64,000 nucleotides of DNA from the NCBI RefSeq assembly GCF_003115775.1, contig NZ_QEES01000002.1, forward strand, positions 744,001-808,000, read 5' to 3'. A program made the translations under genes and the position numbers. Shown here one piece after another: positions 1 through 64,000 of this stretch; positions within the stretch are counted from its first letter, which is position 1; each line of letters begins with the position of its first letter. The notes under the pieces are model-generated. The model was given only the letters and a program-made list of their open reading frames with translations, searched no databases and was not told the DNA's origin. Source of the stretch: Cellulomonas sp. WB94. GTDB taxonomy: Bacteria; Actinomycetota; Actinomycetes; Actinomycetales; Cellulomonadaceae.

Positions 1-140
1 ATGGCCTCCTTGCGACGGCCGAGCGCCTGGGCGGGCGCCGTGATGCTCTGGCCGCGGCCCGTGGGGGCAACCGTCTCAGAGGTGTAGCTGGTGGGCGTGT
101 CGTCGCCCTCAAGGTCGATGTCGACCGTGGTCTCGGCCAC
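1..140 (-). CDS. rpsI: 30S ribosomal protein S9 (partial, 3' end outside window)
   Basis: This is the N-terminal part of ribosomal protein S9 (uS9), a small-subunit head protein whose C-terminal tail reaches the tRNA-binding site. Only about 46 codons are present. They begin at a GTG (138-140) and encode an acidic, Thr-rich extension starting MAETTVDIDLEGDD and ending in GRRKEA, where the conserved S9 core begins, so the core lies outside the window. It follows rplM by 49 bp on the same strand, the usual rplM-rpsI order. An N-terminal extension of this kind is common in actinobacterial S9. The identification rests on gene order and the GRRKEA motif. Confidence 0.9.
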   Translation of the reverse strand, partial: MAETTVDIDLEGDDTPTSYTSETVAPTGRGQSITAPAQALGRRKEA

Positions 141-189
141 TGGTGGTGTCCTCGCGTCCTGTGTCGTGAATGCTGGCAGTGGCCGAGGC

Positions 190-633
190 CTACTGCGCTA
201 CCTGGGTGATGACGAACGGCTTGGGCTGCTGGGCCGCGTGCGGGTGCTCCGAACCGACGTACACCTTGAGCTTCGAGAGCTGGGCACGTGCGAGCGAGCT
301 CTTCGGGAGCATGCCGCGGACGGCCTTCTCGATCGCGCGCTCGGGGTGCTTCTCGAGGAGCTCGGCGTAGGTGGTCGCACGCAGACCGCCCGGGTAGCCC
401 GAGTGACGGTAGGCGAGCTTGGTCTCGCGCTTGTTGCCGGTGAGGGCGATCTTCTCCGCGTTGATGACGATGACGAAGTCGCCGCCGTCGACGTGAGGAG
501 CAAAGGTCGCCTTGTGCTTGCCGCGCAGCAACGTGGCCACGTGGGTGGCCAGGCGACCCAGGACGACATCGTTCGCGTCGATGATGTGCCAGGTCCGCTC
601 GACGTCGCCGGGCTTCGGGGTGTACGTGCGCAC
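190..633 (-). CDS. rplM: 50S ribosomal protein L13
   Basis: Large-subunit protein uL13, one of the early assembly proteins binding 23S rRNA. The 147-residue product is close to the usual 142-147. It shows the family landmarks W-x-x-IDA near residue 15, LGRLAT, a GDFV..NAEKI strand and a GML-P segment. The start is GTG at 633 ([10 protein letters not shown]). It is the first gene of a unit with rpsI 49 bp downstream. A good promoter lies about 220 nt upstream, so the mRNA has a long untranslated leader. Confidence 0.98.
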
Positions 634-856
634 GGTCTAAGCCTTCGTTTCGTATAGCTGGATGTGTCCACAGCGATGGCCCGCAGGAGGCGGACCCGCC
701 GATGAGTGCTGTCGGTGGAGCATCCCTGGGGGCCGGCGAGTGGGAGCACCGAACCTGACCGTCCGTACTGCGGCCTGCGGATCTGCCGGGAGCAGCTGCT
801 CCTTGCGATCCTCAGAAGCGGCCTCAGTGTGGACGGGAGACGCACAACGACACACC

Positions 857-886
857 AGAGTAGCCGCCGCCGTGCCGCAGGGTCAA
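857..886 (-). promoter_or_regulatory. Putative rplM-rpsI promoter
   Basis: Read on the minus strand, a -35 hexamer TTGACC (881-886) is followed after 18 bp by a -10 hexamer TACTCT (857-862). This is a close match to the actinobacterial housekeeping sigma consensus. Transcription would begin near 850 and leave a leader of about 217 nt before the rplM start at 633. The rest of the gap from 634 to 856 shows no convincing open frame. The -35 lies in the loop of the hairpin assigned to the end of the upstream ABC-F gene, so the two signals overlap. Confidence 0.5.
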
Positions 887-904
887 AACGCTCCGCTGCG
901 GCAC
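872..904 (-). terminator. Hairpin downstream of the ABC-F gene
   Basis: A perfect 9-bp inverted repeat, GTGCCGCAG (872-880) and CTGCGGCAC (896-904), encloses a 15-nt loop and starts 26 nt after the ABC-F stop. No T-run follows, as is usual for actinobacterial terminators, so the call is tentative. Confidence 0.4.
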
Positions 905-930
905 TCCCTCGCACCCCGCGGCCCGCGCCC

Positions 931-2613
931 TCACCGGGCGCGCTTGACGCGACCGGAGTCCCACACGGCCTCGGGGGTCTCGACGACCTCGCCGTCCGCC
1001 CCGAACACCAGGAACCGGTCGAAGCCGCGCGCGAACCACCGGTCGTGCGTCACGGCCATGACCGTCCCCTCGAACGCCTCGAGACCGGCCTCGAGCGCCT
1101 CGGCGGAGTGCAGGTCGAGGTTGTCGGTCGGCTCGTCGAGCAGGAGCAGCGTCGCGCCGCCGAGCTCGAGCAGCAGGATCTGGAACCGCGCCTGCTGCCC
1201 ACCCGACAGCGTCTCGTACGCCTGCTCGGCCGCCGCGACGAGCTCGTAGCGGTCGAGGGCCTTGCTGGCCGGCTCGCGTCCCATGCCGGCCCGGTGCCCG
1301 TCGCCGCGGTGCAGGATCTCGAGCAGCGTGCGCCCGACGAGCTCGGCGTGGTCGTGGTTCTGCGCGAACCAGCCGGGCCGGACCCGGGACCCGAGCACCA
1401 CCCGGCCCGTGTGGGCGACAGGAGTCACGTCCACGTCGCCCGCAGGCTCGTGCTCGGGCGAGGGGTCGGAGCCGCCGGTCGCGAGCAGCCGGAGGAAGTG
1501 CGACTTGCCCGAGCCGTTCGAGCCCAGGACCGCGATGCGCTCGCCGAACCAGACCTCGAGGTCGAACGGCTCCATGAGCCCCGTGAGCTCGAGGCCGGTC
1601 GCGACGACGGCCCGCTTGGCCGTCCGACCACCGCGCAGCCGGACCCGGACGTTCTGCTCGCGCGCCATGACCTGCGGCGGACCCGCCTCCTCGAACTTCC
1701 GCAGCCGCGTCTGGGCCGCTGAGTAGCGCGACGCGAGCCCGTCGTTGAAGGCAGCCTTGTTCTTGAGCGTGAACACGAGCTCCTTGAGCTTCGCGTGCTC
1801 CTCGTCCCAGCGACGCAGGAGCTCCTCGAGCCGCGAGCGCCGGTCCTCGCGCGCCTGCGGGTAGCTCCTGAAGCCGCCACCGTGCACCCAGATGCTCGAA
1901 CCGGACGCCGTCGGCTCGAGCGTCGCGACCTGGGTGGCGGTGCGCGCGAGCAGCTCGCGGTCGTGGCTCACGTACAGCACGGTCTTGGGCGAGGCCGCGA
2001 GCTGGGTCTCGAGCCACCGCTTCGTCGGCACGTCGAGGTAGTTGTCCGGCTCGTCGAGCAGCAGGACCTCCTCGGGCCCGCGCAGCAGCGCCTCGAGGAC
2101 CAGGCGCTTCTGCTCCCCGCCGGACAGGGTGCGCACCTCGCGGTACTGCGCCGCGTCGAAGGGGATCGACAGCACGGCGTCGGTCACCTTGTCCCAGCCC
2201 GCCTCGGCCTCGTAGCCGCCCACGTCGGCCCAGTCGACGAGCGCCGTGGCGTACCGCATCTGCGCGGGCTCGTCGTCGACCTCCATGATCGCGGTCTCCG
2301 CCGCCGCGAGCTCGACGGCGGCATCACGCACGCCCGCCGGGGCCAGCGACGCGAGCAGGTCGCGGATCGAGCGTCCGTCGTCGATGCGACCGACCATCTG
2401 GCGCATGATCCCCAGCCCGCCGCTGCGCACCACGGTGCCGCCGTGCGCGACCTCGTCGCCCGCCACGATCCGCAGGAGCGTGGTCTTGCCCGCACCGTTG
2501 GGGCCCACGAGCGCCACCTTGGCGCCGTCGGCCACGCGCAGGTCGACCTCGTCGAGGAGGGGCCGCCCGTCGGGCAGGAAGTAGCTCACGGCGCTGATGT
2601 CGAGGTGTCCCAC
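931..2613 (-). CDS. ABC-F family ATPase (ribosome-associated translation factor type)
   Basis: A soluble duplicated ABC ATPase with no membrane domain, which places it in the ABC-F class. Those proteins bind the ribosomal E site and act in translation quality control or antibiotic protection. Residues 37-44 (GPNGAGKT) and 364-371 (GSNGSGKS) are the two Walker A motifs. LSGGE (163-167) and LSGGQ (469-473) are the signatures, LDEPDN (186-191) and LDEPTDN (492-498) the Walker B regions, and VSHDR/VTHDR the switch histidines. The charged linker at about 250-330 is the P-site tRNA-interaction motif region. The start is GTG at 2613. The second site of the first domain reads LDEPDN instead of LDEPTN. 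Whether it gives drug resistance cannot be told from sequence. Confidence 0.9.
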   Translation of the reverse strand: MGHLDISAVSYFLPDGRPLLDEVDLRVADGAKVALVGPNGAGKTTLLRIVAGDEVAHGGTVVRSGGLGIMRQMVGRIDDGRSIRDLLASLAPAGVRDAAVELAAAETAIMEVDDEPAQMRYATALVDWADVGGYEAEAGWDKVTDAVLSIPFDAAQYREVRTLSGGEQKRLVLEALLRGPEEVLLLDEPDNYLDVPTKRWLETQLAASPKTVLYVSHDRELLARTATQVATLEPTASGSSIWVHGGGFRSYPQAREDRRSRLEELLRRWDEEHAKLKELVFTLKNKAAFNDGLASRYSAAQTRLRKFEEAGPPQVMAREQNVRVRLRGGRTAKRAVVATGLELTGLMEPFDLEVWFGERIAVLGSNGSGKSHFLRLLATGGSDPSPEHEPAGDVDVTPVAHTGRVVLGSRVRPGWFAQNHDHAELVGRTLLEILHRGDGHRAGMGREPASKALDRYELVAAAEQAYETLSGGQQARFQILLLELGGATLLLLDEPTDNLDLHSAEALEAGLEAFEGTVMAVTHDRWFARGFDRFLVFGADGEVVETPEAVWDSGRVKRAR

Positions 2614-2696
2614 GCCGACCAGTGTCCCTGGCGACCTACGAGCGCGTCGAACTCATAGCGCGAGCAGGGTGGCCCGGGTGGTGCCATCGTGGAGTC

Positions 2697-3149
2697 ATGA
2701 GCAACGACACGTCTTCCGCGGGCGACGACCTGACCGGTGGGTCGGAGAACGACAGCGACCAGCTGCCGATGGAGGACACGCTTCTTGACCGCGGCGTCGA
2801 CGACCTCCTCGACGAGGGGTACGTCGCGCCGGAGCGAGCGCGCACCAACCACTACGGCGAGACCGCGTGGGAGCAGCTGCACCGCGAGACGCTCGACCAG
2901 CGCCTCGCCGAGGAGGAGCCCGAGGTCTGGACCGTCCACCCGCGCATGGACCCCGCGCGGGAGCCCGACCGTGCGGGACGGCTCGTCGCGGACGAGCAGG
3001 CCGTCGAGGCCGGCGGCAACGACGAGTTCGCGGTCGACGCCGGGATCTCCGGCGGCGCCGCCAGTGCCGAGGAGGCGGCGGTGCACCTCATCGAGGAGGA
3101 GTACACGACCGAGGAGGACGAGACCCAGGACCAGGGCGACGAGGCCTGA
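2697..3149 (+). CDS. DUF5709 family protein
   Basis: A 150-residue, strongly acidic protein of unknown function that matches the actinobacterial DUF5709 style, including the core LLDRGVDDLLDEGY-xxPER near residue 30 and an acidic tail rich in Glu. There is no signal peptide or membrane segment, so it is probably cytoplasmic. The start chosen is ATG at 2697 (MSNDTSS). A -10-like CATCGT lies 6 nt upstream of it and there is only a weak GGAG, so initiation may be leaderless. It is divergent from the ABC-F gene and convergent with truA. Confidence 0.8.
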   Translation: MSNDTSSAGDDLTGGSENDSDQLPMEDTLLDRGVDDLLDEGYVAPERARTNHYGETAWEQLHRETLDQRLAEEEPEVWTVHPRMDPAREPDRAGRLVADEQAVEAGGNDEFAVDAGISGGAASAEEAAVHLIEEEYTTEEDETQDQGDEA

Positions 3150-3158
3150 TCCGGCGCG

Positions 3159-4067
3159 TCAGCAGGTCTCGACCGCCGCGTCCGGGTCACGGCGCAGCGA
3201 GTCGACGTCCTCGGCCGAGCGGATCGCACGCGTCCGTTCGGCGCGATCGGCGAGCTCGTCGTCCGGCGGGTAGGTGACCTCCTCGAGCGTGAGGCCCAGC
3301 GCGGGCACCACGACGTTCCCGGGGTCGCGCTGCCTCCCGGCGAGCAGGTCGGCGGGCCAGCGAACCTGTCGGCGCCCCTCCCCGACCGCGAGGCTGGCGC
3401 CCACGAGCGCGCGCACCATGCTGTGGCAGAAGGCGTCGGCCTGCACGTGCGCGACGACGAGTCCCGCGTCGGGGCCGTCGACGGGTCGCTGCCAGGTCAG
3501 CACCTCGAGCGTGCGGATCGTCGTCGCCCCGACCCGCGGCCTGCAGAACGCCGCGAAGTCGTGGCGTCCGAGCAGCGCCCGCGCGGCCGCGTCCATCGCC
3601 TCGTCGTCGAGCTGGTGGGAGTGCCACAGGACGTGGGACCGCCGCAGCGGGTCGCGCAACGTCGCGTCGTCGCACACGCGGTAGACGTAGCGGCGGCGCA
3701 GCGCCGAGAAGCGGGCGTCGAAGCCCGGGTGGGCGACGCTGACGCGGTGCGCGACGACGTCCGGAGGCAGCAGCCCACCGAGCCGCGTGACGAGGACGTC
3801 CTCGGCGCTGCGTGACGACCGCCCGGGGACCGCGAGCCAGGTGTCGACCGGCACGTCGACGTGCGCCACCTGACCCCGCGCGTGCACGCCGGCGTCAGTG
3901 CGCCCGGCGACCGTGACCCGCAGGTGGTCGAGGTGCAGCACCGTCGCGAGCGCCTCCTCGAGCACTCCCTGGACGGTGCGCAGCGCCGGCTGCACCGCCC
4001 AGCCGGCGAACCGGGTGCCGTCGTAGGCGAGGTCGAGTCGGAGCCGTACCGTGTTCACGCCCGACAC
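3159..4067 (-). CDS. truA: tRNA pseudouridine(38-40) synthase
   Basis: TruA converts uridines 38-40 of the tRNA anticodon arm to pseudouridine. The catalytic aspartate is in AGRTDAGVHA (Asp58). Further family features are the N-terminal LAYDGTRFAGWAxQ and the C-terminal FCHSMVRALVGASLAVGEG segment. The length of 302 residues is slightly above average because of a C-terminal tail. The long frame starts at GTG 4067; GTG 4058 (MNTVRLRLDLAYDG) is an equally good alternative and has a TACCGT -10-like hexamer 7 nt upstream. In many genomes truA follows rplQ; here a ROK kinase and a hydrolase lie between them. Confidence 0.95.
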   Translation of the reverse strand: MSGVNTVRLRLDLAYDGTRFAGWAVQPALRTVQGVLEEALATVLHLDHLRVTVAGRTDAGVHARGQVAHVDVPVDTWLAVPGRSSRSAEDVLVTRLGGLLPPDVVAHRVSVAHPGFDARFSALRRRYVYRVCDDATLRDPLRRSHVLWHSHQLDDEAMDAAARALLGRHDFAAFCRPRVGATTIRTLEVLTWQRPVDGPDAGLVVAHVQADAFCHSMVRALVGASLAVGEGRRQVRWPADLLAGRQRDPGNVVVPALGLTLEEVTYPPDDELADRAERTRAIRSAEDVDSLRRDPDAAVETC

Positions 4068-4101
4068 GGTAGCCCGCTCCGGCCCCCGCTACCGTGAGCA
4101 G

Positions 4102-4893
4102 GTGACATCGAGCACCCCGGTCGCCCCGAGCGGCCGACCCGTCTTCACGCTCGCCGTCGACTGCGGCGGCAGCGGCATCAAGGCGTCGGTCCTGGATGCG
4201 GCCGGCACGCTGCACGCGCCACCGATCCGGGTGCCCACCCCCTACCCGCTGCCGCCCGCCCTGCTCATCGAGACGGTCGCCGAGATCGCCGCCCGGCTCC
4301 CCCGCGCCGATCGGCTCACGGTCGGCATGCCGGGCATGATCCGGCACGGTGTCGTCGTCGCGACGCCGCACTACGTCACCACGGCCGGTCCGCACACCCG
4401 CGTCGACCCGGCACTCGTCGTCAGCTGGGCCGGCTACGACATCCGCGCCGCGCTCGAGCGCCGCCTCGGCGTCCCGACCCTCGTCCTCAACGACGCCGAG
4501 GTCCACGGTGCCGGCGTCATCTCGGGGACCGGGGTCGAGCTCGTCCTGACTCTCGGGACCGGCCTGGGCTCGGCGCTGTTCGACGGCGGAGTCCTCGCCC
4601 CGCACCTCGAGCTCTCGCACGCACCGATCCGGCGCGGCACGACCTACGACTCCTACATCGGTGAGATCGAGCGGGCCAGGCTGGGCGACCCCCGCTGGTC
4701 CGGTCGTGTCCGCCGGGCCGTCGAGGGCCTGCGGCCCGTGTTCTGCTGGGACCGGCTCTACCTGGGCGGCGGGAACTCGCGCCGGATCATCCCGCAGGCG
4801 CTCGAACGTCTCGGCGACGACGTCGTCGTCGTCCCGAACCAGGCCGGCATCGTCGGTGGCGTCCGCGCGTGGGAGCTTCGCTCGTCGGTGTGA
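4102..4893 (+). CDS. ROK-family sugar kinase, probable polyphosphate glucokinase
   Basis: A 263-residue cytoplasmic kinase of the ROK/hexokinase fold. The phosphate-1 loop is VDCGGSGIK (about 19-27). LNDAEVHGAG near the middle holds the likely catalytic Asp, and LTLGTGLGSALF is the adenosine/phosphate-2 region. The following LAPHLELSHAPIRRGTTYDSYIGE resembles actinobacterial polyphosphate/ATP glucokinase, which phosphorylates glucose using polyphosphate. Substrate and phosphoryl donor cannot be proven here; another ROK sugar kinase is possible. The start is GTG at 4102 without a clear ribosome site but with TACCGT 6 nt upstream, so it may be leaderless. It is divergent from truA with a gap of only 34 bp. 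Confidence 0.75.
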   Translation: MTSSTPVAPSGRPVFTLAVDCGGSGIKASVLDAAGTLHAPPIRVPTPYPLPPALLIETVAEIAARLPRADRLTVGMPGMIRHGVVVATPHYVTTAGPHTRVDPALVVSWAGYDIRAALERRLGVPTLVLNDAEVHGAGVISGTGVELVLTLGTGLGSALFDGGVLAPHLELSHAPIRRGTTYDSYIGEIERARLGDPRWSGRVRRAVEGLRPVFCWDRLYLGGGNSRRIIPQALERLGDDVVVVPNQAGIVGGVRAWELRSSV

Positions 4894-4908
4894 CGCGCCC
4901 GGCGCCCC

Positions 4909-5621
4909 TCACCGCTGCAGCGCGTCCAGAGCCTCGAGGACCACGCGTGTGAACCGTACGGGGGCGACGAGGCTGACCAGGTGGGTGGCGCCCGGAACGA
5001 CGACGAGGCGACCGTCCCGGCACGCCGCCAGGTAGCGACGCTCCTCCCCCGGAAGTGGTCGTACCGCCCGTTGACGAGCCACACCGGCACGTCGATGCGG
5101 GCCAGGTCGTCGACCGGCCGGGCCGCGGACACGGCGCGCAGCACGTCCCGGCCCACGTCGAGGGCGAACCCGCCCGCTCCGACGTCACGCGCCCCCGCCG
5201 GCGGCAGCGCGAGGTCGACCATCAGCTGGTTCAGTCGCGCGCCCTCGTCGGGCAGGCGGGCGATGGCCCGGACCGCGAGCTCCCACGCACCGACGAGCGG
5301 TCGCAGCGGCCGCGTCGAGCAGGCGGCAACGACGAGGCCGGCGACCTGCCCCGGATGGCGCGCGGCATGCGCGATCCCCACGTAGCCGCCGAGCGAGAGC
5401 CCCACCACGAGCGCTCGGCCTCCGACGTCGTCCACACCGCGGGTGACCGCGTCGATGGCGCCGTCCCACGTGAACCGCTCGCCGCACCGCCGACCGTGCC
5501 CCGGCAGGTCGACCGCGACCGCCGGGTGACCGACCGCCTCGACGGCCGCCACCTGGGCGCGCCACATCGTGCGCGAGGTACGCAGGCCGTGCAGGAACAC
5601 GACGGGCAGCTCAGCGGCCAT
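4909..5621 (-). pseudogene. Alpha/beta hydrolase with a C-terminal frameshift
   Basis: An alpha/beta-hydrolase fold enzyme. The N-terminal part reads VVFLHGL (oxyanion region), DLPGHG, and the nucleophile elbow VVGLSLGG (Ser76 from the ATG at 5621). VPVWLVNGRYDHF supplies the acid Asp. Directly after this the open frame goes out of register and runs to 4758 as a low-complexity Ser/Arg tail over the ROK gene. Adding one base at the five-C run 5046-5050 restores EERRYLAACRDGRLVVVPGA followed by THLV, with the catalytic His, and a stop at 4909, 15 bp past the ROK gene. The intact protein would be about 237 residues. The start is ATG 5621 with GGAGG 4 nt upstream. It is either a true frameshift or a sequencing slip in the homopolymer. 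Confidence 0.8.
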
Positions 5622-5690
5622 CACGCCTCCGCACGGGTCGCAGCAGACCCGACCGGCGGCCTGGTCCCCGTCCGAGGTTAGCGTCGAGAC

Positions 5691-5734
5691 GACGACGGCC
5701 CGGCAGGGGATCTGTCCCCGGCCGGGCCGTCGTG
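5691..5734 (-). terminator. Terminator of the rpoA-rplQ unit
   Basis: A 13-bp perfect stem, ACGACGGCCCGGC (5692-5704) with GCCGGGCCGTCGT (5721-5733), is topped by a second GGGGA/TCCCC stem with loop TCTG. It starts 20 nt after the rplQ stop and is the strongest hairpin nearby. It could also serve transcripts from the other side. Confidence 0.75.
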
Positions 5735-5753
5735 CGTGTCGTGCTGGTGCTGC

Positions 5754-6455
5754 TCAGGCCTCTTCGGTGTCGGCGGCCTGCGCCTTGGCGCCACCGGCCG
5801 GCACGAAGCCAGCGGCCTCGGCGGCCTCGGCCGTCGCGAACCAGACCTCGGCGACGGTCGCGTCGTACCACTGCGAGCCCTCGACGTGGTACTTCATCGA
5901 GTCCTCGTTGCCCTTGACCGTGAAGCCCTCGGGCACGTCCTCGCCCTTGTACGAGCCCTCGCCGTACGGCTGGGTGCTCGCGGACTCCTCGACGACCTCG
6001 GCCGGCGCGTCGACGACGGTCGCCGGGGCGGCCTTCTTCGGGGCCGACTTCTTGGCGGCCTTCTCGGCCTCCTTGACGACAGCCTGCTTCGGCGAGAGCG
6101 GCTCGAGGACGAGCTCGATCACGGCCATGGGCGCGTTGTCGCCCTTACGGGCACCGATCTTCGTGATGCGGGTGTAGCCACCCTGACGCTCCGCGACTGC
6201 GGGGGCGATCTCGGTGAACAGCGCGTGGACGACGGACTTGTCCCGAACGACGGTCATGACGCGGCGGCGCGCGTGCAGGTCTCCACGCTTCGCGAACGTG
6301 ATGAGCCGCTCGGCGAGCGGGCGAAGGCGCTTGGCCTTGGCCTCGGTCGTCGTGATGCGCTTGTGCTCGAACAGTGACGTGGCCAGGTTGGCCAGGATCA
6401 GCCGCTCGTGCGCCGGACCGCCACCGAGGCGGGGACCCTTGGTGGGCGTAGGCAT
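5754..6455 (-). CDS. rplQ: 50S ribosomal protein L17 with extra C-terminal domain
   Basis: Large-subunit protein bL17. Residues 1-118 are the standard protein ([35 protein letters not shown]). The product is 233 residues long, about twice the usual size. After an Ala/Lys linker (about 122-160) comes a separate domain at about 163-220 with YKG, VKGN, MKYHV, WYDAT and VWFAT-x-EAAEAAGF. This pattern resembles the so-called sunset domain seen on some actinobacterial ribosomal and secreted proteins. The start is ATG at 6455. It follows rpoA by 74 bp and ends in a strong terminator, so the two probably share a transcript. Confidence 0.95.
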
Positions 6456-6529
6456 GATCTATTGCTCCTTGCGTTCCAGTGATGGGCTACGCGCGGCACC
6501 CGACGAGGGGTTCCGCGCATCCCCCGGCG

Positions 6530-7543
6530 TCAGTACTGCTCGTCCTCGGTGAAGTCACCCTCGTCGGCGTCGTAGTAACCGGCGGCGGCGGTCGGGTCGA
6601 AGTCGAGCGGGCTGTCCTTGAGCGACAGGCCGAGCTCGGCAAGCTTCTCCTTGACCTCGGTGATCGACTTCGCACCGAAGTTGCGGATGTCGAGGAGGTC
6701 GGCCTCGCTGCGCGCCACGAGCTCGCCCACCGAGTGGATGCCCTCGCGCTTGAGGCAGTTGTAGGACCGGATCGTCAGCTGCAGGTCCTCGATCGGCAGT
6801 GCGAGGTCAGCGGCGAGAGCGGCGTCCGTCGGCGACGGGCCGATCTCGATGCCCTCGGCCTCGACGTTGAGCTCGCGGGCGAGCCCGAACAGCTCGACGA
6901 GCGTCCGGCCGGCCGACGCGAGCGCGTCGCGGGGGCTGATGGCCTGCTTCGTCTCGACGTCGACGATGAGCTTGTCGAAGTCGGTCCGCTGCTCGACACG
7001 CGTCGCCTCGACCTTGTAGGTCACCTTGAGGACCGGCGAGTAGATCGAGTCGACCGGCACGCGGCCGATCTCGGCGTCGTAGGACTTGTTCTGGTTCGCC
7101 GAGACGTACCCGCGGCCGCGCTCGACCGTGAGCTCGATCTCGAGCTTGCCCTTCTCGTTGATCGTCGCGAGGTGGAGGTCGGGGTTGTGCACCTCGACGC
7201 CCGCCGGCGGGACGATGTCCGCAGCCGTGACGGCGCCGCCACCCTGCTTGCGCAGGTACATGACGACGGGCTCGTCGTTCTCCGAGGAGACCACGAGCTG
7301 CTTGATGTTGAGGATGATCTCGGTGACGTCTTCCTTCACGCCCGGGATCGTCGAGAACTCGTGCAGGACTCCGTCGACGCGGATGGACGTGACTGCGGCC
7401 CCCGGGATCGAGGAGAGCAGGGTCCGACGCAGCGAGTTGCCGAGCGTGTAGCCGAAGCCAGGCTCGAGGGGCTCGATGGAGAACCGCGAGCGGTACTCCG
7501 AGATGACCTCTTCGGTCAGGGTGGGGCGCTGTGCGATGAGCAC
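6530..7543 (-). CDS. rpoA: DNA-directed RNA polymerase subunit alpha
   Basis: The alpha subunit dimerises to scaffold RNA polymerase assembly, and its C-terminal domain touches UP elements and activators. The 337 residues hold the N-terminal dimerisation domain (about 1-225, with [21 protein letters not shown]) and the C-terminal helix-hairpin-helix domain ([19 protein letters not shown] and [19 protein letters not shown]). An acidic tail ends the protein. The start is GTG at 7543. It lies after rpsK, separated by 137 bp with a strong hairpin, and is followed by rplQ. rpsD, which often sits just upstream, is not here. Confidence 0.98.
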
Positions 7544-7635
7544 GGTGTGCTTCCTCTCAGCGGGCGTCCGCCATATGACGCCGCGCAGTACTGCAACCCG
7601 GCCAGGTCTCGGTCTACCCGGTCAGGCAAGTCCGG

Positions 7636-7670
7636 GCGGTCCGGCGCGAGGTCTCCTCGCGCCGGACCGC
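7636..7670 (-). terminator. Strong hairpin between rpsK and rpoA
   Basis: A perfect 15-bp stem, GCGGTCCGGCGCGAG (7636-7650) with CTCGCGCCGGACCGC (7656-7670) and loop GTCTC, begins 10 nt after the rpsK stop. It would end or attenuate the infA-rpmJ-rpsM-rpsK transcript before rpoA. No T-run follows. Confidence 0.65.
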
Positions 7671-7680
7671 CTGCTCGAGA

Positions 7681-8082
7681 TCAGACCCGGCGACGCTTCG
7701 GCGGGCGGCAGCCGTTGTGCGCCTGCGGGGTGACGTCCTGGATCGAGCCGACCTCGAGGCCGGTCGCCTGGAGCGAGCGGATCGCGGTCTCGCGGCCCGA
7801 GCCGGGGCCCTTGACGAAGACGTCGACCTTCTTCATGCCGTGCTCCTGCGCACGACGCGCGGCAGCCTCAGCAGCGAGCTGGGCGGCGAACGGCGTCGAC
7901 TTGCGCGAGCCCTTGAAGCCGACCTGGCCCGACGAGGCCCAGGCGATCACGGCACCCGAGGGGTCGGTGATGGAGACGATGGTGTTGTTGAACGTGCTCT
8001 TGATGTGCGCCTGGCCGTGGGAGACGTTCTTCTTCTCCTTGCGGCGCGGCTTGCGAACTGCTGCACGAGTCTTCGGGGGCAT
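7681..8082 (-). CDS. rpsK: 30S ribosomal protein S11
   Basis: Small-subunit platform protein uS11, near the mRNA exit and the E site. The 133-residue product is of normal size and carries the basic start [20 protein letters not shown], then [29 protein letters not shown] and the highly conserved C-terminal [18 protein letters not shown]. The start is ATG at 8082. It follows rpsM by 105 bp and is the last gene before a strong hairpin. Confidence 0.98.
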
Positions 8083-8187
8083 CTGCGGTTTCTCTCTCGT
8101 TCTCCGGCTGTCGCCAGGGTCGTGATGTCGGTGGTCCCGACGCGTGGGCGGCGGCGCGTGCTGCGCCGACCGGGCCCTGCGCCGGTG

Positions 8188-8568
8188 CTACTTCCGGCCG
8201 GCCTTCTTCTTGCCGGCGACGGTGCGCTTCGGACCCTTGCGGGTACGCGCGTTGGTCTTGGTGCGCTGTCCGTGCACGGGAAGGCCACGGCGGTGCCGCA
8301 GGCCCTGGTAGCAACCGATCTCGACCTTGCGGCGGATGTCCGCAGCAACCTCGCGGCGGAGGTCGCCCTCGAGCTTGTAGTTGCCCTCGAGGTAGTCACG
8401 AAGGACGACGAGCGTCGCGTCGTCGAGGTCCTTGACGCGGAGGTCCGGGCTGATGCCCGTCGCGGCCAGCGTCTGGTGCGCGCGGGTACGACCGACGCCG
8501 TAGATGTAGGTGAGCGCGATCTCGAGCCGCTTCTCGCGGGGGAGGTCGACGCCGACAAGACGTGCCAT
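8188..8568 (-). CDS. rpsM: 30S ribosomal protein S13
   Basis: Small-subunit head protein uS13, which forms inter-subunit bridges and contacts P-site tRNA. The 126 residues start at ATG 8568 with [20 protein letters not shown], followed by YGVGRTRA and the C-terminal [19 protein letters not shown]. The same frame is open further upstream, but only this start gives the normal S13 N-terminus. It lies between rpmJ and rpsK in the alpha operon. Confidence 0.98.
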
Positions 8569-8759
8569 GTGTCTGGTGACTCCTGTACTGCATCGGAGGT
8601 CTGCCGCACTGCCCTCCCGCGTGCTGCGGGCCTCGGCCTCCGACCGAGGGTGCACCGGTGCCGACCGAAGGGCCGGTGCCGGAGTGGCGGTGCGCTTGCT
8701 GGTCCTGGCCGGGGCCGGGACCGGTGGTGCTGCTCGGGTGCGCCCCGAGCGTCAGGGCA

Positions 8760-8873
8760 TCAGCCCTGGCGCTGCTTGTGGCGCAGGTTCTCGCAGATCA
8801 CCTGGACGCGACCGTGCCGGCGGATCACCTTGCACTTGTCGCAGATCTTCTTGACGCTGGGCTTGACCTTCAT
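8760..8873 (-). CDS. rpmJ: 50S ribosomal protein L36
   Basis: A 37-residue zinc-ribbon ribosomal protein (bL36) near the peptidyl-transferase region. It begins [20 protein letters not shown] at ATG 8873 and ends KQRQG before TGA at 8760. The four zinc ligands Cys11, Cys14, Cys27 and His32 are all present, so this is the zinc-binding form. It sits between infA and rpsM as in most bacteria. Confidence 0.97.
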
Positions 8874-8934
8874 TGCGTGTTCCTCCGCCGCCGCGGCGCC
8901 CGGGGTCCGGACCGACGGCGTGTTCGAGTGGCGG

Positions 8935-9156
8935 TTACTTGTAGCGGTAGACGATCCGGCCGCGGGACAGGTCGTACGGGCTCAGCTCAACGACCACGCG
9001 GTCCTCGGGGAGGATCCGGATGTAGTGCTGACGCATCTTGCCCGAGATGTGGGCGAGCACTCTGTGGCCGTTGGCCAGCTCCACGCGAAACATCGCGTTC
9101 GGCAAGGCCTCGACAACGCTGCCTTCGATCTCGATGACACCGTCCTTCTTTGCCAT
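8935..9156 (-). CDS. infA: Translation initiation factor IF-1
   Basis: IF-1 is an OB-fold protein that blocks the ribosomal A site during initiation. The 73-residue sequence starts [20 protein letters not shown] at ATG 9156 and includes [20 protein letters not shown] and the C-terminal [13 protein letters not shown], all typical. The frame is open further upstream, but the family N-terminus fixes this start. It heads infA-rpmJ-rpsM-rpsK, with a good promoter about 170 nt upstream. Confidence 0.98.
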
Positions 9157-9331
9157 ATCCTCCGCTAACTCTCTGATGGATGAACCAGTCCACGTCGACC
9201 ACGATGAGACCACTCGTGCGTTCCGTGGATTCGTGCAGGGTCATGAACCTTGACGTGCAGCCACCGCCCCTGGCCGATCGGGGGCCGATCACCGGGGCAG
9301 GACAGCACAGGGCACACACACCCAACGGGCG

Positions 9332-9360
9332 ATTCTACGCCATCGGCGGGCCCGGACGAA
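9332..9360 (-). promoter_or_regulatory. Putative infA operon promoter
   Basis: On the minus strand, TTCGTC (9355-9360), a 17-bp spacer and TAGAAT (9332-9337) form a good housekeeping promoter. Transcription would begin near 9325, giving a leader of about 170 nt before infA. The gap 9157-9531 otherwise holds only the hairpin at 9463-9492; I see no gene in it. Confidence 0.5.
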
Positions 9361-9462
9361 ACGGCCCCGGGTACGCACGCCTGTCCCGGCCCGGGGTCCC
9401 GGCCTCGCCGAGCGTCCTGCGCTGCGCACGCACCGGCGGAGGCGCGAACATGCGACCGCCGG

Positions 9463-9492
9463 CGCCACCGGGGATCGAGCAACCCGGTGGCG
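9463..9492 (-). terminator. Hairpin after the surface-protein gene
   Basis: CGCCACCGGG (9463-9472) pairs perfectly with CCCGGTGGCG (9483-9492) across a 10-nt loop, 40 nt after the stop of the surface-protein gene and before the infA promoter. Confidence 0.5.
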
Positions 9493-9531
9493 TCGGCGTC
9501 CGTCACGGCGCAGCGCGCCTGCCGGTCGTGG

Positions 9532-10560
9532 TCAGGGGCGCTGACCGGAACGGCGACGCAGCGTGACGAGCAGCCCCCCTGCGACGAGGAGCACGGCGGC
9601 GGCGCCGAGCACCGGACCCGTCGACGAGCCCGTCGCGGCGAGGTTGGCCTGCGCGTCGAGCACCTCGGACACGTAGGTCGTCGACGGCGACGGCGTCGGG
9701 GTGGTGGCCCCCGCGCTCAGCACCTCAGAGCGGTACGTCGGTGTCGCGGTGGGCGTCACCGACGGCGCTGCAGTCGGCGTCACGGTGGCAGACGGCGACG
9801 CCGTCGGCGACGGGCTCACGTTCGGTGTCACCGTGGGCGACGGGGTCGCGGACGGCGTGATCGTGGGCGACGGCGTGACCGTCGGCGACGGCGTCACGGT
9901 GGGCGACGGCGTCGCGGACGGCGTCACGGTGGGCGACGGCGTGACCGTCGGCGACGGCGTCACGGTGGGCGACGGCGTCGCGGACGGCGTCACGGTGGGC
10001 GACGGCGTCGCCGACGGTGACGGGCTCTCGACCGGTGCGCAGACGCGGCCCTCCCGGAAGTCCCAGCCCACGTTCATGCCGCTGAGCGGGTGGATGTGGG
10101 GCGCGCTCAGCTGGCTCTGACCGATGTACAGGTCCGACTGCCAGTTGCAGTCCGGTAGCGCGGCCTCGAGCGTGTAGCTCCCGACGCCGTAGGTCGCGCC
10201 GTTCTCGGTCGCGTGCGCGAACGCCACCTGCGACGCGTAGGGCTGGACCAGCCCGTTCTTCAGCGTGTAGGTCGAGAACGACAGCGGCGGGGTCCGGCCC
10301 TCGCAGCCGCGTGGTCCGACCGTGAACGTCGCCAGTCCGCCGACCACCGTGGACGCCACGACCTGGCACGGGATCACCACTGGCGTCCGGCTGCCGCCAG
10401 GTCGCTCGTCACCCGCGCGCGTCGCACTTGCGGGAAGCGCCGCGCTGACGCTGACCACCAGACCCAGCGCCGTCGTCACCGCCAGGGCGCCCAGACGGGC
10501 TCGTCCCCGTGCGTTCCGCTGAACCCTGTCGCCGACTGGCGTGAACAACTCGCGACGCAT
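9532..10560 (-). CDS. Secreted LAATG-motif surface protein with Pro/Thr/Ser repeats
   Basis: A 342-residue protein of unknown function built like a sortase substrate. It has a basic N-terminus and signal peptide (about 18-47, ending in ALPASA) and a folded region (about 55-175) with four Cys. A long stalk at about 177-290 is made of PSPTVTPS and PSATPS units. At the end come LAATG (307-311), a hydrophobic segment and a basic RRR tail. LAATG fits the LAxTG signals used by class E sortases of actinobacteria, so it is probably anchored to peptidoglycan. The start is ATG 10560. It lies between map and infA on the same strand, an unusual place. No close family is recognised for the folded part. 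Confidence 0.8.
   Translation of the reverse strand: MRRELFTPVGDRVQRNARGRARLGALAVTTALGLVVSVSAALPASATRAGDERPGGSRTPVVIPCQVVASTVVGGLATFTVGPRGCEGRTPPLSFSTYTLKNGLVQPYASQVAFAHATENGATYGVGSYTLEAALPDCNWQSDLYIGQSQLSAPHIHPLSGMNVGWDFREGRVCAPVESPSPSATPSPTVTPSATPSPTVTPSPTVTPSPTVTPSATPSPTVTPSPTVTPSPTITPSATPSPTVTPNVSPSPTASPSATVTPTAAPSVTPTATPTYRSEVLSAGATTPTPSPSTTYVSEVLDAQANLAATGSSTGPVLGAAAVLLVAGGLLVTLRRRSGQRP
9835..10018. repeat. Imperfect tandem repeats encoding the Pro/Thr/Ser stalk
   Basis: A GTGGGCGACGGCGTC-like unit recurs with small variations through this stretch, in phase with the minus-strand frame, and encodes PSPTVTPS/PSATPS. Its regular codon-phase periodicity makes it a coding repeat that can change length by slippage. 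Confidence 0.85.
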
Positions 10561-10913
10561 GTCTCACCCATCACCATGATGTGAGTCGACTCGGCGCACC
10601 ACTGCGCCGGCCGACCTGCGGATGGGCACCGCTGCCTCGGCGCGCGCGAATCCGGCGAGCGGGCAGACGCGCCCCTCGTCAAGCGTCACGGAGTGCGAGG
10701 TCACGGGTGCCCGGTGCGCAGACTGGTCGCCTCGCGCAGTTGGGAGCATAACCAACAGATCGGACAAATATGGGCGTTTCGCCCATCGTGACGCACGTCA
10801 CTTCTCGCCGGGAGACGGCGCCTGACCAGGGCGGCGATCCTGATGGGCTGCCCGCGCCGCGTGCAGCCCGCACGGCAGCCACGACTCAGCGAGCGGTGGC
10901 AGGACCGCGACGG
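10561..10913. other. Intergenic region between map and the surface-protein gene
   Basis: This 353-bp stretch carries no gene I can support. It holds a perfect short hairpin, ATGGGCG-TTT-CGCCCAT (10770-10786), a CRP-like palindrome next to it, a TATGCT hexamer (minus strand, about 10746-10751) that could be a -10, and a weak GGGCTGC/GCAGCCC hairpin (10845-10869) that might end map transcription. No good -35 accompanies TATGCT. Confidence 0.5.
10788..10801. promoter_or_regulatory. CRP/FNR-type palindrome (GTGA-N6-TCAC)
   Basis: GTGA (10788-10791), six bases and TCAC (10798-10801) match the core of the CRP/GlxR-class consensus. It sits about 230 nt upstream of the surface-protein start and next to the possible -10 TATGCT. 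Binding is inference only. Confidence 0.35.
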
Positions 10914-11753
10914 TCAGTCGAGCGGGGCGACCGCGACGCCGAGCTCCGCGAGACGCGAGGCACCGCCGTCCCGAGCAGTGAGTACCCAGATCCCGGACTC
11001 GAGGACGGCGACGGTGTGCTCCCAGTGCGCGGCTCGTGAGCCGTCCGCCGTCACGACCGTCCAGTCGTCCTCGAGCACCTGGGTCGCCTGGGTGCCCCGG
11101 GTGAGCATCGGCTCGACCGCGACGCACAGACCCGGGCGCACACGCGCCCCACGCGCCCGTGCGCGGTAGTTCAGCACGTCGGGGGGCTGGTGCATCGCGG
11201 TGCCGATCCCGTGGCCCACGTACTCCTCCACGACCCCGTAGCGCGCACCGCCGTTGAGCGCGGTGTCGGTCGCGTCGACGACGTCCTCCACGGCCTCGCC
11301 CACGGCACCGAGGCGGTCGGAGGTCGCGAGCGCGGCGATGCCGGCCCACATCGCACGCTCGGCCGCGTCGCTGAGGGCGACGTCCGCCGGGTCGGCATCG
11401 GCCAGGACCACGGTCAGAGCCGAGTCGCCGTGCCACCCGTCGACGATCGCTCCGCAGTCGACCGAGACGACGTCGCCGGGCTCGAGCACGCGCGGACCGG
11501 GGATGCCGTGGACGACCTCGTCGTTGACCGAGACGCACACCGTCGCGGGATACCCGTCATACCCGAGGAACGACGGCGTGGCCCCCGCTGCCGCGATGAC
11601 CGCCGCAGCGATCGCGTCGAGGTCGGCGGTCGTCATCCCTGGACGGACCTCGTCGCGCACCGCAGCGAGCGCGTCTGCGACGACGAGCCCGGCTCGCCGC
11701 ATGACCCGCACCTGGTCGGGCGTCTTGAGCTCGATCCGCTCGTGGCCGAACAT
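10914..11753 (-). CDS. map: Methionine aminopeptidase, type I
   Basis: Removes the N-terminal methionine from nascent proteins in the cytoplasm. The 279 residues show the pita-bread fold with all five metal ligands: Asp in VSVDCGA, Asp in WHGDSA, His in GHGIG, Glu in AVEPM and Glu in HWEHT. It starts MFGHERIELKTPDQVRVMRR at 11753. It follows adk by 13 bp, the usual secY-adk-map order, and probably shares their transcript. Confidence 0.97.
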   Translation of the reverse strand: MFGHERIELKTPDQVRVMRRAGLVVADALAAVRDEVRPGMTTADLDAIAAAVIAAAGATPSFLGYDGYPATVCVSVNDEVVHGIPGPRVLEPGDVVSVDCGAIVDGWHGDSALTVVLADADPADVALSDAAERAMWAGIAALATSDRLGAVGEAVEDVVDATDTALNGGARYGVVEEYVGHGIGTAMHQPPDVLNYRARARGARVRPGLCVAVEPMLTRGTQATQVLEDDWTVVTADGSRAAHWEHTVAVLESGIWVLTARDGGASRLAELGVAVAPLD

Positions 11754-11766
11754 GGACCGCGCTGCG

Positions 11767-12345
11767 TCAGCCGACGTACGGGGCGATCGCCGCGAGCAGT
11801 CGCTGCGTCACCTCGTCGACCGCGCCGATGCCGTCCACCTGCACCAGCAGGTCGCGCGAGGCGTACACGCCCGCGATGGGCGCCGTCTGCTCCGCGTAGA
11901 CGTCGAGCCGATGGCGGACGACGGACTCGGTGTCGTCGGCGCGTCCTTCGATCTCGGCTCGCTTGAGGAGCCTGTCGACCACGGCCGCGGCGTCCGCGGT
12001 GATCTCGACGGCGACGTCCAGCGAGCGACCGGTCGACGTGAGGATGTCATCGAGCTCTGCGACTTGCGCGACGTTCCGCGGGTAGCCGTCGAGCAGGAAC
12101 CCGCCCTCGACGTCGGGCTCGGCGAGCCGGTCCCGCACCATCGCGTTCGTGAGCTCGTCGGGGACGAGCGCACCGGCGGACGTGTACTCCTGCACCTTGA
12201 GGCCCAGGGCCGTGCCGCCCTTGATGTTCGCCCGGAAGATGTCGCCCGTCGAGATCGCGGGGACGCCCAGGCTCTCGGCGAGCCGCACGGCCTGCGTCCC
12301 CTTGCCGGCTCCGGGCGGACCCAGCAGGACCAGACGTGCGCTCAT
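11767..12345 (-). CDS. adk: Adenylate kinase
   Basis: Interconverts AMP plus ATP and two ADP. The 192-residue protein has the P-loop GPPGAGKGT (9-17), the AMP-binding STGDIFRANI and the GFLLDGYPRN segment. It is the short actinobacterial form with a short LID and no zinc cysteines. The start is ATG 12345, which overlaps the secY stop as ATGA and indicates translational coupling. An upstream extension of the open frame is only secY read out of phase. Confidence 0.97.
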   Translation of the reverse strand: MSARLVLLGPPGAGKGTQAVRLAESLGVPAISTGDIFRANIKGGTALGLKVQEYTSAGALVPDELTNAMVRDRLAEPDVEGGFLLDGYPRNVAQVAELDDILTSTGRSLDVAVEITADAAAVVDRLLKRAEIEGRADDTESVVRHRLDVYAEQTAPIAGVYASRDLLVQVDGIGAVDEVTQRLLAAIAPYVG

Positions 12346-13640
12346 CGCAGGAACCCCTCGTAGTGCCGCTGCTGCAGCTGCGACTCGATCTGCTTGACGG
12401 TCTCGAGACCGACACCGACGACGATCAGGATCGACGACCCGCCGAACGGGATGTTCGTCCCCACGCCCAGCACGATGAAGGTGATCGTCGGGACGAGTGC
12501 GACGAGGGCCAGGTAGATCGACCCCGGCGCCGTGATCCTCGAGATGACGAAGTCGAGGTACTCGGCCGTCGGCCGGCCCGCCCGGATGCCCGGGATGAAC
12601 CCGCCGTACTTCTTCATGTTGTCGGCGACCTCGTCCGGGTTGAACGTGATGGCCGTGTAGAAGTAGCAGAAGAAGATGATCAGGAGCGAGTACAGGACGA
12701 GGTGCAGGGGCGCGCTCGACGTCGCGACGTTGTTGGTGAGCCACACGACCCAGGGCTGTGTCTTGTCCGCGAACTGAGCGATCAGGCCCGGGACCGCGAG
12801 GAGCGACGACGCGAAGATCACCGGGATGATGCCGGCGATGTTGATCTTGATCGGGATGTAGGTGCTCGTGCCGCCGTACATGCGCCGCCCGACCATCCGC
12901 TTGGCGTACTGCACGGGGATACGGCGCTGCGACTGCTCGACGAAGACGACCAGGGCCACGACCAGGATCACGACCGCCATGACGATGATGAACTTGCCGA
13001 CGCCGCCCGCACCACCGGCGATCGACCAGAGGGCGGTCGGGAAGCGCGCAGCGATGGACGTGAAGATGAGGAGCGACATGCCGTTGCCGACGCCGTGCTC
13101 GGTGATGAGCTCACCGAGCCACATGATCAGGCCGGTACCCGCCGTCATGGTCAGAACCATGATCGCGATCGTGACCGGCGTGTCGTTGGGGATCACGTCG
13201 ACGGTGCAGTTCTGGAACAGGTTCCCGCTGCGCGCGACCGTGATGACCGTCGTCGACTGCAGGATCGCGAGACCGATCGTCAGGTAGCGCGTGTACTGCG
13301 TGAGGGTCGCCGTGCCGGACTGACCCTCCTGGTGCAGCGCCTCGAAGTGCGGGATGACCACGCGCAGGAGCTGGACGATGATGCTCGCCGTGATGTACGG
13401 CATGATGCCGAGCGCGAACACCGACAGCTGCAGCAGGGCGCCGCCGCTGAAGAGGTTGACGAGGCCGAGCAGCGTGTTGCTGTCGGCGCTCTGGGCGATG
13501 CAGGCCTGGACGTTGGTGTAGGACACGCCCGGGGTCGGCAGGAACGAACCGATCCGGAAGACGACCATGATGCCGATCGTGAAGAGCAGCTTGCGCCGCA
13601 GATCGGGCGTCCTGAACGCCCGCACGAATGCGCTGAGCAC
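12342..13640 (-). CDS. secY: Protein translocase subunit SecY
   Basis: Central channel subunit of the Sec translocon, a polytopic inner-membrane protein. The 432 residues give the expected ten hydrophobic segments. Family landmarks are the early RIGSFLPTPGV segment, GIMPYITASIIVQLL and the plug/pore region after it, and GNGMSLLIF in the middle. It starts with GTG 13640 and has AGGAGG 4 nt upstream. A terminator and a separate promoter upstream suggest that secY-adk-map can be transcribed apart from the spc operon. SecE is encoded at 47 kb in this window. Confidence 0.98.
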   Translation of the reverse strand: MLSAFVRAFRTPDLRRKLLFTIGIMVVFRIGSFLPTPGVSYTNVQACIAQSADSNTLLGLVNLFSGGALLQLSVFALGIMPYITASIIVQLLRVVIPHFEALHQEGQSGTATLTQYTRYLTIGLAILQSTTVITVARSGNLFQNCTVDVIPNDTPVTIAIMVLTMTAGTGLIMWLGELITEHGVGNGMSLLIFTSIAARFPTALWSIAGGAGGVGKFIIVMAVVILVVALVVFVEQSQRRIPVQYAKRMVGRRMYGGTSTYIPIKINIAGIIPVIFASSLLAVPGLIAQFADKTQPWVVWLTNNVATSSAPLHLVLYSLLIIFFCYFYTAITFNPDEVADNMKKYGGFIPGIRAGRPTAEYLDFVISRITAPGSIYLALVALVPTITFIVLGVGTNIPFGGSSILIVVGVGLETVKQIESQLQQRHYEGFLR

Positions 13641-13748
13641 CTGTCCTCCTGCTCCGCCGTGGCGGTGTGTCGTACGACCGGCTGACCCGGTCGTGAAGCG
13701 TCCCCTGGCACCGCGTCCACTACGAGATCGTGCCGGGGCGCCCCGGGA

Positions 13749-13779
13749 ACCCTAACGGAGAAACCCACCGATGCGACAA
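13749..13779 (-). promoter_or_regulatory. Possible secY promoter
   Basis: Minus-strand TTGTCG (13774-13779), a 19-bp spacer and TAGGGT (13749-13754) lie just after the rplO terminator and about 110 nt before secY. The spacer is longer than ideal. Confidence 0.35.
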
Positions 13780-13815
13780 CGGGGCCGGCAGGAACTGTGT
13801 CCCTGCCGACCCCGT
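13779..13815 (-). terminator. Terminator after rplO
   Basis: ACGGGGCCGGCAGG pairs with CCTGCCGACCCCGT with one mismatch and an 8-nt loop. It starts 8 nt after the rplO stop and so separates the spc ribosomal genes from secY-adk-map. Confidence 0.65.
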
Positions 13816-13822
13816 CATGCGA

Positions 13823-14473
13823 TCAGTCCTGCGCGACGCTCCCGCCGGCGGCCAGGATCTTGTCCTTGGCCGACGTCGAGTACGCGTCGACGTCCACGCT
13901 GAGCTTGACCGTGATCTCGCCCGTACCCAGCACCTTGACGAGCTTGCCCTTGCGGACAGCGCCCTTGGCGACGAGGTCGTCGACCGTCACGGTGCCACCG
14001 TTCGGGTACAGGTCCGACAGCGCGTCCAGGTTCACGACCTGGTACTCGGTGCGGAACGGGTTCTTGAAGCCGCGGAGCTTGGGCAGCCGCATGTGCAACG
14101 GCATCTGCCCGCCCTCGAAGCGGTCCGGGATCTGGTAGCGCGCCGCCTGCCCCTTGGTACCGCGACCAGCCGTCTTGCCCTTGGACGCCTCGCCACGACC
14201 CACGCGGGTCTTGGCGGTCTTGGCGCCGGGAGCCGGACGCAGGTGGTGCATCTTCAGCGTTCCGCCGGAGGACACCTCCTCAGCTGCCGCCTTCGCCGTC
14301 GCCGCCTTGGCCGGAGCCTTGGCGGGCTTCGACGCAGCGGCGGCTGTGGCCTTGGCCTTGGGGGCCGCCTTCTCGGCGGACTCCGCAGCCACAGCCTTCT
14401 TGGCCGGAGCCTTCTTCGCCGGGGTCTTCACCACGGCGTCGTCAGCGGCCTTCTTGTCGTCAGCCATCGTCAC
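13823..14473 (-). CDS. rplO: 50S ribosomal protein L15 with long basic N-terminal tail
   Basis: Large-subunit protein uL15. The core starts near residue 70 ([15 protein letters not shown], then [20 protein letters not shown]) and is of normal size. In front is a tail of about 68 residues rich in Ala, Lys and Pro (KKAPAKKA-like units) that resembles histone-H1-type tails. Two starts are possible: GTG 14473, which overlaps the rpmD stop as GTGA, and ATG 14467 ([10 protein letters not shown]); AGGAGG lies 4 or 10 nt upstream respectively. It is the last gene of the spc ribosomal block before a terminator. Confidence 0.95.
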
Positions 14474-14652
14474 TCGACCTCCTCTACCGCAACAAGGTGC
14501 GTCACCGTGGTCACCATGCCGCGGATCTCAGGACGGTCCTCCTTGACGACGACGTCGCCGATCCGCTTCAGGCCCAAGGAACGCAGCGTGTCGCGCTGGT
14601 TCTGCTTGCCGCCGATGGCGGACCTGGTCTGGGTCACCTTCAGACGAGCCAT
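14470..14652 (-). CDS. rpmD: 50S ribosomal protein L30
   Basis: Small large-subunit protein uL30 of 60 residues: [20 protein letters not shown], then a SLGLKRIGD segment and the conserved MVTTVTHLV before the acidic end. ATG 14652 overlaps the rpsE stop by one base (TGATG), and its own stop overlaps the rplO GTG, so all three are probably translationally coupled. Confidence 0.97.
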
Positions 14653-15299
14653 CAGACACCCGCCTTCGCAGCGATGCCCGCGGCTTGCGCCCGGAGCAGC
14701 GACGCCGGCGCGACGTGCTCGACCGGCAGGCCGCGACGTGCGGCGACCTGCTCGGGGAGCTCGAGGCCGTGCAGCGCCGCAACCGTGGCGTGCACGATGT
14801 TGATCGAGTTCGTCGACCCGAGCGACTTGCTGAGCACGTCGTGGATGCCGGCGCACTCCAGCACCGCGCGCACCGGACCGCCGGCGATCACACCGGTACC
14901 CGGCGACGCCGGACGGAGGAAGACGACACCGGCAGCTGCCTCACCCTGGACCGGGTGAGGAATCGTGCCCTGGATGCGAGGAACCTTGAAGAAGTTCTTC
15001 TTGGCCTCCTCGACGCCCTTGGCGATTGCCGCAGGCACCTCCTTGGCCTTGCCGTAGCCGACGCCGACCGTGCCGTCACCATCGCCCACCACGACGAGCG
15101 CGGTGAAGCTGAACCGGCGGCCACCCTTGACGACCTTGGCCACGCGGTTGATCGTCACGACGCGCTCGAGGAACGCGCTCTTCTCGGGGGCGTCACGACG
15201 CCCGCCACCGTCACGGCGACCGCCGTCGCGGCGCTCGCCCCCGCCGGTTCCGGTGCCGCCCGCAGGCGCCCCGGTGTTGCTGCGCTGAGGAGCAGCCAT
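14652..15299 (-). CDS. rpsE: 30S ribosomal protein S5
   Basis: Small-subunit protein uS5, important for mRNA unwinding and decoding accuracy. Residues 1-37 are a Gly/Arg-rich tail. The core then follows with [41 protein letters not shown] and the C-terminal [16 protein letters not shown]. The length of 215 exceeds the usual 165-200 because of the tail. The start is ATG 15299. It lies between rplR and rpmD. Confidence 0.98.
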
Positions 15300-15339
15300 C
15301 AGTGAGTCCTCTTCTTCGATGCGGAGATGAACAGCGTCG

Positions 15340-15711
15340 TCACAGGGCCAGACCGCCTTCGCGGGCCCCGTCGGCGACTGCCGCCACCCGGCCGTGGTAC
15401 TTGTTGCCGCCGCGGTCGAACACGACCGAGTCGATGCCGGCCGCCTTGGCGCGCTCGGCGACGAGCTCGCCGACCTTGCGGGCCTTGGCGGTCTTGTCGG
15501 CGCCGAGGCTCCGCAGGTCCGCCTCGAGCGTGGAGGCCGAGGCCAGAGTCCGCCCGACGCCGTCGTCCACGACCTGCGCCGTGATGTGCCGTGCGGAGCG
15601 CGTCACGACGAGACGCGGACGCGCCGCGCTGCCGCTGACCTTCTTGCGCAGACGCAGGTGCCGCCGCGCGCGGGCAATCGCCTTGCCCTTGCCCTTGATG
15701 GAGATCGCCAT
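15340..15711 (-). CDS. rplR: 50S ribosomal protein L18
   Basis: 5S rRNA-binding protein uL18. The 123 residues begin [20 protein letters not shown] and contain [20 protein letters not shown] and the C-terminal [20 protein letters not shown]. The start is ATG 15711, 3 nt after rplF. It belongs to the spc block. Confidence 0.97.
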
Positions 15712-15714
15712 GGC

Positions 15715-16254
15715 TTACTTCCCAGCCTTTCCGACCTTGCGGCGCACGTTCTCGCCGGAGTACCGCACGCCCTTGCCCTTGTAGGGCTCAGGCTTGCGGA
15801 TCTTGCGAATGTTCGCGGCGACCTCGCCGACCTGCTGCTTGTCGATGCCGATGACCGAGAACTTCGTCGGGCTCTCGACAGCGAACGTGATGCCGGCCGG
15901 GGCCGCGACCGCGACCGGGTGGCTGAACCCGAGTGCGAACTCGAGCCCACCGTCCTTCGCGGCGACGCGGTAACCGGTTCCGACGATCTCGAGCTTCTTC
16001 TCGTAGCCGTCGGTCACACCGATGACGAGGTTCGCCAGCAGCGTGCGCGTCAGTCCGTGCAGCGAGCGCGAAGCGCGCTCGTCGTTCGGACGCGTGACCA
16101 CGAGAGCGCCTGCGTCATCACGCGCGACCTCGATAGGGGTGGCAACCGTGTGCGCCAGGGTGCCCTTGGGCCCCTGGACCGTCACCACGGCGCCGTCGAT
16201 CTTGACATCCACGCCGGCCGGGACCGGGACGGGGATTCTGCCGATACGAGACAT
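15715..16254 (-). CDS. rplF: 50S ribosomal protein L6
   Basis: Large-subunit protein uL6 near the factor-binding site. The 179 residues begin [20 protein letters not shown] and contain the duplicated fold, the [20 protein letters not shown] segment and the C-terminal [20 protein letters not shown]. Size and motifs are standard. The start is ATG 16254, in the spc operon between rpsH and rplR. Confidence 0.98.
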
Positions 16255-16278
16255 GGCTAGCTCCTTTCCGTCTCGGAC

Positions 16279-16677
16279 TTACCAGACGTAGGCGAGGACT
16301 TCCCCACCCACGCCCTTCTTGGCGGCCTGCTTGTCGGTCAGGAGACCAGAGGACGTGGACAGGATCGCCACGCCCAGGCCTCCGAGGACCTTGGGCAGGT
16401 TGGTCGACTTGGCGTACACGCGCAGGCCCGGCTTGGACACGCGCTTGATGCCGGCGAGCGAGCGCTCACGGTTGGGGCCGTACTTGAGCTCGATGATGAG
16501 GTACTTGCCTACGGGGGCGTCCTCAACCTTCCAGCTCGCGATGTAGCCCTCGGCCTGCAGGATCTCAGCGATGTGCGACTTCAGCTTCGAGTACGGGATG
16601 GTTACCGAGTCGTGGTGCGCCGAGTTCGCATTACGCAGACGTGTCAGCAGGTCTGCGATCGGGTCGGTCATCGTCAT
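16279..16677 (-). CDS. rpsH: 30S ribosomal protein S8
   Basis: Small-subunit assembly protein uS8, which in many bacteria also represses the spc operon by binding its mRNA. The 132 residues start [20 protein letters not shown] and end with [23 protein letters not shown] 16677 gives the normal length; a second ATG six bases on (16671) is a possible start. It lies between rpsZ and rplF. Confidence 0.98.
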
Positions 16678-16751
16678 GGGGCTTCAGCCCTCTCTCATCG
16701 GGGTATCTGGACCGCGTCGCGAGACGCGGTCCAGACCTACGACGTCGTTGG

Positions 16752-16937
16752 TTACCAGCTGCTCTTGGTCACGCCGGGGAGCTCGCCGCGGTGCGCCATC
16801 TCGCGCACGCAGATGCGGCAGAGCCCGAACTTGCGATACACAGCGTGCGGACGTCCGCAGCGCTGGCACCGCGTGTAGGCGCGGACCTTGAACTTCGGGG
16901 TCGCGGCTGCCTTCTGGATCAGGGCGGTCTTCGCCAT
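16752..16937 (-). CDS. rpsZ: 30S ribosomal protein S14, type Z
   Basis: The short zinc-binding form of uS14, in the 30S head. It has 61 residues, with the zinc cysteines in [20 protein letters not shown]. All four Cys are present. It begins [20 protein letters not shown] at ATG 16937, 2 nt after the rplE stop. A second, zinc-free S14 is often encoded elsewhere in actinomycetes; none is in this window. Confidence 0.97.
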
Positions 16938-16939
16938 TG

Positions 16940-17524
16940 TCAGTCCTCCTTGAAGGGGAAGCCGAGACGCTTCAGAAGCGAGCGGCCCTCATCGTCTGTC
17001 GTCGCGGTCGTCACGACAGTGATGTCCATGCCGCGCACTCGGTCGATCTTGTCCTGATCGATCTCGTGGAACATCGACTGCTCCGTGAGGCCGAACGTGT
17101 AGTTGCCGTGCCCGTCGAACTGCTTCGCCGAGAGCCCGCGGAAGTCGCGGATGCGCGGCAGCGCGGTCGACAGGAGACGGTCCAGGAACTCCCAGGCACG
17201 GTCGCCGCGCAGCGTGACGTGCGCGCCGATCGGCATCCCCTCACGCAGCTTGAACTGCGCGATGGACTTGCGGGCCTTGGTCACCTGCGGCTTCTGGCCC
17301 GTGATCTGGGTCAGGTCGCGCACAGCGCCGTCCATGAGCTTGGAGTCCTTGGCGGCGTCTCCGACACCCATGTTCACGACGACCTTCACGAGGCGCGCGA
17401 CCTGGTTGACGTTGGCGTGCTTGAACTCCTCGTGCAGCGCCGGGACGATCTCCTCGGCGTAGCGCGTCTTCAGGCGCGGCTGGGAAACCTCGACCGCGGG
17501 GGTGTTCTCGTCGATAGCGGTCAT
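16940..17524 (-). CDS. rplE: 50S ribosomal protein L5
   Basis: 5S rRNA-binding protein uL5, which contacts P-site tRNA. The 194 residues have an N-terminal extension of about 15, then [30 protein letters not shown], [20 protein letters not shown] and the C-terminal [22 protein letters not shown] 17524 overlaps the rplX stop by one base (TGATG), which suggests coupling. Confidence 0.98.
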
Positions 17525-17865
17525 CAGATGTCCTTACCGGAGCGCTTGGCGACGCGGACCCGGACAGTGCGGGTACGGCCGTCGCGCTCGACCTGCTCGG
17601 TGCGGTAGCCGACCCGGGTGCCCTTCTTCGTCTCCGGGTCCACCAGCATCACGTTGCTGATGTGGATGGGGGCCTCGATCGTCTCGATGCCGCCTGTGGT
17701 GGTGCCGCGCTGCGACTGGCCGACCTTCGTGTGCTTGGTGACACGCTGGACGCCCTCGACGACGACGCGCTGCGTCTCGATGAGAACCTGCAGCACGCGA
17801 CCCTGCTGGCCCTTGTCGCGGCCCGAGATGACGACCACGAGGTCGCCCTTCTTGATCTTCGCCAT
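17524..17865 (-). CDS. rplX: 50S ribosomal protein L24
   Basis: Early-assembly large-subunit protein uL24 with a KOW motif at the N-terminus ([20 protein letters not shown]). The 113 residues include the conserved [20 protein letters not shown] stretch and a basic C-terminus. The start is ATG 17865, 2 nt after rplN, and the gene is coupled to rplE. Confidence 0.97.
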
Positions 17866-17867
17866 GG

Positions 17868-18236
17868 TCAGAGCACCTCCGGCGCGAGCGAGATGATCTT
17901 CATGAACTTCTTGTCACGCAGCTCGCGGCCCACCGGGCCGAAGATGCGCGTGCCACGAGGCTCACCGTCGCTCTTGAGGATCACGGCCGCGTTCTCGTCG
18001 AACTTGATGTACGAACCGTCGGGACGCCGACGCTCCTTCTTGGTCCGGACGATGACGGCCTTGACCACATCGCCCTTCTTGACGTTGCCGCCCGGGATCG
18101 CGTCCTTGACGGTGGCGACGATCGTGTCGCCAATTCCGGCATAGCGACGGCCCGAGCCACCGAGAACGCGGATGCAAAGAATCTCCTTGGCACCCGTGTT
18201 GTCGGCGACACGAAGTCGCGACTCCTGCTGAATCAT
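17868..18236 (-). CDS. rplN: 50S ribosomal protein L14
   Basis: Large-subunit protein uL14, at the interface with the small subunit. The 122-residue sequence is of exact family length, starting [20 protein letters not shown] and ending [19 protein letters not shown]. The start is ATG 18236. A gap of 133 bp to rpsQ upstream may hold a secondary promoter (TTGCCC-N18-TAGGCA on the minus strand), but this is weak. Confidence 0.98.
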
Positions 18237-18369
18237 CTGCTGAACTCCTGACGTCTGCCGGTTCTCGCGGTGCGAGCCTGGCCGAACGGATAGTTGCCGT
18301 CGTGCACACGTCGAGCGACCTGGTGCCTACGCACCTGCCACTCCCGTGGGCAACTCTGAGTACTACGGA

Positions 18370-18675
18370 CTACTTGGCCTTCTCGAGGATCTCCACCAGG
18401 CGGAAGCGCTTGGTCGCCGACAGCGGGCGGGTCTCCATGATGAGGACGAGGTCGCCGACGCCGGCTGTGCCGGCCTCGTCGTGCACCTTGACCTTGCTCG
18501 TGCGTCGGATGACCTTGCCGTAGAGCGGGTGCTTGACCCGGTCCTCGACCTCGACCACCACGGTCTTCTGCATCTTGTCGCTGACGACGTATCCGCGTCG
18601 CGACTTGCGGTCCTTGCGGTCCACGGCAGCTGCCGTGGTCTGCTCGACCTTCTCGTTCTCGGTGTTTGCGCTCAT
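18370..18675 (-). CDS. rpsQ: 30S ribosomal protein S17
   Basis: Small-subunit assembly protein uS17. The core runs from about residue 25 ([20 protein letters not shown], then [19 protein letters not shown]). The N-terminal 22 residues are a polar extension, which makes the protein 101 residues long against about 85 in E. coli. The start is ATG 18675, 7 nt after rpmC. Confidence 0.97.
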
Positions 18676-18682
18676 CGTGACC

Positions 18683-18922
18683 TCACTCGCTCGCGCTCGG
18701 GGCAGTACGGATGCCGAGCTCGCGCTCGCGCAGGATCGTGTAGATCCGGGCGATGTCGCGGCGCACAGCCTTGAGCCGCCCGTGGCTCTCGAGCTGGCCC
18801 GTCGCCGACTGGAAGCGGAGGTTGAAGAGCTCCTCCTTGGCCTTCTTCAGCTCGGCGACAAGTCGCTCGTCGTCGAAGGCATCCAGCTCGGTAGGAGCCA
18901 GGTCCTTGGTGCCGATAGCCAT
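18683..18922 (-). CDS. rpmC: 50S ribosomal protein L29
   Basis: Large-subunit protein uL29, at the polypeptide exit near L23. The 79-residue helical protein has the motifs [20 protein letters not shown] and [19 protein letters not shown] 18922 overlaps the rplP stop by one base. Confidence 0.97.
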
Positions 18923-19338
18923 CAGTTACCACCCTCGCGAACCACAAAACGGGTCTTCATCGGGAGCTTGTGCTGCGCGAGGCGCATGGCCTCACGAGCC
19001 AGGGGCTCCGGGACACCGGCGAGCTCGAAGAGAACTCGACCCGGCTTGACGTTGGCGATCCACCACTCCGGCGAACCCTTGCCGGAACCCATGCGGGTCT
19101 CGGCAGGCTTCTTCGTGATGGGACGGTCCGGGTAGATGTTGATCCAGACCTTTCCACCACGCTTGATGTGGCGGGTGATCGCGATACGAGCAGCCTCGAT
19201 CTGACGGTTCGTGACGTAGGCAGGCGCAAGCGCCTGGATGCCGTACTCACCGAACGAGATCTCCGTGCCACCGGTAGCGGCGCCGGAGCGCCCCGGGTGG
19301 TGCTGCTTGCGGTGCTTCAGCCTCCGCGGGATCAGCAC
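18922..19338 (-). CDS. rplP: 50S ribosomal protein L16
   Basis: Large-subunit protein uL16, needed for A-site tRNA positioning. The 138 residues begin [19 protein letters not shown] (GTG 19338) and include [23 protein letters not shown] sequence and [20 protein letters not shown]. The size is standard. It is followed directly by rpmC. Confidence 0.98.
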
Positions 19339-19340
19339 GG

Positions 19341-20177
19341 TCAGGCCTCCGTTCCGGACTCAGGGGCGGGAGCCGCCTCAACAGCAGGTGCATCGGTCGA
19401 CGCTGCGTCGGCCGGGGCATCGCTGCGGTCGGTGCGACGCGGAGCGGCGCCACGGGCAGGACGCTCGCCGGCACGCTCGGGACGCGGGCCACGCTGCTGA
19501 CGGGGAGCCTGGGTCGCCTGCTCGCGGGCGAACTCCTTCTCCGTCATGTCGCCCTTGTAGATCCAGACCTTCACGCCGATGCGGCCGAACGTCGTACGAG
19601 CCTCGTAGAAGCCGTAGTCGATGTAGGCGCGCAGCGTGTGCAGCGGCACACGACCTTCGCGGTAGAACTCGGTCCGGCTCATCTCAGCGCCGCCGAGGCG
19701 ACCGGAGACCTGCACCCGGATGCCCTTGGCACCCGCGCGCTGGGCGCTCTGCATGCCCTTGCGCATGGCGCGACGGAACGAGACGCGGCTCGCGAGCTGC
19801 TCGGCGATGCCCTGGGCGACCAGCTGCGACTCGATCTCGGCGTTCTTGACCTCGAGGATGTTCAGCTGGACCTGCTTGCCCGTGAGCTTCTCGAGCTCGC
19901 CGCGGATGCGGTCGGCCTCCGCGCCACGACGCCCGATGACGATGCCCGGGCGGGCGGTGTGGATGTCGACGCGGACGCGGTCACGCGTGCGCTCGATCTC
20001 GACCTTGGCGATGCCGGCGCGCTCCAGACCCGTGTTCATGAGCTTACGGATCTTCACGTCCTCGCCGACGTAGTCGCGGTAGCGCTGCCCCGGCTTGGTG
20101 GAGTCAGCGAACCAACGCGAACGGTGGTCTGTCGTGATGCCCAGGCGATACCCGAGCGGGTTGACCTTGTGTCCCAC
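19341..20177 (-). CDS. rpsC: 30S ribosomal protein S3
   Basis: Small-subunit protein uS3 at the mRNA entry channel, with a KH domain (about 38-106, including [20 protein letters not shown]). The N-terminus [20 protein letters not shown] is typical. The C-terminal 60 residues are a low-complexity tail rich in Ala, Arg and Pro, so the product is 278 residues against 233 in E. coli. GTG 20177 overlaps the rplV stop by one base (TAGTG). Confidence 0.98.
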
Positions 20178-20548
20178 TATCGGGCACTTCCCTTCGTGCG
20201 CTCGCGCTCTGCAACAACCACGGTGATGTGGCTGGTGCGCTTGAGGATCTGGCTGGCACGCCCCTGCGCCCGCGGACGGAACCGCTTGAGCGTGGGCCCC
20301 TCGTCCACGAAGACCTCCGACACGAAGAGGTCGGCCTCATCGAGCCGCTCCCCCGCACGCTTGGCGGCTTCACGGGCGTTCGCGATCGCGCTCTCGACGA
20401 CCTTGAGGACCGTCGCCCCAGCAGCCTGCGGCGCGAACTTCAGCACCGCCACGGCCTCGGCGGCCTGCTTGCCACGGACGAGGTCCACGACGCGCCGGGC
20501 CTTCTGGGGCGTGACGCGGACGAACCGCGCCTTCGCCTTGGCTTCCAT
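20177..20548 (-). CDS. rplV: 50S ribosomal protein L22
   Basis: Large-subunit protein uL22, which lines the exit tunnel with L4. The 123 residues start [20 protein letters not shown] at ATG 20548 and contain [20 protein letters not shown] and [19 protein letters not shown], the tunnel-loop region. Standard length. It is coupled to rpsC. Confidence 0.98.
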
Positions 20549-20604
20549 TGCTGTCCTGCCTTCTTGTCTCTGCCGTCAGGGACATCACCTGGCTGACCCG
20601 GAGG

Positions 20605-20886
20605 TCAGCGGCGACGTCCCTTCCGGTCGTCCTTCTCGTGGCCGCGGAACGTCCGCGTGGGGGCAAACTCGCCCAGCTTGTGGCCGACCATCGACTCGGT
20701 GACGAACACGGGCGTGTGCTTGCGCCCGTCGTGCACCGCGAACGTGTGACCGAGGAAGTCGGGCGTGATGACCGACCGGCGGGACCACGTCTTGATGACG
20801 TTCTTGGTCCCCTTCTCGTTCTGGACGTCGACCTTCTTCTGCAGATGGCCGTCGACGAACGGGCCCTTCTTCAGGCTGCGTGGCAT
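20605..20886 (-). CDS. rpsS: 30S ribosomal protein S19
   Basis: Small-subunit head protein uS19. The 93 residues start [20 protein letters not shown] at ATG 20886 and include [20 protein letters not shown] and [20 protein letters not shown]. It lies between rplB and rplV in the S10 operon. Confidence 0.98.
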
Positions 20887-20898
20887 CTCAGGCTCCTA

Positions 20899-21738
<840 letters not shown>

Positions 21739-21772
21739 GGGGACGTGTCCTCAATCTGCTCTCAGGTCCGGC

Positions 21773-22075
21773 TCAGCCGACCGGTCCGCCGAAGATGTCG
21801 ATCGTGCCCTCGCGGAGGGTGACGATCGCTCGCTTCGTGTCCTTACGGCGGCCGATGCCGAACTTGGTCCGCCGGGCCTTGCCCTTACGGTTGATCGTGT
21901 TCACCGAGGCGACCTTGACCGAGAAGATCTGCTCGATCGCGATCTTGATCTCCGTCTTGTTCGCACGCGGGTCGACGACGAAGGTGTACTTCCCCTCGTC
22001 GAGAAGCCCGTAGCTCTTCTCCGAGACGACCGGCGCGAACAGAATGTCGCGCGGGTCCTTGGCGACGGCGGTCAC
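21773..22075 (-). CDS. rplW: 50S ribosomal protein L23
   Basis: Large-subunit protein uL23, docking site for trigger factor and SRP at the tunnel exit. The 100 residues contain [20 protein letters not shown] and [20 protein letters not shown]. It starts with GTG 22075, which overlaps the rplD stop as GTGA and is probably translationally coupled. Confidence 0.97.
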
Positions 22076-22767
22076 TTGGTCTCCTCCTCAGCGGCCTCGG
22101 ACTCGGTCGCAACAGCAGAGACCGACTTGCCCGTCACCGGACCGGCGAGGAACGTGTCGAGAGCGCCCTGCGTGAAGACGATGTCGTCCGAGATGAGCAC
22201 GTCATAGGTGTTGAGCTGGTCGGCGACCAGCAGGTGCACCCGGTCGACGTTGCGCAGCGACTTCCACGTGATCTCGTCAGCACGCTCGACGACCACCAGG
22301 ACGTTCTTGCGGCCCGACAGGTTCGCGAGAACCTTGACGGCCGACTTGGTCGAGGGCGCGGCACCCGGGGCGAACCCCGTGACGACGTGCACACGACCTG
22401 CGCGGGCGCGGTCCGAGAGAGCACCGCGGAGCGCCGCGGCCTTCATCTTCTTCGGGGTGCGCTGGCTGTAGTCGCGCGGGGTGGGTCCGTGGACCACGCC
22501 ACCGCCGGCAAACTGCGGGGCGCGCGTCGAACCCTGGCGGGCGCGACCTGTGCCCTTCTGCTTGTACGGCTTGCGACCGCCACCGCGGACCTCGCCACGA
22601 GTCTTCGTCGAGGCGGTGCCCTGGCGAGCCGCCGCGCGCTGCGCGACGACGACCTGGTGGATCAGCGGGATGTTCGTCTGGACGTTGAACACGTCGGCGG
22701 GAAGGTCGGTGGTGCCGGCCTTCTTGCCGTCCGCGTTCAGGACGTCGACGGTAAGCGTTTCAGACAT
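22072..22767 (-). CDS. rplD: 50S ribosomal protein L4
   Basis: Large-subunit protein uL4, whose loop reaches the exit tunnel and which in some bacteria represses the S10 operon. The 231 residues from ATG 22767 ([18 protein letters not shown]) contain [20 protein letters not shown] and [21 protein letters not shown] short acidic C-terminal tail ends the protein. The same frame is open upstream, but the family N-terminus places the start here, 4 nt after rplC. Confidence 0.97.
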
Positions 22768-22771
22768 GAGG

Positions 22772-23431
22772 TCATGCCCCCTTCGCTGCGGAGCGCACGA
22801 CGACGACGCCACCCTTGGGGCCCGGAACAGCGCCCTTGACGAGCACCAGGCCCTTCTCGACGTCGACCGCGTGCACGGTCAGGTTCTGCGTCGTCTGGCG
22901 GTTGACGCCCATGCGGCCGGCCATCTTCATGCCCTTGAACACGCGCGACGGGGTCGATGCCCCACCGATCGAGCCGGGCTTGCGGTGGTTGCGGTGCGCA
23001 CCGTGCGAGGCGGAGTCGCCGTGGAAGCCGTGAAGCTTCATGACGCCGGCGGTGCCCTTGCCCTTGGTGGTGCCGATGACGTCCACCAGCGCGCCGGCCT
23101 CGAAGGCAGCCGCGGTGATCTCCTGGCCGAGCGTGTACTCGGCCGAGTCGGACGTACGGATCTCAGCCACGTGCCGGCGGGGGGTAACCCCGGCCTTCTC
23201 GAAGTGGCCCTTCAGCGGCTGCGTCACCTTGCGCGGGTCGATCTGGCCGTAGGCCAGCTGAACCGAGCCGTAGCCGTCAGTCTCAGCGGAGCGGACCTGC
23301 GTCACGACGTTCGTCCCGACCTGCACGACAGTGACGGGGACGAGACGCCCGTTGGCGTCCCACACCTGAGTCATGCCGAGCTTGGTGCCGAGCAGGGCCG
23401 TGACGGGCCGCGCGTTCTGCTGGGTGGTCAT
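22772..23431 (-). CDS. rplC: 50S ribosomal protein L3
   Basis: Early-assembly large-subunit protein uL3 near the peptidyl-transferase centre. The 219 residues include [40 protein letters not shown] with the glutamine-methylation-type loop region, and [20 protein letters not shown]. The start is ATG 23431. It is second in the S10 operon. Confidence 0.98.
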
Positions 23432-23453
23432 AGAAATCAGTTCCTTCCCAGCG

Positions 23454-23762
23454 TCAGAGCTTGATCTCGATGTTCACGTCGGCCGGCAGGTCGAGACGCA
23501 TGAGCGAGTCGACCGCCTTCGGCGTGGGATCGATGATGTCGATGAGCCGCTTGTGCGTGCGCATCTCGAAGTGCTCGCGGCTGTCCTTGTACTTGTGAGG
23601 CGACCTGATGACGCAGAAGACGTTCTTCTCCGTCGGCAGCGGCACCGGACCCACGACCGTTGCACCAGCGCGTGTCACCGTGTCGACGATCTTGCGCGCC
23701 GAGCTGTCGATGACCTCGTGGTCGTAGGACTTGAGCCTGATGCGGATCTTCTGTCCCGCCAT
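23454..23762 (-). CDS. rpsJ: 30S ribosomal protein S10
   Basis: Small-subunit protein uS10, which also pairs with NusB in antitermination. The 102 residues start [20 protein letters not shown] at ATG 23762 and include [20 protein letters not shown]. The upstream open frame is not part of the protein. It heads the S10 operon, with a leader of about 250 nt. Confidence 0.98.
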
Positions 23763-23965
23763 GGCGTCGTCTACTTCTCTCTCTCGAACCGCATCTGTCC
23801 GACCCCCGCACTCGGGCGTGTCGCTCTTGACGACATACCCTCGCGCTGCGCACCGGGCCGCAACCGGCCCGAGCGAGATCGATGGTTGCTGACTGAGCTC
23901 CGCCACCGGGTGACCCCGGGGCCTGCAGAGCTCTCAACGTGTTGGCGCCCGTGGCGTTCTTGCAA

Positions 23966-23995
23966 ACACACGCGCATGTGCGCACGTGTGCGCAC
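23966..23995. repeat. 30-bp perfect alternating purine-pyrimidine tract
   Basis: Every base from 23966 to 23995 alternates purine and pyrimidine, mixing CA/TG and CG steps and containing two GTGCGCAC-type palindromes. Such tracts favour left-handed (Z) DNA under negative supercoiling. It lies in the tuf-rpsJ gap, just downstream of the proposed rpsJ promoter. Apart from this tract, the promoter and the tuf terminator, I see nothing else in 23763-24139. Confidence 0.85.
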
Positions 23996-24015
23996 CCGCA
24001 CCGGGCAACCTGACA

Positions 24016-24045
24016 AGTGTGCCAGATTCCCCCGCGTAAGACCAA
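24016..24045 (-). promoter_or_regulatory. Possible S10 operon promoter
   Basis: Minus-strand TTGGTC (24040-24045), an 18-bp spacer and CACACT (24016-24021) lie between the tuf terminator and rpsJ. The -10 is imperfect, but the position just after the terminator is right. Transcription would start near 24010 and leave a leader of about 250 nt. Confidence 0.4.
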
Positions 24046-24101
24046 TCGCGGAGGCGCTGGCACTCCGGCCCTCAGGACGCGAGGACCGGGGACTGACGTG
24101 G

Positions 24102-24133
24102 GCAGGGCCCGGGCGCGAACGCCCGGGCCCTGC
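24102..24133 (-). terminator. Terminator after tuf
   Basis: A perfect 14-bp GC stem, GCAGGGCCCGGGCG (24102-24115) with CGCCCGGGCCCTGC (24120-24133) and loop CGAA, starts 7 nt after the tuf stop. It closes the str operon. Confidence 0.8.
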
Positions 24134-24139
24134 GTCACA

Positions 24140-25333
<1,194 letters not shown>

Positions 25334-25437
25334 TGGGTCCTCCTCAGGACTCTGGTAGAGATTGCCGAACGACTCCAGGGCCATGGTGGCACCTGCGGGA
25401 CGTGCGGTCCTACGGGTCGGTTGTGTGGTGTAGAGCT

Positions 25438-25453
25438 ACAGGTTGCGACCTGT
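25438..25453 (-). promoter_or_regulatory. Small hairpin between fusA and tuf
   Basis: ACAGGT (25438-25443) and ACCTGT (25448-25453) form a perfect 6-bp stem with loop TGCG, 6 nt after the fusA stop. It is too weak for a terminator; it may be a processing or mRNA-stability element, or chance. Confidence 0.25.
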
Positions 25454-25458
25454 GGGAC

Positions 25459-27561
<2,103 letters not shown>

Positions 27562-27606
27562 GTGTTCAGCCCCTTGTCGGTTGGCTTGGGTTCGCGGTCG
27601 CGGGGA

Positions 27607-28077
27607 TCACCAGCGGTAGTGCGCGAACGCCTTGTTGGACTCGGCCATCTTGTGCATGTCCTCGCGGCGCTTGACCGCTGCACCCAGGCCGTTGCTGGCA
27701 TCGAGGATCTCGTTCATGAGTCGCTCGGTCATCGTCTTCTCGCGACGTGCACGCGAGTAGTCGGTGAGCCAGCGCAGGGCGAGCGTGGTCGAGCGCACCG
27801 GGCGGACCTCGACGGGCACCTGGTAGGTCGCGCCACCGACGCGGCGCGAACGCACCTCGAGGGCCGGGCGGACGTTCTCGAGCGCGCGCTTGAGCACGAC
27901 GACCGGGTCGCCCTGCGTCTTGTCGCGCACACCCTCGAGGGCGCCGTACACGATGGCCTCGGCGACGGACTTCTTGCCGTCCATGAGGACCTTGTTGATG
28001 AGCTGCGTGACGACCGGCGATCCGTAGACCGGGTCGATGATGAGTGGCCGCTTCGGGGCGGGACCCTTACGAGGCAT
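27607..28077 (-). CDS. rpsG: 30S ribosomal protein S7
   Basis: Small-subunit assembly initiator uS7, which nucleates the 30S head; in E. coli it represses the str operon. The 156 residues begin [20 protein letters not shown] and end with AHYRW, the normal length. ATG 28077 overlaps the rpsL stop by one base (TAATG), indicating coupling. Confidence 0.98.
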
Positions 28078-28451
28078 TAGCGCTTGTCCTTCTTGGCGCC
28101 GTAACGGCTACGGGCCTGCTTGCGGTTCTTCACACCCTGGGTGTCGAGGGCGCCACGGACGATCTTGTAGCGGACACCGGGGAGGTCCTTCACGCGGCCG
28201 CCGCGCACGAGCACGATGGAGTGCTCCTGCAGGTTGTGTCCCACACCGGGGATGTAGGCCGTGACCTCGACCTGGCTGGAGAGCTTGACGCGCGCGACCT
28301 TGCGGAGAGCCGAGTTCGGCTTCTTCGGGGTCGTCGTGTAGACGCGGGTGCACACACCGCGCCGCTGCGGGCTGCCCTTGAGCGCCGGCGTCTTGGACTT
28401 GTTGACCTTGGCTTTGCGGCCCTTGCGGACCAGCTGCTGGATCGTAGGCAC
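28077..28451 (-). CDS. rpsL: 30S ribosomal protein S12
   Basis: Decoding-centre protein uS12. The 124 residues start at GTG 28451 ([15 protein letters not shown]) and include [15 protein letters not shown] with Lys43 and Lys44, and [13 protein letters not shown] with Lys88 and Asp89. The residues most often changed in streptomycin resistance are therefore in the sensitive state. The open frame continues upstream without similarity. It is the first gene of the str operon, with an unusually long leader. Confidence 0.98.
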
Positions 28452-28793
28452 TACATCTCCGTGTCTTCTCGTTGACGCTCTGATCGGCCGGGACCTAGCC
28501 CGACCTGGTGGGACCGACGTCCGCAGCGCCCCGCGCACCTTCTGGTGGAGCGGCGCGTTCGTCCGGCGGCCCGAGGGCCTTGCGTCCTGTGCCGTCGAAC
28601 TGCGACCCACGCGCCCGGGCGTGTCGCCCTCGATGCCCGCGGCGGCACCCCGCCGAACTGCTCATCGACGGTATGTCGCACGCGGTGAAGAGGAACTCCA
28701 CCCGGCGCACCGCACCCTGGCCCGGGGAGTGAACCCCTAGAGCGTCCGGCGGTGTGCACGCACGAGGGCCCGACGGCGCGGGCACGGTGGCCA
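28452..28793 (-). promoter_or_regulatory. Long untranslated leader of the str operon
   Basis: About 335 nt separate the predicted transcription start (near 28787) from the rpsL GTG. No open frame here looks like a protein on either strand. The stretch is GC-rich and could fold, but no known r-protein or riboswitch motif is recognisable by eye. A leader peptide or autoregulatory site for S7 or S12 is possible but not shown. Confidence 0.4.
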
Positions 28794-28823
28794 ACATTAC
28801 CGTCCGCGTGGCGAGTCCGTCAA
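28794..28823 (-). promoter_or_regulatory. Putative str operon promoter (rpsL-rpsG-fusA-tuf)
   Basis: Minus-strand TTGACG (28818-28823), an 18-bp spacer and TAATGT (28794-28799) make one of the best promoter matches in the window. It sits between the rpoC terminator and rpsL. Confidence 0.6.
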
Positions 28824-28871
28824 AGCAAGGTGCGTCACAGCGGGGCGCACCCGGACAGGCGGCCGGACGGA

Positions 28872-28906
28872 CCGAGGGGGCCCACCGGATCGGCGGGCCC
28901 CCTCGG
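28872..28906 (-). terminator. Terminator after rpoC
   Basis: A perfect 12-bp outer stem, CCGAGGGGGCCC (28872-28883) with GGGCCCCCTCGG (28895-28906), encloses a CCG-GAT-CGG mini-stem. It starts 21 nt after the rpoC stop and ends the rplJ-rpoC unit before the str promoter. Confidence 0.75.
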
Positions 28907-28926
28907 GGCAGATCAACGGACTGACG

Positions 28927-32799
<3,873 letters not shown>

Positions 32800-32918
32800 G
32801 GGGGTCCTACTTCCTTCGCTTGCCGGGCCTCACGGGCTCCGGCGGATGGAGGGTGCTACGGGTGTGTCGGCTCCGGTCGGTCGCCGTCAGGTGACAGGCG
32901 ACCGACCGGTGCTCGATC

Positions 32919-36434
<3,516 letters not shown>

Positions 36435-36595
36435 GAGGGGTCCTTCCCTGCAGATCGAGTACACGCTGCGCGCTGAGAGTGCCGTCCGCCGAGCCGTCCC
36501 ATACCGTTGACCGCACGCGCCCGAGGGGCGAGCATGGCGATGTCGATCCGGGGTCGGGTTCGGGGGGCCGCAGGCACAAGCCAGCGCAAAGCGCT

Positions 36596-36625
36596 AGCCT
36601 AGCCCACCTGGACAAGGCTGTCCAA
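36596..36625 (-). promoter_or_regulatory. Putative rpoB promoter with TGGACA inverted repeat
   Basis: Minus-strand TTGGAC (36620-36625), an 18-bp spacer and TAGGCT (36596-36601) fit the housekeeping consensus. An inverted repeat, TGGACA (36609-36614) and TGTCCA (36619-36624), overlaps the -35, and a related GTTGTCCAAC lies at about 36638-36647. This could be an operator. The gap 36435-36786 contains this promoter, the rplL terminator and no gene I can support. Confidence 0.55.
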
Positions 36626-36716
36626 TAGGGCCCGGCGTTGTCCAACAACGCCCGACGTCAGGCTGGCGTCGGCCAGTTCGGCGGCAGCGCGGGCGACCGC
36701 CGGCCGACACGACAAA

Positions 36717-36742
36717 GCCCGCACCCCTGCTGGGGTGCGGGC
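36717..36742 (-). terminator. Terminator after rplL
   Basis: A perfect 11-bp stem, GCCCGCACCCC (36717-36727) with GGGGTGCGGGC (36732-36742) and a 4-nt loop, is followed on the minus strand by TTTGTCG. It starts 45 nt after rplL. Partial read-through into rpoB is common in this operon type. Confidence 0.75.
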
Positions 36743-36786
36743 CTCGTCGTTGAGGTGAGCCGCTCCTTGCGAAGCAGCTCAGAGGG

Positions 36787-37170
36787 TCACTTGAGGGTGA
36801 CGGTCGCGCCGGCGCCCTCGAGGGTCGCCTTGGCCTTCTCGGCGGCCTCCTTGTTGACACCCTCCAGGACGGCCTTGGGGGCGGCGTCCACGAGGTCCTT
36901 GGCCTCCTTCAGGCCGAGGCTCGTGAGGGCGCGCACCTCCTTGATGACCTGGATCTTCTTCTCGCCGGCGGCCTCGAGGACGACGTCGAACTCGTCCTTC
37001 TCCTCCTCGACGACGGCCTCGGCACCGGCAGCCGCGGGGGCGGCGACGGCGACGGGGGCCGCGGCGGTGACCTCGAAGGTCTCCTCGAAGGCCTTGACGA
37101 ACTCGGAGAGCTCAATGAGCGTGAGCTCCTTGAACGCGTTGATGAGCTCGTCAGTCGTGAGCTTCGCCAT
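36787..37170 (-). CDS. rplL: 50S ribosomal protein L7/L12
   Basis: The stalk protein bL12, present in several copies per ribosome, recruits translation GTPases. The 127 residues show an N-terminal dimerisation part ([20 protein letters not shown]), an Ala/Gly-rich hinge, and the C-terminal domain with [20 protein letters not shown]. The start is ATG 37170. It follows rplJ by 81 bp. Confidence 0.98.
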
Positions 37171-37251
37171 GATGGCGTGTCCTTCCGTGTCGTGCCCGCC
37201 GACCTCGGTGGTCGGCGCAAGCGGGGGGTTCGAGCTGCTGGGCCGGATGGC

Positions 37252-37785
37252 TCAGGCTGCGTCTTCGGTGGGCTCGTCGCGCTTGACGCGCAACGCCTCG
37301 ACGGTGCGAACGGCCTTCGCTGCAGGCGCCGTGAAGAGGTACGCCGCCTGGTAGAGCGACGCCTTGAGCACGCCGGCCGTCTTGGCCAGCAGGACCTCGC
37401 GGGACTCGAGGTCCGCGAGCTTGATGATGTCCGCGGCGGTCAGGGCGCGTCCTTCGAGGACACCGCCCTTGATGACCAGTGCGGGGTTCGCCTTGGCGAA
37501 GTCACGCAGACCCTTGGCTGCCTCGACCGGGTCACCGGTCACGAAGGCGATGGCCGAGGGACCGGCCAGGTGGGAGTCGATACCCTCGACGCCCGCCTGC
37601 TTGGCCGCGATAGCGGTCAGCGTGTTCTTCACCACGGCGTAGGTTGCGTTGCCGCTGAGCGCGCGCCGCAGCTGCTTGAGCTGCGCAACGGTGAGCCCGC
37701 GGTACTCGGTCAGCACGGCCGCGTTGGACTCGCGGAACCGGTCCGTGAGCTCTGCGACATCGGCTGCCTTGTCCGGCCTCGCCAT
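37252..37785 (-). CDS. rplJ: 50S ribosomal protein L10
   Basis: Stalk base protein uL10, which anchors the L7/L12 dimers and usually represses its own leader when in excess. The 177 residues start [20 protein letters not shown] at ATG 37785 and include [27 protein letters not shown] and the C-terminal helix for L12. A longer open frame upstream covers the structured leader and is not coding. Confidence 0.97.
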
Positions 37786-37984
37786 GGCAATCCTTCCGGT
37801 GGTGATGCCACCGGTCGTCCTCGGCCCCACAACGAGAAAGAGCCCCGCGCAGGCGCGGGGCTCGACATGCACGCCGTGGCGTGCGGACCGAAACTCTCAC
37901 CTGCGCTGGCTCCCGCTGCTGCGGGACTTCGGGCGTTCTCTGCACACCTGCGCTGCATGAGGACGACGACCGGCGGTCTTGGGT
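37786..37984 (-). promoter_or_regulatory. L10 leader with two perfect hairpins
   Basis: The roughly 200-nt leader before rplJ holds GCACGCC-GT-GGCGTGC (37869-37884) and then AGCCCCGCGC-AG-GCGCGGGGCT (37841-37862). On the minus strand the second is followed by a T-rich TTTCTCG stretch. This looks like an attenuator-type stem in an L10 autoregulatory leader. Function is inferred from position and known L10 leaders in other bacteria. Confidence 0.55.
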
Positions 37985-37990
37985 GGTCTG

Positions 37991-38019
37991 AGACTACGTC
38001 ACGGTCGACCGGTGGCCAA
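37991..38019 (-). promoter_or_regulatory. Putative rplJ-rplL promoter
   Basis: Minus-strand TTGGCC (38014-38019), a 17-bp spacer and TAGTCT (37991-37996) lie directly after the stop of the CHAT gene at 38028. No terminator is visible between the two, so the CHAT operon may read into rplJ. Confidence 0.5.
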
Positions 38020-38027
38020 ATCCCGGC

Positions 38028-40667
38028 TCAGACGGGCGCACCGAAGCTCACCAGCGGGACGACGGCCCCGTCGGCCTCGAACCCCTCGGCGGTCGCCGTC
38101 GCGAGCGCCTCGGCCACCGGGCGGCCCGCGCTGAGGAGCGCGTGCACGCGTGTCATGACGCTCAGCGCCACCTCGTCCGACACGGGCGCGAGAGCTGCGA
38201 CGACGCAGCCGACACCGCCGCGCAGCAGCACGCTCGCAAAGCCCAGCGCCTCGCCGCCCGGACGGACGCTGGCACGACCGACCTCGCAGCACGAGAGCAC
38301 GACGAGCTCGGGCGCTCCGCCGCCCGCGTCGAGCTCGTGGGCGAACAACGGGCCGTCGGCCATGCGCACCGAGGAGAACAGGGGGTTGTCCGGCTCGTGG
38401 CGACCGTGCGCGGCCAGGTGGACGATCCCGGGCGCGCCGAGCATCTCGATCGTGCGCGCGCAGGTCGCGTCCTCGCCGGCGAGCACCGTGGCCTGCGGCC
38501 AGAGCCGGGCGACCTCGCGCACCTCGTCCGCCGCGTGCCGCAACCCCGGGCCCGCCGCGGCACTCAGGTTCGGCAGCGCGCCGGAAGCCGACCCCGCGTG
38601 CGTGCGCCAGTGGTGCACGGAGGGCGCGACGACGGTCGGCCGGCCGCGCCGGGACGCGAGCATCGACCACGGGACAACCCCCAGCCAGCCGCTCGCGACG
38701 ACGACGACCTGTCCGGGCGAACGCAGGACGTCACGCATCTGCGCGTCGAGCTCCTCCAGGCAGCGGGTGAGCGACCGAGACGCGGCAGCCCGCAGCGGCA
38801 GCGGCACGAGGGTGTTGGCGACCACCTCGAGGTCGGCGTGCACCCGGCGGGCGGCCTCACGCATGCGGGACGCGTCGCCCAGGTCGTGGAGGCTGACGCG
38901 CCCCCGTCCTTCGTCATCCTCCACACGGACGGCGACGAGCCGACCCGCATGCTCGGCGACGTCCAGCACCGTGGTGCCCGGGTGCAGGCGCACGGTCTCG
39001 CGGACCTGCCGGGTGGTCCCGATCTGGTCCTCCCCCGCCTGACCCTCCCGGTGCCACGACCGCGCCAAGATGGCCTGCTTCAGCCGGAGCGCGTCGCGCC
39101 GGACCCGGATGCGCTCCGGGTCGGCCGCGGGCAACGACTCGATCCCGCGCGCGCCGTCGAGCAGCTGGCGCAGCTCGGCGAGCAACGCCGCCGACTCGGG
39201 GTCGCGCGGCGGGTTGACGCGCTGCACCGCACCGACCACAGCCCGGGTGCGTTCGGCCGCGTCGAGGACCGCCGACGGCTGGCCGCTCGTGAGCGCGAGC
39301 TCCATGTCGATCTCGGCCAGGCGGCTCCCGTGCACGGCGGCAGCGGTCCGCAGGTCGAGCGAGCCGAAGCCCGCGCGGTGCACGCCGAGGTCGCGCTGGC
39401 CCTCCCGGACATGGCGCCCGGCACGCGTGCGGTCACCAGCCGCGAGCGCGAGCAGCGCCCGGATGCGCCGGCCGTGCAGGCGCACCGTGATCGGGTCCCC
39501 GGGCGAGACCGGTCCGAGCGCCGCGAGCCGCTCTGCCGCGTCGGGCACCGGTCCACGGGCCAGCCGGGCCTCGAGACCGACGAGCGAGGCGACGTACGCC
39601 CACACCGGGCGGCCAGAACGCCGGCACAGCAGCTCGAGACGGGCCGCGCGCGCGGCAAGGATGCCCCACGCCCGGCGCTGCGCAGGGTCGCTCGTCGGCG
39701 AGGACGTCGGGCGCGCCAGGTCCGCTGCATCGATCTGCAGACCGATCACGGTGGCTCGTACCGCCCACGACTCCTCACCACGGCGCACGAACCGGCGCCG
39801 CGCCGACGTCACGAGCGCACGCGCGTGGTCGACGTCCCCGCGGAGCATCGCGCACTCCGCGCGCACCAGCTCGCTCTCCGCGAGGTCGTGGCCCAGCCGG
39901 TCGGCAGCGAAGATCTCGGCAGCCTCAGCGAGCGTCGCGTCCGCGACCCCGACGAGCCCCGCCTCGAGCAGCACACGTGCGCGGTCGAGCAGCGCGATCG
40001 CGCGCGTCCGGCCCGGCAGGCTGCGCGCGGCCTCCTCCATCCGCGCGAGCGCCAGCGGGAGCCGGCCGGCGAGGAACTCCAGGTAGCCCAGGTTGTGCTG
40101 CGCCTTGAAGACGAGCCGGGCGAAGCCGGCCGCGCTTGCACGCTCGGCGCACTCGGTCAGGTCCGCGCGCGCCGGCGCCAGCTCGCCACGATCCATGTGC
40201 AGCACGCCGCGGTTCAGCAGCGCCCGGCACGCGTCGATGGCATCGGCCTCGTGGACGTGCTCGAGGGCCTCGTTGAGCGCGTGGAGCGACTCCTCCGGGC
40301 GCCCGGAGCGCAGGTAGAGCAGACCGCGCATGCCCGCGAGCGCCGGATCCAGCCCTGGCCAGCCCGACGCTCCGTCGGCGTGCGCGGCCGCTGCAAGCTC
40401 GGCGAGCCGGGTGAGCTGGGTCTCGACGTCACCGCGTCGCTCGTAGTCGCTCTTGACGAGCTCGATCGCCGCCCGGACCCGCACGCGCGCGACCTCGTCC
40501 GACGGGGGCAGCCCCTCCAGGCGGCGCAGGACGGGTCGGAGGCGGCGACCGGCGAGCGCGGGCTGACCCTCGGCGTTCTCCACCACGGCGCGGTCGACGA
40601 CGGCCGCCAGCCGCTCGAGGGTGTCAACAGCGGCCCGCTCCGGTGCGCGCCCGCCTCGGACCGTCAT
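38028..40667 (-). CDS. TPR-CHAT domain protein (caspase-like protease)
   Basis: An 879-residue cytoplasmic protein. About residues 30-550 are helical TPR-like repeats, for example LLYLRSGRPEESLHALNEAL, RALLNRGVLHMDRGELAPAR and FKAQHNLGYLEFLAGRLPLA. Residues from about 560 to 879 are a CHAT domain of the caspase/separase clan, with the catalytic His754 in VHLAAHG and Cys794 in VVLSCCEVG, where the usual SAC is SCC. A protease activated through its TPR sensor is the likely role; the substrate is unknown. The start is ATG 40667, 5 nt after the upstream gene. The frame is open much further upstream, but that part is the sigma-factor gene read in another register. It is the last gene of a sigma-partner-CHAT operon. 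Confidence 0.85.
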   Translation of the reverse strand: MTVRGGRAPERAAVDTLERLAAVVDRAVVENAEGQPALAGRRLRPVLRRLEGLPPSDEVARVRVRAAIELVKSDYERRGDVETQLTRLAELAAAAHADGASGWPGLDPALAGMRGLLYLRSGRPEESLHALNEALEHVHEADAIDACRALLNRGVLHMDRGELAPARADLTECAERASAAGFARLVFKAQHNLGYLEFLAGRLPLALARMEEAARSLPGRTRAIALLDRARVLLEAGLVGVADATLAEAAEIFAADRLGHDLAESELVRAECAMLRGDVDHARALVTSARRRFVRRGEESWAVRATVIGLQIDAADLARPTSSPTSDPAQRRAWGILAARAARLELLCRRSGRPVWAYVASLVGLEARLARGPVPDAAERLAALGPVSPGDPITVRLHGRRIRALLALAAGDRTRAGRHVREGQRDLGVHRAGFGSLDLRTAAAVHGSRLAEIDMELALTSGQPSAVLDAAERTRAVVGAVQRVNPPRDPESAALLAELRQLLDGARGIESLPAADPERIRVRRDALRLKQAILARSWHREGQAGEDQIGTTRQVRETVRLHPGTTVLDVAEHAGRLVAVRVEDDEGRGRVSLHDLGDASRMREAARRVHADLEVVANTLVPLPLRAAASRSLTRCLEELDAQMRDVLRSPGQVVVVASGWLGVVPWSMLASRRGRPTVVAPSVHHWRTHAGSASGALPNLSAAAGPGLRHAADEVREVARLWPQATVLAGEDATCARTIEMLGAPGIVHLAAHGRHEPDNPLFSSVRMADGPLFAHELDAGGGAPELVVLSCCEVGRASVRPGGEALGFASVLLRGGVGCVVAALAPVSDEVALSVMTRVHALLSAGRPVAEALATATAEGFEADGAVVPLVSFGAPV

Positions 40668-40672
40668 CGACG

Positions 40673-41176
40673 CTAGAGCTCGATCTGCGGAGTGACGACC
40701 GGCAGGTCGGGGTCCTCCGGTCGGCGCAGGACGAGCCTGGCCGGACCTCGCCCGAGGTCCGAGAACGAGAAGCGGCCGTCGGCGTCGGACTGCGCGCGCG
40801 TGACGAGACCGCCCTGGTGCAGCTCGACGCCGAGCGAGGCAGGCGGGGTCGCCCAGCCGTCGACGCGGACGCGGTCCGCCTCCGCATGCACGGTGATCAT
40901 CACGGTGAGCACGTCGGTCGTGAACGTGATGGTGGCGGCCTCGATGCTCGGCTCCTCCGAACGCAGGGCGAGGTCGGGGGCGCCGATCAGCCGCAGCTCC
41001 GCCATCTCGGTGTGGAGCGCGTCGATGGTCAGGGCCAGGCCGATGCTGTCGACCAGCCCGGCGGGCACCGGGTCGACGCGTTCGATGATCGCTGCCAGCC
41101 GGTGCAGGATCTCCGCGTCCACGACGTCGAGCGTGCCGGAAGCCACGCGCGCGAGCGTCAGCTCGTCGGGGCTCAT
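40673..41176 (-). CDS. Hypothetical protein, partner of the CHAT operon
   Basis: A 167-residue protein with no family I can name with confidence. The N-terminal half (about 1-60) is helical (ELTLARVASGTLDVVDAEIL). The C-terminal half looks like a beta-sandwich of the carboxypeptidase-regulatory type, ending GLVTRAQSDADGRFSFSDLG and a final ELHQG-PARLVLRR style strand set. There is no membrane segment. ATG 41176 overlaps the sigma-factor stop as ATGA, and the CHAT gene starts 5 nt after its own stop, so the three are tightly coupled. It could be an anti-sigma-like or adaptor protein; this is inference. Confidence 0.7.
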   Translation of the reverse strand: MSPDELTLARVASGTLDVVDAEILHRLAAIIERVDPVPAGLVDSIGLALTIDALHTEMAELRLIGAPDLALRSEEPSIEAATITFTTDVLTVMITVHAEADRVRVDGWATPPASLGVELHQGGLVTRAQSDADGRFSFSDLGRGPARLVLRRPEDPDLPVVTPQIEL

Positions 41177-41802
41177 CGCACACCCCACTCGGGGTCGGCG
41201 GTGAGCGCGATCCGCAGCTTGGCCAGGCACCGTCCGCGCGTCGGACCGATGCTGCCGACCGGCATGCCCAGGGTCCGTGACACGACCGCATAGTCCGGCC
41301 GGTCGACGAGCGAGACCAGACCGAGCAGCCGTCTGCACCTGTCGGGGAGCGTGCGGACGTGCGCCCACAGGATGCGGTCGCGCTCGTCGCGGACGGCGAG
41401 CGCCTCGGGGACCTCCTCGGCCGGGGCGGCGAGCCACTGCGTCGCGCCCTCGTCGCTGCGGGTGCGTCCGGCGTCCTCGCGCGACTTGCGGACCGTGCGC
41501 CACGCCGAACGCTTCGCGGTGACGAGCATCCACTGGAGCGCTGCGCGCGGGTCGCGGATCGTCTCGAGGTCGCGGACGAGCGAGAGCCACACACCCTGGA
41601 CGACGTCCTGCGCCTGCTCCTGGTCGGCCCCTTGGGCGCGCACGGTGTGCCACAGCAACGGGGTGAGCGCGGGGACGAGCTCCGCCAACGGCCCGCGGTC
41701 ACCGTCGCGGTACGCGACCACCGCGTCGGCCGCCCGATCAGCCAGGCTCTTACCCCGGTACTGCAGGTCAGAGGCCAGAGGGCCTACCCGGTCGTCACTC
41801 AT
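41173..41802 (-). CDS. ECF-type RNA polymerase sigma factor
   Basis: A 209-residue sigma-70-family factor with region 2 (WHTVRAQGADQEQAQDVVQG, WLSLVRDL, WMLVTAKRSAWRTVRKSR) and region 4 (LPDRCRRLLGLVSLVDRPDY, then RTLGMPVGSIGPTRGRCLAK). It lacks regions 1 and 3. The start is taken as ATG 41802 because GAGGG lies 6 nt upstream; ATG 41805 directly before it is possible. It heads the operon with the 167-residue partner and the CHAT protein, and is divergent from the trypsin-fold protease. It probably drives one or both of these units. Confidence 0.85.
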   Translation of the reverse strand: MSDDRVGPLASDLQYRGKSLADRAADAVVAYRDGDRGPLAELVPALTPLLWHTVRAQGADQEQAQDVVQGVWLSLVRDLETIRDPRAALQWMLVTAKRSAWRTVRKSREDAGRTRSDEGATQWLAAPAEEVPEALAVRDERDRILWAHVRTLPDRCRRLLGLVSLVDRPDYAVVSRTLGMPVGSIGPTRGRCLAKLRIALTADPEWGVR

Positions 41803-41927
41803 CATTGACCCTCGCACATGGGCATCGTCGGGCGGCCGTCCCTGCCAGACTAGGGCGACCCGGACAACTCCGACAAGCAGCAACCGGTGCAGCCGGAGTC
41901 ATGACCTGAGGAGTGGTCCACGGGTGC

Positions 41928-42005
41928 CCTGATACATGCCGGCCACCTACCCGCCGCACGGGCTTCGGCCCGGAAGCGTGCACAGGTCAGCACTCGTGTA
42001 TCAGG
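41928..42005. promoter_or_regulatory. Divergent control region with paired TGTATCAGG elements
   Basis: CCTGATACA at 41928-41936 and TGTATCAGG at 41997-42005 are perfect inverted copies 60 bp apart. Each points toward one of the two divergent units, about 120 nt before the sigma gene and about 85 nt before the protease gene. They could be matched promoter elements for the local sigma factor or operator half-sites. Confidence 0.5.
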
Positions 42006-42090
42006 ACCCGCACCTGCGGTTCTTCCACCGTGCACCCACCGCCCGACCCACGCCCCGCTCCGATGAGCCGGCCCGCAAGGAGAGAGCACC

Positions 42091-43656
42091 ATGAGTGAAG
42101 TTCCCGACCGGCAGACCCCTGACCGCGAGCGGATCCGACCGGTCAAACGGCGGGTCGAGGACCAGCTCATCGCGTTGCCCGGGGTCGTCGGCGTCGACAT
42201 CGGCGAGAAGGTGTCACGCGGCGAGCCGACGGGGTCGGAGTCGATCGTCGTGCACGTCAACCAGAAGGTCGACGTCAGCCGGCTGCCCGCGGACCAGCTG
42301 ATCCCCGCCGAGATCGACGGCATCCCCACCGATGTCGTCGAGCACCGCATCCGCCTGCAGGCGCACCTCGTGCCGTTCGCCGGGGCAGTCGCACCGACGC
42401 CGGGCGCCGACACCACCGACACGCGGCGGTACCGACCGCTCGCCGGCGGGGCGAGCATGGGGCCGTACCGTCCGGTCCCGCGCGGAGGGTCCGTCGTGGA
42501 CGGGGCCCCTGGCGAGTACCTCGTCGCCGGGACGCTCGGTGCGTTCGTCACCGACCGTCGCACGGGCCGGACGCTCGCGCTCACCAACTTCCACGTCGCC
42601 GCGGTCGACACCGGCTGGCGCGCGGGCGACCTCCAGCTCCAGCCGTCACGCATCGACGACGGAGCGATGGCCGGTTCGCCGATTGGCACCGTGCAGCGCG
42701 CGGTCATCTCCGACCGGGTCGACGGCGCGGCCGTCCTGCTCGCACCCGGCACGCAGTGGTACCCGGGAGTCATCGGCATCGGACCGGTCAAGGGCAGGGC
42801 CGTCGCCCGGATCGGTCAGACGGTGCGCAAGCGGGGCCGCACGACCGGGCTGCGCCGCGGGACCGTCAGCTCGGTCGACTTCACCGTGCAGATCGACTTC
42901 GGTGGCGAGACCGGCGTCCGCACCCTGCGTGACCAGGTGCGCATCGATCGCGACCCGACCGAGGCGGAGTTCTCCGCCGGGGGCGACTCGGGATCGGTCG
43001 TCGTCGACGACCGCGGCCGCGTCGTCGGCCTGCTGTTCGCCGGCGAGGAGGACGGCAGCTTCGCCCTCGCCAACCCCATCGATGCTGTGCTCGACGAGCT
43101 GGGCGTCAAGCTCGCGACGCCCAAGTCGGCCGCCCGCCGAGCCACCCGGGCCGCGCGCGCGGCGCAGGCCGCCCGGGCGGCACGGTGGGACGCGGCCCTG
43201 GACGCCTGGGCGGCGGCGACCGGCGCGGGACGGTGGCTGACCACGGCCGACCCGCGGGAGCCGGGCCGGTCCGGGCCGGCGCGACGCCCGACCGCCAGCG
43301 GGACGTCGTCCGCGGCGCGTGCGGGCGCGGTCTCTGCCCGGCAGACGGGGGGCGCGGCGGCGCAGCCGTTCACAGAGCCGTTCACGGAACCCTTCACCGA
43401 ACCGTTCACGGAACCCTTCACGGAACCCTTCACCGAACCCTTCACCGAGGCGTACCTCGCCGACCCGTTCACGGAGCCGTTCACCGAGCCCTTCACGGAA
43501 CCCTTCACCGAACCGTTCACCGAACCGTTCACGGAGCGGTTCGCTGCGCCGAACGGCGGCGGGCACACCGACGGGGAGGTCCCCCGCGCCCAGCTCGAGC
43601 GGGCGTTCTGGGCTGGCTACGTCGCCGCGCTCGGCCGCGGCTCGCGGAGGTACTGA
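42091..43656 (+). CDS. Cytoplasmic trypsin-fold serine protease with PFTE repeats
   Basis: A 521-residue protein with no signal peptide or membrane segment. Residues 25-90 form a small alpha/beta domain (LPGVVGVDIGEKVSRGEPTG, then IVVHVNQKVDVSRLPADQLI) found in front of Nal1-like bacterial proteases. Residues 140-340 are a trypsin-like domain with His168 (LTNFHVA), Asp211 (RVDGAAV) and Ser300 (GGDSGS), so the triad appears intact. After an Ala/Arg-rich helix come 13 PFTE units (426-482), broken once by AYLAD, and a short end QLERAFWAGYVAALGRG. ATG 42091 has AAGGAG upstream. It is followed after 5 nt by a kinase-like gene and is divergent from the sigma-CHAT operon. Confidence 0.85.
   Translation: MSEVPDRQTPDRERIRPVKRRVEDQLIALPGVVGVDIGEKVSRGEPTGSESIVVHVNQKVDVSRLPADQLIPAEIDGIPTDVVEHRIRLQAHLVPFAGAVAPTPGADTTDTRRYRPLAGGASMGPYRPVPRGGSVVDGAPGEYLVAGTLGAFVTDRRTGRTLALTNFHVAAVDTGWRAGDLQLQPSRIDDGAMAGSPIGTVQRAVISDRVDGAAVLLAPGTQWYPGVIGIGPVKGRAVARIGQTVRKRGRTTGLRRGTVSSVDFTVQIDFGGETGVRTLRDQVRIDRDPTEAEFSAGGDSGSVVVDDRGRVVGLLFAGEEDGSFALANPIDAVLDELGVKLATPKSAARRATRAARAAQAARAARWDAALDAWAAATGAGRWLTTADPREPGRSGPARRPTASGTSSAARAGAVSARQTGGAAAQPFTEPFTEPFTEPFTEPFTEPFTEPFTEAYLADPFTEPFTEPFTEPFTEPFTEPFTERFAAPNGGGHTDGEVPRAQLERAFWAGYVAALGRGSRRY
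43366..43536 (+). repeat. Twelve-base coding repeats for PFTE units
   Basis: Seven then six units of 12 bases (CCS TTC ACN GAR), separated by codons for AYLAD, lie within the protease gene. Third positions vary between units (ACA/ACG/ACC, GAG/GAA, CCG/CCC), which suggests selection on the peptide, not only recent slippage. Confidence 0.95.
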
Positions 43657-43661
43657 GCGCC

Positions 43662-44555
43662 ATGTCGGTCACTCTGGGGGACGGTGAGCGCGCCGACGCC
43701 GGAGCCGGGCAGGTCGTCACGCTGCGTCCCAGGAGGGGCGCACGCGGCGAGCCGGGTCGGGCGGGCAAGCTGTCACGCACCGCGGTCGGGCCGGCCAGCA
43801 CCCCTGCCGGCGACCCCGCCGCCGCTCCGACAGCCGACGTCGTCGGCCGCCCGCTCGCCGGCGAGCTCGCGGACCTTCTCGACGCACTGACCGACCGGGG
43901 ACCTGTGGCACCGCTCAGGGTCGAGCTCGGCGACCTGCTGGGCGCCTGGGCCTCAGCGCTCGTCCGCATCCACCGACGCCCCGTGGATGCGGGCACCCGG
44001 TCGGCGCCGCTCCCGTGGGTGCTGAGCCAGGAGCCCGTTCCTGCGTGGGTGACCGAGCTGCCCGCCGTGGCCGGACGCGCCTGGGCCGTCCGGGCACACC
44101 CGGCCACGCGGCGAGCGGTCGACGAGGCCCGCGCCGGCTGGTCCGCGTCGCACCGGGTGCACGGCGAGGCGGGCGACGACGTCGTCATCACGCGCGACGC
44201 GAACCACGCCATCCCGGCGGCACAGCTGCTGCCCGGCGCGTCCACGGGCCGGGGCGATGCCCGGTGGGACGTCGCCTCGGCGCTGGACTGGATCGCCGTC
44301 GTGCTCGGCCCGGCGCTTGACCCGGGTTGGCAGATCGACCCTGTCGCAGACTTCCTGGCGGCCTACCGCGCGCTCGGCGGGCAGGCCGAGCCCACCCGCG
44401 CACTCGCGGTGGCGCGCACGATCGCCACTGCCGTCGAGTGGAGCGCAGCGCTCGCGGCGGACAGCGCGTCGGCGTCCGCGGACGACCACGCCTGGCTGGC
44501 CGCCCTGTGGGCGCGTCCCCTCGACCTCGTCACGGGCGCCGCCCACCTCCCCTGA
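43662..44555 (+). CDS. Degenerate kinase-like protein (APH C-lobe type)
   Basis: A 297-residue protein. Residues 1-60 are a low-complexity basic stretch. From 85 on it resembles the C-lobe of aminoglycoside-phosphotransferase-like kinases: LGDLLGAWASALVRIHRRP, PWVL, ARAGWSASHRVHGE (167-169, where active kinases have HGD), then GRGDARWDVASALDWIAVVL. The ATP-binding N-lobe is missing, and the HGD and following Asn are altered, so it is probably a pseudokinase or a remote relative. ATG 43662 is 5 nt after the protease stop, so they form an operon. The fold assignment is inference. Confidence 0.65.
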   Translation: MSVTLGDGERADAGAGQVVTLRPRRGARGEPGRAGKLSRTAVGPASTPAGDPAAAPTADVVGRPLAGELADLLDALTDRGPVAPLRVELGDLLGAWASALVRIHRRPVDAGTRSAPLPWVLSQEPVPAWVTELPAVAGRAWAVRAHPATRRAVDEARAGWSASHRVHGEAGDDVVITRDANHAIPAAQLLPGASTGRGDARWDVASALDWIAVVLGPALDPGWQIDPVADFLAAYRALGGQAEPTRALAVARTIATAVEWSAALAADSASASADDHAWLAALWARPLDLVTGAAHLP

Positions 44556-44629
44556 TCTCGCCGTGCGCTCGCCCGATCTGCAGGGGGGACCGGGCGGGCA
44601 GGCCACGGCGGCGCGTGCCCGCACGCGAG

Positions 44630-44660
44630 AAGGCCCGGTCCGACGTGCGGACCGGGCCTT
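44630..44660. terminator. Terminator between rplA and the kinase-like gene
   Basis: AAGGCCCGGTCCG (44630-44642) and CGGACCGGGCCTT (44648-44660) form a perfect 13-bp stem with loop ACGTG. It is 17 nt after the rplA stop and about 75 nt after the convergent kinase-like gene, so it can serve both strands. Confidence 0.8.
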
Positions 44661-44677
44661 CGTGCGTGCGGGGGACG

Positions 44678-45397
44678 TCAGGCGGCGTCGTCCTCGGACG
44701 TGAGGTTCTTGACCTTGTTCTGGTCGACGAGGATCCCGGGACCGTTCGTCGTGGAGAACGTGGCCTTCGTGATGAAGCGGCCCTTCGAGGACGCCGGCTT
44801 GGCGCGCAGCACCTCGTCGAGCGCAGCGGCGTAGTTCTCGGTCAGCTGGATGTCGCTGAACGAGACCTTGCCGATGATGAAGTGCAGGTTCGCGTGCTTG
44901 TCGACGCGGAACTCGATCTTCCCGCCCTTGATGTCCGTCACGGCCTTCGCGACGTCGAGCGTCACGGTGCCCGTCTTCGGGTTCGGCATGAGTCCGCGCG
45001 GACCCAGAACCTTGCCCAGCCGGCCGACCTTGCCCATGAGGTCGGGCGTCGCGACCGCGGAGTCGAAGTCCGTGAAGCCCGCGGCAACCCGCTCGATGAG
45101 CTCGTCGCCACCGACGATGTCGGCGCCAGCGGCGCGTGCCTGCTCGGCGCGCTCACCCGTGGCGAAGACCAGGACCCGAGCGGTCTTGCCGGTGCCGTGG
45201 GGCAGGTTCACTGTGCCCCGGACGATCTGGTCCGACTTGCGGGGGTCGACGCCGAGGCGGAGGGCGACCTCGACGGTCCCGTCGTACTTCGTGGTCGACG
45301 TGGCCTGCGCGAGGCGGACGGCCTCGAGCGGCGCGTAGAGCCGGCCGGCCTCGATCTTCTCGGCTGCGGCGCGGTACGCCTTGCTGTGCTTCGTCAT
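44678..45397 (-). CDS. rplA: 50S ribosomal protein L1
   Basis: Stalk protein uL1, which moves deacylated tRNA out of the E site and represses the L11 operon when free. The 239 residues begin [20 protein letters not shown] and include [20 protein letters not shown] and [20 protein letters not shown]. The start is ATG 45397. In most bacteria rplJ follows at once; here transcription ends and 6.7 kb of other genes intervene. Confidence 0.98.
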
Positions 45398-45508
45398 CTG
45401 CTGGTTCTCCTTGGTCGGCAGTCGTGGTCAGCGGACCGCACAGGGCCCTGCCACTGAACTTCTGGGGTGCTGCTGGTGGTGCGAGGTTCTGCGGTGCGGC
45501 CGGGCCGG

Positions 45509-45940
45509 TCAGGAATCGGTCGTGATGCCCATCGAACGGGCGGTGCCGGCGATGATCTTCTCGGCGGCGGCGAGGTCGTTGGCGTTGAGGTCGACGAGCT
45601 TGGTCGTCGCGATCTCACGCACCTGGGCGGCCGTGAGGTTCGCCACCTTGACGGTGTGCGGCGTCGGCGAGCCCTTGGCGACACCGGCGGCCTTCTTGAT
45701 GAGCTCAGCTGCCGGCGGGGTCTTCGTGATGAACGTGAAGGAGCGGTCCTCGTAGACCGTGATCTCCACAGGGATCACGTCGCCACGCTGGGACTCGGTG
45801 GCCGCGTTGTACGCCTTGCAGAACTCCATGATGTTGACGCCGTGCTGACCCAGTGCGGGTCCGATCGGCGGCGCCGGCGTGGCAAGCCCAGCCTTGATCT
45901 GGAGCTTGATCAGGCCGGTGACCTTCTTCTTGGGAGGCAT
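45509..45940 (-). CDS. rplK: 50S ribosomal protein L11
   Basis: GTPase-centre protein uL11, the target region for thiopeptides with 23S rRNA. The 143 residues start [20 protein letters not shown] and contain the conserved [23 protein letters not shown] 45940 has AAGGA 6 nt upstream. It lies between nusG and rplA. Confidence 0.98.
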
Positions 45941-46020
45941 GTCGGGTCCTTATTCGTGAACTTCGGTGTGACTTGCGGCCGACGACGCCGCGCGACGCCA
46001 TCGGTGGTCCTGGTCGTTCG

Positions 46021-46821
46021 TCAGATCTTGGCGACCTGGCTGAACGACAGCTCGACCGGGGTCTCCCGGCCGAAGATCGAGACGAGCACCTTGAGCTTCT
46101 GGTTCTCAGGGTTGATCTCGGAGATCGTCGCGGGCAGCGTGTCGAAGGGGCCGTCCGTGACGGTCACCGACTCGCCGATCGTGAAGTCGACCTTGATCTC
46201 CGCGCTCGCACGTGCCGCCTGAGCCGCCGTCTTGGGCTCGAGCGACGGGGCGAGCATCGAGAAGACCTCGTCGAGCGTGAGCGGCACGGGCTGGTGGGTG
46301 TGGCCCACGAAGCCGGTGACGCCCGGGGTGTGGCGCACGGCGCCCCACGACTCGTCGGTCAGGTCCATGCGCACGAGGACGTACCCGGGGATCCGGACGC
46401 GGCGCACGATCTTGCGCTGCGCGTTCTTGATCTCCGTGACCTCCTCCATGGGGACCTCCACCTGGTGGATGTAGTCCTCCATGTTCAGGCTCTGGGTGCG
46501 GTTCTCCAGGTTCGCCTTCACACGGTTCTCGTAGCCCGCGTAGGAGTGGATGACGTACCAGTCCCCGGGCTGCGAGCGGAGCTGGGCCTTGAACGCCGCG
46601 ACCGGGTCCTCGTCGACGTCGGGCTCGTCCTCGGTCGGCTCGGCCGACTCCTCGGCGGGCTCCTCGGGTGCAGCCTCGTCCTCGACCTCCGCCTCGGGGG
46701 CGTCGGCGTCGGGGTCGGAAGAACCTTCGGCGGGCACCTCGACCGCCCGGGCCGACGCCAGGGCGTCCTCGAGCTCCGTCTCGGCAGCGCCCTGCTCGGG
46801 CTCCTGCGACTCATACGACAC
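46021..46821 (-). CDS. nusG: Transcription termination/antitermination protein NusG
   Basis: Elongation factor that binds RNA polymerase through its NGN domain and Rho or S10 through its KOW domain. Residues 1-83 are an acidic Glu/Pro/Ala extension of the actinobacterial type. The NGN domain follows ([46 protein letters not shown]), and the KOW domain is near the end ([20 protein letters not shown]). The start is GTG 46821; the open frame beyond it covers secE and the tRNA and is not coding. It is 74 bp after secE. Confidence 0.97.
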
Positions 46822-46895
46822 TGCGAACCTGCTTCCTGAGAACGACTGTGCTGCGGGGGTCGGCCGGCTTCCCGGCCGACCGATGATGCTGGGGA

Positions 46896-47183
46896 TCAGC
46901 TGCTGAAGATCAAGAACGTCAGCTTGCCGATGCCGAAGTCGACGACCGTCACGAATGCCATGACGATCGCGACGAAGACCAGGACGACCCCGGTGTAGGT
47001 GATGAGCTCCGAACGGGTCGGACGCACGACCTTCTTCAGCTCGGCGATCACCTGACGCACGAACAGGACGATCCGCGCGAACAGCCCCGCGCGCTCGGAC
47101 CCGCGGCGCGCGGGCTTGGGACGCTCGGCGCGCTGGGCGGAGCCCTCGGCGTCGGACGCCGCTGCTGGTGCGGTGTCGCTCAC
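46896..47183 (-). CDS. secE: Preprotein translocase subunit SecE
   Basis: Small clamp subunit of the Sec channel. The 95 residues have a polar N-terminal half, the conserved amphipathic [20 protein letters not shown], and one transmembrane segment (about 64-88). The start is GTG 47183. It lies between tRNA-Trp and nusG, the standard actinobacterial order; secY is at 12.3-13.6 kb. Confidence 0.97.
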
Positions 47184-47288
47184 AGCTGTCCCCTACGTCT
47201 CGTCGTGTGCCGTGCGTCCACCCGGCAGGACTGCCGGAGGTTCGCACGCATCCGACGCGGATGGTCGTCGGACCGTGATGTGCATGCG

Positions 47289-47361
47289 CAGGGCAGGCGA
47301 GACTCGAACTCGCAACCGCCGGTTTTGGAGACCGGTGCGCTACCAATTGCGCCACTGCCCT
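47289..47361 (-). tRNA. trnW: tRNA-Trp (CCA anticodon)
   Basis: The 73-nt sequence folds fully. The acceptor stem is AGGGCAG/CTGCCCT, the D stem GCGC/GCGC, the anticodon stem CCGGT/ACCGG with loop CTCCAAA (anticodon CCA), and the T stem GCGAG/CTCGC with loop TTCGAGT. The discriminator base is G. The 3' CCA is not encoded. It precedes secE and is probably cotranscribed with secE-nusG. Confidence 0.97.
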
Positions 47362-47478
47362 ACGACGGCCTTCACCACCACGACGGGCACTCCCGGGCGA
47401 ACGGCGGGCTCCGGACGACCGGGTCCTACCGATGCGCAGGCATGGCTCATCATGGCGGACGTCAACCGCCGGGGGTTC

Positions 47479-47508
47479 ACTCTACGCGAGAGGTGGCCCA
47501 CGGTCGAA
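47479..47508 (-). promoter_or_regulatory. Putative promoter of tRNA-Trp-secE-nusG
   Basis: Minus-strand TTCGAC (47503-47508), an 18-bp spacer and TAGAGT (47479-47484) lie about 110 nt before the tRNA. The match is good and the position suits the tRNA unit. Confidence 0.45.
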
Positions 47509-47610
47509 CCCGCCCCGACCGCAGGCCTGTCGACCGTCCGCCGGTCGCCGGGCGATGCCCGGGGTGGTCACCCTCGGCGCCGCGGACCGCAGGTCTGCCA
47601 AGATGGGCAG

Positions 47611-48849
47611 GTGAGCCAGAACACGCCTGCACAGCCTGCCTTCACCCCCAAGCCGCGCGTCTCCGCACGCATCGCGGCCATCGCCGAGTCCGCGACGCTC
47701 GCCGTCGACGCGAAGGCCAAGGCGCTCAAGGCCGCCGGCCGTCCCGTCATCGGGTTCGGCGCCGGCGAGCCCGACTTCCCGACGCCCGACTACATCGTCG
47801 AGGCCGCCGTCGCTGCCGCGAAGGACCCCGCGAACCACCGCTACACGCCGGCCGCCGGCCTGCCGGCGCTGCGCGAGGCGATCGCGGCCAAGACGCTGCG
47901 CGACTCGGGCTACGAGGTCAGCCCCGGTCAGGTGCTCGTGACGAACGGCGGCAAGCAGGCCGTCTACCAGGCGTTCGCCACCGTCGTCGACCCCGGCGAC
48001 GAGGTGCTCCTGCCCGCGCCCTACTGGACGACGTACCCCGAGGCCATCCGGCTGGCAGGTGGCGTGCCGGTCGAGGTCTTCGCGGGCGACGACCAGGGCT
48101 ACCTCGTCACCGTCGACCAGCTCGAGGCCGCCCGGACCGAGCGCACCAAGGCGCTCCTCTTCTGCTCGCCGTCGAACCCGACGGGTGCGGTGTACTCCCC
48201 CGAGCAGACGGCGGCCATCGGCCGGTGGGCGCACGAGCACGGCATCTGGGTCCTCACCGACGAGATCTACGAGCACCTCACGTACGACGACGCGGTGTTC
48301 ACGCCCATCGTCCGCGCGGTCCCCGAGCTGGCCAACACCACGATCGTGCTCAACGGGGTCGCCAAGACCTATGCGATGACGGGCTGGCGGGTCGGCTGGA
48401 TGATCGGGCCCCCGGACGTCATCAAGGCCGTCACGAACCTCCAGTCCCACCTGACGTCCAACGTCGCGAACGTCTCGCAGCGCGCAGCGATCGCCGCGGT
48501 GAGCGGGGACCTGTCCGCGGTCGAGACGATGCGGACGGCGTTCGACCGTCGTCGCCGGACGATGGTCGAGATGCTCGGCCAGATCGACGGCGTCCGCATC
48601 CCCGTGCCGCGGGGCGCGTTCTACGCCTACCCGTCGGTCGCCGGGGTCCTCGGTCGTACGATCCGCGGGGTGACCCCGACGACGTCGGCCCAGCTGGCGA
48701 CCCTGATCCTCGAGCAGGTCGAGGTCGCCGTCGTGCCTGGCGAGGCCTTCGGTCCGAGCGGGTTCCTGCGGCTGTCGTACGCGCTCGGTGACGACGACCT
48801 CGTCGAAGGCGTGTCGCGGATCCAGTCGCTGCTGGGCGAGGCCGAGTAG
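47611..48849 (+). CDS. Pyridoxal-phosphate aminotransferase, class I (aspartate type)
   Basis: A 412-residue fold-type I aminotransferase of the AspC/AspB family, likely linking aspartate or related amino acids with 2-oxoglutarate. Key residues are visible: Asn189 in SPSNPTG, Asp217 in LTDEIYE, the PLP lysine Lys252 in [12 protein letters not shown], and the carboxylate-binding Arg in FLRLSYAL. The start is GTG 47611. No clear ribosome site precedes it, but CAAGAT lies 6 nt upstream, so leaderless initiation is possible. Exact substrate is uncertain. It is divergent from the tRNA-Trp unit. Confidence 0.9.
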
Positions 48850-48868
48850 GCCGGGCCTGTTCCGGCTG

Positions 48869-48893
48869 CCGGTCGTCGCCGGCGCACGACCGG
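48869..48893 (+). terminator. Hairpin after the aminotransferase gene
   Basis: CCGGTCGT (48869-48876) pairs with ACGACCGG (48886-48893) around a 9-nt loop, 20 nt after the stop. Modest strength. Confidence 0.4.
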
Positions 48894-48944
48894 TGCAGCG
48901 ACGGTTCCTACGGATCTGTCCGAAACCCCCGATACTGTCGAGTC

Positions 48945-49451
48945 GTGTCACAGACTCGGAGCATCGTCGCAGGCGGAATCGCCGCCGTCGTGCTGCTCGG
49001 GTTCGGCACGTGGATGCTCTTCGCTGACCCGTCGCGCATGAGCGAGCTCGGCGGACCGCTCGTCGTCACGAACGCCACCGAGACAGATCCGCCACCCTCC
49101 GCATCCCCCGCGGCGACAACCGAGCCGACGCCACCCGACGCGCTCGCCATGACGCCGGCGCGTCAGGTGGCACGGCCGGCTGCGGCCGTGGCACCGTCGG
49201 CCTCGTCGGGCGGCGACGTCCGCGCGCTCACGGCGACGTCCGCCGCTTCGCCGTCGGCCGACGGCACCGCGACGTCGAGCGCTCCGCGCGCCAACGGCAA
49301 GCCCGCCAACGACTCTGCCAAGACCCCGCCCGGGGCAGGCCGGGCGGATGCCGCCATACCGAGCCCGACCACGACCAGCGGAACGTCGACCAGCAACGTC
49401 GACGCGACGCCTGGGTGGTTCACCGTGAGCCCGCCATGGGCGCACCGATGA
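48945..49451 (+). CDS. Single-pass membrane protein with Ser/Pro/Ala-rich tail
   Basis: A 168-residue protein with one N-terminal membrane segment (about 7-26, IVAGGIAAVVLLGFGTWMLF). The rest is a low-complexity Ser/Thr/Pro/Ala stretch predicted to be outside the cell and disordered. No family is recognised. The start is GTG 48945, with no ribosome site but GATACT 8 nt upstream, so it may be leaderless. Its stop overlaps the histidine-kinase ATG as ATGA, which suggests it works with that kinase, perhaps as a sensing accessory. Confidence 0.7.
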   Translation: MSQTRSIVAGGIAAVVLLGFGTWMLFADPSRMSELGGPLVVTNATETDPPPSASPAATTEPTPPDALAMTPARQVARPAAAVAPSASSGGDVRALTATSAASPSADGTATSSAPRANGKPANDSAKTPPGAGRADAAIPSPTTTSGTSTSNVDATPGWFTVSPPWAHR

Positions 49452-50974
49452 GGCGACGCCGCCGCCACCACCGCGCGGCTCCAGCTCCGCGCCGCGCCCG
49501 CAGGCATCTGACGGTCCGCGCGCGGGTGCTGTCGGCGGTGCTCCTGCTCGCCGCGCTCGCCGTTCTCATCGCAGGTGCGGCGGCCTCTGCGCTTCAGGCG
49601 CAACGCACCGACGCTCGCATCGACGACTCCCTGCGTCGTGCGGTCGACATCCTGCGCACCGACGCGGCCTCGGGTCCGCAGCCGGAGAAGGCCCAGGCCG
49701 AGTTCACGACGGTCGAGGATCTGCTGCACGACGCAGTCCAGCGCCGCGGGCTCACCGAGAACGAGGGCGTGATCGCGTTCCTCGACGGCGCGCCGCACTG
49801 GCTCGCCTCCAGCTCGGTCCCGCTGCGGCTCGAGGCGGACGCCCAGCTGGTCCGGGTTCTTGGCGCGATCCCGCCCGGCTCGTCGGTCGAGCTGCGCACC
49901 GTGACCACAGCCGTGACGCAGTACCGGCTCGTCGCCATCCCCGTCGCCGTCACGGGTGACCCGCACACCGGCCTGTTCGTCGTGGCGGTCGACCGAGGCG
50001 CGGAGGTCGCGCGCCTGACGGCGACGTACGCGACGTACGCGATCGTGACGATCGGCTCGCTGCTGATCATCGCCGTCGTCGCCTGGCTCGTCGTCGGGCG
50101 CCTGCTCAGCCCGGTACGACTGCTCCGCGACACCGCCCGGCAGATCACGGAGTCGGACCTGTCCGAGCGGATCCCGGTCACGGGGAAGGACGACCTGTCG
50201 GACCTCGCCCGGACCGTCAACGACATGCTCGACCGCCTCCAGAGCGCCTTCGGCTCGCAGCGCGAGCTCCTCGACGACGTCGGGCACGAGCTTCGTACGC
50301 CCTTGACGATCGTGCGTGGGCACCTCGAGCTGCTCGACCCGGACGATCCGGACGACGTGCGGGCCACCCAGGCGCTCGCGCTCGACGAGCTGGACCGCAT
50401 GCGCAGGCTCGTCGACGACCTCGTGACGCTCGCCACCGCCGACCGCCCCGACTTCGTCCGCCCCGCACCGACCGATGTCGGACGACTGACCGACGACGTG
50501 CTCGACAAGGCGCGCGGGCTCGGCCGGCGCCGGTGGCAGGTCGCCGCGCGGGCCGACGCGACGGTGAACGTCGACTCGCAGCGGATCACGCAGGCGTGGC
50601 TGCAGCTCCTCGCGAACGCGGTGCGGTTCTCCGCCGAGGGCACCACGATCCGCATCGGCAGCGAGGTGACGGGCGAACGCGTGCTGTTCTGGGTGCGCGA
50701 CGAAGGTCCCGGCGTCCCGGCCGGCGAGGTGGACGCCATCTTCGAGCGGTTCCAGCGCGGACGCGCGGATCGGACCCGGCGCCGGGCCGACGGTGGCGTC
50801 GGGCTCGGGCTCCCGATCGTTGCGGCGATCGCCGCGGCACACCATGGCACGGTCCGTGTCGAGGAGCCGCCCCCCGCCTCGGGCACCGGGGCCGTCTTCG
50901 TTCTCGACCTGCCAGCCGTCGGGCTCGCGCTCGGCGGTCGATTCACCGACATCGAGCTGCAGGAGCAGATATGA
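49448..50974 (+). CDS. Sensor histidine kinase
   Basis: A 508-residue membrane kinase. TM1 (about 27-49) and TM2 (about 196-217) flank an external sensing region of about 145 residues. Then come HAMP (218-270), HisKA with His280 in DDVGHELRTPLTIVRGHLEL, and an ATPase domain with LLANAVRFS (N box), VRDEGPGVP (G1) and GVGLGLPIV (G2). The start is ATG 49448, overlapping the stop of the upstream membrane protein; two earlier starts (49415, 49436) are possible. It is coupled by ATGA to the response regulator. The signal is unknown. Confidence 0.93.
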   Translation: MRRRRRHHRAAPAPRRARRHLTVRARVLSAVLLLAALAVLIAGAAASALQAQRTDARIDDSLRRAVDILRTDAASGPQPEKAQAEFTTVEDLLHDAVQRRGLTENEGVIAFLDGAPHWLASSSVPLRLEADAQLVRVLGAIPPGSSVELRTVTTAVTQYRLVAIPVAVTGDPHTGLFVVAVDRGAEVARLTATYATYAIVTIGSLLIIAVVAWLVVGRLLSPVRLLRDTARQITESDLSERIPVTGKDDLSDLARTVNDMLDRLQSAFGSQRELLDDVGHELRTPLTIVRGHLELLDPDDPDDVRATQALALDELDRMRRLVDDLVTLATADRPDFVRPAPTDVGRLTDDVLDKARGLGRRRWQVAARADATVNVDSQRITQAWLQLLANAVRFSAEGTTIRIGSEVTGERVLFWVRDEGPGVPAGEVDAIFERFQRGRADRTRRRADGGVGLGLPIVAAIAAAHHGTVRVEEPPPASGTGAVFVLDLPAVGLALGGRFTDIELQEQI

Positions 50975-51663
50975 CACAGATCCTCATCGCCGAGGACGAG
51001 GAGCGCATCGCCGCGTTCATCGCCAAGGGCCTGCATGGCGCGGGCTTCGAGACGACGGCTGTCCCCACCGGTGGGGAGGCGCTCGCGCTCGCCCGGACCG
51101 GCGACTACGCGCTGCTGATCCTCGATCTCGGCCTGGCCGACATGGACGGGTTCGAGGTGCTGCGCCGGCTCAGAGAGGCCGGCGACCAGATCCCCGTCCT
51201 CATCCTCACCGCGCGCAGCTCCGTCACGGACACGGTGGCGGGGCTCGAGCAGGGTGCCGATGACTACATGGCCAAGCCGTTCCGCTTCGAGGAGCTCCTC
51301 GCCCGCGTGCGGCTCCGGCTGCGACCACCGCCGGGCGCAGACGAGGTCACGACCCTCGCGCACGGCGCCCTCGAGCTCGACCTCCAGACGCGGCGGATGC
51401 GGGTGGGCAACCGCGAGGTCGACCTGTCGGCTCGCGAGTTCGCGCTCGCTGAGACGTTCCTGCGGCATCCCGGCCACGTCCTGAGACGCGAGCAGCTGCT
51501 GTCGCTCGTGTGGGGGTACGACTTCGACCCGGGGTCCAACATCGTCGACGTCTACGTGCGGTACCTGCGCAAGAAGCTCGGCGCGGAGCACTTCGACACC
51601 GTCCGGGGGGTCGGCTACCGCCTCGTCGACGCCACGGCGCAGCCGGCGCAGTCCGACGACTGA
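50971..51663 (+). CDS. OmpR-family response regulator
   Basis: A 230-residue regulator. The receiver domain has the acidic pocket (EDEE near residues 8-11), phospho-acceptor Asp52 (LILDLGLADMDG), Thr80 and Lys102 (YMAKPF). The winged-helix DNA-binding domain covers about 130-225 (LSAREFALAETFLRHPGHVL, then VDVYVRYLRKKL and VRGVGYRL). ATG 50971 overlaps the kinase stop, so the two form a two-component pair. Confidence 0.96.
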   Translation: MTQILIAEDEERIAAFIAKGLHGAGFETTAVPTGGEALALARTGDYALLILDLGLADMDGFEVLRRLREAGDQIPVLILTARSSVTDTVAGLEQGADDYMAKPFRFEELLARVRLRLRPPPGADEVTTLAHGALELDLQTRRMRVGNREVDLSAREFALAETFLRHPGHVLRREQLLSLVWGYDFDPGSNIVDVYVRYLRKKLGAEHFDTVRGVGYRLVDATAQPAQSDD

Positions 51664-51716
51664 CCGCGGCCGCGCGGGAGTCTCGGCGGACGCACACCGC
51701 CTGGCACACTGACGGC

Positions 51717-52739
51717 GTGCGTGACGTGGCTCTTCTCCCCAAGGCGCACCTTCACCTGCACTTCACCGGGTCCATGCGCGTGCCGACCCTGGCGGCGCTC
51801 GCGGCCGCGCGCGGGGTGCGGCTCCCGCCGGCGCTGCTCGACGGCGACCCGCTGCGAGTTCCGGCGGACGAGCGCGGCTGGTTCCGGTTCCAGCGGCTCT
51901 ACGACGCGGCGCGCGCGTGCGTGCGGAGCGAGGACGACCTGCGCCGCATCGTCGCGGAGGCCGCCGCCGACGACGCCGCCGAGGGGTCGGGGCGCCTCGA
52001 GATCCAGGTCGACCCGACGTCCTACGCGCCCTACGTCGGAGGCATCACCCCGGCGCTCGAGATCGTGCTCGACGCGGCACGCACGGCGAGCGAGGCCAGC
52101 GCGATCGAGGTCGGCGTCATCGTCGCGGCGTCCCGGATGCGGCACCCGCTCGAGGCGCGGACCCTGGCGCGGCTCGCGGCGGCACACGCAGGCGACGGGC
52201 CGGGCCAGGTCGTCGGGTTCGGGCTGAGCAACGACGAGCGCCGCGGCGAGACGTCCGAGTTCGCGGCGGCGTTCGCGGTCGCCCGGCGGGCGGGGCTCAC
52301 TCTGGTGCCGCACGGCGGCGAGCTGCTCGGACCGGCTCACATCGACGTGGTGCTCGACCACCTCGCACCGGACCGCCTCGGCCACGGCGTCCGCGCCGCT
52401 GAGGACCCCGCGGTCCTCGCGCGCATCGTCGAACGGGGTGTCGCGCTCGAGGTCTGCCCTGCCTCCAACGTCTCGCTCGGCGTGTACCGACGCGCGTCGG
52501 ACGTCCCGCTCCGCGTGCTCGTCGAGGCCGGCGCGACGGTCGCCCTCGGCGCCGACGACCCGCTGCTGTTCGGCTCGCGGCTCGTCGCGCAGTACGAGGC
52601 CGCTCGGGACGTGCACGGGTTCGACGACGTCGAGCTCGCCGACCTGGCGCGCGGGTCGATCCGGGCGAGCCGGGCCTCGGACGGGACGCGGGCCCGTCTG
52701 CTCGCAGGCGTGGACGCCTGGCTGGCCGCGCCGGCCTGA
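51717..52739 (+). CDS. add: Adenosine deaminase family protein
   Basis: A 340-residue TIM-barrel amidohydrolase. Zinc and catalytic residues are present: His13 and His15 (HLHFTG), the His/Glu of LVPHGGE, His in RLGHGVR and the Asp pair of LGADDPLLFG. CPASNVSLGV and VVGFGLSNDERR match the actinobacterial adenosine deaminase type, which converts adenosine to inosine for purine salvage; adenine or another nucleoside remains possible. The start is GTG 51717, with CACACT 6 nt upstream and no ribosome site. Confidence 0.88.
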   Translation: MRDVALLPKAHLHLHFTGSMRVPTLAALAAARGVRLPPALLDGDPLRVPADERGWFRFQRLYDAARACVRSEDDLRRIVAEAAADDAAEGSGRLEIQVDPTSYAPYVGGITPALEIVLDAARTASEASAIEVGVIVAASRMRHPLEARTLARLAAAHAGDGPGQVVGFGLSNDERRGETSEFAAAFAVARRAGLTLVPHGGELLGPAHIDVVLDHLAPDRLGHGVRAAEDPAVLARIVERGVALEVCPASNVSLGVYRRASDVPLRVLVEAGATVALGADDPLLFGSRLVAQYEAARDVHGFDDVELADLARGSIRASRASDGTRARLLAGVDAWLAAPA

Positions 52740-52788
52740 CGCGACCGAGGGGCGACCGGCTGCTCAGGGTGAGCGTCGCCTCGACGAC

Positions 52789-52817
52789 TTGACACCCCGG
52801 CGACGAGGCGATTGTAT
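52789..52817 (+). promoter_or_regulatory. Promoter of the membrane protein-GntR operon
   Basis: TTGACA (52789-52794) is a perfect -35. TTGTAT (52812-52817) after 17 bp is the likely -10. The promoter overlaps the palindromic operator just downstream. Confidence 0.55.
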
Positions 52818-52837
52818 CAATGTACTAACTCATTGAT
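52816..52837 (+). promoter_or_regulatory. Palindromic operator for the GntR regulator
   Basis: ATCAATG (52816-52822), eight bases and CATTGAT (52831-52837) form a perfect inverted repeat that overlaps the -10 and the transcription start. It is the natural site for the YtrA-type GntR repressor encoded in the same operon, giving autoregulation. Confidence 0.6.
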
Positions 52838-52848
52838 CGGAGCCTGTC

Positions 52849-53808
52849 ATGTCGGTGCCCATCGTCGCCCTGCTCGCGCTGCTCCCGCTCGCCCTCGCGG
52901 TCGCGGTCGCCGTCGTCGTGATCGGGCTGGCCCACCGGCTGAGCGCGCGCGAACGGACCGCCTCCCCCGGCTCCGCCCTCGTGGCCGCGCGGCGGCACGC
53001 CGGCGGCATCGACGCGCTGGCCTGGGTCGGTCTCGTCGCGGCGCTCGTCGTGATCCAGGCGTTCACCCCCTCCCTCACCAGCGGGCTCGGCACGGGCGTG
53101 CTCTTCGGACTGACGCCCGCCCTGGCGGGGGCGACCTTCCTGGCCGTGCAGTCCGTCGGCGAGCTCACGTGGCCGCGCCCGAGCGGCTCGGTGCGGCGGG
53201 CGCCGCTCACCCCGCGGACCGTGCGCGACATCGCGCCCGTCGGGCTGCGTCGCCTCACCTGGGGGTGGGCCGGAGGTCTCGCCCTGGCCCTCGTCGCGTG
53301 CGGGCTCTCCTCCGGCAACGGTCGCGACATCGCGCGCGTGTGGGACGCCTCGTCGTCGGGTGCCGCCGGTCCGTTCCCCGGCTGGTTCTACGGGGGACCG
53401 CTCGTCGTGGCGACTGCCGTCCTCGTGGTGGTGCCCGAGGTCGTCCTCCGGCTCGTCGCGCGACGCCCGGCCGTGGTGGACACCGCGCCCGCCGACGACC
53501 TCGCGCTACGCGCGCTGTCATCCCTGCGCGTCCTGCGGGGCGCCCAGCTGGTGCTCGCGTGGACCCTCGCCGGTGTCCTCCTCGTCGCCGGGAGCGCGCT
53601 GCGCAACGTCGGGACCATCGAGGTCGACGGGGTCGTCCGCACGAGCGTCGGCCTCGTCGCCGGCGGCACGACCCTGCTGGTCCTCGGCCTCGCGGTCGCG
53701 CTCGCCGGACCGGCAACGATCCTGATGACCGCGATGACCGCGCCGGCTCGCAGCGCCGCACCGGTGGGCCGCGCGCTGCACGCGGCGAGCGGTCCGGTCG
53801 GATCATGA
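52849..53808 (+). CDS. Multi-pass membrane protein of unknown function
   Basis: A 319-residue protein with about six hydrophobic segments, for example residues 5-27 (VALLALLPLALAVAVAVVVI), 57-75 and pairs near 80-95, 145-160, 180-200 and 240-285. No transporter signature or catalytic motif is recognised. ATG 52849 has GGAG 6 nt upstream. Its stop overlaps the ATG of the GntR regulator as ATGA. YtrA-type regulators usually control membrane exporters, often ABC transporters, but no ATPase gene is present here. Confidence 0.8.
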   Translation: MSVPIVALLALLPLALAVAVAVVVIGLAHRLSARERTASPGSALVAARRHAGGIDALAWVGLVAALVVIQAFTPSLTSGLGTGVLFGLTPALAGATFLAVQSVGELTWPRPSGSVRRAPLTPRTVRDIAPVGLRRLTWGWAGGLALALVACGLSSGNGRDIARVWDASSSGAAGPFPGWFYGGPLVVATAVLVVVPEVVLRLVARRPAVVDTAPADDLALRALSSLRVLRGAQLVLAWTLAGVLLVAGSALRNVGTIEVDGVVRTSVGLVAGGTTLLVLGLAVALAGPATILMTAMTAPARSAAPVGRALHAASGPVGS

Positions 53809-54278
53809 GCCTGCTGCTCGAGGTCGACCTCGCGTCGAGCGTCCCCGTGTTCGAGCAGATCCGCCTGCAGGTGGTCGCCCACGTCGCAGCCGGGCGGCTC
53901 ACGCCCGGTGACCACCTGCCCACGATCCGCGCGCTCGCGACCGACCTCGGGGTCGCCGCGGGGACCGTCGCACGCGCCTACCGCGAGCTCGAGACTGCCG
54001 GCGTCGTCACGACCCGGCGCCGGGCCGGCACGACGGTGGCCTCCGGCGTCGCGTCGGCCGATGCGGCAGGTCAGCAGGCCGCACGGCTGTTCGTCGACAC
54101 GGCACGGGCCGCTGGACTGACCGACGAGACGGCCCTCGCGCTCGTCCGCGGCGCCCTCATGCGGAGCGGGCCGGTCCCCGACGCTCAGGTGCCTCGCGAG
54201 AGCCCGACGGGGTCGACGACCCAGGCCTCCTCGAGGAACGCCACGAACCCGATGACCGCCGGCGCCGCCACGCCGTAG
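53805..54278 (+). CDS. GntR-family regulator, YtrA type
   Basis: A 157-residue repressor. Residues 10-75 are the GntR winged helix (PVFEQIRLQVVAHVAAGRLT, GDHLPTIRALATDLGVAAGT, VARAYRELETAGVVTTRRRA). The short C-terminal helical region (about 90-125) marks the YtrA subfamily. The last 30 residues are low complexity and lie over the 3' end of the convergent gene, an overlap of 94 bp, so the natural end may be earlier or the tail may be unimportant. It is coupled to the membrane protein and has an operator in the promoter. Confidence 0.9.
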   Translation: MSLLLEVDLASSVPVFEQIRLQVVAHVAAGRLTPGDHLPTIRALATDLGVAAGTVARAYRELETAGVVTTRRRAGTTVASGVASADAAGQQAARLFVDTARAAGLTDETALALVRGALMRSGPVPDAQVPRESPTGSTTQASSRNATNPMTAGAATP

Positions 54279-55315
54279 CCCGCGTCCTCGGACAGCAGCA
54301 CCTGCTCGACGCCGACGAGCGCGCCCGTGGCCGGATCGATGAGCAGGATGGTGCGCACCGGGGCCTTCACGTCCACGGCCGTCGTCAGGGCGACGTCGTC
54401 GCGCCCGGCCCGGTCGGTGACATGGCCGAGGGTGACGATCGTCGGGTCAGCGGCGAGCAGCGACCACAGCACCGCGTCGACCTGGCCATCGACGACCGCG
54501 TCGTCATGGATCCGCGCGACCCCGTCGAGCAGGCACGGGGCGGCCGGCTGGTCCGGCGTGACGCAGCCCGCACGCTCGAGGAGCGTCGCGCGCAGCGCGT
54601 CGGGCCCGAGCGTCGCCAGAGCCGCGACATCGGGAGCGCGGCTCGAGCCGGGACCGAACTGCTCGATCCCCACCCCCAGGTCGCCGTCGGCCGGCTGCCC
54701 TGCCGGGGGCAGCGTGAACGTCCCGTTGAGCAGGAGGGGCTGGCCCGACTGCGACGACCGGCGCAGCGTGCCGTCCGGCGAGACCCAGGTCAGGACCGCG
54801 CTCGGGACCACAGCGGCGCCGCTCTCGTCACCGCCCTGCACCGAGACGAAGGTCCACCGCTCCGAGCGCACGTACTGCACGTCGCCCGAGCGGGTGGCCT
54901 CGACGCGCTCGGCGGCCACGGTCGCGAGCCCGGTCAGCACCGGGGCCGCAGCGGCGCCGACGGCAGTCGCGATGTCCCCGTCCGCCACGAGGTCGTAGCG
55001 CAGCGGGGGCGGCATCGTGGCGACGGCGGCCGGGGTCGCGGGGTTCACGACGATCCCGATCGCGACGAGGATGCACGCGGCCATCGCACCCAGCCCGATC
55101 CGGCGCTGGTTGCGGTACCGAGCGGTTCCCCCGTTCGCCGCCGCGCGCACGTCGCCGGGGATCCGCGCCGACGCCGCGTCCGGTGGCGTCGCGACGATCC
55201 GCGCGAGAGCCCGCTGCCCGGCCGCACGCTCGTCGGAGCCCTCGACGACGCGCTCGGGGACGGGGTTCGTCCCGTCCAGCAGGTGCCGGACCCTCAGCAG
55301 CTCGGCGTCGTTCAT
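54185..55315 (-). CDS. CU044_5270-like membrane protein (sigma-factor partner)
   Basis: A 376-residue protein with a cytoplasmic N-terminus (MNDAELLRVRHLLDGTNPVP), one membrane segment (about 72-92, IGLGAMAACILVAIGIVVNP) and a large external domain. The architecture and the ELLRxLRxxxP-type start resemble the actinobacterial CU044_5270 family, often found next to ECF sigma factors. An anti-sigma role is suggested by the ATGA overlap with the sigma gene but is not proven. The stop at 54185 lies inside the convergent GntR gene. Confidence 0.8.
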   Translation of the reverse strand: MNDAELLRVRHLLDGTNPVPERVVEGSDERAAGQRALARIVATPPDAASARIPGDVRAAANGGTARYRNQRRIGLGAMAACILVAIGIVVNPATPAAVATMPPPLRYDLVADGDIATAVGAAAAPVLTGLATVAAERVEATRSGDVQYVRSERWTFVSVQGGDESGAAVVPSAVLTWVSPDGTLRRSSQSGQPLLLNGTFTLPPAGQPADGDLGVGIEQFGPGSSRAPDVAALATLGPDALRATLLERAGCVTPDQPAAPCLLDGVARIHDDAVVDGQVDAVLWSLLAADPTIVTLGHVTDRAGRDDVALTTAVDVKAPVRTILLIDPATGALVGVEQVLLSEDAGYGVAAPAVIGFVAFLEEAWVVDPVGLSRGT

Positions 55316-55929
55316 CGGCGCGGCGGAACTGCCGGGAGACCCCGGCCGTCGGTGTCGGGACCGCGCGGGCTGCTGCTCGCCGCGTCGCCCACGCTTGACG
55401 CGTCGATGCCGCCATCGTCGGCCTCCGGGTGGCCGGCGCGCATGAGCAGCTCGAGCCGGCGTCGCGCCCGGTGCAGCCGCATGGCCGCGGCGGTCGTCGA
55501 GCAGCCCAGGACGCGGGACAGCCCCGTCAGGTCGAGGCCGTCCCACGCGACGAGCTGGAGGATCTCCTGGTCGCGGGGAGCGAGCCGGCGCATGGCGGTC
55601 GAGGCGGCGATGCGGTCGACGACGATCGACGCGGGGTCGAGCTCGACCATCGGGACGCCCGCGGCGAGCCCGGCGCGGATCCGGACATCGAGATGGGCAG
55701 CCCGCATGCGGGCGCGCTGCGAGTTCGCGAGGAGGTTGCGGGCGACGACGATCAGCCAGGCGCACCGGCCGTCGCGATCGGCCGGCAGGACGTCACCCCG
55801 GTGCCACGCGATCGTGAGCGTCTGCGCGGCGATGTCCTCGGCGACGTGCCAGTCCGTGCGGCGCGCCGCATAGCCGAGCACGACGGGGTAGAGGTCGGCG
55901 AACATCGCTGCGAACTGCTCTTCGTCCAC
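55312..55929 (-). CDS. ECF-type RNA polymerase sigma factor
   Basis: A 205-residue sigma factor with region 2 (FADLYPVVLGYAARRTDWHV, AEDIAAQTLTIAWHR, WLIVVARNLLANSQR) and region 4 (LAPRDQEILQLVAWDGLDLT, LSRVLGCSTTAAAMRLHRAR), and a Ser/Asp-rich tail. GTG 55929 has GGAGG 6 nt upstream. Its stop overlaps the start of the membrane partner. It differs from the sigma factor at 41 kb and has its own partner. Confidence 0.9.
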   Translation of the reverse strand: MDEEQFAAMFADLYPVVLGYAARRTDWHVAEDIAAQTLTIAWHRGDVLPADRDGRCAWLIVVARNLLANSQRARMRAAHLDVRIRAGLAAGVPMVELDPASIVVDRIAASTAMRRLAPRDQEILQLVAWDGLDLTGLSRVLGCSTTAAAMRLHRARRRLELLMRAGHPEADDGGIDASSVGDAASSSPRGPDTDGRGLPAVPPRR

Positions 55930-56008
55930 GCCCCGCCTCCCCGTCGCGTCGAGTCTAGGGGGCGGGGTCCGCACAGCACCCGGGGCCGGCCGAGGGGACA
56001 TGGGGTCG

Positions 56009-56506
56009 CTAGCAGCTCGTCGTCGTGGTGCTCTGGTACAGCGACCGGGCAGCACTCAACCAGCCCGACACCGACTGGTTGGACGTCCCCGGCGGGGCGC
56101 ACGTGCTGTGTCCGCCACCGCCGACCGTCTCGTAGAACGTCGCGCGCTTCTCGTACCGGTTCGTGTACGAGCCGATCGGGAACGACGGCAGCGGGATGTA
56201 CTGCCCCGGCAGCCTGTACTGCACCAGGGTTCCCGCGTAGAACGGCGAGCTCCAGACGCACGTGTAGCCCCAGCGGCAGTCGCTGATCGACAGCGTCCCG
56301 ACCTCGGCGGTCGTGACGAGGACGGCACCGTCGCGCTGGCTGGTCGTGGTGACGACCCTGTCCACCGGCGGAGCGGTCGGGGACCCGACGTCGGCGGCGA
56401 ACGACGGGGACGCGACGGCGAGCGTGGCGAGGCTCAGCGCCACCGACACCACGAGGGAGCGCCGGGTGGCCGAGGCGCGCGCGCCGATCCGCGAGAGGTG
56501 TCCCAT
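56009..56506 (-). CDS. Secreted peptidase-inhibitor I36-like protein
   Basis: A 165-residue protein with a signal peptide (about 1-38, ending SPSFAADV). The mature part has four Cys and a beta/gamma-crystallin-like pattern, CRWGYTCVWSSPFYAG and LVQYRLPGQYIPLPSF, which resembles the actinobacterial I36 protease-inhibitor family. It probably acts outside the cell against a protease or binds calcium; neither is proven. It is a single gene between the sigma unit and murB. Confidence 0.7.
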   Translation of the reverse strand: MGHLSRIGARASATRRSLVVSVALSLATLAVASPSFAADVGSPTAPPVDRVVTTTSQRDGAVLVTTAEVGTLSISDCRWGYTCVWSSPFYAGTLVQYRLPGQYIPLPSFPIGSYTNRYEKRATFYETVGGGGHSTCAPPGTSNQSVSGWLSAARSLYQSTTTTSC

Positions 56507-56587
56507 ACCTCGTCATGTCCGGCCGGGCCCGCGAATCACCGCGATCGGGTGTGACCTGCGCCACATCGGCCGGCGGAGCAGGGTGCG

Positions 56588-57676
56588 TCAGAGCGCGGTG
56601 CCGACCAGCACCGGCTCCGGCTCGAGCCTGATCCCGAACTGCGCCGACACGCCGTCCCGGATCGTGCGGGCGAGCGTCAGGACGTCCTGCGCACTCGCGC
56701 CGCCGCGGTTCGTGAGCGCGAGCGTGTGCTTCGTCGAGACCGCAGCAGGACCCGGCAGGCCGTACCCGCGACCGAAGCCGGCGCGCTCGATGAGCCAGGC
56801 CGCACTCGTCTTGACCGTGCCGTCGCCGGCCGGGTAGCGCGGTGCGTCGTCGGGAAGCAGCGCGGCGTCCGCCGAGGTCAGCAGCGGGTTGGTGAAGAAC
56901 GAGCCCGCGCTCGAGGTGTCCGGGTCGGTCGGGTCCAGCACCATGCCCTTGCCCGCACGCAGCGCGAGGACCGCGGCGCGCACCTCAGCCAGGGGAGCCC
57001 GCTCCCCGACGGCGACATCGAGGGCCCTGGCCAGCTCGGCGTACGCGATCGGCGCGGAGAGCGGGCCGACGCGCAGCTGGAGGGTGAGGTCGAGCACCAC
57101 GTAGCGCGGCGTCGGCGACCACGGCGAGCGCGGGTCGGAGGGGTCGACACGCATCGAGCGCTTGAGCAGCGAGGTGCGGTACGCGAACGCGAGCTCGCCG
57201 AACGCGAGCGTCCGCACCCGTCCGCGCGACCGGTCCCACGTCCGCACCGTCGCGATCGACTGGGCGACGTCCTGGCCGTAGGCGCCCACGTTCTGCACCG
57301 GGGTCGCACCGGTCGACCCGGGGATGCCCGACAGCGCCTCGACCCCGTAGAGCCGGGTGCCGACGGCATGCGCGACGACGTCGTCCCAGGGCGTCCCGGC
57401 GGGCACGGCGACCGTCACCCCTGCGCACGCCGAGTGGTCGGGGGTCGTCACGCCGGTCCGCAGGTCGCGCACGACGACACCGTCGAAACCCTCGTCCGAC
57501 ACGAGGACGTTCGAGCCGGCACCGAGCACGAGCAGCGGCTCGCCCGCGTCGTCGGCCGAGCGCACGACGTCGATGAGCTCGGCCTCGGTCGATGTCTCCA
57601 CGTACCGCCCCGCCGGTCCGCCGACGCGCAGGGTCGTGAGCTGCGCGAGCGTCGGGGTCCGGGTCGAGGTCGTCAC
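56588..57676 (-). CDS. murB: UDP-N-acetylenolpyruvoylglucosamine reductase
   Basis: FAD enzyme that reduces the enolpyruvyl group to make UDP-N-acetylmuramate, the second committed step of peptidoglycan synthesis. The 362 residues include LGAGSNVLVSDEGFDGVVV (FAD), GIPGSTGATPVQNVGAYGQD, SSAGSFFTNP with the catalytic Ser, and KTSAAWLIERAGF. GTG 57676 overlaps the stop of the upstream transporter as GTGA, so it may be translated from the MFS mRNA. Confidence 0.97.
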   Translation of the reverse strand: MTTSTRTPTLAQLTTLRVGGPAGRYVETSTEAELIDVVRSADDAGEPLLVLGAGSNVLVSDEGFDGVVVRDLRTGVTTPDHSACAGVTVAVPAGTPWDDVVAHAVGTRLYGVEALSGIPGSTGATPVQNVGAYGQDVAQSIATVRTWDRSRGRVRTLAFGELAFAYRTSLLKRSMRVDPSDPRSPWSPTPRYVVLDLTLQLRVGPLSAPIAYAELARALDVAVGERAPLAEVRAAVLALRAGKGMVLDPTDPDTSSAGSFFTNPLLTSADAALLPDDAPRYPAGDGTVKTSAAWLIERAGFGRGYGLPGPAAVSTKHTLALTNRGGASAQDVLTLARTIRDGVSAQFGIRLEPEPVLVGTAL

Positions 57677-58929
57677 TGCGTCAGGTTAGCCCGCACCGGT
57701 GCGGCCGCCCTGATCACGCCGAGGCCGATGACCACCGGGATCGCGATCGCGAGCAGCGCATGGCGGTAGCCCACGTGCTGCGCGAGCATCCCCAGCAGCG
57801 GCGGTCCCGCGAGGAACGCCGAGTAGCCGATGGTCGAGACGACGCTCACGCGGGCCGCGGCTCGCAGCGGGTCGTCGCTCGCCGCGCTCATCCCGACGGG
57901 GAAGCCGAGCGCCGCACCCATCCCCCACAGCACGACGCCGACGAGGGCGAGCCCCATCATGTCCTCGCTGACCAGGGCGAACAGCAGGAGGCCGGCCAGC
58001 GCGAGGCCCGAGCACAGGCGCAGGACGACGACGCGGCCGTACCGGTCGAGCAGCCCGGTCCCGAGGAACCGCATCGCGGTCATCGCGGTCACGAACAGCC
58101 CGAACGTGAGCGCGCCGACGGCGTTGTCCGTGCCGAAGCCGTCGACGACCGCGAGCGCGACCCAGTCGTTGGCGGACCCCTCGGTCAGGGCCGCGGCCAG
58201 CACCACGAGCCCGATGAGCAGCGTGCGACCCTCGAACCAGGCGCCGAACGCGCGGCGCAGGCGACCCTCGGAGGGCGCGTGCAGGGTCGGCTCGCCCTCG
58301 TGCGACGGCGCGCCGTGGCCGGTCGGCGTCGGGAGGAACTGGCGTACGGCCCACACCACCCCGAGCGTGGTCAGGACGACCACGACGGGCAGGTGCACGA
58401 CGACGGGTACCCGCAGCCACGCCGCGAGCGCCGCGACGCCCGCCGCAGCCGCCGTCCCGACCGAGAACCCCGCGTGGTACCGCGGCATGACCGTGCGGCC
58501 CAGGTGCTGCTCGACGATCGCGCCCTCGAGGTTCATCGCCGCGTCCCAGACCCCGGTCCCCACCCCGTACATCACGAGGCCGATCCCGACGACGACGACC
58601 TGCCCGGTCGCCACGCCGACGGACGCGACGGTGAGTCCCGACGCGTTGAGGATCGCGAAGCCCAGCACCGTCCGTGGGGCGCCGAGCCGGGTCACGAGCA
58701 GGCCCGAGAGCGGCAGCGCCAGCAACGAGCCGATCGAGCCGATGAGCAGCAGGACGCCGATCCGGCTCGGCGTCAGGCCGAGGCCGTCCCGCACCGCGGG
58801 CAGGCGCGCGGCCCAGCTCGAGAAGTTGAAGCCGTTGAGCACGAAGACGGCGAACACCGCGCGCGAGGCGGCCCGCAGCGCGGGATCGGTCGTTGTCCGG
58901 GACGACGCCCTGGCCGGTGCCGCGGTCAT
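57673..58929 (-). CDS. Major facilitator transporter, second of tandem pair
   Basis: A 418-residue protein with about 12 hydrophobic segments of the YbjJ/FucP-like MFS type: FVLNGFNFSSWAARLPAVRD at the start, then GVLLLIGSIGSLLALPLSGL. The GLPxGMS-like loop in the second half (ALGFPVGMSAASDDPLRAA) is nearly the same as in its neighbour, so the two are paralogues. ATG 58929 overlaps the stop of the first transporter, and its own stop overlaps murB. Substrate unknown. Confidence 0.9.
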   Translation of the reverse strand: MTAAPARASSRTTTDPALRAASRAVFAVFVLNGFNFSSWAARLPAVRDGLGLTPSRIGVLLLIGSIGSLLALPLSGLLVTRLGAPRTVLGFAILNASGLTVASVGVATGQVVVVGIGLVMYGVGTGVWDAAMNLEGAIVEQHLGRTVMPRYHAGFSVGTAAAAGVAALAAWLRVPVVVHLPVVVVLTTLGVVWAVRQFLPTPTGHGAPSHEGEPTLHAPSEGRLRRAFGAWFEGRTLLIGLVVLAAALTEGSANDWVALAVVDGFGTDNAVGALTFGLFVTAMTAMRFLGTGLLDRYGRVVVLRLCSGLALAGLLLFALVSEDMMGLALVGVVLWGMGAALGFPVGMSAASDDPLRAAARVSVVSTIGYSAFLAGPPLLGMLAQHVGYRHALLAIAIPVVIGLGVIRAAAPVRANLTQ

Positions 58930-60473
58930 GGCCGGCCCGCCAGGCTCGGCACGGGTTCGGTCCGCGGCCGGGGCAGCGACAGGGGTAGCGGTTCTGCGGT
59001 CACGGCTGGCGAAGGGGTCACGGCGGTCTCACCTGTCGAGGAGGTCACGGTGGTCACGGAGCTCACGGTGGTCACAGCGTCGAGTGTGCCCTGTTCGGGG
59101 CGGCCGACCGAGCGTGCGAGCAGCACGCTGACGACCATCGCGCCGGTGATGAGCAGCAGCGCATGGCGGATCCCGATCGACTGCGCGACGAGGCCGAGCA
59201 GCGGGGGCGCCGCCAGCGAGGCGACCGACGAGAACGCGGAGATCACCGAGACGCGGGCTGCGGCGCGCATCGGGTCGTCCGACGCGGCAGCGATCCCGAT
59301 CGGGAAGGCCAGTGCGGCACCGAAGCCCCAGGCCATCACACCGACAGCCGCGATCGGCAGGTTCGGTGCCAGGCCGAACAGCAGCAGGCCCGCCAGCGCG
59401 ACGAGGCCCGAGACCCGCAGGACCGCTACGCGCCCGTGACGGTCGATGAGCCGCGTGCCGAACAGCCGCACGAGCGTCATCGACCCGATGAAGACCGCCA
59501 GGACCACGGCGCCGACCGCCTCCGCGCGCCCGAACCCGTCGACCACCGCGAGCGAGAGCCAGTTGTTGGCGGAGCCCTCCGAGAGCGCGGCCGCCATGAT
59601 GACGGTGCCGATGAGCAGGGTCCGGGGCTCGCGCCACGCGTCGAGCGCTGAGGCGAGGCCCCGGCGGCGCACAGCGGTGCCCGCAGCGGAGGCGCCCGTG
59701 GCGGCGCGGTCCGGCGCGGCAACCTCCGACACGGCGAGGTCCTGCGCGGCGAGGTCCGACACGCCGAGGTCCGACACGCCGAGGTCCGGCGCGGCGAGGT
59801 CGGTCCGGCGCGGCGCCGCGACCGTGTCGAGGACGACGTGGGAGATCGAGCCGAGTCGCCAGGCGAGCGCGATCACGGCCGTCACACCGAACTGGACGGT
59901 CAGGGGCACTCCCCCGTGCGACGCGAGACCGCCGAGGCCCGAGCCGACGACCGCGCCGATCGAGAACGCCGCGTGGAAGTGCGGCAGCATCGTGCGGCCC
60001 ATGCGCCGCTCGACCGCTGCGGTCTCGACGTTGAGCGGCACGTTGCACAGCGCGAACGACATGCCGTTGAGCATCACGCCGACGACGAGCATCGCGACCG
60101 AGCCGGCCGTCGGCCCGATCCCCATGAACGCGTACGCGAGCGTGAAGCCGACGGTCGAGGCCAGCAGGACGCGTCGTCCGCCGAAGCGGGTGACGAGGGT
60201 TCCCGCGATCACCACCATCACGAGCGATCCGGCCGAGCTCGCGAGCAGCACGCTCCCGAGCTGTCCGGTCGACAGGCCGAGCTCGTCGCGGACGGTCGGG
60301 AGGCGTGCGAGCCAGCTCGAGAACGTCAGCCCGTTGAGGGCGAACAGTCCCAGGAGCAGCAGTCGGGCGCGGGCGACGAGGGGATCTGGCGTCGAGGTCG
60401 GGGCGATGGTGGGGACGGGACGGGACGCGCCCGAGGTGCGCGCGCTACTGCCGAGACTCACGAGACAACTCAC
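58926..60473 (-). CDS. Major facilitator transporter, first of tandem pair
   Basis: A YbjJ-like MFS transporter, paralogous to the next gene (LFALNGLTFSSWLARLPTVR; FPIGIAAASDDPMRAAARVS). The central cytoplasmic loop has short repeats with DLGVSDLGVSDLAAQDLAVS. The C-terminal tail of about 45 residues is Thr/Pro-rich. The frame is open to ATG 60539, but the LacI-type operator and the predicted transcription start lie within the first codons there. I therefore place the start at GTG 60473 (515 residues); GTG 60461 is also possible. Ribosome sites are weak. Confidence 0.8.
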   Translation of the reverse strand: MSCLVSLGSSARTSGASRPVPTIAPTSTPDPLVARARLLLLGLFALNGLTFSSWLARLPTVRDELGLSTGQLGSVLLASSAGSLVMVVIAGTLVTRFGGRRVLLASTVGFTLAYAFMGIGPTAGSVAMLVVGVMLNGMSFALCNVPLNVETAAVERRMGRTMLPHFHAAFSIGAVVGSGLGGLASHGGVPLTVQFGVTAVIALAWRLGSISHVVLDTVAAPRRTDLAAPDLGVSDLGVSDLAAQDLAVSEVAAPDRAATGASAAGTAVRRRGLASALDAWREPRTLLIGTVIMAAALSEGSANNWLSLAVVDGFGRAEAVGAVVLAVFIGSMTLVRLFGTRLIDRHGRVAVLRVSGLVALAGLLLFGLAPNLPIAAVGVMAWGFGAALAFPIGIAAASDDPMRAAARVSVISAFSSVASLAAPPLLGLVAQSIGIRHALLLITGAMVVSVLLARSVGRPEQGTLDAVTTVSSVTTVTSSTGETAVTPSPAVTAEPLPLSLPRPRTEPVPSLAGRP

Positions 60474-60516
60474 GATCTGCTGGGGACGGGCGTCGGTGCG
60501 TCCGGGTAGGTGCGTG

Positions 60517-60530
60517 TCGAATCGATTCGA
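60517..60530. promoter_or_regulatory. Perfect LacI-type operator palindrome
   Basis: TCGAATCGATTCGA is a perfect 14-bp palindrome with the central CG typical of LacI-family sites. It lies between the divergent lacI-type gene and the MFS-murB operon, just downstream of the -10 of the latter. It is the obvious target of the local regulator. Confidence 0.7.
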
Positions 60531-60540
60531 TACCGACATG

Positions 60541-60570
60541 ATTGTGCGCGTACGCTGACCGCTGCGTCAA
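60541..60570 (-). promoter_or_regulatory. Putative promoter of the MFS-MFS-murB operon
   Basis: Minus-strand TTGACG (60565-60570), an 18-bp spacer and CACAAT (60541-60546). Transcription would start near 60534, so the operator at 60517-60530 covers +4 to +17. Confidence 0.45.
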
Positions 60571-60684
60571 CCAGAACCGCCGTCCACCACCATGACCGTC
60601 AACCACGACCGCCGTCGGACGCTCACCTCCTGCGCGGAGGGTGCCCGGACCGACGGCCTGAGACCACCGGAGGCGTTGGGTCCC

Positions 60685-61755
60685 GTGTCGAACCCCCGCC
60701 CGACCCTGGCCGACGTCGCGTCGAGCGCTCGTGTGTCCGTCTCGACGGCCTCACTGGCGTTCTCGGGCGCCGGACCCATCGCCGCCGAGACCCGCCGTCG
60801 GGTGCTCGCCGCCGCCGAGGAGCTCGGCTACAGCGGCCCCAACCCGCTCGGACGACAGCTCCGCAGCGGCCGCTCCGGGATCGTCGGCGTCATCATCGGC
60901 GACGCCCTGCGACGGTCGTTCCGCGATCCCGTCTCGGTCCAGACGCTCGACGGCCTCGTGAGCACGCTCGGACCGCTCGGGCTCGGGGTGCTCCTCGTGC
61001 CCGGCTCGACCGCGCCCGGCGCTCCGGCCGTCGACCCGCTCGTCGAGTCGGCAGCGATGGATGTCGCGGTGATCATGTGGGGCGGCTCGGTCGGGGACCC
61101 TGTCCTCGCGGCGCTCCGACGCCGTGGAACCCCCACGGTCCTCGTCGAGGGCGCACCGGAGGAGGGCGTCGCCGCGGTCGGCATCGACGACCGCGCGGGG
61201 ATCGCGCGGCTCGGTCGGTACCTGCTCGAGCTGGGCCACGAGCGCATCGCGACCGTCACGCTCGCGTTCGGCCACGACCGCCGCGAGGGTCTGGCCGACG
61301 CCGACCGGATCGCGGACATCGAGTGGGCGTACACCCGTCGCCGGCTCGAAGGGCTCGGCGACGCGGGCATCACCCCGGTCGCGATCTGGGAGACCCCCGC
61401 CTCGCTCGTCGAGCACGGCACCGCGGCAGGGCGAGCGCTGCTCACGTCGCCCGAGCCGCCGACCGCGATCATCGCGCAGTCGGACCTGCTCGCTGCGGGC
61501 GTCGTGCTCGCGGCCCGCGAGCTCGGGCTCCGCGTGCCCCAGGACGTCTCCGTCGCCGGGTTCGACGGCCTCGACCTGCCCTGGCTCGCACCCGACGTCC
61601 TCACGAGCGTCGCTCAGCCGCTCGCCGAGAAGGGTGCCGCGATCGGTCACGCGGTCGAGGCGCTCCTGGCCGGGCGCACCCCCGAACCGCTGCTGCTCCC
61701 GGTGGTGCTGCGCCCGGGCACGACGACCGGACCACCCCCGCAGCACCTGCCCTGA
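60685..61755 (+). CDS. LacI-family transcriptional regulator
   Basis: A 356-residue repressor. The N-terminal helix-turn-helix is PTLADVASSARVSVSTASLA and continues with AAETRRRVLAAAEELGY, ending in the hinge helix. The periplasmic-binding-like core includes IGVIIGDALRR, DRAGIARLGRYLLELGHERI and SVAGFDGLDLPWLAPDVLTS, the inducer site region. The start is GTG 60685, which puts the HTH at the usual position; ATG 60592 would add 31 unusual residues. It is divergent from the MFS-murB operon and probably controls it through the palindrome between them. The inducer is unknown. Confidence 0.9.
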   Translation: MSNPRPTLADVASSARVSVSTASLAFSGAGPIAAETRRRVLAAAEELGYSGPNPLGRQLRSGRSGIVGVIIGDALRRSFRDPVSVQTLDGLVSTLGPLGLGVLLVPGSTAPGAPAVDPLVESAAMDVAVIMWGGSVGDPVLAALRRRGTPTVLVEGAPEEGVAAVGIDDRAGIARLGRYLLELGHERIATVTLAFGHDRREGLADADRIADIEWAYTRRRLEGLGDAGITPVAIWETPASLVEHGTAAGRALLTSPEPPTAIIAQSDLLAAGVVLAARELGLRVPQDVSVAGFDGLDLPWLAPDVLTSVAQPLAEKGAAIGHAVEALLAGRTPEPLLLPVVLRPGTTTGPPPQHLP

Positions 61756-61842
61756 CAGTCGACCGCCCGCGCGCGCCCGGCACTCTGGCTACCCTCACAG
61801 GTGCGCACCGCACGGTCGCGCACGACACCACGGAGGGCAGTC

Positions 61843-63036
61843 GTGGACCGACAGGGGCCCGAGACCGCAGCGACCGGCCCGGAGCCGGACGCGACAGGCA
61901 CCACACGCGTCATGTTCTCGCCTCGTAACGTCTGGCAGGCGGGACTCGTCGTCCTGGCGCTCGTCGCCACGGCGGCGTTGGCATCGTTCGTGCTGACCGA
62001 CGCCCGGTCCGTGATCTTCACCGTGGTCATGTCATGGTTCGCCTCGCTCGCCATGGAGCCGGCCGTCCTCCGACTCTCGAGGCACATGCGCCGGGGCGCC
62101 GCGACGCTGCTCGTGATGGCAGCGGTCGGCGGGTTCGCCGTCGTGTTCGTCGTCGCGTTCGGGACCATGTTCGTCCAGCAGATCGCCCAGCTGCTGCGCG
62201 CACTGCCGGACGTGGTCACCGCGGCGACCGACTGGGTCAACGGCACGTTCTCGACGAGCTATCGCGTCGAGGACATCCTGAGCTCCATCCAGCTCACGCC
62301 GTCCCAGGCGACCGGGTACGCGAACCAGGTGATCGGTGGCGCGATCGGCATCATCGGATCGCTCGTCGGCGCGATCGCGACGGCCTTCACCATGCTCCTG
62401 CTCGTCTTCTACCTGTCCGCGGACGGTCCTCGCCTCCGGCGATGGGTGGCGAGCCTGCTGCCCGACCGGTCGCAGGAGGTCTTCCTCAACGTCTGGGACC
62501 TCACGTCCGTCAAGACCGGCGAGTACGTCGCGGCCCGCGTCGTACTCGCGACGATCAACTCGAGCACCTCGGCGCTCGTCTTCCTCGTCACCGGGATGCC
62601 GTCGTGGCTCGCGCTCGGCATCTGGACCGGGCTCGTCGCGCAGTTCGTCCCCACGATCGGGACCTACATCTCGATCGCCCTGCCCGTGCTGGTGGGTCTG
62701 CTCAGCCCTCACCCGTGGACGGGGGTGATCGCGCTGGCCTGGGCCGTGGTCTACCAGCAGGTCGAGAACCTCACGTTCGAACCCCGCATCAGCGCCCGGG
62801 CGGTGAACATCCACCCGGCGGTCGCGTTCGTCTCCGTGCTGGTCGGCGCGTCGCTCTTCGGCATCGCGGGCGCGCTGCTCGCCGTCCCGATCTGCGCGAC
62901 CCTGCTGTCGCTGCTCGACATCTACGCCAAGCGCAACCCGATCGAACCGGAGGCCGGCGGCGTCCCGGACGATGCGCCGCAGACCGCAGCACGCTCCAGC
63001 AGTTCAAGCCCCGGCACCTCGAGCCCCGGCACCTAG
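61843..63036 (+). CDS. AI-2E family transporter (PerM/YhhT type)
   Basis: A 397-residue membrane protein with about eight hydrophobic segments and the family's C-terminal sequence PSWLALGIWTGLVAQFVPTI, GTYISIALPVLVGLLS and YQQVENLTFEPRISARAVNI. Some members export autoinducer-2, others ions or unknown substrates. GTG 61843 has GGAGGG 5 nt upstream. The C-terminus is Ser/Pro-rich. It overlaps the convergent MaoC gene by 4 bp at the stops. Confidence 0.9.
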   Translation: MDRQGPETAATGPEPDATGTTRVMFSPRNVWQAGLVVLALVATAALASFVLTDARSVIFTVVMSWFASLAMEPAVLRLSRHMRRGAATLLVMAAVGGFAVVFVVAFGTMFVQQIAQLLRALPDVVTAATDWVNGTFSTSYRVEDILSSIQLTPSQATGYANQVIGGAIGIIGSLVGAIATAFTMLLLVFYLSADGPRLRRWVASLLPDRSQEVFLNVWDLTSVKTGEYVAARVVLATINSSTSALVFLVTGMPSWLALGIWTGLVAQFVPTIGTYISIALPVLVGLLSPHPWTGVIALAWAVVYQQVENLTFEPRISARAVNIHPAVAFVSVLVGASLFGIAGALLAVPICATLLSLLDIYAKRNPIEPEAGGVPDDAPQTAARSSSSSPGTSSPGT

Positions 63037-63461
63037 AGCCGGACGACCGCCTGCGCCTTGCCGAGGACCCGGACGCCGTCGCACGTCGCGGTCAGGTCGA
63101 GGCGGACCGTGCCCGCGGCCACGTCGACCACGCCGACGGTCCCGACGACCTCGACGGTCGCGGAGCCCGGGTCGGGGACGGGGACGGGGCGCGTGAAGCG
63201 CACCTGGTAGTCGACGACGGCGCCCGGGTCGCCCGCCCAGTCGGCGACGACCGACGAGACGGCACCCATGGTCCACATGCCGTGCGCGATGACCCCCGGC
63301 AGGCCGACCTCGAGGGCGACGCGCTCGTTCCAGTGGATCGGGTTGAAGTCACCGCTCGCGCCCGCGTAGCGCACGAGCCGCGCGCGGTCGACGGTGATCT
63401 GACGGCGGACGACCTCGTCGCCGACGGCGAGCTGCGCGATGGTGGGCCGGGGCTGTGTCAT
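63033..63461 (-). CDS. MaoC-fold hydratase-like protein (HadB-like)
   Basis: A 142-residue hot-dog-fold protein with the hydratase-2 motif YAGASGDFNPIHWNERVALE holding the catalytic Asp and His, then GVIAHGMWTMG. It resembles HadB, the (3R)-hydroxyacyl dehydratase subunit of mycobacterial FAS-II. ATG 63461 overlaps the stop of the partner. It probably forms a heterodimer with the other MaoC protein; the substrate in this organism is unknown. Confidence 0.88.
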   Translation of the reverse strand: MTQPRPTIAQLAVGDEVVRRQITVDRARLVRYAGASGDFNPIHWNERVALEVGLPGVIAHGMWTMGAVSSVVADWAGDPGAVVDYQVRFTRPVPVPDPGSATVEVVGTVGVVDVAAGTVRLDLTATCDGVRVLGKAQAVVRL

Positions 63462-63907
63462 GCGACGTCCCCCCGCACCGCGAGGGTCGAGACGACGGTC
63501 GCGACCGGGGCGCCGTCGTCCGCGACGATCTCGGCGCGGGTGGTGACCATGGCGAGGCCGGCCCGCTCCGTGATCGAGTCGACGTGGAGGACCGTCACGA
63601 GACGATCGCCCGCGTGGATCGGGCGGTGGTGCGTGAACCGCTCGTCGGCGTGCACGACGCGGCTGAAGTCGATCCCCGCATCGGGGTCCTCGAGCAGCTG
63701 CGCCTCGGCGCGCTGGGCGACGACCACCGCGAACGTCGGAGGTGCGATGACGTCGGGGTAGCCGAGCGCACGCGCGGCGTCCGGATCCAGGTGCGCCGGA
63801 TGAGTCGCACCGACGGCCTGGGCGAACTCGCGGATCTTCTCGCGGCCGACCTCGTAGGCGGCGTTCGGCGGGTACTCGCGCCCCGCGTACTCAGCGTTGA
63901 CCCGCAC
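63458..63907 (-). CDS. MaoC N-terminal-like protein (HadA-like)
   Basis: A 149-residue hot-dog-fold protein (REKIREFAQAVGATHPAHLD, then DVIAPPTFAVVV and a HHRPIHAGDRL strand). It lacks the full hydratase-2 motif and so is the substrate-holding partner in Had-type dimers. The start is GTG 63907, 22 nt after rpmG. It is coupled to the next gene by ATGA, in the same rpmG-hadA-hadB order known from mycobacteria. Confidence 0.85.
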   Translation of the reverse strand: MRVNAEYAGREYPPNAAYEVGREKIREFAQAVGATHPAHLDPDAARALGYPDVIAPPTFAVVVAQRAEAQLLEDPDAGIDFSRVVHADERFTHHRPIHAGDRLVTVLHVDSITERAGLAMVTTRAEIVADDGAPVATVVSTLAVRGDVA

Positions 63908-63929
63908 GGCCTGAGCTGCCGGGCTCAGG

Positions 63930-64000
63930 TCAGCGGGTCTCGCGGTGCAGCGTGTGGCGCTTGTCGCGCGGGCAGAACTTCGACAGCTCGAGGCGGTCGG
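63930..64000 (-). CDS. rpmG: 50S ribosomal protein L33 (partial, 5' end outside window)
   Basis: The last 23 codons of bL33, reading DRLELSKFCPRDKRHTLHRE and ending TR before TGA at 63930. One Cys of the family is visible in the partial sequence; the N-terminal half lies outside the window. It precedes the MaoC pair on the same strand. Confidence 0.93.
   Translation of the reverse strand, partial: DRLELSKFCPRDKRHTLHRETR

Follow-up and report, generated by a model that had tools for sequence, protein, structure and literature searches.

A putative protease-gated sigma-factor module between rplA and rplJ in Cellulomonas sp. WB94

Gene content of the rplA–rplJ interval

The window, a 64,000-nucleotide stretch of contig NZ_QEES01000002.1 of the soil bacterium Cellulomonas sp. 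WB94, contains an island bordered by rplJ and rplA, the features of which are as follows (window coordinates).

37252–37872, minus strand: rplJ (ORF limits, start provisional), left border of the island
38028–40667, minus strand: TPR-CHAT protease, 879 aa, His754/Cys794 (PF12770 and TPR_2 matches)
40673–41176, minus strand: partner protein, 167 aa, candidate anti-sigma factor (CarboxypepD_reg below cut-off; structural model)
41173–41805, minus strand: ECF-type sigma factor, 210 aa (TIGR02937 and Sigma70_r2 matches)
41909–41936, minus strand: putative sigma-dependent promoter upstream of the sigma operon, TGTATCAGG-N13-ACTCCT (counterparts conserved in relatives)
41997–42024, plus strand: putative sigma-dependent promoter upstream of the protease and kinase-like genes, TGTATCAGG-N13-GTTCTT (with a degenerate second half)
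42091–43656, plus strand: NAL1-like trypsin-fold serine protease, 521 aa, His168/Asp211/Ser300 (weak matches to Trypsin_2, Nal1_C and NAL1 chains)
43366–43536, plus strand: C-terminal (PFTE)n tandem array of the trypsin-fold protease, 7 + 6 copies, spacer EAYLAD
43662–44555, plus strand: kinase-like gene, a degenerate APH-type kinase (pseudokinase), 297 aa (homology to the APH kinase of locus L081)
44678–45397, minus strand: rplA, right border of the island

The ORFs and coordinates confirmed a preliminary description of five open genes in two divergent units, and the interval was found to contain these five genes and nothing else. The coupled starts described there were also found, namely an ATGA overlap of the sigma factor and partner genes and 5-nt gaps between the partner and CHAT genes and between the protease and kinase-like genes. 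The left edge of the island had been placed slightly off: the CHAT gene ends at 38028, and position 37999 closes an ORF read in a different frame. The PFTE array at 43366–43536 was absent from that description.

The sigma factor matched Sigma70_r2 (8.8e-7) and sigma70-ECF (1.3e-11), both above the Pfam/NCBIfam cut-offs, and residues 41–200 scored 44.4 bits with the curated ECF model TIGR02937 (cut-off 42.9); Pfam matched region 2 and not region 4. The partner gave a CarboxypepD_reg match (4.4e-4) below the Pfam cut-off, and its predicted structure (mean pLDDT 77.5) consists of N-terminal helices and a C-terminal, seven-stranded Ig-like sandwich. A fold search with this model returned generic Ig-like folds and no anti-sigma factor, and a profile search of solved structures returned designed TIM barrels plus a small number of chains of Ig-like or adhesin type; no Csx30 chain was present in the profile search or among the fold matches listed. 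From the position of its gene and the two-part model, we infer that the partner is a candidate anti-sigma factor.

The CHAT protein matched CHAT (1.3e-27) and TPR_2 (3.8e-7) above the Pfam cut-offs. A profile search with the CHAT part weakly matched chains named 'CHAT domain protein' (8d9f, 7x8a and others; E about 0.04), which we take to be Craspase entries. Residues His754 and Cys794, presumably the catalytic dyad as in the family, were invariant across 13 aligned CHAT proteins, as were His168, Asp211 and Ser300 across 13 aligned trypsin-fold proteins; the catalytic residues, which had been singled out earlier for checking in relatives, are therefore intact in both sets.

The Pfam matches of the trypsin-fold protein to Trypsin_2 (4.1e-4) and Nal1_C (1e-4) were below cut-off, and both Nal1 domain models fell short (Nal1_C, 22.1 bits versus 26.1; NAL1_N, 15 versus 27), such that the term NAL1-like denotes a resemblance in sequence only. 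This weak similarity is to the plant NARROW LEAF 1 protease and extends over the N-terminal domain and the protease domain; the window enzyme differs in being bacterial and in having a C-terminal array, and the similarity is below the Pfam cut-offs.

The kinase-like protein belonged to no Pfam or NCBIfam family. It is homologous to the intact APH kinase of L081 (E 5e-9; hhalign 97%), but it has lost the HGD, N and DFE motifs that L081 keeps (the window protein reads HGE). This sequence comparison supports its earlier designation as a pseudokinase. The gene went undetected in four of the 12 Cellulomonas loci extending as far as rplA.

Conservation and chromosomal placement

It was found that 20 Cellulomonas loci retain the sigma factor, the partner, the TPR-CHAT protein and the divergent protease to the limits of their contigs. 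The protease gene lies divergently beside the sigma gene in 19 of these, and the 20th, L006, ends at a contig end. At the order level, the sigma factor shared the stretch with the partner in 45/48 loci, and a serine protease was present in 38 of 40 CHAT loci, the remaining two being on contigs of 6.7 and 4.5 kb. Only five of the 40 had a trypsin-fold protease (two of the five together with a subtilase, S8), and the other serine-protease loci had S8, called at a threshold of 60 bits. The conserved core is, therefore, an ECF sigma factor, a small partner, a TPR-CHAT protein and one serine protease, which is S8 in most relatives and the divergently transcribed, NAL1-like trypsin-fold enzyme in Cellulomonas. 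Given the S8 versions, a single invariant five-gene unit was rejected as the general arrangement. The proposal that two proteases, a dedicated sigma factor and a pseudokinase form one co-regulated system is accordingly supported in Cellulomonas but not as a general rule, and the co-occurrence of all five genes is limited likewise by the scarcity of the trypsin-fold protease and the loci without the kinase-like gene.

Placement beside rplA and rplJ, the constancy of which had been put forward as a check, was constant within the family, in 11/11 partner-positive Cellulomonas-family genomes including Cellulomonas sp. WB94, but not overall (11 of the 48 fetched loci, ten of them from the Cellulomonas family and one a MAG from another family). 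Eight family genomes had no partner hit. The rplA–rplJ distance was within 1.5 kb in three (L175, L179 and L181), about 1.4 kb in G116 and G074, and 9.8 kb in G242; the slot was occupied by a diverged form of the module (CHAT; S8, sigma factor and partner) in G060 (L182), and no rplA was found within the 14.7 kb fetched for G220. Loci L060, L061, L062 and L065 duplicate L019, L010, L026 and L024; they are still counted in the 48 loci but were excluded from the motif count, and the first three also from the array count.

A phylum-level search gave 21 new hits, three of which (G468, G479 and G509) are outside the loci compared. With the thresholds used, and some contigs being short, CHAT together with S8 or trypsin was missing from 10/18 phylum-level partner loci, including L115 and L124, in which CHAT pieces fell below threshold. 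Because of these loci, the sigma–partner pair probably serves further outputs too.

A shared promoter-like motif and a proposed mechanism

The promoter-like motif TGTATCwGG-N13-GCTCCT faces both divergent units. The shared control elements of the preliminary description are thus borne out, with TGTATCAGG-type sites pointing both ways and having counterparts in relatives. The plus-strand window site ends in GTTCTT, whereas relatives have GCTCCT, and the fuller motif precedes the trypsin-fold gene of relatives in 22 of 25 genes. The motif was present within 500 nt upstream of the sigma factor, S8 or trypsin gene in 59/82 sigma-bearing loci and missing from 23/82, compared to 0 for its exact reversal, 0 for its complement and a mean of 0.55 (at most 2) for shuffles over the same 82 loci. 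It was also found on the opposite strand of those stretches in 34/82 loci, an effect due at least in part to the divergent orientation of the promoters. Both units are preceded by the motif in L078, L081 and L110, from other families, as well.

Beyond the locus, the motif was found in one genome (and partly in two congeners) before CHAT, DUF6345, phospholipase and cell-wall genes, and the candidate output genes of G150 include CHAT and phospholipase family proteins. Nothing clear emerged from sites outside the locus in L132, L133 (no Pfam family), L136, L137, L138 and L142. A large regulon in the window genome was rejected, with one match to a stricter pattern and three to a relaxed one, versus one control match. 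Because the motif there is nearly confined to the island, the output in the window genome may be the module itself. An AMIN-like secreted protein was likewise rejected as a general output: the motif preceded 4 of 30 homologues, the closest four (G224, G150, G144 and G122), and was not found upstream of the window genome's homologue.

Our best reading of the island is by analogy: it would be a counterpart of the CRISPR type III-E protease–sigma cascade, with no CRISPR genes in the locus, resident in actinobacterial chromosomes. We place about even confidence in a sigma-factor module that is gated by proteases and amplifies itself. At rest, the ECF sigma factor would be bound by its partner and the serine protease kept in check. 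A signal of stress or invasion, perceived by way of the TPR-CHAT protein, the serine protease or both, would lead to proteolysis, in which the partner would be cleaved and the sigma factor released. The freed sigma factor would then transcribe from the TGTATCwGG-N13-GCTCCT promoters facing both units, giving more of both proteases and of itself, and in some lineages would also drive the additional CHAT, DUF6345, phospholipase and cell-wall genes named above. The array would couple the proteases, its repeated unit being a substrate or ligand that one presents to the other.

The precedent, in the available text of PMC10028731, is the cleavage of a sigma inhibitor by TPR-CHAT in type III-E CRISPR. 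The window locus also has a TPR-CHAT protease (Pfam CHAT and TPR_2), but within the rplA–rplJ interval, the region examined, there is no Cas7-11 effector, a further protease, of the serine type and bearing a peptide array, is added, and the partner has 167 aa compared to at least 565 residues for Csx30 in that text (PMC10028731). A caspase-superfamily peptidase is likewise shared with the EACC1/EACC2 systems, but the window proteins have no EACC or TRADD-N domain among their Pfam hits, and S8 or trypsin proteases with peptide arrays are not described in the available text of PMC7159879 and PMC8195603.

Alternatively, the module may serve in defence by abortive infection and not in a stress response, a possible role to which we give serious but minority weight. 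Proposed conflict systems often contain caspase-like and trypsin-like peptidases, and CHAT is listed among conflict-system effectors, in the available text of PMC7159879 and PMC8195603 and of PMC10907252, respectively; the CHAT and phospholipase proteins of G150 would fit such a role. In contrast, the partner is single-copy in 49/49 order-level genomes (two phylum-level genomes had two partner hits), the ribosomal-gene slot is constant in the partner-positive family genomes, and PADLOC matched none of the five window proteins. These features suit a resident regulator better than a mobile defence island.

Peptide arrays in the serine proteases

The serine protease often has a tandem array of a single short peptide in 3 to 36 copies. 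Thirty distinct units were found, PFTE in the trypsin-fold enzyme and PYTEPH, GYGDGV, NPFTRT and others in S8 proteins. The peptide is uniform within a protein and differs between lineages; the array lies at the junction of the propeptide-like and catalytic domains in S8 and is C-terminal in the trypsin-fold enzyme. With a rule of at least three perfect protein copies, arrays were present in 27/48 order-level and 5/18 phylum-level loci and in 2/276 control ORFs; some S8 proteins had a degenerate array or none. The zymogens pro-subtilisin E, pro-Tk-subtilisin and PCSK9 differ from these S8 proteins, which have a lineage-specific tandem array at the junction. Within the Cellulomonas family, P[FY]T[EQ] was retained across the change of protease fold. 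A literature search found no description of a sigma factor and caspase-like protease set with a peptide-array protease, nor of a protease-embedded repeated peptide of the same type in two unrelated folds of one family. PFTE as a tag common to many proteins was rejected: the pattern occurs at a single site in the window genome (43366–43536), and 9 of 101 family genomes matched, with one cluster each (that of G646 spans a contig break).

One explanation of the array is a multivalent docking tether, in which the TPRs of the CHAT protein would bind the repeat and hold the serine protease with no release of peptide; we consider this rather unlikely. Array similarity tracked TPR-region divergence (r = 0.68 for 31 loci and 0.65 for 35 loci, uncorrected for phylogeny), and in a regression on array similarity the TPR region had standardized weights of 0.35 and 0.40 (bootstrap 5% limit, 0.03) and the CHAT catalytic part added nothing (0.04 and 0.07). 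This and the survival of P[FY]T[EQ] across folds favour docking. However, the weight of the S8 catalytic domain was larger (0.72) and those of the sigma factor (−0.45) and S8 propeptide part (−0.47) were negative, so the signal is not clean, and in L078 and L081 the repeat of the trypsin-fold protein differs from that of the adjacent S8.

Within the protease-gated module, the arrays might instead be multi-copy precursors of a private peptide signal, a speculative reading that we hold to be unlikely. They would be cut on activation, and the peptides would bind the TPR domain of the neighbouring TPR-CHAT protease and so unleash the sigma factor. This would be a relay inside the cell, resembling peptide-hormone signalling, with a code specific to each lineage and transferable across protease folds. 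In RRNPP quorum sensing, TPR domains read short peptides. This principle would be shared here; the TPR profile weakly matched Rap phosphatase chains, and array and TPR region co-vary. The window TPR domain differs in being part of the same protein as a CHAT protease. Should the array prove to be a code for signalling or docking, about 30 naturally occurring peptide units and their TPR partners would be available for study, and it would show how bacterial caspase-like and serine proteases can be wired together.

It is quite improbable that the array is a mere disordered linker, made uniform by repeat slippage and carrying no code. Its region is modelled as disordered (pLDDT about 28) and its copy number is variable, but codon differences between copies in 50 arrays were 355 synonymous versus 35 non-synonymous, a ratio that selection for three perfect copies biases toward a high synonymous share. 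Because the copies agree in amino acid sequence while varying in DNA, slippage alone fails to explain the uniformity. The constant position at the propeptide junction and the occurrence of the same motif in an unrelated protease fold within one family also argue against a linker.

Finally, we regard it as very improbable that the divergent units are unrelated neighbours sharing a spacer by chance, as the S8 version without a trypsin unit in most relatives might suggest, since the identical motif faces both units in Cellulomonas and in f17 and f47 genomes, and close homologues of the trypsin-fold protein were confined to partner-positive genomes (8/8; on a separate contig in G030).

The island between rplA and rplJ

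As the preliminary description had proposed, the interval between rplA and rplJ was found to be split by an island of five uninterrupted genes that form two divergent units, listed here by coordinates in the window.

38028-40667, minus strand: TPR-CHAT gene, with a TPR-CHAT family match above the cut-off
40673-41176, minus strand: partner gene, an ORF in the island
41173-41805, minus strand: ECF sigma gene, with a sigma family match above the cut-off
42091-43656, plus strand: trypsin-fold protease gene, resembling Trypsin_2 and plant NAL1 below the cut-offs
43662-44555, plus strand: kinase-like gene, without a Pfam match

The 3.87-Mb genome contains one CHAT match at an E value of 0.001 or better. 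In a scan of bacterial genomes, the closest relatives of this CHAT gene were in Cellulomonas, the genus named in the titles of 20 of the 27 relatives. Sigma and a divergent protease were present in 19 of these 20 loci (L006 ends at a contig edge), and CHAT was followed by rplJ in all but L002, which is cut (19 of 20). Of the 12 loci that reach rplA, 8 had a detected kinase-like gene. Loci L022, L023, L024, and L026, from Actinotalea, Isoptericola, and a related MAG, have codirectional sigma, partner, S8 subtilase, and CHAT genes in the same slot. The position beside rplA and rplJ is constant within the Cellulomonas family, where the slot is kept in 11/11 partner-positive genomes (own genome included), but not order-wide, where both neighbours are present in 11 of 48 loci. 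The CHAT-rplJ spacing is about 1.3 to 1.6 kb in L006, L010, and L019, compared to roughly 0.2 to 0.4 kb in other Cellulomonas loci. A diverged version in the slot (L182, genome G060, 1382-6693) has a CHAT gene facing away from S8, sigma, and partner, an S8 protein without an array, and one upstream site of the motif described below.

Catalytic residues are kept in relatives: His754/Cys794 of CHAT and His168/Asp211/Ser300 of the trypsin-fold protease do not vary among the 13 sequences aligned for each protein. A text rule found the Asp, His, and Ser motifs in 41 of 50 S8 proteins, truncated and distant ones counted. The kinase-like protein is homologous (E 5e-9, hhalign 97%) to the product of a neighbour gene in L081 that matches Pfam APH at 3.7e-20, but the window protein has HGE in place of HGD, and its N and DFE motifs are lost; because of these losses, it is called a pseudokinase, in agreement with the earlier proposal.

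The partner model (mean pLDDT 77.5) begins with helices and ends in a seven-strand sandwich, and a fold search with it gave generic Ig-like matches only. We infer a candidate anti-sigma role for the partner from gene order and the precedent of type III-E CRISPR systems, in which the sigma inhibitor Csx30 is cut by TPR-CHAT (PMC10028731).

A four-gene core

At the order level, 49 of 248 genomes had a single match to the partner profile; at the phylum level, 25 of 346 genomes matched, two of them twice. Among 48 fetched loci of the order (own genome omitted), sigma was present in 45, CHAT in 40, S8 in 36, a trypsin-fold protease in 5, and an array (at least three perfect tandem copies of a short peptide in the serine protease) in 27. 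A serine protease of either type was found in 38 of the 40 CHAT loci, and the contigs of the remaining two measure 6.7 and 4.5 kb. In 18 fetched loci of the phylum survey (3 more new matches were left out), the counts were sigma 16, CHAT 9, S8 8, trypsin 2, and array 5; the sigma-partner pair thus has other contexts too.

Close trypsin homologues (E 9e-149 or better; next match 4.5e-42) occur in 8 of the 248 genomes, every one partner-positive, and the gene adjoins the module in 6; in G122, a contig break separates the two, and in G030 the trypsin gene is on a different contig. S8 and trypsin are both present in L078, L081, and L110. Taken together, the survey counts define a core of sigma, partner, TPR-CHAT, and serine protease; in Cellulomonas, the locus contains the trypsin unit but lacks an S8 gene. 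The five-gene set of the window is not the general form.

Peptide arrays in the serine proteases

Close to its C terminus, the window protease has PFTE repeated 13 times. Arrays were found in all 16 sufficiently long Cellulomonas protease genes (window included), reaching 36 PFT[EQ] units, and the PFTE pattern was found in 9 of 101 family genomes, always as one cluster per genome. The S8 proteins of relatives have PYTEPH, PFTQPL, GYGDGV, GWGQGV, NPFTRT, PFIETN, PFWGGH, and NPAYQG, among others; altogether there are 30 distinct units, 28 of which contain F, Y, or W. Of 276 control ORFs, taken from the same loci and 300 aa or longer, 2 carried an array. Codon differences between copies in 50 arrays were 355 synonymous versus 35 non-synonymous, a ratio inflated by the requirement for three perfect copies; despite this inflation, the array protein sequence is clearly spared.

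In the family that comprises Cellulomonas and its neighbours, P[FY]T[EQ] is common to trypsin-fold arrays (PFTE, PFTQ) and S8 arrays (PYTEPH, PFTQPL, PYTQPH, PYTQPF, HPFTQS), with a degenerate form in the Isoptericola group (g2). This sharing ties the unit to a factor other than the fold of the protease. L078 and L081 do not fit a simple rule, since their trypsin-fold proteins carry Cys/Thr-rich repeats that do not resemble the units of the adjoining S8. In the trypsin genes of L078, L081, L109, and L108, PFTE gives way to a C-terminal segment with abundant Cys and Thr-Arg repeats, and by eye these proteins end near a FWxGY/YWxGY motif, as do the Cellulomonas enzymes.

Array similarity tracked TPR-region divergence, with r values of 0.83 (47 loci), 0.68 (31 loci), and 0.65 (35 loci), not corrected for descent. 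In joint regressions, weights were positive for the TPR region, the middle region, and the catalytic domain of S8, nil for the CHAT catalytic part, and negative for sigma and the S8 propeptide part. This co-variation of the array with the TPR region, uncorrected for descent, is suggestive. Locus L111 (genome G341, 5743-17181) has tandem pairs of partner, S8, and CHAT genes and one detected sigma gene; its two arrays differ (PFTSGG and HPMYDG), and it is a natural test of array/CHAT pair specificity.

Two other repeats were seen in the window. A probably secreted protein (9532-10560, minus strand) has a Pro/Ser/Thr-rich tandem repeat and, by eye, a sortase-signal-like C terminus (LAATG and a hydrophobic end), and a 15-base tandem repeat (59701-59801) lies inside an ORF (58926-60539, minus strand) that is transporter-like by eye.

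A promoter-like motif and a proposed switch

The shared control elements noted previously were identified as TGTATCwGG-N13-GCTCCT, which in the Cellulomonas intergenic region faces outward toward both units. Of 82 sigma-bearing loci, 59 have the motif, by a text rule, in the 500 nt upstream of at least one of sigma (44/82), S8 (17/50), and trypsin (22/25). Neither the rule's exact reversal nor its complement matched any of these 82 loci, and shuffled stretches had the motif in 0.55 loci on average (maximum 2). It precedes S8 in many S8-first loci and both units in L078, L081, and L110, which are from other families and have a divergent trypsin unit. Because the motif stands before the sigma operon, the sigma factor probably reads it.

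We propose that the module would be a protease-gated, self-amplifying sigma switch in which the array couples the CHAT and serine proteases, a reading to which we give about an even chance; the array may act as substrate, tether, or released signal. The module would fall under the known principle of a sigma factor freed by proteolysis, with CHAT, and it would exceed that principle if the array proves to be a signal. In agreement with the preliminary description, no description of this combination of genes and array was recognised in the titles and abstract beginnings of open-licence PubMed Central literature. The nearest systems in this literature are the type III-E CRISPR proteases (PMC10028731) and caspase/ECF neighbourhoods (PMC8195603).

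When the 101 family genomes were searched with a stricter motif pattern, 13 matches appeared, including 5 at the module, compared to 2 for the control, and a relaxed pattern gave 94 candidate sites in 31 chosen genomes, compared to 8 for the reversed control. Genomes of genus g63 (G150, G224, and G122) have 7 to 11 sites each. Genes downstream of the G150 sites encode a divergently transcribed pair of CHAT proteins, a DUF6345 protein (for which G224 and G122 have similar ones, as judged by eye), a member of the zinc phospholipase C family, a peptidoglycan-binding protein, an AMIN-like secreted protein, and a secreted protein that looks vWA-like by eye but has no Pfam match; the remaining genes behind G150 sites had no family match. 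The motif precedes 4 of 30 homologues of the AMIN-like gene, including one in G144 of the Cellulomonas family. In L135 of G150 (816-5611), a sigma-type motif stands before each of two divergent CHAT proteins, one of which has a CBM9-like domain.
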